Shown here: positions 1 through 25,726 of the stretch, piece after piece
Layout: each line of letters opens with the position of its first letter
Numbering within the stretch: the first letter of the stretch is position 1
NCBI GenBank assembly: GCA_017432405.1
Contig: JAFRJF010000137.1
Span: forward strand, 1-25,726
From: Clostridia bacterium
GTDB taxonomy: Bacteria; Bacillota_A; Clostridia; Christensenellales; Aristaeellaceae
Length of the DNA stretch: 25,726 bases
Direction: 5' to 3'
Translations under genes and position numbers: made by a program
Notes under the pieces: generated by a model
The model's database searches: none
Told to the model about the DNA's origin: nothing
What the model saw: only the letters and a program-made list of their open reading frames with translations

Positions 1-76
1 ATTATATCAAATAACCGCCCCATCTTCAATGAAATTGAGAAGGATGGAATGATAAATTATGATGGTGGTACGGGGC

Positions 77-123
77 AAAAAACGCCCCCGGTGCTTCTGC
101 TGCGAAGCGCCGGGGTGGGCGTT
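77..123 (-). terminator. Intrinsic terminator of the L,D-transpeptidase gene
   Basis: On the minus strand an interrupted GC-rich hairpin (AACGC, CCCCGG and GCTTC arms, each matched on the other side) is followed by a run of six T residues. It begins 13 bases after the transpeptidase stop codon, which is the layout of a Rho-independent terminator. Bases 1-76 hold nothing I can identify. Confidence 0.75.
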
Positions 124-135
124 GTGCGTTGATTT

Positions 136-2013
136 TTACACCTGGGTGGTGAACTTCAGGTCGATCTCCTTGACATAGCCCCGGTGGCCCTGCAATTCGA
201 TCAGCGACCAGCCCTCCACGGTTTCGATGACGTCGACCTCCATGTTTGGCTTCAGGTTGCCCAGCACGGCGCTGCCTTCGTCGGCGGATTCGTACACCGG
301 CACCGCGCTGCCCTCGTGGGGGCTGGCCAGGGCCGTCTCCGTGGAGTCGTCCTCGAAGACCACGTCGGCGCTGTCGGGCATGTCGTCCGTTTCGACCGGC
401 ACGAGCTGGAAGGTGGCGGCGTCGCTGGGAATGTAGCCCTGCAGGCCGCCGTATTCGACGAGGGACCATTCGGTGCTGTGCAGCAGCACGCTGGCCGCCT
501 CGCCTTTGGGCATCGCGCCGAGCACCTCGCCGGAGTCGGACGGCGCGCTCTGGATGTCCAGGTCCCTGTCGGCAATGGCCCGCTCCGCAAGGTCCTCATG
601 GCGCTCCAGCGACCCGCCGCCCTCGACGTAGGCGGTGAAGCGCTCGGCAGGGCTCTCGTTCAGGTCGGTGATGCCGATGGAATACACCGGCGTGGCGCCA
701 TCCAATGAATAATCAAGCGTGACGGCGGTCTTGAGGGTGAAATCCAGGTACCGGTTCATCACATAGCCGGTGGCCTCGCCCTTCATCACTTTCGACCATT
801 CCTTGCCGCGCTCCACGCCGACGACGGTGGTGCCGTTCTTCAGGCTCCCCAGCGATTTGGATTCGGTGGAGGGCGCCTGCCGGAGCTTGATGCCCACCTC
901 GCAGTTGACGGTGCCCAGGAAGAGCTCCAGCTCCCGGGTGGTCAGCTGATAGTCGCCGGCGTCCACGAACATGGCCTTGACGTGTTCGGATTCGTAGTAG
1001 GCGGCCTTCTGCACGATAGGGGTGGCGACGCCGTCCGCTTCAAAGCCGTAGGCGTTTTCAAAGGCGGTCACGGCCTCGGTGACGTCCACGTCGTATACGC
1101 CGTCGATGGCCCCGCCGTACAGCTTCAACACCTGCAAATACCGCTGCAGCGCCCGCACGGCGGGGCCGCTGCTGCCGTGCTCGAGGGTGACGTTCATGGC
1201 GGCGGGGGCTGAGGCGTCGGTGATGGCCTGCTGGAATTCCAGTGTGGCCAGGCCGGTCTGCTGCTGGCCCAGCAGGCTCTGGGCTTCCCGGACGGCGCGC
1301 ACGGTGGCCAGCGTATACTCCTCGTTGATCTCCTGGTCGTAGATGCCCAGCGCCTTCAGCTTCAGCTGCAGGTCCCGCACCTCGCTGCCGGTGCAGCCCC
1401 GGCCCAGCATGCCCGGCTCGTCGGGCACGCCCAGAAACTGGCTGTAGGACTGGCCGCTGGCGGCGTGATAGGAGGACTGGTAGAGCAGGTTGCGCAGCTC
1501 CTCATCCCGCTCGCTGTCCTTGTGGATGTTCACCCGCGTGCCCACGGGGCAGTTTTCGGCGATGAACCGCGCGTCCTCCGTGCGCATGCGGATGCAGCCG
1601 TGGGATACGGGATAGCCGAAATCCCGGACGGACTGCTCGTTGATGGCGCTCTCGTTGGGCCGGTTGTACAGCAGGGAATGGAACATCACGTCGTAGTGGA
1701 TGCGGGTGGCGTAGCGGGCATAGCCGCCGAAGGCCCGGAAGTGAAACCACTCCTCCCGCTCGCCGTCCCGCTCCTTGTCGGGCATTTTGAAGCTGCCCAG
1801 GGGGGTGGCGTCCTCCGCGCCGGAGGAGCAGAGCCCCTGCATCACGATCGCGCCGCCGTCTTTGTTTTCATAGACGGTGACGATCTGGTTGACGATGTCC
1901 ACGTCCACCCGGTAGGGGGATTCCTCCGCCGCCGTCGCGCTGCCAATCGGGCCAAACGCGCCCAGCAGGAGCGTCAGTATCAGGCTATACAGTGCAAGCT
2001 GCCTTGCTTTCAT
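136..2013 (-). CDS. Secreted L,D-transpeptidase (YkuD) with peptidoglycan-binding and SH3-like repeats
   Basis: This is a predicted exported cell-wall cross-linking enzyme of 625 residues. Residues 1-29 form a signal peptide ending near ATAAE, with no lipobox. The YkuD catalytic domain spans about 34-165; it carries His112 in FHSLLY and the signature SHGCIR with catalytic Cys140. Two peptidoglycan-binding_1-like repeats follow at about 203-265 and 277-340. The C-terminal half holds three SH3-like segments at about 372-424, 480-530 and 560-620. L,D-transpeptidases of this family form 3-3 peptide cross-links or attach proteins to the wall; the exact substrate is not visible. The ATG at 2013 is preceded by AAGGAG at about 11 bases. 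The gene appears monocistronic, with a promoter-like -10 upstream and a terminator downstream. The long C-terminal binding tail is larger than in minimal YkuD enzymes. Confidence 0.9.
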   Translation of the reverse strand: MKARQLALYSLILTLLLGAFGPIGSATAAEESPYRVDVDIVNQIVTVYENKDGGAIVMQGLCSSGAEDATPLGSFKMPDKERDGEREEWFHFRAFGGYARYATRIHYDVMFHSLLYNRPNESAINEQSVRDFGYPVSHGCIRMRTEDARFIAENCPVGTRVNIHKDSERDEELRNLLYQSSYHAASGQSYSQFLGVPDEPGMLGRGCTGSEVRDLQLKLKALGIYDQEINEEYTLATVRAVREAQSLLGQQQTGLATLEFQQAITDASAPAAMNVTLEHGSSGPAVRALQRYLQVLKLYGGAIDGVYDVDVTEAVTAFENAYGFEADGVATPIVQKAAYYESEHVKAMFVDAGDYQLTTRELELFLGTVNCEVGIKLRQAPSTESKSLGSLKNGTTVVGVERGKEWSKVMKGEATGYVMNRYLDFTLKTAVTLDYSLDGATPVYSIGITDLNESPAERFTAYVEGGGSLERHEDLAERAIADRDLDIQSAPSDSGEVLGAMPKGEAASVLLHSTEWSLVEYGGLQGYIPSDAATFQLVPVETDDMPDSADVVFEDDSTETALASPHEGSAVPVYESADEGSAVLGNLKPNMEVDVIETVEGWSLIELQGHRGYVKEIDLKFTTQV

Positions 2014-2046
2014 GGTGAATATTACTCCTTGACGATTGATATTAAT

Positions 2047-2052
2047 ATTATA
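2047..2052 (-). promoter_or_regulatory. Probable -10 element of the L,D-transpeptidase promoter
   Basis: The minus strand reads TATAAT here, preceded by TGTGA, about 34 bases upstream of the start codon. I cannot find a good -35 hexamer at the right distance, so this is a -10-only call. Confidence 0.4.
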
Positions 2053-2125
2053 TCACACCATTATGTCTATTCTATAGATGAATCATGACATCGCTTTGCC
2101 GTTCGGGGCGGAGATCATCTCCCGA

Positions 2126-2154
2126 TGGACACCGGGGTAAAAATGTGGTAAAAT
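2126..2154 (+). promoter_or_regulatory. Sigma-A-type promoter of the adenosine deaminase-like gene
   Basis: TGGACA (2126-2131) and TAAAAT (2149-2154) are separated by exactly 17 bases. Transcription should start near 2161, which excludes the upstream ATG at 2085 as a start and supports the GTG at 2202. Confidence 0.65.
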
Positions 2155-2201
2155 GTAAACGAAGACCGGGCCAAAGCGGTCGGCGAAAGGGGTGGGGCAG
2201 C

Positions 2202-4646
2202 GTGATCTTTTTCCAGCGTTTTTACCTGGACCGGGAAAAGGACATCGTCGTGGAGCTGTACATGGAGGGCAAGCGGCTGCTGCACGTGATCCGCACGCCC
2301 AACCACCACTCGGGCAACCTGATCACCAACCTGGCGCGGCTGTGCGGGCTTGAGACCAGCGAGGACGAAAACGGCCTGAAGGTGATCCGGGGCGAGGTGC
2401 CCTGCTACTACGACGGCGACAACCGGCGGCTGTACATACTGCGGCTGGGAAACACGAAGGTGGCCAACATCTGGCCCGACGGGCGGGTGGAGCTGAAGGC
2501 CTCGGTGCCCGCCATCTCCAAGACGCTGATGAGCCAGACGAAGGACTATCGCCTGGGCATCGACAAGACCATCGTCAAGACCTACATTCCCAGCGACTGC
2601 AAGTTCCGCACGGACCTGCACACCCACATGAACGGCAACCTTCCGCCGGATCTGCTGATTGCGCTGGCCATCGTGCACCAGATCCGCTATCCCTATTATT
2701 ATATAAAGAAGCTGGGCCTGAAATGCACGCCCGACCAGATCGGCGAACTGGAAAAACGGCGGGTGGAGGCTGAAAAGAACCTGGGCGAGACGGCGCTGAC
2801 GGGCCGCCACAGGCAGCGCCGCATCGACGATTTCACCTTCATCAACTTCGCCGACCTGATCCTGGGCAACCCGGAGGACGCGGCCTTCAACATCGGGCGC
2901 ATCCGCAACTCCCTGACCATCCCAAAGGACGGCCAGGCGGTGTTTGCCAATCTGGAAAAGGTGTATCTTTACCGCTACGTGTTTACCAAGGGGGTGCAAT
3001 CCGATCAGCCCTTCATTGGCCTGAACACAGAGGGCATCCCCGACCGGGAGGTGGCCGGCTATGCCGCGCGCATCCTCCGGGACAGGACGGACGACCGCTA
3101 TCGGGCCAACACCCTGTACCAGGACCTGCTGCTGTGGATCGGACGGGAGTGCCAGCGGTGGGGGGTCGAATATGTGGAGATCGCCGATACGGCGCTTCTG
3201 AATCGGGAGGCATTTCCGGCGAGGCTGCGCCAGATCCACGAGATCATGCCCGCGGTCACCCGGGAGACGGGGGTGTTGATCCGCTTCCTGGCGGGCATAA
3301 GGCGCATCCCGCTGACCATCGTGCGGGACCGGGTGACGCCCAACGACTACCTGGCGGAGAACCTGCGCTGCCTGCGGACCATCGCCGCCGACCCCTACGT
3401 GGCGGGAAGCGACATCATCGGCGAGGAGATCAACGACATCCTCGAACTGCGCAGCGTGATCCGTGAGCTGGTCGCCATCGCGGGGGCGCACCCCGGCTTT
3501 GTCATCCGCATCCATGCCGGCGAGAACGACAGCCTGCGGGACAACGTGGCGAACAGCATCCGCTGCGTGGCGGAGGCGCTGGCCCCGGGCCAGCCGATGC
3601 CGCCGTTGCGGGTGGGCCACGGGCTGTACACCTGCGACCTGCGCAGCGCCAAGGGCAAAAGGCTGCTGGAGGATATGGTCAAATACGGGGTGACGCTGGA
3701 ATTCCAGATCACCTCCAACGTGCGCCTGAACAACCTCAGCCGGCTGGAGCGGCATCCCCTGCGGCAGTACCTGCGGGCGGGGGTCAAGTGCGTGCAGGGC
3801 ACCGACGGCATGGCGCTGTACGGCACGAACTCCATCGACGAGGAGCTGAGCCTTGAAAAGCTGCTGGGCCTGAGCCACGACGAGCTGCGGGCCATGCGCC
3901 GGGCCGAGGACGGCATACTGGCCCAGAGCCGCCGCGCCTTTGCCGACAGGCAGGCGGCCTTCCGGCGGAATTGCCCGGGAGGGGACGTGGAGCTGTACTA
4001 CCGGGACAGGCTGCAGCAGGCGGGCCAGGCCTCCGGGGATCTCTGGCGCGAATCCGACAAGCTGGAGGCCGAAGCGGCGCTGTCAGGGCAGATCGCGCCG
4101 CTGCCCGGGGACGGCTTTCCCATCGTGGTGGCGGGCGGCAGCTTCAACAACAACCGGCATCGCACCGCCCTGCGCGCCGGGGACAGGGCTATCATCGACG
4201 CGCTGCTGGCCCGGCTCGACCCGGCGCGGGTCTTCTTCGCGGTGGGCCATACGCTGACCGGCCAGGAGGGCTATCTCGTCCGCCAGGCCGCAGGTCGCTT
4301 CCGGGTGTTCGCCTTCGTGCCCACGATGGTCAGCCGGGGAGAGCTGAACCGCCTGAGGGCTGCGGAGGTGGGCGTGCGGCTGTCCATCGAGAGCTCGGGC
4401 ATGGGCCTGTACAGGAGCTTCGCCTACGAGATATTCAAGCACCGGCCCTCGGCGCTGCTGGCCTTCGACGGCAATTCCGCGGCGCTGAACCTGATCCAGG
4501 AGGCCCGCAACGCCCGGCACAAGTGCCGCATCTACATCAACCCCAAGTCCCGTGGCCTCGCCGCCAAGGCGAAGCTGCTGGAGGGCTACGTCAGAGCGCT
4601 GGGGGAGGGGACGATTGGGGAATTAGGAATTAGGAATGAGGACTGA
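2202..4646 (+). CDS. Large adenosine deaminase-fold protein with C-terminal SLOG-like nucleotide-binding region
   Basis: This is an 814-residue protein from GTG 2202; the open frame continues back to 2085, but a good promoter at 2126-2154 lies inside that extension. Residues 1-130 are a domain I do not recognise. Residues about 135-600 are an adenosine/AMP deaminase-like metallohydrolase: HTH at 140-142 (first zinc ligands), HAGE at 438-441 (zinc His438, catalytic Glu441), GHG with His473, and TDG with metal Asp535. An insertion-rich stretch lies at about 165-300. Residues about 639-800 look like a Rossmann SLOG domain: a first strand VVAGGS, then VGHTLTGQEG, and a late AFDGNSAALNLI motif followed by a strand. 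Canonical ADA has about 340 residues, so more than half is extra. The expected reaction is deamination of an adenine nucleoside or nucleotide. The last residues (GELGIRNED) are encoded by a heptamer repeat. The SLOG call is by eye. Confidence 0.8.
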   Translation: MIFFQRFYLDREKDIVVELYMEGKRLLHVIRTPNHHSGNLITNLARLCGLETSEDENGLKVIRGEVPCYYDGDNRRLYILRLGNTKVANIWPDGRVELKASVPAISKTLMSQTKDYRLGIDKTIVKTYIPSDCKFRTDLHTHMNGNLPPDLLIALAIVHQIRYPYYYIKKLGLKCTPDQIGELEKRRVEAEKNLGETALTGRHRQRRIDDFTFINFADLILGNPEDAAFNIGRIRNSLTIPKDGQAVFANLEKVYLYRYVFTKGVQSDQPFIGLNTEGIPDREVAGYAARILRDRTDDRYRANTLYQDLLLWIGRECQRWGVEYVEIADTALLNREAFPARLRQIHEIMPAVTRETGVLIRFLAGIRRIPLTIVRDRVTPNDYLAENLRCLRTIAADPYVAGSDIIGEEINDILELRSVIRELVAIAGAHPGFVIRIHAGENDSLRDNVANSIRCVAEALAPGQPMPPLRVGHGLYTCDLRSAKGKRLLEDMVKYGVTLEFQITSNVRLNNLSRLERHPLRQYLRAGVKCVQGTDGMALYGTNSIDEELSLEKLLGLSHDELRAMRRAEDGILAQSRRAFADRQAAFRRNCPGGDVELYYRDRLQQAGQASGDLWRESDKLEAEAALSGQIAPLPGDGFPIVVAGGSFNNNRHRTALRAGDRAIIDALLARLDPARVFFAVGHTLTGQEGYLVRQAAGRFRVFAFVPTMVSRGELNRLRAAEVGVRLSIESSGMGLYRSFAYEIFKHRPSALLAFDGNSAALNLIQEARNARHKCRIYINPKSRGLAAKAKLLEGYVRALGEGTIGELGIRNED

Positions 4647-4681
4647 GGACTGGGGAATGGGGAAGGGGGAATGGGGAAATG
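4619..4681 (+). repeat. Nine-unit heptamer array (GGAATTA family)
   Basis: Nine consecutive 7-base units: GGAATTA twice, then GGAATGA, GGACTGA, GGACTGG, GGAATGG, GGAAGGG, GGAATGG and GGAAATG. The array overlaps the last nine codons of the deaminase gene and contains its stop codon (the TGA of GGACTGA). Units decay away from the gene. Related arrays lie at 9366-9432 and 19802-19836. Confidence 0.9.
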
Positions 4682-4697
4682 CCGGAGGACAGAATAA

Positions 4698-4737
4698 CGT
4701 CGCGCGCGGGCACTTTTCAAAGTGCCTGCGCGCGACG
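4698..4737. terminator. Long hairpin between convergent genes, probable bidirectional terminator
   Basis: A 19-base-pair stem (one G-U pair) with a TC loop lies between the 3' end of the deaminase gene and the 3' end of the convergent sensor kinase gene. On the plus strand it is followed by ATTTTG, a weak T-tract. Its central 19 bases (4706-4724) recur exactly inside recX. Confidence 0.65.
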
Positions 4738-4764
4738 ATTTTGTGAGGCTATCTGTCCCGCTGC

Positions 4765-6048
4765 TCATTCGGGTATCGTCACCTTTACCGCGGTTCCGCC
4801 GCCCTCCCGGGGCGTGATGGACATCTGCCCGTTGCACATCATCGTCAGGCGCTGGCGGATGTTGCCCAGCGCGATATGGGGCGCGTCGTCCTCGGTCGGC
4901 TCGAAGCCGGGGCCGTTGTCCTCCACGGTGAATTCGCTGCCGGAATCCGTACTCCGGGTCCGTATGGATATGCGAAGCGGCTCGGAATCCGGGTCGAGGC
5001 CGTGCTTGACGGCGTTCTCCACGATGGGCTGCAGCGTCAGTGGCGGCAGATGGAAGTGGGTGTGGGGCGTGTCGTAGTCCACGAAGAGGCGGTTGGTGAA
5101 CTGCGCCTGCTCCACGGCCAGGTAGGCGCGGGTGTGCTCCAGCTCCTCGGAAAAGGGGATGGTGTGTTCGCTGGCGATGGCGTTGAAGTTCTTGCGCAGG
5201 TAGGTGATGAAGTCCAGCGTGACCTGCTTGGCCGTCTGGGGGTCCTGGTCGCAGAGGTAGTAGACGCTGGTCATGGTGTTGTAGATGAAGTGGGGCCGCA
5301 TCTGGAGCATCAGTATGCTGGCGCGCTGTCGGGCGATTTCCTGCTGCTGGCGCAGGAGCTCCTGCTGGGTGCGCATGTACTGGTCGAGCTGGTCGGACAG
5401 TATGATGCCGTACATCACCACCGCGCAGGCGGCCAGGCTGATGTCGATAAACGGGTACACGGATACGAACACGTGCACCGTCAAGGCGACCGTCAGCGGC
5501 ACCAGCGCGATGAGAAACGCGCAGAACATCTTCCTGGACAGCCGGCTGCGCCAATGCAGTGCCGCGCCCAGGTTGATGGCCATGATGGCAATAAACGGCA
5601 GAACGGATATCGGATACCAGGGACCGTAGACAAGCTGCGTATCCTCCGTGATATAATAAAACTCGGTCGTAAACTGGGCCAGGTTCAGCATTGTGAAATA
5701 AACGAGCACCAGGGCGATCACGATGCGAAGCAGCACGCTCTTTTTCAGGTCCTCCCCGCAGCTGTGCAGCAGGTAGACCGTCAGCATGGGGACCGGCGCC
5801 ATGTACAAAAGCGAGTCGACGTAGGATACGACGATTTCCAGGGACCTGCAGCCGGGTTTTCCGTAGATGATGATTTCAAGCAGGGAAGTGGCGGAGAGCA
5901 GCGCCAGGGCCACAAAGAAGGCGATGAAGAAGCGCTTGCTCCACCGGTCGAGGCCGGGCATGATGGCTGCGGCCCCCAGCCCCAGCACCGTCAGCCCCAA
6001 CGCAACCCCGGTTATCAGTAGATAGAAAGACTCTGTAAAATCGTTCAT
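4765..6048 (-). CDS. LytS-like membrane sensor histidine kinase
   Basis: This is a 427-residue sensor kinase. Residues 1-220 contain about six or seven hydrophobic segments (for example near 8-30, 38-60, 76-95, 104-124, 145-164, 174-196, 200-218). A short coiled coil rich in Gln and Arg (about 222-245) leads to the His_kinase domain, with His253 in QMRPHFIYN as the expected phosphoacceptor. The HATPase part has the N box PIVENAVKHG (341-350) and DNGPG (377-381). These are features of the LytS/YpdA-type HPK7 group. Its ATG overlaps the stop codon of the regulator gene by four bases (ATGA), so the two are translationally coupled and almost certainly partners. The signal it senses is unknown. 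Kinases of this group usually pair with LytTR regulators, which is not the case here. Confidence 0.9.
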   Translation of the reverse strand: MNDFTESFYLLITGVALGLTVLGLGAAAIMPGLDRWSKRFFIAFFVALALLSATSLLEIIIYGKPGCRSLEIVVSYVDSLLYMAPVPMLTVYLLHSCGEDLKKSVLLRIVIALVLVYFTMLNLAQFTTEFYYITEDTQLVYGPWYPISVLPFIAIMAINLGAALHWRSRLSRKMFCAFLIALVPLTVALTVHVFVSVYPFIDISLAACAVVMYGIILSDQLDQYMRTQQELLRQQQEIARQRASILMLQMRPHFIYNTMTSVYYLCDQDPQTAKQVTLDFITYLRKNFNAIASEHTIPFSEELEHTRAYLAVEQAQFTNRLFVDYDTPHTHFHLPPLTLQPIVENAVKHGLDPDSEPLRISIRTRSTDSGSEFTVEDNGPGFEPTEDDAPHIALGNIRQRLTMMCNGQMSITPREGGGTAVKVTIPE

Positions 6049-6644
6049 TCACCTGCGCCTCCCGTCATAAGCGGATAGCGCAGGTTTTTCAGTTGGGCCC
6101 TGACGCCCTCCGCAGTGATCGGCTTGAGCATGTAGCCGCTGGCCCCGGTGGTCCAGGCGTCCACGGCGTACTCGCTGTACGCGGTCAGGTAGACCACGTT
6201 GGTGCGGGGGTTGATCTCCAGCAGCCTCCGGCAGAGGTCGAGCCCGTTCAGCTTGCCCAGCTCGATGTCCAGGAAGGCCAGCGCCACCCGGTTGATCTTC
6301 GCGTATTCAATGGCCTCCGACGGCCGTATGAAGCCCGTGATCGTGGCGTTTGGCAACACTTCCTCCAGTATGGGCAGGCCCCCGGCCAACACGATTTCCC
6401 GGTCGTCCACCAGTATGACGTTGGGCGATTCGTCGCTCCGGGCGGCGGCGACCATGAGCATGCCGATGTCCACGCCCAGGCACTGGGACAGCCGGGAGAT
6501 CATCGTGGCGTCCGGCAGGCGGGTGCCGTTTTCCCAACGCCCGACGGTGCTTCGGGTGACGAACAGCTTCTTCGCCAATTCCCGCTGCGTCAGCCTCCTC
6601 TCGGCCCTGAGGTTGCGCAGCGTTTCCGCAAAATACTGGTTCAT
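6045..6644 (-). CDS. Response regulator with N-terminal XRE helix-turn-helix and C-terminal receiver domain
   Basis: This 199-residue protein has an XRE/Cro-type helix-turn-helix at residues about 7-62 (TQRELAKKLFVTRSTVGRWE is the core). A receiver domain follows at about 75-192: acidic pair Asp80-Asp81, phosphoacceptor Asp126 in FLDIEL, Thr154 and Lys174 in the conserved switch positions. All receiver residues needed for phosphorylation are present. The domain order is reversed relative to most response regulators, where the receiver comes first, and the output domain is not LytTR. It is the first gene of a two-gene operon with the sensor kinase. It is divergent from a beta-glucosidase operon, so that unit and its own promoter are the obvious candidate targets (inference). 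The ribosome binding site (AGAGAG region) is weak. Confidence 0.9.
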   Translation of the reverse strand: MNQYFAETLRNLRAERRLTQRELAKKLFVTRSTVGRWENGTRLPDATMISRLSQCLGVDIGMLMVAAARSDESPNVILVDDREIVLAGGLPILEEVLPNATITGFIRPSEAIEYAKINRVALAFLDIELGKLNGLDLCRRLLEINPRTNVVYLTAYSEYAVDAWTTGASGYMLKPITAEGVRAQLKNLRYPLMTGGAGE

Positions 6645-6682
6645 GTTATTTCTCTCTGACTGTGATATTATTCCTTTTCATT

Positions 6683-6711
6683 ATCATAGCCCCAAACCGC
6701 GATAAAATCAA
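6683..6711 (-). promoter_or_regulatory. Promoter of the response regulator-kinase operon
   Basis: On the minus strand, TTGATT (6706-6711) and TATGAT (6683-6688) are separated by 17 bases. This places the transcript start about 30 bases upstream of the regulator ATG at 6644. Confidence 0.6.
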
Positions 6712-6740
6712 GCACATCCCGGTCTTGTTTACGATTTCTA

Positions 6741-6769
6741 TTGACGAATACCGCGGAATGAAGTATATT
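6741..6769 (+). promoter_or_regulatory. Promoter of the beta-glucosidase operon
   Basis: TTGACG (6741-6746) and TATATT (6764-6769) are spaced by 17 bases. The -35 elements of this promoter and the divergent regulator promoter lie about 30 bases apart. The predicted leader is about 70 bases. Confidence 0.65.
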
Positions 6770-6773
6770 GATG

Positions 6774-6828
6774 GTATTGGCAATGCGATTCATGAACACA
6801 TTTTATCCGACTGATACCATTCCAATAC
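6774..6828. promoter_or_regulatory. Candidate operator: spaced inverted repeat in the beta-glucosidase leader
   Basis: GTATTGG at 6774-6780 and its inverse CCAATAC at 6822-6828 flank 41 bases. Similarity extends inward (GTATTGGCAATG against GTATTGGAATGG). It begins just after the -10 box, where repressors or a two-site regulator could act. No experiment or search backs this; it could be chance. Confidence 0.3.
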
Positions 6829-6846
6829 GAAAGGGGAGGCACCTCT

Positions 6847-8205
6847 ATGGCACGGTTTCCTTCTGACTTCATTTGGGGCGTGGCCTGCGCGTCCTACCAG
6901 TGCGAGGGCGGCTGGGATGCGGACGGAAAGGGCCCCAACATCTGGGATGACTTCTGCCACCGGGTCGGCGGCAGCACCGTCAAGAACAACGACAACGGCG
7001 ATATCGCCTGCGACAGCTACCACCGCTACCCCGAGGACATCGCGCTGATGAAGCGGCTGAACATACGGGCCTACCGCTTCTCCATCAGCTGGGCGCGGGT
7101 CATGCCCGACGGCGACGGGCCCCTGAACGAGGCGGGGCTGGCCTATTACGACGACCTGGTGGACCGGCTGCTGGCAAACGGCATCGAGCCGATGATCACG
7201 CTGTACCATTGGGACCTGCCCAGCGCCCTGCAATACCGGGGCGGCTGGCTGAATCGTGAGATGGTGGACATCTTCGCCCGCTACGCCGAGGTCATCGCGA
7301 AGCGCTTCAAGGGCCGGGTCAAAAAGTACATGACCATCAACGAGCCCCAGTGCGTCGCCCTGGGCTACTATTCCGACGGCATGGCCCCCGGCTGGCGCTG
7401 CCCGGAGGAGGACGTGGCGCGGATTTTCCACATCCTCGCGCTTTCCCACAGCGCCGCCCAGCGCGCCATCAAGGCCGTGGACCCCGAAGCGCTGGTGGGC
7501 CTGGTGCCCTGCGGGAAGCTGTGCGCTCCCGTCGAGGATACCCCCGAGGGCCGGGAGAGCGCCTATCGGGCCACCTTCGAGATGAGCAAGGATGCCTGGC
7601 TCTGGGCCTTCAACACCAACATCATACTGGACAGCGTGATTCTGCGCCGCTATGACGAATCCGCCCCGGCGCCGGTCCGCAAATTCGCCGCCACGGTTCC
7701 CCAGGCCGACTGGGAGGCCATGGAGGCCCCGGATTTCATCGGCATCAACCTCTACAACGGCAGCAGGGTGGATCTGAACGGACGGGAGGCGGCGCTGCAC
7801 CGCGGGTTCCCACGCACCGCCGTCAAGTGGCCCATCACCCCCGAGGTGATCCACTTCGGGCCGCTGCACCTGCACAGGCGCTACGGCCTGCCGATCCTGA
7901 TCACCGAAAACGGGCTCTCCTGCAACGACATCATCTTCCGGGACGGCCAGGTGCACGACCCCAAGCGCATCGACTTCCTGCACCGCTACCTGACCGAGCT
8001 GTCCAGGGCCATCGCCGAGGGCGTGCCGGTGATGGGCTACCTGCAGTGGAGCTTCCTGGACAACTTCGAGTGGGCCAGCGGCTACGACGAGCGCTTCGGC
8101 ATCGTCTACGTGGACTATCCCACGCTCCGGCGCATCCCCAAGGACTCCGCCGCCTGGTACGCCAACGTCATCGCCACAAACGGCGCATGCCTTGACGAGG
8201 ATTAG
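6847..8205 (+). CDS. Glycoside hydrolase family 1 beta-glucosidase
   Basis: This 452-residue enzyme hydrolyses terminal beta-linked glucose from oligosaccharides or aryl glucosides by the retaining mechanism. The family signatures are complete: the N-terminal FIWGVACASYQCEGG, acid/base Glu166 in TINEP, nucleophile Glu354 in ITENG, and NFEWASGYDERFG near the C-terminus. The NFEW motif (residues 406-409) is typical of enzymes acting on non-phosphorylated sugars; the Ser/Lys/Tyr phosphate-binding signature of 6-phospho-beta-glucosidases is not seen. No signal peptide is present, so the enzyme is probably cytoplasmic and needs imported substrate, but no transporter lies in the window. GGGGAGG stands 7 bases before the ATG. 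The next gene follows after 10 bases. Confidence 0.93.
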   Translation: MARFPSDFIWGVACASYQCEGGWDADGKGPNIWDDFCHRVGGSTVKNNDNGDIACDSYHRYPEDIALMKRLNIRAYRFSISWARVMPDGDGPLNEAGLAYYDDLVDRLLANGIEPMITLYHWDLPSALQYRGGWLNREMVDIFARYAEVIAKRFKGRVKKYMTINEPQCVALGYYSDGMAPGWRCPEEDVARIFHILALSHSAAQRAIKAVDPEALVGLVPCGKLCAPVEDTPEGRESAYRATFEMSKDAWLWAFNTNIILDSVILRRYDESAPAPVRKFAATVPQADWEAMEAPDFIGINLYNGSRVDLNGREAALHRGFPRTAVKWPITPEVIHFGPLHLHRRYGLPILITENGLSCNDIIFRDGQVHDPKRIDFLHRYLTELSRAIAEGVPVMGYLQWSFLDNFEWASGYDERFGIVYVDYPTLRRIPKDSAAWYANVIATNGACLDED

Positions 8206-8215
8206 GAGGGATATT

Positions 8216-9373
8216 ATGTCTGTACAGCCCATGCGCGTCGGCGTGGTCGGCTCCGGCATGATCAGCCGCATCTACCTTGAAAACATGACCCGCCGCTTTG
8301 AGATCCTGGAGGTGGGCGGCGTCTGCTCGGCCCACTTTGAAAACGCGAAGCGCCGCGCCGACGAATTCGGCCTGCCGGCGATGACCCTGGAGGACATGCT
8401 CGCGGACGAGAAGATCGACATGATCGTGAACCTGACGCCCAACCCGGCCCACGAAGGCATCATCCGGCGGGCGCTGGAGGCGGGCAAGCACGTCTACACC
8501 GAAAAGACGATGACCACCGACCACGTCAGCGCCAGGGCGCTTGCGGACCTGGCGGCGAAAAAGGGCCTGTGGCTGGGCGCCGCGCCGGATACCTTCCTGG
8601 GCGCGGCGCTGCAGACCGCCCGGCGGGCCATCGACGACGGCCTGATCGGCGAGGTGACCTCCTTCGCCTTCGCCGCCAACCGCGACAACGACTTTCTCAG
8701 GAGCTTCTACCGCTTTTTGAACCTGCCCTTCGGCGGCGTGGCCTACGACTATGCCGTGTATTATCTCACTGCGCTGTGCAGCCTGCTGGGGCCGGTGGAG
8801 CGGGTGGCGGCGGCGGTGCGCGCGCCCTATCCCACCCGCATCGACATCGACCCGAAGTCGAAGACCTTCGGCCAGCCCATCGACACGCCCAACGAGAGCG
8901 AGATCAGCGCGGTGCTGACCCTGAAGAGCGGCGTCAGCGGCACGGCCCACGTGAACGCCGACAGCGTGATCGAGGACATGCACTTCTTCGCCATCTACGG
9001 TACCCGGGGCATACTCTACCTGCCCGACCCCAACGGCTTCGGCGGCGAGGTGCGGCTGCAGCCCAACTGGGCCTACGACGCGGCGCCTGCCCCGGCGCGG
9101 GCGCTGCGAAGCGAAGCAAGTCCTTTAGGAAATTGCCCCTTTGGCTACGCGGACAACAGCCGGGGCGTCGGCCCCGCCGAGCTGGCCTGGTCCGTCCGCG
9201 CGCAACGCCCTGCCCGGGCCGGGGCGGACATGGCCTGCCACGTGCTGGAGGTCATCGACGCCATCATCGACAGCGGCAGCAGGAACGCCTTCGTCGATAT
9301 CCAATCCGATTTCATTCGCCCCCGCCCGCTGGCCGTGCCGACGGAGGGGGAGGAGAGCAGTATAAGGAATTAG
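8216..9373 (+). CDS. Gfo/Idh/MocA-family NAD(P)-dependent oxidoreductase
   Basis: This 385-residue protein starts at ATG 8216 (AGGAGGG six bases upstream); an ATG at 8192 lies inside the preceding gene and is less likely. The N-terminal Rossmann fold begins with VGVVGSGMIS at residues 8-17. The catalytic-lysine motif appears as TEKTMTT (Lys97), in place of the usual EKP. The C-terminal domain begins near 125 and contains GGVAYDYAVYYL (173-184), aligned with the family's GG...D..H segment. Family members oxidise or reduce sugars, inositols or glycosides. The gene lies 10 bases after the beta-glucosidase, suggesting joint glycoside or sugar metabolism (inference). Residues about 292-307 (near RALRSEASPLGNC) look like an in-frame insertion of different base composition. 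The last residues (SIRN and the stop) come from a heptamer repeat. Confidence 0.87.
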   Translation: MSVQPMRVGVVGSGMISRIYLENMTRRFEILEVGGVCSAHFENAKRRADEFGLPAMTLEDMLADEKIDMIVNLTPNPAHEGIIRRALEAGKHVYTEKTMTTDHVSARALADLAAKKGLWLGAAPDTFLGAALQTARRAIDDGLIGEVTSFAFAANRDNDFLRSFYRFLNLPFGGVAYDYAVYYLTALCSLLGPVERVAAAVRAPYPTRIDIDPKSKTFGQPIDTPNESEISAVLTLKSGVSGTAHVNADSVIEDMHFFAIYGTRGILYLPDPNGFGGEVRLQPNWAYDAAPAPARALRSEASPLGNCPFGYADNSRGVGPAELAWSVRAQRPARAGADMACHVLEVIDAIIDSGSRNAFVDIQSDFIRPRPLAVPTEGEESSIRN

Positions 9374-9432
9374 GAATTAGGAATTAGGAATGAGGGATGA
9401 GGAAGGCGTACTGTCTTTCCTCATCCCTCATT
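9366..9432. repeat. Heptamer array (GGAATTA family) ending in an inverted copy
   Basis: Direct units run from 9366: GGAATTA three times, GGAATGA, GGGATGA and a partial GGAAGG. An inverted stretch of the same unit type follows at 9416-9432 (CTCATCCCTCATT). The oxidoreductase stop codon (TAG, 9371-9373) lies in the first and second units. Confidence 0.85.
9389..9432. terminator. Repeat-derived hairpin between convergent genes, likely bidirectional terminator
   Basis: The arms AATGAGGGATGAGGAA and TTCCTCATCCCTCATT are perfect complements of 16 bases around a loop of about 12. The hairpin is followed by TTTG on the plus strand. It separates the oxidoreductase 3' end from the recX 3' end (9440), and both arms are made from heptamer units. 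Confidence 0.55.
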
Positions 9433-9439
9433 TGATTCA

Positions 9440-10051
9440 TTATTCGAACAGGGCTTCGATCGCGGTTTCGATCGCGTCCCAGGGGAAGCCGCGCCTGGCC
9501 AGCGCCTGGGAGAGCTTGGATCGCGCCTGACGTGGGGGAAGCGCTTCGTACTTTCTGAAGAGCTTTTCGGCGGCCTGCAGGGCGGCGGCGCGCTGCTGGT
9601 CGTCGTCGAAGGCGGCAAGGGCGTCCTGGGCGTCGTCGTCGCTGATGCCCCTGGCGCGCAGCTTGCGCCTGAAGGCGTACAGCCCCACGGGCTTTGAGGC
9701 CTGCAGCTCGGCCATGCGCTGGGCGTAGCGGGCGTCGTCAATCAGGCCGTTCTCGGTCAGTCGCGCCAGCACGGCGTCGATGGCGGGCTGGACGATGCCC
9801 CTGCGGCGAAGGGCGCCTGCAAGGTCGTGGGCCGTGCGGGCGGAGCGGTCCAGGCTGGACAGGGCCGCCTCGTAGGCGTCGGCGAACTGGGCGGCGGCCA
9901 CCCGGTCCAGCCACGCGGCCCCGTCGATGTTGTCGCCGGTGGCCAGCGGGCACTTTTCAAAGTGGCTCTTGCGCACACGGGCGAAGGTCGCGCCCTCCAG
10001 GATGACCTCCACCATTCCCCGGTTTTCCCGGATATCCGTAACGACGGCCAT
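9440..10051 (-). CDS. recX: Regulatory protein RecX
   Basis: This 203-residue protein starts at ATG 10051, with GGAGGG seven bases upstream; an upstream in-frame start at 10093 overlaps the promoter. RecX proteins bind RecA filaments and limit recombinase activity. The recognisable RecX three-helix repeats run from about residue 65 to the end: LRRRGI, LTENGLIDDARYAQ and LRARGISDDDAQDAL are the typical helix signatures. Residues 1-50 are the N-terminal extension found in Gram-positive RecX. Within it, residues 29-37 (SHFEKCPLA) are encoded by a 19-base sequence shared exactly with an intergenic hairpin at 4706-4724. recA is not in the window. The gene is divergent from the YebC gene. Confidence 0.85.
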   Translation of the reverse strand: MAVVTDIRENRGMVEVILEGATFARVRKSHFEKCPLATGDNIDGAAWLDRVAAAQFADAYEAALSSLDRSARTAHDLAGALRRRGIVQPAIDAVLARLTENGLIDDARYAQRMAELQASKPVGLYAFRRKLRARGISDDDAQDALAAFDDDQQRAAALQAAEKLFRKYEALPPRQARSKLSQALARRGFPWDAIETAIEALFE

Positions 10052-10084
10052 GTCATATCCCTCCAAACGGGTTCGATCATACAA

Positions 10085-10090
10085 ATTATA
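10085..10090 (-). promoter_or_regulatory. Probable -10 element of recX
   Basis: The minus strand reads TATAAT 34 bases upstream of the recX ATG. No convincing -35 box is present. It lies close to the divergent YebC promoter, so the two may interfere. Confidence 0.45.
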
Positions 10091-10101
10091 CATGCTATGA
10101 C

Positions 10102-10131
10102 TTGACGGCTCTACCCCGTTTGTGTTATGAT
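10102..10131 (+). promoter_or_regulatory. Promoter of the YebC-family gene
   Basis: TTGACG (10102-10107) and TATGAT (10126-10131) are separated by 18 bases. The predicted leader is about 25 bases, and GGGAGGG precedes the ATG at 10163. Confidence 0.6.
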
Positions 10132-10162
10132 ATATCCATTAGTGTACTGGGAGGGATTGTCC

Positions 10163-10915
10163 ATGTCGGGACATAATAAATGGTCAACCATCAAGAATAA
10201 AAAGGCAAAGACGGACGCCGCGAAGGGCAAGATTTTCACCAAGATCGGCCGTGAAATCGTGATCGCCGTCAAGACCGGCGGCAGCGCCGATCCTGCCCTG
10301 AACAGCAAGCTGAAGGACGTCATCGCCAAGGCGAAGGCGGCCAACATGCCCAACGACAACATCCAGCGCTCCATCAAGAAGGCCGCGGGCGAGGGCGAGT
10401 CCACCAACTACAAGGAGGTCACCTACGAGGGCTACGCGCCCTGCGGCGTGGCCGTCATCGTGGAGATCGTCACCGACAACCTGAACCGCACCGCCAGCGA
10501 AATGCGCCACATCTTCGATAAGTGCGGCGGCTCGCTGGGCGCTAGCGGCTGCGTGTCCTGGAAATTCGAGCGCAAGGGCGTGATCGTGGTCGACAATGCC
10601 AAGGGCATGGACGAGGACGAGCTGACCATGCTGGCCCTGGACGCCGGCGCGGACGACGTGGAATACAACGAGGATTCCGCGGTGATCTACACCGACCCCA
10701 ACGAATTCAGCCAGGTGCGGGACAATCTGGAAAACGCCGGCTGCACCTTCCTCTCCGCCGAGCGCGCCATGATCCCCACCTCGACCACCGCGCTGCCGGA
10801 CGAGGAGTCCGTACAGAAGGTCACCAGGCTGCTGGACTGGCTGGAGGAGTACGACGACACCGAGAACGTCTACCACGACGCCGAGTTGCCCGATGACGAC
10901 GAGGACGAGGATTGA
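10163..10915 (+). CDS. yebC: YebC/PmpR (TACO1) family protein
   Basis: This 250-residue protein begins at ATG 10163, not at the upstream in-frame ATG 10127, because GGGAGGG lies just before 10163. The N-terminal signature SGHNKWSTIKNKKAKTDAAK is the YebC hallmark. The three-domain body is intact, with NMPNDNIQRSIKKA at about residues 64-77 and YEGYAPCGVAVIVE at about 89-102. Family members have been described as transcription regulators and, more recently, as ribosome-associated factors that help translation of difficult motifs such as polyproline. The C-terminus ends in an acidic tail (DDDEDED). Length matches the family. It is monocistronic and is followed by a hairpin. Confidence 0.95.
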   Translation: MSGHNKWSTIKNKKAKTDAAKGKIFTKIGREIVIAVKTGGSADPALNSKLKDVIAKAKAANMPNDNIQRSIKKAAGEGESTNYKEVTYEGYAPCGVAVIVEIVTDNLNRTASEMRHIFDKCGGSLGASGCVSWKFERKGVIVVDNAKGMDEDELTMLALDAGADDVEYNEDSAVIYTDPNEFSQVRDNLENAGCTFLSAERAMIPTSTTALPDEESVQKVTRLLDWLEEYDDTENVYHDAELPDDDEDED

Positions 10916-10928
10916 CGGTTTGAACCAA

Positions 10929-10962
10929 AGCGACAGGGACGCCGAATGGCGTCCCTGTCGCT
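10929..10962. terminator. Perfect 15-bp hairpin between convergent genes
   Basis: AGCGACAGGGACGCC and its exact complement flank a GAAT loop, 13 bases after the YebC stop and 13 bases before the stop of the convergent secreted-protein gene. There is no T-tract on either side, so its terminator role is inferred from position. Confidence 0.5.
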
Positions 10963-10975
10963 GTCTGCAGCGCGT

Positions 10976-11458
10976 TCAATCCTGGTTCCCCAGATCGGCG
11001 ACCACCGTGGCGCTGCCGCCCACGTATTCCTGGTTCCAGATGACGCGGCTGCTCTCACCGCAGGCGCTTTCGATCTGCTTCCATGTGGCGTAGCGGCAGG
11101 CCTTGAAGGTCGCTCCATCCTCGCTGGAAAAGGCGAGCACCTCCACCGAGCCGTCCGACGGCGGCTGTACGGGCACGGCGATCACCCAGATGCTGCCGGT
11201 CCAGAAGCCGACGGCATAGTCGGTCTGAACGCTGCTCAGATCGGCATAGCGCTCCGCGAGGCTCTGCCATTGCCGGGCGTCCGGCGCGCCGCCGGAGAAG
11301 GGCAGGCGATCGGACAGGGCGTCGTAATCCCCCGAGGCCAGCGCGACCAGGGCCTGCTTTGCGCTGTCAAACAGGCCTGCCGACATCTTTGGCGCGCCGG
11401 CCAGCGCGGTTGTCCCCACGAGAAGCAGCGCCAGTACAGTCAGGAATGTTTTTTTCAT
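10976..11458 (-). CDS. Small secreted protein of unknown function
   Basis: This 160-residue protein starts at ATG 11458, with GGAGGCGG upstream; the open frame extends five codons further. Residues 1-20 are a signal peptide (MKKTFLTVLALLLVGTTALA) with a likely cleavage at ALA-GA and no lipobox cysteine. The mature part has a short helical stretch (FDSAKQALVALASGDYDAL) and then a beta-rich region with many Trp and Tyr residues (VQTDYAVGFWTGSIWVIAVPV). I do not recognise a family. The gene lies 42 bases downstream of the VWA lipoprotein gene on the same strand, so the two are probably co-transcribed and may act together at the cell surface (inference). Confidence 0.7.
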   Translation of the reverse strand: MKKTFLTVLALLLVGTTALAGAPKMSAGLFDSAKQALVALASGDYDALSDRLPFSGGAPDARQWQSLAERYADLSSVQTDYAVGFWTGSIWVIAVPVQPPSDGSVEVLAFSSEDGATFKACRYATWKQIESACGESSRVIWNQEYVGGSATVVADLGNQD

Positions 11459-11500
11459 TGCAACCGCCTCCAATCCGGGAAGAGATTATACACTGTGCGC

Positions 11501-13171
11501 TCATTCCGCCAGCGCCGCGTTCCGCTGGGCGATCTTGACCAGCGAGAAGAATTCCTCGCGGTAGGCGTCGTTCAGCGGGGCCTGCTTCAGCAGCTCCAGG
11601 ACGGTGTCGTAGCTGGCATTGCCCTTGTATTCGCTGTTCGAGAGGATCATGCCGAACTCGGCCACCGCCGCGGCGAACAGGAAGTCGCCGGAGGGGGCGT
11701 CGGTCATGGCGGTGTCGTCGATCACGTCGGTCTGCAGCTGGCTGGACTCGCCGCCGGGCTCCTTGTAGCGGGTGGACAGGGTCAGCCATTCGCCACCCTG
11801 GGCCGCCTCGGTGAGGCTGCTGCTCTGGTACTTCAGGCCGCCGTCAGAAGCGCCTTCTGCCGCGGGCACCAGCTCATACAGCACGGTGACGCAGGCGCCG
11901 GAGCCGACCTCGCCGGCGTCCTTTTTATCGTCCTCGAAGTCCTGGTTCTCCAGGGCGCGGTTCTCGTAGCCGATCTGCCGCCATTCGGAAACCTTGGCCG
12001 GATTGAACTCCACCTGGAACTTCACGTCGTCGGCCACGGCGTAGAGGGTCTGGGTCAGCTCCTCGCACAGCACCTTTCGGGCCTCGAGTATGGAGTCGAT
12101 GTAGTAGTAGTTGCCGTTGCCGTCGTCGGCCAGGGTCTCCATCTTGGTGTCCTTGTAGTTGCCCATGCCAAAGCCCAGCACAGACAGGTAGATGCCGGTC
12201 TGCTTCTTCTCGGTGACGAAGTCGTGCAGGTCGCTCTCGCTGGTGATGCCCACGTTCAGGTCGCCGTCGGAGCACATGATCACCCGGTTGTTCCCCTTGG
12301 GCCGCAGGTAGCGCTGGGCCACCTCGTAGGCCTGGGCCAGGCCGCGCTGGCCGTTGGTGGAGCCGCTTGCCACCAGCGCGTCGATGGCGCCCAGCAGCCG
12401 GGCCTTGTCCTTCACGGGATTGGCGCCTTCGATCAGGATATCCTCGCCGCTGGCGTAGGTGACGATGGACACGGTGTCCTTCTCGCCCAGCTCGTCCACC
12501 AGCATGGACAGCGCCCGCTTGGCCAGATCCAGCTTGTTTTCGTCGCTCATGGAGCCGGATACGTCCACCAGGAAGACGAGGTTCGAGCCCTCGTCGGACG
12601 ACTCGGGGGCGTCGGCGGCGCGCACGCCCAGCGTCAGCAGGACGTGCGCCGGATTCCAGGGACAGGCGGCCATCCGGGCGGTTACGCCGAATCTCGCGTC
12701 GCCTTCGGGCGCGGCGTAGTCATAGCGGAAGTAGTTCAGCATCTCCTCCACGCGCACCGCGCCGGCGGGAATGACGTCGGGGGCATAGTCGTCGTTCAGC
12801 ATGCGCCGCAGGTTGCAATAGGAGGCCGTGTCCACATCCGCCGAGAAGGTGCTCAGCGGGTCTGTGGCCACCTTCCTGAACCCGTTCTCGGTCACGGCGG
12901 CATATTCCTCGGTGTTGAAGTCTTGCGGCATTGCGCGTCCCATGGCGGGCATGGCGATATTGGCCACCAGGCCGCTCTCCATGGCCCCGTCCATCTCGTA
13001 TTCGTAGAGCGCGTCCTCCGCCATGGGCAAGGGCTCGCTGGTCGCGGCGACCTTTGCCGTTTCACGATCCAGCGATTGCGTCATGCGATTCAAAAACGAC
13101 GGCAGCGCGCAGCCCGTGAGCAGCACCGCGCTCAGCGCCAGCGAGACGATCATCAATCCTATCTTCTTCAT
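11501..13171 (-). CDS. VWA-domain lipoprotein, YfbK-like
   Basis: This 556-residue protein has a lipoprotein signal with lipobox LTGC and lipidated Cys21. Residues about 85-175 match the YfbK-type N-terminal region (FSADVDTASYCNLRRML). A von Willebrand factor A domain spans about 196-375 with a complete MIDAS metal site: DVSGS (203-207), Thr272 in GSTNG and Asp302 in CSDGD. The region after 380 resembles the C-terminal domain that usually follows in this family. VWA domains bind protein partners through a divalent metal ion; the partner here is unknown. AGGAGG lies eight bases before the ATG. The upstream intergenic region (13172-13337) is AT-rich and shared with a divergent methyltransferase gene. 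A small secreted protein follows in the same operon. Confidence 0.88.
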   Translation of the reverse strand: MKKIGLMIVSLALSAVLLTGCALPSFLNRMTQSLDRETAKVAATSEPLPMAEDALYEYEMDGAMESGLVANIAMPAMGRAMPQDFNTEEYAAVTENGFRKVATDPLSTFSADVDTASYCNLRRMLNDDYAPDVIPAGAVRVEEMLNYFRYDYAAPEGDARFGVTARMAACPWNPAHVLLTLGVRAADAPESSDEGSNLVFLVDVSGSMSDENKLDLAKRALSMLVDELGEKDTVSIVTYASGEDILIEGANPVKDKARLLGAIDALVASGSTNGQRGLAQAYEVAQRYLRPKGNNRVIMCSDGDLNVGITSESDLHDFVTEKKQTGIYLSVLGFGMGNYKDTKMETLADDGNGNYYYIDSILEARKVLCEELTQTLYAVADDVKFQVEFNPAKVSEWRQIGYENRALENQDFEDDKKDAGEVGSGACVTVLYELVPAAEGASDGGLKYQSSSLTEAAQGGEWLTLSTRYKEPGGESSQLQTDVIDDTAMTDAPSGDFLFAAAVAEFGMILSNSEYKGNASYDTVLELLKQAPLNDAYREEFFSLVKIAQRNAALAE

Positions 13172-13301
13172 GGCTCTGTCCTCCTTTGTTTTATCGGTTG
13201 ATGTTTGGACGAACAGAGGAGGAATTTGGTTCCAGATGACATTTTATGATAAAACATAAACCAACAGTAAAGAAATTAACTGTGAGTTAACGATACTGTG
13301 T

Positions 13302-13307
13302 TATGAT
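13302..13307 (+). promoter_or_regulatory. Possible -10 element for the methyltransferase-phosphorylase operon
   Basis: TATGAT lies 30 bases before the ATG at 13338; TATAAA at 13313-13318 is an alternative. No clear -35 is seen. The surrounding intergenic region (13172-13337) also contains an imperfect palindrome around 13239-13256 that could be a regulator site for the divergent VWA gene. Confidence 0.3.
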
Positions 13308-13337
13308 GGGCCTATAAAAGATAAGGCAGGATGGAAA

Positions 13338-14507
13338 ATGGCAAGAGTAACGCTTCGCAAGACGAGGGAGACCCGCGTGCGCGGGGGGCATCCGTGGATC
13401 TATGCCTCGGAGATCGAGAAGGTGGAGGGCCCCTTTGAAAACGGCGATATCGTGGAGGTGGCGGATTTCAGGGGGAAATACATTGGCAGGGGCTTTTACA
13501 ATCCCCAGAGCCAGATCTCCCTGCGCATACTCACCCGCAACGACGAGCCCTGCGACCGCGCCTTCTTTGCCCGCCGCATACAGGAGGCATGGGATTACCG
13601 AAGGCTGCTGTGCGACCCGATGAGCTGCCGGCTGATCTATTCGGAATCGGATTTCCTGCCCGGCCTGGTGGTGGACAAGTTCGCCGATGTGCTGGTGCTT
13701 CAATCGCTGTCGCTGGGCATCGAGCGCATCAAGGACATGCTCTGCGACCTGCTGATGGAGATCGTCCAACCCGTGGGCATTTGGGAGCGCAGCGACGTGC
13801 CGGTGCGACGCCTGGAGGGCCTGGAGCAGGCCACGGGGCTGCTGCGGGGCGAGGTGCCGGACGAGGTGGACACGGTGGAGAACGGCATCCACTTCCTGGT
13901 GGAAGTGAAGCACGGCCAGAAGACCGGCTTCTTCCTGGACCAGAAGCAGAATCGCGCCGCGCTGGCGCCGCTCTGCAGGGACGCCCGGGTGCTGGACTGC
14001 TTCTGCCACAACGGCAGCTTCTCGCTGCACGCGGCGAAGTACGGCGCCAGCAGCGTACTGGGCGTGGACATCTCCGAGGAGGCGCTGGAGGTGGCCCGCA
14101 GGAACGCCGCCCTCAACGGCTTCGAAAACGTGACCTTCGAGGCCCACAACTGTTTTGACCTGTTGCATGAACTGACCGACGCGGGGGAGAAGTTCGACCT
14201 TGTGATACTCGATCCCCCAGCCTTCACCAAAAACAAGGCCGCGGTGCCAAGCGCCATCCGAGGCTACAAGGAGATCAACCTTCGGGGCTTGAAGCTGGTG
14301 CGGCCCAGCGGATTCCTGGTCACCTGCTCCTGCAGCCAGCACGTGCTGCCCGAGATGTTCCAGGACGTGATCAACCAGGCCGCCCGGGACGCGAAAAAGC
14401 GCATCCGGCTGGTGGAGTACCGCACCCAGGGCTACGATCACCCGATACTGCCCCAATCTGTCGAAACCAAGTACCTCAAAACGATGATAATACAGGTGAT
14501 GGAATGA
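13338..14507 (+). CDS. rlmI: Class I SAM-dependent rRNA methyltransferase, RlmI-like
   Basis: This 389-residue protein has an N-terminal PUA RNA-binding domain (about 1-75, including GGHPWIYASEIEKVEG). The central RlmI-type linker contains KTGFFLDQ (196-203). The C-terminal Rossmann methyltransferase has VLDCFCHNGSFSL (218-230) as SAM motif I, GVDISEEAL (242-250) as motif II, LDPPAF (291-296) as the catalytic loop, and TCSCSQH near 329-335 with the cysteine pair expected for a 5-methylcytosine enzyme. The E. coli member RlmI methylates C1962 of 23S rRNA; the exact base in this organism is inferred. The stop codon overlaps the start of the nucleoside phosphorylase gene by four bases (ATGA), so the two are translationally coupled. 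Confidence 0.9.
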   Translation: MARVTLRKTRETRVRGGHPWIYASEIEKVEGPFENGDIVEVADFRGKYIGRGFYNPQSQISLRILTRNDEPCDRAFFARRIQEAWDYRRLLCDPMSCRLIYSESDFLPGLVVDKFADVLVLQSLSLGIERIKDMLCDLLMEIVQPVGIWERSDVPVRRLEGLEQATGLLRGEVPDEVDTVENGIHFLVEVKHGQKTGFFLDQKQNRAALAPLCRDARVLDCFCHNGSFSLHAAKYGASSVLGVDISEEALEVARRNAALNGFENVTFEAHNCFDLLHELTDAGEKFDLVILDPPAFTKNKAAVPSAIRGYKEINLRGLKLVRPSGFLVTCSCSQHVLPEMFQDVINQAARDAKKRIRLVEYRTQGYDHPILPQSVETKYLKTMIIQVME

Positions 14508-15250
14508 GCAATTATCCTATTTTAGAGTACGACGGCGCTCCGGGCGCCGTGCTGGAGCCGGATCACGAGGAGCTGGGCATCGTCTTTCCGCCCCGCGTGG
14601 CCTTCCCCTTCGTCGGCGATATCGTGGACGAATACGCCCGGGAACACAGCCTGCCGGTGCTGGCGGTGTATGAGACCGTCACGAAGAAGTACTCCGTCTA
14701 TAAGCTGTCCGACGAGGTCTGCCTGTGCCAGGCGCCCCTGGGCGCGCCGGTGGCTGCCGCACTGATGGATTGGATGATCGCCTACGGCGCGAAGCAGTTC
14801 GTGTCTGCGGGATCCTGCGGCGCGCTGATCGACCTGCCGGAGAACACGTTCATCGTACCCCGCCGCGCCCTGAGGGACGAGGGGACCTCCTACCACTACA
14901 TGCCCCCGCATCGGTGGAGCTTCCTGGATTACGCCCTGCAGCAGCGCATCGTCGACGTTTTCCGGGAGAAGGACGTCGCCTTCACCGAGTGCGACACCTG
15001 GACCACCGACGCCATCTTCCGGGAGACCGTGGACAAGGTGCGCCGCTGCCGCGCCGAGGGCTGCGGCGTGGTGGACATGGAATGCGCCGCGCTCTCTGCG
15101 GTGGCGGAGTTCAGGAACGTGCAGTTTGGCCAGTTCCTGTACGTCGCCGACACCCTGGCCGACGCCGACGCCTATGACGCCCGCAACTGGGGCGAGGCTT
15201 CCCTGGTGCCCGCGATGCAGCTGTGCATTGAGATCGCGGGACGGGATTGA
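14504..15250 (+). CDS. Nucleoside phosphorylase (uridine/purine phosphorylase family)
   Basis: This 248-residue protein is of the PNP/UDP phosphorylase type I (hexameric) family. It would split a nucleoside with phosphate into a base and ribose-1-phosphate. Signatures are SAGSCGAL (101-108), RDEGTSYHY (124-132), WTTDAIFRET (166-175, with an acidic residue near the base) and DMECAAL (191-197) with Glu193 binding the ribose hydroxyls. Whether uridine or a purine nucleoside is preferred cannot be told by eye. It overlaps the rRNA methyltransferase gene by four bases. It could act downstream of the adenosine deaminase-like protein at 2202-4646 in nucleoside salvage, but the genes are far apart and not linked in an operon. 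Confidence 0.87.
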   Translation: MSNYPILEYDGAPGAVLEPDHEELGIVFPPRVAFPFVGDIVDEYAREHSLPVLAVYETVTKKYSVYKLSDEVCLCQAPLGAPVAAALMDWMIAYGAKQFVSAGSCGALIDLPENTFIVPRRALRDEGTSYHYMPPHRWSFLDYALQQRIVDVFREKDVAFTECDTWTTDAIFRETVDKVRRCRAEGCGVVDMECAALSAVAEFRNVQFGQFLYVADTLADADAYDARNWGEASLVPAMQLCIEIAGRD

Positions 15251-15264
15251 TCGCTTTGAACATT

Positions 15265-15302
15265 ATGGCGCCCCCTGGCGATGAATCGCCAGGGGGCGCC
15301 AT
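15265..15302. terminator. Perfect 17-bp hairpin between convergent operons
   Basis: ATGGCGCCCCCTGGCGA and its exact complement flank a TGAA loop. It lies 14 bases after the phosphorylase stop and 11 bases before the hisIE stop, so it can serve both operons. No T-tract follows on either strand. Confidence 0.55.
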
Positions 15303-15313
15303 TCATAAAGGGG

Positions 15314-15973
15314 TCAATTCCCGGTCATCTTCTCCTGCTTGACCTTGTGGTCGATCACGTGGCGGGAGGCCAGCTCGTTGTGGATGTCCTCCAGGCTGAT
15401 GCCCATCTGGATCATCAGCACCATCACGTGGTAGGTGAGGTCCGCGATCTCGTAGATCGTCTCGGCCCTGTCGCCGGCCTTGCCCGCGATGATGACCTCG
15501 GTGGATTCCTCGCCGACCTTCTTCAATATCTTGTCGATGCCCTTTTCAAACAGGTAGGTGGTATAGCTGCCTTCCTTTTTTTCCGTCTTGCGGCCCTCGA
15601 TCAGCTTCATCAGGCCCTCCAGCGTGAAGGCGTGGTTGTTTTCGCTCTCAAACAGCGTGTTCGTGAAGCAGGAATCGGTGCCCGTGTGGCAGGCGGGGCC
15701 GTCCTTGTTCACCAGGATCACCAGCGCGTCCCTGTCGCAGTCGGCGGTGATGGAGACGATGTGCTGGTAGTTGCCGCTGGTCTCGCCCTTCAGCCACAGC
15801 GCCTGGCGGGAGCGGCTCCAGAAGCAGGTCAGCTCCTTTTCGATGGAGATCTGAAGGCTCTCCCGGTTCATGTAGGCCAGGGTCAGCACGTCCTTGGTGG
15901 TGGCGTCCACCACGATGGCGGGGATCAGGCCGTGGACGTTGAATTTCAGGGAATCGATGTCAAAATTGATCAT
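15314..15973 (-). CDS. hisIE: Bifunctional phosphoribosyl-AMP cyclohydrolase / phosphoribosyl-ATP pyrophosphatase
   Basis: This 219-residue fusion carries out the second and third steps of histidine synthesis: removal of pyrophosphate from PR-ATP and opening of the adenine ring of PR-AMP. The HisI domain (about 1-110) has [17 protein letters not shown] (52-68), the metal motif DCDRD (78-82) and [10 protein letters not shown] (94-103). The HisE domain (about 115-205) has [13 protein letters not shown] (151-163) and EIADLTYHV (175-183). It is the last gene of the his operon, starting four bases after the hisF stop. Length fits the family. Confidence 0.96.
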
Positions 15974-15977
15974 TGTC

Positions 15978-16736
15978 TCATAACCTCACTGTTATTCCGT
16001 TCTCGCGCAGCGCGCGCTTCAAATCCGATATCTGCACCTCGCCGAAGTGGAAGATCGAGGCCGCAAGCCCCGCGTCCACCTTCGGAAGGGTTTTGAACAG
16101 GGTGACGAAATCCTGTATGCAGCCCGCGCCGCCGGAGGCGATCACGGGCACGTTCACGGCTTCGCACACGGCGTCCAGCATCTCCAGGTCAAAGCCGCCC
16201 TTCACGCCGTCGGTGTCGATGCTGTTGAGCACCACCTCGCCCGCGCCGTTTGCCACGCAGCGGGCGATCCAGCTGACGGCCTCCATGCCGGTATCCTCGC
16301 GCCCGCCCTTGGCAAACACGCGGAACGTCCCGTCCACCCTTTTCACGTCGGCGGAGATCACCACGCACTGGCTGCCGTAGCGCTCGGCGGCGGCGGGGAT
16401 CAGGTCGGGATTGCGGATGGCGCCGGAGTTGACGGACACCTTGTCCGCGCCGCACTTGAGCACCCGGTCGAAGTCGTCCACCGTGTTGATGCCGCCGCCC
16501 ACGGTCAGCGGTATGAACACCCGCTCGGCCACCTGGCGGAGGATGTCGGTGAACAGCGCCCGGCCCTCGGCGGAGGCGGTGATGTCGTAGAACACCAGCT
16601 CGTCCGCGCCGCATTTGCTGTAGTATTCCGCCAGCTTCACCGGCGAGGAGACGTCCGCCAGGCCGAGGAAGTTGACGCCCTTCACGACCCGGCCGTCCTT
16701 CACGTCCAGGCAGGGGATGATGCGCTTGGTGATCAT
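15978..16736 (-). CDS. hisF: Imidazole glycerol phosphate synthase, cyclase subunit
   Basis: This 252-residue (beta/alpha)8-barrel takes ammonia delivered by HisH and converts PRFAR into imidazole glycerol phosphate and AICAR. Catalytic Asp11 ([12 protein letters not shown]) and Asp130 (ISADVKR) are present, with phosphate-binding LTVGGGI (77-83) and VIASGGAG further on. The segment usually written HGGR...TG reads KGGREDTG here. The start overlaps the hisA stop by four bases. HisH is two genes upstream, with hisA between. Confidence 0.97.
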
Positions 16737-17449
16737 TGCGCCGCCTCCTTGATGGCCTCAGCCAGGTCTATAGCTCCGGTGTAGCAGGCCTTGCCGATGA
16801 TCGCGCCGTACAGCCCCAGCGCGGCGAGGGCCTTCACATCCTCCATGTCGGAAACGCCGCCGGAGGCCACGAGGTCCATGCGATACCTGCGCTGCAGGTC
16901 GGCGTACAGGGCCCGGTTGGCCCCCTGCATGGCGCCGTCCCGGCTGATGTCGGTGCAGATCAGGGTCTTCAGCCCCATCTGCTGGTACTTTTCGCAGAAG
17001 GCGTCCAGCGTCATGCCGGAGAGCTCCAGCCAGCCCCGGATGGCCACCTCGCCGTCCTTCACGTCCGCGCCGAGGGCAATGCCCTCGCCGAAGTGCCGGA
17101 GGGCATCCCGGGTGAAGGCCTCGTCGGCAATCGCCGCCGTGCCCAGTATGACCCGCCGGACGCCCGCGTCCAGGTACTTTTCGATGACGGACATGTCCCG
17201 TATGCCGCCACCGATCTCAACGAACAGGTCGGTGTTCTCCACGACCCGTTTGACGGTTTCAAAGTTGGGCGTGCCGCCGTCCCGCGCGCCCTCCAGGTCC
17301 ACCATGTGCAGGTGGGTGGCCCCGGCACTGGCGAACCGGCGGGCGGTGTTCAGCGGGTCGTCGTCGTAAACCGTCATCTGGTTGTAATCGCCCTTGTACA
17401 GCCGCACGGCCTTGCCGCCGACCAGGTCAATGGCGGGGAATATCAGCAT
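16733..17449 (-). CDS. hisA: ProFAR isomerase (phosphoribosylformimino-AICAR-P isomerase)
   Basis: This 238-residue barrel isomerises ProFAR to PRFAR. Asp8 (FPAIDLVGG) and Asp129 (GADVKDGEVAIRGW) are the catalytic acids. Phosphate-binding segments VEIGGGIRD (77-85) and the later VASGGVSD are intact. The motif TDISRDG marks the Thr/Asp region of the second half. The start overlaps the hisH stop by seven bases and the stop overlaps hisF by four, so translation is coupled. The Gln/Asn/Trp loops that allow bifunctional PriA activity were not assessed. Confidence 0.97.
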   Translation of the reverse strand: MLIFPAIDLVGGKAVRLYKGDYNQMTVYDDDPLNTARRFASAGATHLHMVDLEGARDGGTPNFETVKRVVENTDLFVEIGGGIRDMSVIEKYLDAGVRRVILGTAAIADEAFTRDALRHFGEGIALGADVKDGEVAIRGWLELSGMTLDAFCEKYQQMGLKTLICTDISRDGAMQGANRALYADLQRRYRMDLVASGGVSDMEDVKALAALGLYGAIIGKACYTGAIDLAEAIKEAAQ

Positions 17450-18069
17450 TTCGCATCACCGTCCCATTCACAGAAGGCCTTCAGTATGCCCAGCCCCACG
17501 TCGCCGCTCTTTTCCGGGTGGAACTGGCAGCCGCAGACGTTGCCCCGGGCCACGGCAGCGGTCAGCGGCGCGCCGTATTCAGCGGTGGCGATGACCGATT
17601 CGTCGCACCTTGCGCCGTAGAAGGAGTGGACGAAGTACACGCAATCCCCGGGCCGGACGTTGGCGAAGATGGGGTGGGGCTTGCTCACGTCCAGCGCGTT
17701 CCAGCCGATGTGGGGGATTTTCAATTCCGAGGGGATGACCTCGGCAATGGGCCGCACCTCGCCGGGGATCAGGCCGAGGCCGGCGTGCTCGCCGAACTCA
17801 TAGGATTTGTCCAGCAGCAGCTGCATGCCCAGGCAGATGCCCATGATGGGCGTGCCCCGCTCGGCGATCTGCTTAACCAGCGCGTCCAGGCCGGTCTGGC
17901 GCAGCTTTTCCGCCGCGTCGCCAAACGCGCCCACGCCGGGCAGGATCACCCGCTCGGCACGGCTGATCTCTTTTGCGTCGCCGGTGACGACGGCCTGGGC
18001 GCCGACGGCCTTCAGGCTGTGGGCCAGCGAAAACAGGTTGCCCACGCCGTAATCGATAATCGCGATCAT
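17443..18069 (-). CDS. hisH: Imidazole glycerol phosphate synthase, glutaminase subunit
   Basis: This 208-residue class I glutamine amidotransferase hydrolyses glutamine and channels ammonia to HisF. Catalytic Cys79 lies in GICLGMQLL, and His184 and Glu186 in QFHPEKSG complete the triad. The start is ATG 18069 (protein MIAIIDYGVGN); the open frame runs much further upstream, but that stretch is hisB read out of frame. The start overlaps the hisB stop by four bases. Confidence 0.96.
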   Translation of the reverse strand: MIAIIDYGVGNLFSLAHSLKAVGAQAVVTGDAKEISRAERVILPGVGAFGDAAEKLRQTGLDALVKQIAERGTPIMGICLGMQLLLDKSYEFGEHAGLGLIPGEVRPIAEVIPSELKIPHIGWNALDVSKPHPIFANVRPGDCVYFVHSFYGARCDESVIATAEYGAPLTAAVARGNVCGCQFHPEKSGDVGLGILKAFCEWDGDAKC

Positions 18070-18653
18070 AGTAATCCTTTCGTCGACGGTATCTCGCCGT
18101 TCAGGGTGGGGTCGATGGCCACGGCGGTCCGCAGGCTGCGGGCCGCGGACTTGAACGCGCCCTCGACGATGTGGTGGCTGTTGCTGCCGGCCAGCTGCCT
18201 GAAGTGCAGCGTGACGTTCGCCTTGCGCACGAAGCCCAGCCAGAACTCCTGCACCAGCTCGGTATCGAAGCTGCCAATCTTCTGGGTGGGGATGTCCAGG
18301 GCGTAGCCCAGGTGGCAGCGCCCGGAGATGTCCACCGCGGTGAGGATCAGCGCCTCGTCCATGGGCAGAACGGTGTGGCCGTAGCGGACGATGCCGCCCA
18401 TGTCGCCCAGGGCTTCGGCGAAGGCCATGCCCAGGCAGATGCCGATGTCCTCGACGGAGTGGTGGTCGTCCACGTCGGTGTCGCCCACGCATTTCACGGC
18501 CAGGTCAAAGCGGCCGTGGCGGGCGAACAGCGTCAGCATATGGTTCAGGAAGCCGCAGCCGGTGTCGATCTCCGACTTGCCCGAGCCGTCCAGGTTCAGC
18601 TCCAGCCGGATGTCCGTCTCGGCGGTGCGGCGGGTGATGGTGGATGTGCGCAT
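18066..18653 (-). CDS. hisB: Imidazoleglycerol-phosphate dehydratase
   Basis: This 195-residue monofunctional dehydratase converts imidazole glycerol phosphate to imidazole acetol phosphate. The two manganese-binding His clusters are intact: GFLNHML (34-40) with DDHHSVED (62-69), and NSHHIVEGAFKS in the second half. The C-terminal PSTKG motif is present. No phosphatase domain is fused, unlike the E. coli HisB. GGGAGG lies six bases before the ATG. A 96-base gap with two small palindromes separates it from hisC. Confidence 0.97.
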   Translation of the reverse strand: MRTSTITRRTAETDIRLELNLDGSGKSEIDTGCGFLNHMLTLFARHGRFDLAVKCVGDTDVDDHHSVEDIGICLGMAFAEALGDMGGIVRYGHTVLPMDEALILTAVDISGRCHLGYALDIPTQKIGSFDTELVQEFWLGFVRKANVTLHFRQLAGSNSHHIVEGAFKSAARSLRTAVAIDPTLNGEIPSTKGLL

Positions 18654-18711
18654 GGTGTACCTCCCTTGGGAGAATGTCGATTTTGAGGTGGGGATGGTAA
18701 ATACTGGTTTA

Positions 18712-18741
18712 TCGAGCTGAGCTCGACAAATCAGGATTTGT
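18712..18741. repeat. Twin small palindromes between hisC and hisB
   Basis: TCGAGC-TGA-GCTCGA (18712-18726) is followed directly by ACAAATC-AG-GATTTGT (18726-18741). Both arms are perfect. The surrounding 18690-18745 is AT-richer than the operon. They could form two adjacent hairpins in the his mRNA, or be a repetitive element. Confidence 0.6.
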
Positions 18742-18749
18742 ACTACGCT

Positions 18750-19805
18750 TCACTCGTCCTCAAGAATGTGCTTCAATGCCTCGCATAGCACGTCCATCTG
18801 CTCGGGCGCGCCGATGGTGATGCGCAGGAAGTCCTTGATGCGGGGACTGTCGAAGTGGCGCACCAGCACCCCCTTGGCCTTCAGCTGGCGGTAGAGGAAG
18901 CCGCCGCCTGAGTGGGGATGGCGGGCAAATACGAAATTCGCCTTGCTGGGCAGCACCTCGAAGCCCATCTGCCGGAGCCGGTCGACGGTGGCTTCACGCG
19001 TCTCGACCACCCTGTGGCAATTGGCCATGCAGACGTCGTCCGCCTTCAGCGTGGCCAGGCCCGCGGCCAGGGTCATGCGGTTGATGCTGTAGGGGTTGGT
19101 GCTGAACTTGATCTTCTCCAGGTCGGCGATCAGCCCCTCGTTCGCGATGGCGAAGCCCAGTCGCGCGCCCGCCATGCTGCGGGACTTGGAGAAGGTCTGC
19201 ACCACCAGCAGGTTGTCGTATTTCCCCGTCAGTGAAACGCAGGATTTGGCCCCGAAGTCCACATAGGCCTCGTCGATCAGCACCACGTGGTCGGGGTTGG
19301 AGCGCAGTATGTTCTCGATCTGCCCGACATCCAGCGCCATGCCGGTGGGGGCGTTGGGGTTGGCGATGGCGATGAAGCCGTCCAGCGCCATGTAATCGCC
19401 AGGATCGATGCTGAAATCCTCGCGCAGGGGGATCGGATGGGCCTCGAGGCCGTGCAGCCCGGCGTACACCGGGTAAAAGCCGTAGCTGATGTCCGGGAAA
19501 TAAGCCCTGGGGCTTCCGAAGGCCATGAAGGCGAAGTTGAGTATGTCGTCAGAGCCGTTGGACACGAACACATTTTCCCGCTTCACACCGTAGCGCGCCG
19601 CCAGCGCGTCCCTCAGCTCGACACACACGGGATCGGAATACAGCTGCAGCCGCCCCGCCTCGGCCTGAACCGCCTCGACGACCCCGGGGGCCGGGGGATA
19701 GGGGCTTTCATTCGTATTCAGCTTGACGTACTGCATGTCCCGCGGCTGCTCGCCGGGAACATAGGCTTCCAAGGATTGATACCTGTCGATCAGATAACGG
19801 CTCAT
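18750..19805 (-). CDS. hisC: Histidinol-phosphate aminotransferase
   Basis: This 351-residue PLP-dependent class I/II aminotransferase transfers an amino group from glutamate to imidazole acetol phosphate. Landmarks are LNTNESPYPP (29-38), SNGSDD (82-87), NPNAPTG (149-155), DEAYVDF (178-184) and the PLP lysine Lys207 in TFSKSRSMAGAR. The first AGCCGT codons follow an ATG that sits inside a heptamer repeat (GGAATGA), and the upstream GAGG units act as the ribosome binding site. The gene follows hisD after 38 bases made almost wholly of repeat and hairpin. Confidence 0.96.
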   Translation of the reverse strand: MSRYLIDRYQSLEAYVPGEQPRDMQYVKLNTNESPYPPAPGVVEAVQAEAGRLQLYSDPVCVELRDALAARYGVKRENVFVSNGSDDILNFAFMAFGSPRAYFPDISYGFYPVYAGLHGLEAHPIPLREDFSIDPGDYMALDGFIAIANPNAPTGMALDVGQIENILRSNPDHVVLIDEAYVDFGAKSCVSLTGKYDNLLVVQTFSKSRSMAGARLGFAIANEGLIADLEKIKFSTNPYSINRMTLAAGLATLKADDVCMANCHRVVETREATVDRLRQMGFEVLPSKANFVFARHPHSGGGFLYRQLKAKGVLVRHFDSPRIKDFLRITIGAPEQMDVLCEALKHILEDE

Positions 19806-19836
19806 TCCTCATTCCTCATTCCTAATTCCTCATTTG
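19802..19836 (-). repeat. Heptamer array (GGAATGA/GGAATTA) that supplies the hisC start and ribosome binding site
   Basis: On the minus strand the order is a degenerate unit, GGAATTA, then GGAATGA three times. The ATG of the last GGAATGA is the hisC start codon (19803-19805), and the GAGG of the previous unit junction lies eight bases upstream. It belongs to the same family as 4619-4681 and 9366-9432. Confidence 0.9.
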
Positions 19837-19872
19837 CGTACTTTCAGGCTTCTTCGAAGCGTGAAAGTACGC
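19836..19872. repeat. Hairpin overlapping the hisD stop codon
   Basis: GCGTACTTTCA and TGAAAGTACGC (11 bp) enclose an inner GCTTC-TTC-GAAGC stem with one G-G mismatch. The hisD stop (minus-strand TGA at 19844-19846) lies in the outer stem. There is no T-tract, so it is unlikely to end transcription completely; it could modulate hisC expression or mRNA processing. Confidence 0.6.
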
Positions 19873-21121
19873 TTCTCGCGTGTGCCTCCAGCCCCTCCTT
19901 GCGGGCGAAGCGGGCGATCTTGTCGGAGACGGCCTGCAGGGCGGCGGCGGTGAAATAGGTGTACTGGCTCTTCTTGACGAAGTCGTCCACCGACAGGGGG
20001 CTGTAGAACCGGGCGGTGCCGCCGGTGGGCAGCGTGTGGTTGGGCCCGGCCAGGTAGTCGCCCAGGGCCTCGGGGCAGTTGCGCCCCATGAAGATGGAGC
20101 CCGCATGGCGGATGCGGTCCAGGTAGTCGAAGGGATTGTCCAGGCACAGCTCCAGGTGCTCTGGCGCGATGGCATTGGCGATGCCGATGGCCTGGTCGAT
20201 GTTGTCAGCGACGATGATCTTGCCGTTGACGTCGATGGAGGTCGAAGCGATCTCGAAGCGGGGCAGCGCCTGCACCTGGCGGTCGAGCTCCTCTCGAACG
20301 GCCTCGGCCAGGGCCATGCTGTCGGTGACCAGCACCGCGCTGGCCATCTTGTCGTGCTCGGCCTGGGAGAGCATGTCCGCCGCCACCTGCCGGGCGTTGC
20401 TGTTGCCGTCGGCCACCACCAGGATCTCACTGGGCCCGGCGATCATGTCGATGGACACCCGGCCGAAGACCTGCTTCTTGGCCTCGGCCACGAAGGCGTT
20501 GCCGGGGCCGACGATTTTATCCACGGAGGGAATGCTCTCGGTGCCGTAGGCCAGCGCGGCCACGGCCTGGGCGCCGCCCACCTTGAAGATGCGGCTGATG
20601 CCGGCCACCTTCGCGGCGGCCAGTATGGCGGGGTTGACGCTGCCGTCCCTCGCCGGGGGCGTCACCATCACGATCTCGCCGCAGCCGGCGATCTTCGCGG
20701 GGATGGCGTCCATCAGCACGGTGGAGGGGTAGGCCGCCGTGCCGCCGGGCACGTAGAGGCCCACGCGGTCCAGCGGGATGACCTTCTGGCCCATCACCAC
20801 GCCGTCCCTCTCGGCGATGATGAAGCTGTTGCGCACCTGCTTTTCGTGGAAGGCGCGGATGTTGGCGGCGGCGGTCTCCAGCACGTCGATGAATTCCGGC
20901 TCCACTTTTTCGATGGCGGCGTCCAGCTCGGCGGGGGAGACCTCCAGCGCCTCGAGGGTCACATGGTCGAATTTCTGGCAGTATTCCATAAGCGCCGCGT
21001 CGCCCCGGGCGCGGACCTCGGCGATGATGCCTGAGACGATCCCCGCCACGTCCACCTCGGGCACGGAGCGGGCGAAGATGTCGGAATTGTCGACCTCTCC
21101 GTATTTCATGATCCTGATCAT
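19844..21121 (-). CDS. hisD: Histidinol dehydrogenase
   Basis: This 425-residue zinc enzyme carries out the last two oxidations, histidinol to histidine, with NAD. Key residues are Gln253 and His256 in SQAEHD, Glu321-His322 in APEHLEL and the GPNHTLPTGGTARF segment (359-372) with His362. YVPGGTAAYPS (123-133) is another family signature. The start is ATG 21121 (MIRIMKYGEV); the longer frame upstream is hisG read out of frame. GGGG lies a few bases before the start. The 3' end runs into a hairpin and the heptamer array before hisC. Confidence 0.97.
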   Translation of the reverse strand: MIRIMKYGEVDNSDIFARSVPEVDVAGIVSGIIAEVRARGDAALMEYCQKFDHVTLEALEVSPAELDAAIEKVEPEFIDVLETAAANIRAFHEKQVRNSFIIAERDGVVMGQKVIPLDRVGLYVPGGTAAYPSTVLMDAIPAKIAGCGEIVMVTPPARDGSVNPAILAAAKVAGISRIFKVGGAQAVAALAYGTESIPSVDKIVGPGNAFVAEAKKQVFGRVSIDMIAGPSEILVVADGNSNARQVAADMLSQAEHDKMASAVLVTDSMALAEAVREELDRQVQALPRFEIASTSIDVNGKIIVADNIDQAIGIANAIAPEHLELCLDNPFDYLDRIRHAGSIFMGRNCPEALGDYLAGPNHTLPTGGTARFYSPLSVDDFVKKSQYTYFTAAALQAVSDKIARFARKEGLEAHARSVLSRFEEA

Positions 21122-21138
21122 AGCGATCCCCCTTTGAA

Positions 21139-21774
21139 TTATTCCTTCACCTGCTGCGCCAGGCCCCGGCAGACGGCCTCGATCTGCGCGCCGTGGAACT
21201 TGAAGCTGGCCTTGTTGGCGATCAGCCGGGCGCTGATGGGAACGATGGTCTCGATGGGCTCCAGGTCGTTCTCCAGCAGGGTCTTGCCCGTCTCCACGAT
21301 GTCCACGATCACGTCGGAAAGGCCGAGGATCGGCGCGATCTCGATGCTGCCGTTCAGATGGATGATGTCGATGTCCCGGCCCAGCCCGGCGTAGTATTCC
21401 CGGGCGATGCGGGTAAACTTGGTGGCCACGCGCAGCGTGCGCTCCGGGTTGTCCCGGAAGGTCTTCATGGCGGCGACGGCCATGCGGCAGCGCCCCACGT
21501 TCAGATCCAGCAGCTCGTAGACCTCCGGCGCGTACTCCAGCAGGATGTCCTTGCCGGCCACGCCGATGTCCGCCGCGCCGCGCTCCACGTAGATGGCCAC
21601 ATCCGAGGGCTTGACCCAGAAGTAGCGCACGCCGGTGGCCTCGTTTTCGAAGATCAGTTTGCGGTTGGGCTCCAGGATCGACGGGCACTCGTAGCCCGCC
21701 GCCGCGAACATGCCGTAGACCTTCTCGCCCAGTCGGCCCTTGGGCAGGGCGACGTTGAGCATGCTATTTGCCAT
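21139..21774 (-). CDS. hisG: ATP phosphoribosyltransferase, short-form catalytic subunit
   Basis: This 211-residue protein catalyses the first committed step, joining ATP and PRPP. It is the short form, lacking the C-terminal ACT-like regulatory domain, so it needs HisZ as regulatory partner, encoded just upstream. Signatures are LNVALPKGRL near the N-terminus, VERGAADIGVAGKD and the PRPP-binding segment DVIVDIVETGKTL (152-164). The ATG at 21774 is preferred over the one at 21762, because GGAGGG lies eight bases upstream of it. It overlaps the hisZ stop by 11 bases. Histidine feedback would act through HisZ (known for the family). Confidence 0.96.
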   Translation of the reverse strand: MANSMLNVALPKGRLGEKVYGMFAAAGYECPSILEPNRKLIFENEATGVRYFWVKPSDVAIYVERGAADIGVAGKDILLEYAPEVYELLDLNVGRCRMAVAAMKTFRDNPERTLRVATKFTRIAREYYAGLGRDIDIIHLNGSIEIAPILGLSDVIVDIVETGKTLLENDLEPIETIVPISARLIANKASFKFHGAQIEAVCRGLAQQVKE

Positions 21775-22864
21775 CCTCGATCCCTCCTTCGCCGAACCTC
21801 AAAAGCCGCCGGTAGCGCAGCTTGCCGTCCACGGCCTTCTGGGCCCGGACGCTGCAGCCCTCGCCGGCCAGCCGGTTCACGGCCTTTGTAAGCGCCATGA
21901 TGTCCGCCCGCTCGTCGTAGAGCACCAGGGTATCCACGTCGAAGGGCCTCGGTCCGTCGTTCAGCCGCTCCAGCTGGTCCATGTAGATGGCGAAGCCCAC
22001 GGCCCTGCAGTCCCGGCCCATGCGGCGCATCATGTTGTCGTACTGGCCGCCGGAGAGCACGCCGGTGGGGATGCCCCGGATGTAGCCCATGAACACGATG
22101 CCGTTGTAGTAGTTCATGTCGTTGACGATGGAGAAGTCCACCCGCACGCCCTCGCAGCCGTTGGCGCTCAGCACCCCGGTCACCCGCGCAAGCTCGTCCA
22201 GGGCGGATTTCGCGTCGCCCTCGCCGCACCAGGGGCGCAGGGCTTCAATGACCGCCTCCGCGGGGCCGTGGGCGGCGATCAGGGCGAGTATGCCGGAGAC
22301 GTCCCTGTCCGGGCAAAGCCGGCGCACGCCGTCGGCGTTCTTTTCGCCGATGCAGGCCAGCACCGCCGCGCGGCGCTCGGCGTCCAGGGCCAGGGCGTCC
22401 ACCAGCGCCGACACCACGCCCATGTGGGACAGGTCCAGCACGTAGGCAGGATCAATGGTGCGCAGGCTCTGGGCCGCCAGGAAGATGACCTCGCACAGGC
22501 TGTAGAGGTCGATGTCGCCGATGCACTCCAGGCCCGTCTGCATGATCTCCTTGAAGCAGCGCGTGCTGCCGGAGACGCGATAGACATTCTCGTTGTAATA
22601 CAGCTTTTGCACGCTGCCCGGCATCTGGCGGGTGTTCTTGATGATGGAGAGCGTCACGTCCGGCTTCAGCGCCATCAGACGACCGTCGGTATCGGTGAAG
22701 GTGATGACGCCGTCGGAGACGAGGAAATCCTTGTTGCGCGCGTACAGGTCATATTCCTCGAATTTGCTCATCTTGAACTGGCTGTAGCCGTAGCGCTGGT
22801 AAAGGCCCCGCAGGGCATAGAGCACCCGCTCCTCCGGCTTCAGCGAATCGTTGACAGGGTTCAT
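21764..22864 (-). CDS. hisZ: ATP phosphoribosyltransferase regulatory subunit
   Basis: This 366-residue paralogue of histidyl-tRNA synthetase lacks aminoacylation activity and forms a complex with short HisG. The class II synthetase-like core begins with RVLYALRGLYQRYGYSQ; MALKPDVTLSI and CFKEIMQTGLECIG (motif-2 region) are recognisable, and NDMNYYNGIVFMGYI corresponds to the HisRS histidine-binding region. The C-terminal anticodon domain of HisRS is absent. The start is ATG 22864, with GGAGG six bases upstream; a TTG at 22870 is the alternative. It is the first gene of the his operon, with a promoter about 30 bases upstream. Confidence 0.93.
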   Translation of the reverse strand: MNPVNDSLKPEERVLYALRGLYQRYGYSQFKMSKFEEYDLYARNKDFLVSDGVITFTDTDGRLMALKPDVTLSIIKNTRQMPGSVQKLYYNENVYRVSGSTRCFKEIMQTGLECIGDIDLYSLCEVIFLAAQSLRTIDPAYVLDLSHMGVVSALVDALALDAERRAAVLACIGEKNADGVRRLCPDRDVSGILALIAAHGPAEAVIEALRPWCGEGDAKSALDELARVTGVLSANGCEGVRVDFSIVNDMNYYNGIVFMGYIRGIPTGVLSGGQYDNMMRRMGRDCRAVGFAIYMDQLERLNDGPRPFDVDTLVLYDERADIMALTKAVNRLAGEGCSVRAQKAVDGKLRYRRLLRFGEGGIEDGK

Positions 22865-22892
22865 AGACAACCTCCGGGTTTTGATTGTCGGT

Positions 22893-22921
22893 ATTTTAGC
22901 ACGTTACCACGATAAAGTCAA
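22893..22921 (-). promoter_or_regulatory. Promoter of the histidine operon
   Basis: The minus strand has TTGACT (22916-22921), a 17-base spacer and TAAAAT (22893-22898). The leader to the hisZ ATG is about 22 bases, too short for a T-box riboswitch or a His leader peptide attenuator. Confidence 0.65.
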
Positions 22922-22942
22922 GAAAGGCTGTGTTCACTGACG

Positions 22943-22987
22943 AGCGCGCAATACGGCGGCGCTCAATGCGCCGCCGTATTGCGCGCT
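22943..22987. terminator. Perfect 20-bp hairpin upstream of the his promoter
   Basis: Arms 22943-22962 and 22968-22987 are exact complements of 20 bases around a TCAAT loop. It lies 13 bases after the stop codon of the upstream membrane-protein gene. No T-tract follows, so termination is inferred from position. It isolates the his operon from upstream transcription. Confidence 0.55.
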
Positions 22988-23000
22988 GGTTGGTATATGA

Positions 23001-23855
23001 TTATTCAAATTCCGCGGCGGGGGCGGGGGTGACCACCTTGCCGTCCAGCACCGTGAATTTCACGTCGCTGCTGAAGGGGTAATATTTGAAGACGTTCTTT
23101 TTGCCGTCCTTGTAGCCGACGACCAGCGCCATGGAGTAGATGCCCTCCTTGTACTGGCTGACGTCCAGCGTGATCTCGAAGTCGCAGGCGGTGGCGTTCT
23201 GGCAGACGGCGTCGGCGTGGGGCAGTCCGGAAACGCCCGCGGTGTTGGTCAGCGGATAGCCGATGTTCTGGCCGGAGGCGACCTCGGTGATCACAAGCCA
23301 GCTCTTGGCGGCGGCGCCGTCGAAGGCTTCCTCGTTGACATAGCCGTAGCCCGCCAGGTACATCAGCTTGTTGTCGTCCGCGGGGGAGACGAAGCTGGCG
23401 GTGAGACCGATCTTGCCGTTCTCAGAGGGCTCAGTGGGCAGGTTGGGCAGCTTTTTCATGGGCTGTGCCACGTTCTCTGCCGGCAGTGCCGTGGGCTCAG
23501 GCGTGGGCTCGGGGGTGGGCTCGGGGGTGGGCTCCGGCGTGGGTTCGGGCGTCGGCTCCGGGGTCGGCACCTCGGTGGGCTCGGTCAGGTCCACCTCGTC
23601 CTCGGGCGCCTCCTCGCCTCCGTCGCTTTCAGCGGTTGGCGCTTCAGGCTCATACGGGTCGGCTTCAACCACAGGCTGCTGGGTCTGCTCGACATAAGGC
23701 CGCATGGTCGCTTCAGGATCCAGCTTGTCGGAATAGTCCAGCTTGGCCAGCGCGAAGTAAATCACAGCCAGTATGATCAGCAGTATGATCAGGCCAATGA
23801 TGAAATAGAGAACCGCAAGGCCCTTCGCCTCGCGCTTGCGCCCTTGCTTTAGCAT
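23001..23855 (-). CDS. Single-pass membrane protein with Thr-Pro-Glu-Pro stalk, unknown function
   Basis: This 284-residue protein starts at ATG 23855, with GGAGG nine bases upstream; the open frame extends 25 codons further but overlaps the promoter. Residues 1-11 are basic (MLKQGRKREAK), and 12-36 form one membrane helix, so it is N-in with an extracellular C-terminus. Residues 40-96 are acidic and Pro-rich. Residues 97-123 are about seven PTPE repeats, a rigid stalk of the kind that spans cell walls. The C-terminal domain (about 145-270) is beta-rich with two cysteines (Cys218 and Cys224) and an Asn-Thr-Ala-Gly region. I do not recognise a named family. It has its own strong promoter and a hairpin downstream, so it is probably monocistronic. 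An anchored surface sensor or adhesin is a guess. Confidence 0.75.
   Translation of the reverse strand: MLKQGRKREAKGLAVLYFIIGLIILLIILAVIYFALAKLDYSDKLDPEATMRPYVEQTQQPVVEADPYEPEAPTAESDGGEEAPEDEVDLTEPTEVPTPEPTPEPTPEPTPEPTPEPTPEPTALPAENVAQPMKKLPNLPTEPSENGKIGLTASFVSPADDNKLMYLAGYGYVNEEAFDGAAAKSWLVITEVASGQNIGYPLTNTAGVSGLPHADAVCQNATACDFEITLDVSQYKEGIYSMALVVGYKDGKKNVFKYYPFSSDVKFTVLDGKVVTPAPAAEFE
23491..23567. repeat. 12-base tandem repeat coding for PTPE stalk
   Basis: About six degenerate copies of a GTGGGCTCGGGG-like 12-base unit (plus strand) encode the PTPE repeats of the membrane protein. Such tracts can change length by slippage. Copies drift at the edges. Confidence 0.7.
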
Positions 23856-23916
23856 AGTCAAGAACCTCCAAATCAATACAATTATCGGATAAACAGCACA
23901 TTTATAACTATCCAAT

Positions 23917-23946
23917 ATCATAAAGCACATACGGCAGGATTGTCAA
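23917..23946 (-). promoter_or_regulatory. Promoter of the PTPE-stalk membrane protein
   Basis: The minus strand has TTGACA (23941-23946), an 18-base spacer and TATGAT (23917-23922). It lies about 60 bases before the ATG at 23855. Confidence 0.65.
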
Positions 23947-23993
23947 TGATTGAAAGAGAAATGTAGAAATAAAGTTACAAAGGCTCAATGAAA

Positions 23994-24042
23994 CGGCAAA
24001 AGCCGCGGTTTTCCACGCTCTGGAAAGCCGCGGCTCTTGCCG
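23994..24042 (-). terminator. Long hairpin downstream of the SH3 protein gene
   Basis: Arms of 22 bases (23994-24015 and 24021-24042) pair with two imperfect positions around a CGCTC loop. On the minus strand it is followed by TTTCATTG. It begins 9 bases after the SH3 protein stop, which fits a terminator. Confidence 0.6.
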
Positions 24043-24050
24043 TATTGAAA

Positions 24051-24557
24051 TCAACTCGCCGCCGAAGTGTACCTGGAGGATATCCACCCCCAGTATCCGT
24101 TGCAGCAGACGTAATACCATTCCACGCCCCGGTCGTCCCAGCGGGATTCGCCGCCTGAGCGCAGCACCGCCCCGGCCCTGGCCACGGTGAGGGATTCACC
24201 GTAGAGACCGGGTTCGTCGCGAACGTGGGAATCCCGGTGGACGTACACCACGGGATAGTCGTCATTGGCGTCGTCGTCTCCGTCGTCGTAGACCACGTAG
24301 CTGTACCGGGAGGAGATCCACGCGTCCTCGCCGTCGAAGATGATGCCGTACCACATCACGCCCCGATCGTCAACGGAGTAGACGTTCCTGTAGGTCAGCC
24401 AGGAGCCCTGGGTGACCACGCCCAGCTTGTAGCCGTTCAGGCTGGGGTTGCTGCGGGCGTTGGCGTCGCCGGTGACGACGACCGTGCTGGCCAAAGCGCA
24501 GGTGCACAGCGCCAGCGCCAGCACCAGTGCGAGGATGGCGACGACGGTTTTCTTCAT
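24051..24557 (-). CDS. Secreted protein with two SH3-like domains
   Basis: This 168-residue protein starts at ATG 24557 (GGAGG eight bases upstream); three extra in-frame codons precede it. Residues 1-24 are a signal peptide ending ALCTCALAST; the cysteines do not form a good lipobox, so signal peptidase I cleavage after ALA is expected. Two bacterial SH3-like domains follow at about 25-88 (VVVTGDANARSNPSLNGYKLG) and 102-163 (VHRDSHVRDEPGLYGESL). Each ends in a WYGIIF...AWISSRY or WYYVCCNGYWGWISSRY block; the second differs by a Cys151-Cys152 pair. They are joined by an Asp-rich linker (DDGDDDANDD). Such domains usually bind peptidoglycan or wall peptides. No catalytic domain is present. The AAA+ ATPase gene lies 79 bases upstream with no evident promoter between, so co-transcription is possible. 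Confidence 0.82.
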   Translation of the reverse strand: MKKTVVAILALVLALALCTCALASTVVVTGDANARSNPSLNGYKLGVVTQGSWLTYRNVYSVDDRGVMWYGIIFDGEDAWISSRYSYVVYDDGDDDANDDYPVVYVHRDSHVRDEPGLYGESLTVARAGAVLRSGGESRWDDRGVEWYYVCCNGYWGWISSRYTSAAS

Positions 24558-24636
24558 GGAGGACACCTCCTGTCGGACGGGGTGTGGGTGTCGCCCGTGG
24601 GGCGCATGCGCGCCGAAACGGGTCTGAGGGTCCGGG

Positions 24637-25726
24637 CTAAGCCTCTTCCTCCGGGGGGTCCGGCTCCTCGGGGCCGTCGCTCACAGGCTTGTCCAGTTTG
24701 ACGGGCACTTTCTTGGCAAGGCGCTGAAGCTCGGCAATGGTGTCCTCGGCGGACTGTATCAGCGCCTGCTGCGCCTTCTCCGCAGCCAGGATCTTCTCGT
24801 CGGTGCTCCGGGCGGCGGCAACGTCGGCCTCGGTGATGGTCATCAGGTCGTCCTTGGTGATGTCCGAGGCCTGGGCCAGGCGGTTGGCCTGGGCGACCAG
24901 CAGCCGCTCGAATATGTTGCGCACCCCGCGCCCGTTGCCGAAGGAGATGGAACTGGTGTTGGCGGCGGCGATGTAATCGGCCACGTCCTTGCGGGCCTGC
25001 TCAGTCAGCACATACTGCCCCTTCTTCAGCTGCAGGTCCAGTATGCCCATCATCTCTTCGGCAGTATAATCGTCGAAGTGCAGGTAGCGGTTGAAGCGGG
25101 ATTCCAGGCCTGGATTGGAGTGGATGAACTGGTCCATCAGCCCGTCGTAGCCCGCCACGATGACCACCAGGTCCTCCCGGTGATCCTCCATGGCCTTCAG
25201 AAGCGTGTCGATGGCCTCCTGGCCGAAGTCGTTCTCGGTCTTGCCGTTCAGGGCGTAGGCCTCGTCGATAAACAACACGCCGCCCAGCGCCTTCTCGATC
25301 ACGGCGCTGGTCTTGGTTGCGGTCTGGCCCACGTAGCCCGCAACCAGGCCCGAGCGGTCCACCTCCACCAGGTGGCCCTTCTTGAGCATGCCCAGGCTCT
25401 TGTATATGCGGGACATCAGCCGGGCGATCATCGTCTTGCCGGTGCCTGGATTGCCGGAGAAAACCATGTGCAGCGACATGTCCACCGTCTTGAGGCCGTT
25501 TTCGCGGCGCAGCTTGTAGATGGTGACGGTGTTGATGAGGTTGTTGACCTCCCGCTTGACGCCCTTCAGGCCGATCAGCTCGTCGAGCTCCTTCTTCAGG
25601 TCCTCGATGTTCTCCGGGGGCGTCTCCTCCTCGGCAGCCTGCTGGGCGTCGGCGGGCTTGGCCGCTGCCGCAGGCGCAGGGGCCTTCCCGGGCTGCGGCG
25701 CGTCCACGGGCTTTTTTGACGGGCCG
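24637..25726 (-). CDS. CbxX/CfxQ-family AAA+ ATPase, N-terminus outside the window
   Basis: The 5' end is cut by the window edge: the frame is open through 25726 (GPSKKP upstream of the first in-frame GTG at 25707). About 362 residues are visible. A Pro/Ala-rich, acidic linker (about 40 residues) precedes the AAA+ core. The core has Walker A GNPGTGKT (25432-25455), the pore-loop region GYVGQTATKT, Walker B VLFIDEAYAL and a lid with NGRGVRNIFERLL carrying the sensor arginine. This is the CbxX/CfxQ/SpoVK/EccA branch of AAA+ proteins. Family members remodel partner proteins such as Rubisco or, as EccA, act in type VII secretion. The acidic tail (DGPEEPDPPEEEA) ends the protein. The linker suggests another N-terminal domain beyond the window. 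Confidence 0.88.
   Translation of the reverse strand, partial: GPSKKPVDAPQPGKAPAPAAAAKPADAQQAAEEETPPENIEDLKKELDELIGLKGVKREVNNLINTVTIYKLRRENGLKTVDMSLHMVFSGNPGTGKTMIARLMSRIYKSLGMLKKGHLVEVDRSGLVAGYVGQTATKTSAVIEKALGGVLFIDEAYALNGKTENDFGQEAIDTLLKAMEDHREDLVVIVAGYDGLMDQFIHSNPGLESRFNRYLHFDDYTAEEMMGILDLQLKKGQYVLTEQARKDVADYIAAANTSSISFGNGRGVRNIFERLLVAQANRLAQASDITKDDLMTITEADVAAARSTDEKILAAEKAQQALIQSAEDTIAELQRLAKKVPVKLDKPVSDGPEEPDPPEEEA

Follow-up and report, generated by a model that had tools for sequence, protein, structure and literature searches.

A deaminase barrel joined to a predicted SLOG domain in gut Clostridia: a candidate ligand-controlled nucleotide deaminase

Introduction

What kind of enzyme is made by a gene that existing annotations, where the proteins are named, call plainly "adenosine deaminase", and that carries an additional domain on either side of its deaminase barrel? 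The gene lies in DNA of a Clostridia bacterium (GCA_017432405.1, contig JAFRJF010000137.1, positions 1-25,726); this whole stretch of 25,726 nucleotides is referred to as the window, and the encoded protein as the SLOG-deaminase. A search of the open-access literature on SLOG domains, deaminases and ATP deaminases returned no description of an ADA-SLOG protein, and as far as that literature shows, the combination of this N-terminal domain, an adenosine deaminase (ADA) barrel and a predicted SLOG domain in one gene is an undescribed architecture. The current annotation misses both the loss of the adenosine-contact aspartates and a SLOG domain that is invisible to Pfam.

Gene and domain organization

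The following features of the locus are used throughout.

2126..2154, plus strand: promoter-like site, TGGACA-17-TAAAAT with a TG extension (10/12 matches)
2186..2192, plus strand: Shine-Dalgarno-like sequence AAAGGGG, 9 nt before the GTG start
2202..4646, plus strand: fusion gene of N-terminal domain, adenosine deaminase and predicted SLOG domain, 814 amino acids, with GTG at 2202 as start and the last base of the stop codon at 4646
2202..2555, plus strand: N-terminal beta-rich domain, about residues 1-118, conserved like the catalytic barrel and without a Pfam match
2556..3950, plus strand: adenosine-deaminase TIM-barrel domain, residues 119-583, exceeding canonical ADA by more than 100 residues
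2619..2633, plus strand: HTH with metal ligands H140 and H142, then N144 replacing Asp19 of mouse ADA, each in 161/161 sequences
3513..3524, plus strand: HAGE 438-441, with metal ligand His438 and catalytic Glu441, in 161/161
3615..3623, plus strand: GHG 472-474, with His473 in 161/161
3804..3809, plus strand: Asp535 (metal) and Gly536, the latter replacing Asp296 of mouse ADA, each in 161/161
4074..4643, plus strand: predicted SLOG domain, residues 625-814, from fold comparison and conservation, with GGSF 645-648, ESSGMGLYRS 730-739, FDGNS 755-759, N763 and Q766
4698..4737, plus strand: intrinsic terminator, 18-bp stem and 4-nt loop

The 814-residue frame is present as the initial annotation had described it. 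The ORF finder places the start further upstream, at ATG 2085 (an 853-aa ORF), but we favor GTG 2202 because of the promoter-like and Shine-Dalgarno-like sites listed above, and because the aligned homologues start near the same residue. The promoter and terminator claimed earlier were both recovered, the former in a scan that found four promoter-like sites in the region against 0.7 expected, and the segment 3' of the stop codon folds 5.7 standard deviations below shuffled sequences. Since both neighbors are encoded on the minus strand, an L,D-transpeptidase/SH3 protein upstream (136-2013, divergent) and a histidine kinase downstream (4765-6048, convergent), these signals together make the deaminase gene look like a transcription unit of its own in the window. 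Its GC content (0.652) is close to that of its surroundings (0.628 and 0.633).

The deaminase barrel and its likely substrate

The barrel is intact and of the zinc type by computation: the HxH, HxxE, H and D set that defines the adenosine deaminase superfamily (PF00962) is found in a TIM barrel, and the motifs are kept in 161 homologous sequences, beyond what chance would allow. The metal and catalytic residues named in the initial annotation were found where it had placed them, save that GHG, given as 471-473, occupies 472-474. The SLOG-deaminase is thus predicted, with high confidence, to be an active deaminase.

It does not appear to be a canonical adenosine deaminase, as Asn144 and Gly536 replace the adenosine-contact residues Asp19 and Asp296 in all 161 sequences. 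The family reads HTHMNG and TDGMA where Salmonella ADA reads HRHLDG and TDDPA, and two further chains read HLHIEG and HLHLEG at the family's HTHMNG; the Asp19 mapping comes from short, weak alignments (-1.4 bits; E 0.18-0.24), for which the neighboring HxH metal motif serves as the anchor. The NCBIfam model aden_deam scores 43.7 bits against a cut-off of 216.55. In mouse ADA, according to the excerpted text of PMC12669630, Asp19 binds the ribose hydroxyls and Asp296 is catalytic, while the corresponding positions of TaqCad1 hold Gly264 and Asn549; the same excerpt has TaqCad1 convert ATP to ITP and lists it as inactive on AMP, ADP and N6-methyl-AMP. RdrB likewise deaminates triphosphates and leaves mono- or unphosphorylated substrates untouched, in the portion of PMC9994260 concerned. 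Because both aspartates are replaced, as in the ATP-deaminating TaqCad1, and because an RdrB-like protein from a sister genome (G612) also has asparagine at the Asp19 position (HLHAN, by eye), we infer that the substrate is somewhat more probably phosphorylated than free adenosine.

Distribution, neighborhood and the case for a metabolic enzyme

The best-matching members of the family come mainly from the gut. A protein search scored 7,999 candidates, 5,589 of them at E<=0.001; the best 120 of these 5,589 show at least 74% identity over at least 94% coverage, and some of the remainder may be other deaminases. Relatives are encoded in 409 stretches of GTDB genome contigs, of which the best 80 were kept. 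By a count of titles, 63 of these 80 bear RUG (33) or RGIG (30) identifiers; RGIG titles name ruminant-gut source animals, and RUG identifiers denote rumen assemblies. Most titles among the best 80 of 409 are Clostridia or Clostridiales, while Solobacterium titles in the same set, together with some names among the listed short matches to the N-terminal domain, point to Erysipelotrichales. The protein is rare in the phylum sample (2/398 genomes, one being the source genome) and in the order sample (1/197, the source genome), and common but patchy in the family (37/150) and genus (11/28) samples, some of the absences in all four being assembly artefacts, as genome completeness was not given.

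The initial annotation had proposed a one-gene stress or defense system. When the neighbors of homologues were tabulated over 81 loci, as it had suggested (up to four ORFs per side; 554 ORFs in 447 clusters), the largest cluster reached 11 loci in scattered positions, and none of the 12 clusters listed keeps one position in more than five loci. Those that do recur in place belong to a set of downstream genes, in the same order in about five related loci (L034, L036, L040, L045, L047, L049 and similar). Pfam places the 137 near neighbors in a mixture of housekeeping and signaling families, GGDEF being the commonest (5/137). PADLOC at E<=1e-10 matched 18 models among these 137 (mad3 in 4, mad8 in 2, the others in 1 each), several of them apparently due to a single CARF-PDDEXK protein and a single PDC-S05 protein, and 11 models with at most two members each among 137 distant genes of comparable loci (5.5 kb away or more); this is no clear excess, and a defense-island placement was rejected. 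Neither a conserved partner gene nor a defense island is apparent. Counted on mechanically called ORFs, 28/78 loci have a same-strand ORF whose end lies no more than 60 bp upstream of the gene, and 9/77 have one that begins no more than 60 bp downstream; on account of the upstream figure, the gene may sometimes sit within an operon in relatives. The one-gene part of the proposal therefore stands for the window, where the gene has its own unit and no partner is conserved, and is weakened by these 28 loci. The defense part found no backing in the near-to-far comparison, nor in mobile elements: 17 viral stretches in IMG/VR matched the search pattern and none was confirmed as a relative, and no relative occurs in 50,697 phage records or 72,556 plasmid records. 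We regard a role in defense as rather doubtful. The CARF-PDDEXK nuclease is a single near neighbor among the 137.

The genus offers a view of gain and loss at one site. Genome G609 is the closest of the 28 by both flanking proteins (L,D-transpeptidase 94% and histidine kinase 87% identical) and contains no match to the SLOG-deaminase. Its DNA similarity to the window (93 and 90%) ends at 2112 and resumes at 4767, the edges of the deaminase transcription unit, with the two flanks on different contigs, so that the site itself is not spanned. Beside the transpeptidase lies 2.15 kb of unrelated DNA (48.7% GC) that opens with a long palindrome. The deaminase is also missing beside the transpeptidase in G614, and is adjacent to it in G602, G002 and G619. 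Since the deaminase occupies the same site in species whose transpeptidases are less similar (76-80%), the simplest explanation is that G609 lost the gene or had it replaced. Patchiness, and the lack of the gene in the nearest sister genome searched, are compatible with an accessory effector. The G609 palindrome (L083, G609:C80, about 2077-2145; arms TGTCAAGGGGACGGTTCTCCTGACA) occupies the place at which the deaminase unit of the window starts; its arm is absent from the window, allowing up to three mismatches, and it looks like a dispersed mobile repeat.

These data also bear on the strongest competing explanation, a metabolic one, in which the protein is a purine-salvage deaminase acting on adenosine, AMP or a modified purine nucleotide, the SLOG domain provides feedback regulation, and the losses reflect a dispensable pathway. 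The chromosomal setting, with the same site used in several species, and the lack of copies among the mobile elements searched agree with it, as does the finding that the 11 carriers of the genus have no second A_deaminase (PF00962) match at E<=1e-5. This sole-deaminase status cuts both ways, however: the protein may be the only purine deaminase of these cells, yet 15/28 genomes lack any A_deaminase match, and the activity is thus not essential in the genus (the 13 genomes with a match comprise the 11 carriers, one with the RdrB-like protein, G612, and one with a 572-aa ADA, G615). The replacement of both adenosine-contact aspartates throughout the family, and terminal domains without a sequence match to any known Pfam family, also argue against it. 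We consider this explanation unlikely, though a serious competitor to a ligand-controlled nucleotide deaminase, the reading we prefer.

The terminal domains

The preferred reading requires a sensor, and the C-terminal domain is the candidate. The three segments noted in the initial annotation (VVAGGS, VGHTLTGQEG and AFDGNSAALNLI) are all present, and its proposal of a SLOG-type Rossmann domain is supported by structure comparison of the modeled domain, which almost certainly has a SLOG fold. In Foldseek, a single match reached E<=0.001 (8.7e-4), with unrelated Rossmann-type proteins (cystathionine beta-synthase, methyltransferases) slightly below it. The structure matches include DprA, LOG/YgdH, the Moco carrier protein and TRPM MHR1/2, which share the SLOG-type fold and differ in sequence (identity about 8-17%); Pfam gave no credible match even at E<=10 (the rows listed, at 0.055-0.24, are at chance level), and neither did a search of the PDB with a profile of the domain. 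The invariant GGSF, Y737, G757 and N763 suggest a putative pocket for a nucleotide ligand.

The structural kinship with LOG proteins and YgdH raises a second alternative, a bifunctional processor in which the SLOG domain is a LOG/YgdH (PpnN)-type phosphoribohydrolase, so that a purine nucleotide would be deaminated and its glycosidic bond then cut. The LOG motif is PGGxGTxxE. The SLOG-deaminase has FDGNSAALN instead (register by eye), with N763 replacing the glutamate in 161/161 sequences, and the catalytic motif is thus missing; although LOG-like SLOG domains cleave AMP-type substrates (PMC9503650, as excerpted), we consider this alternative improbable and retain a non-catalytic, ligand-binding SLOG domain as the preferred reading.

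The N-terminal region had been called unrecognized, which holds for Pfam, where no credible match appears even at E<=10 (0.055-0.24). In the structure model it consists mainly of strands and one helix, and it is as well conserved as the catalytic part (mean majority fraction 0.856 for residues 1-100, 0.831 for 131-590 and 0.770 for 637-800). No CARF domain was found in the SLOG-deaminase by sequence profiles (N-terminal domain against Pfam; PADLOC CARF_ADA). Length-matched searches with the single domains returned 222 short proteins for the N-terminal domain, with no other Pfam domain among the 120 listed, and 115 short matches for the C-terminal domain. Seven of the latter carry a Pfam domain: three PF00962, and four others on contigs of 1.0-2.0 kb (P0164, PF00185; P0188, PF01336; P0210, PF13245/PF00580; P0212, PF19601). 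Standalone homologues were rejected for both domains, as the matches appear to be fragments of the SLOG-deaminase family itself, for the most part on short contigs.

Comparison with RADAR, Cad1 and Thoeris

RADAR is the closest precedent for an oversized deaminase. RdrB carries its extra residues within the catalytic core, around the zinc site (PMC9994260), and the SLOG-deaminase is likewise an enlarged ADA with additional segments there. The initial annotation was correct that no RdrA is adjacent: the neighbors are the L,D-transpeptidase and the histidine kinase, and by Pfam none of the 20 window ORFs is an RdrA, the sole AAA protein being SpoVK/CbbX-like. RdrB is not known to carry a SLOG domain, whereas the SLOG-deaminase has a predicted one at its C-terminus. 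Membership in RdrB was rejected, as 11 proteins gave no match to the RdrB HMM at E<=0.1. The positive control was the RdrB-like protein of G612 (6.9e-27), a genome without a match to the SLOG-deaminase; this protein shares the asparagine at the Asp19 position but keeps TDDP where the SLOG-deaminase family has TDG, and hhalign aligned the two over 53 columns only (E 0.12). It is encoded in L089 (G612:C14, 6716-9670, minus strand; 984 aa), with a 218-aa ORF beside it.

In Cad1/CAAD, the CARF-fused adenosine deaminase of type III CRISPR, the sensor is an N-terminal CARF domain rather than a C-terminal SLOG domain, and the N-terminal domain described here is extra. The distance from N144 to G536 is 392 residues, about 110 more than from G264 to N549 in TaqCad1 (285) or from D19 to D296 in mouse ADA (277; positions from the excerpt of PMC12669630). 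No cas or other CRISPR genes occur among the 20 window ORFs scanned, in a window that reaches only 2.2 kb upstream of the gene. PADLOC CARF_ADA matches the window protein weakly (1.1e-4; residues 352-589 of the 853-aa ORF), and 9/10 other homologues weakly as well. A CRISPR link through this model was rejected: the model is unspecific, because an ADA protein from a sister genome, with no CARF match in the aligned range (model positions 337-596), scores far better (3.5e-23). The latter protein (L088, G615:C104, 101-1819, minus strand; 572 aa) has a signal peptide-like start by eye.

That the SLOG-deaminase is a divergent RdrB or Cad1 dependent on a partner encoded elsewhere is therefore the least probable account, for although the weak CARF_ADA matches and the RdrB-like extra residues in the core speak for it, the missing RdrB match, a CARF_ADA match restricted to the deaminase and the lack of a conserved nearby partner across 81 loci speak against it.

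Thoeris provides the precedent for gating. In ThsA (SIR2-SLOG), the SLOG domain gates the effector enzyme (PMC11204291, as excerpted). The SLOG-deaminase similarly joins an effector enzyme to a predicted SLOG domain, although the effector is a deaminase instead of an NADase and no TIR protein occurs among the 20 window ORFs scanned. We consider SLOG gating of the deaminase somewhat more probable than not.

Proposed mechanism

We tentatively prefer to see the SLOG-deaminase as a self-contained, ligand-controlled deaminase with an adenine-nucleotide substrate and a SLOG switch. The substrate of the barrel would be not adenosine but a phosphorylated adenine nucleotide, either ATP/dATP or a messenger derived from a nucleotide. 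The SLOG domain, itself without catalytic activity, would offer a pocket in which an adenine nucleotide or an ADP-ribose-type compound could bind and thereby switch the deaminase, the part played by CARF in Cad1 and by SLOG in ThsA; the N-terminal domain would probably build an oligomer or couple the other two domains. Activation could push the nucleotide pool towards ITP/IMP-type compounds, arresting growth when the cell meets infection or metabolic stress. Such a mechanism would most likely resemble that of Cad1 with the sensor exchanged, and would probably let the cell destroy adenine nucleotides on cue from a signal molecule. A more specific version, which we consider unlikely, is an immune or stress system that gut Clostridia and Erysipelotrichales encode in one gene, in which SLOG would sense an ADP-ribose/cyclic-ADPR-type signal and gate an ATP/dATP deaminase, performing RADAR/Cad1 chemistry without an ATPase or CRISPR partner.

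If it is a gated nucleotide deaminase, the ADA barrel would have been joined independently once more to a module that senses infection or stress, RdrA-RdrB and CARF-ADA being the other cases. The system would then be common in rumen and gut bacteria and, as a single gene, simple to test in the laboratory, and it would sharpen the question of what messenger SLOG sensors respond to when they are not part of Thoeris.

Other features of the window

Adjoining the histidine kinase, a 199-aa protein (6045-6644, minus strand) carries HTH_3 followed by a receiver domain, an unusual order. Three ORFs (10946-13201, 751 aa; 6790-8271, 493 aa; 23001-23930, 309 aa) matched neither Pfam at the cut-offs applied nor NCBIfam at 1e-5. 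A histidine biosynthesis cluster (15978-22870, minus strand) includes a separate short HisG (21139-21774) and a HisZ-like protein (21764-22870); its 614-aa HisD ORF overlaps hisG in another frame, and its start is probably over-extended. A palindromic repeat of roughly 42 bp (18699-18740, TTTATCGAGC..GCTCGACAAAT) recurs in sister genomes, in L086 and in two copies in L087, one of which lies just before the histidine kinase adjoining the missing deaminase.
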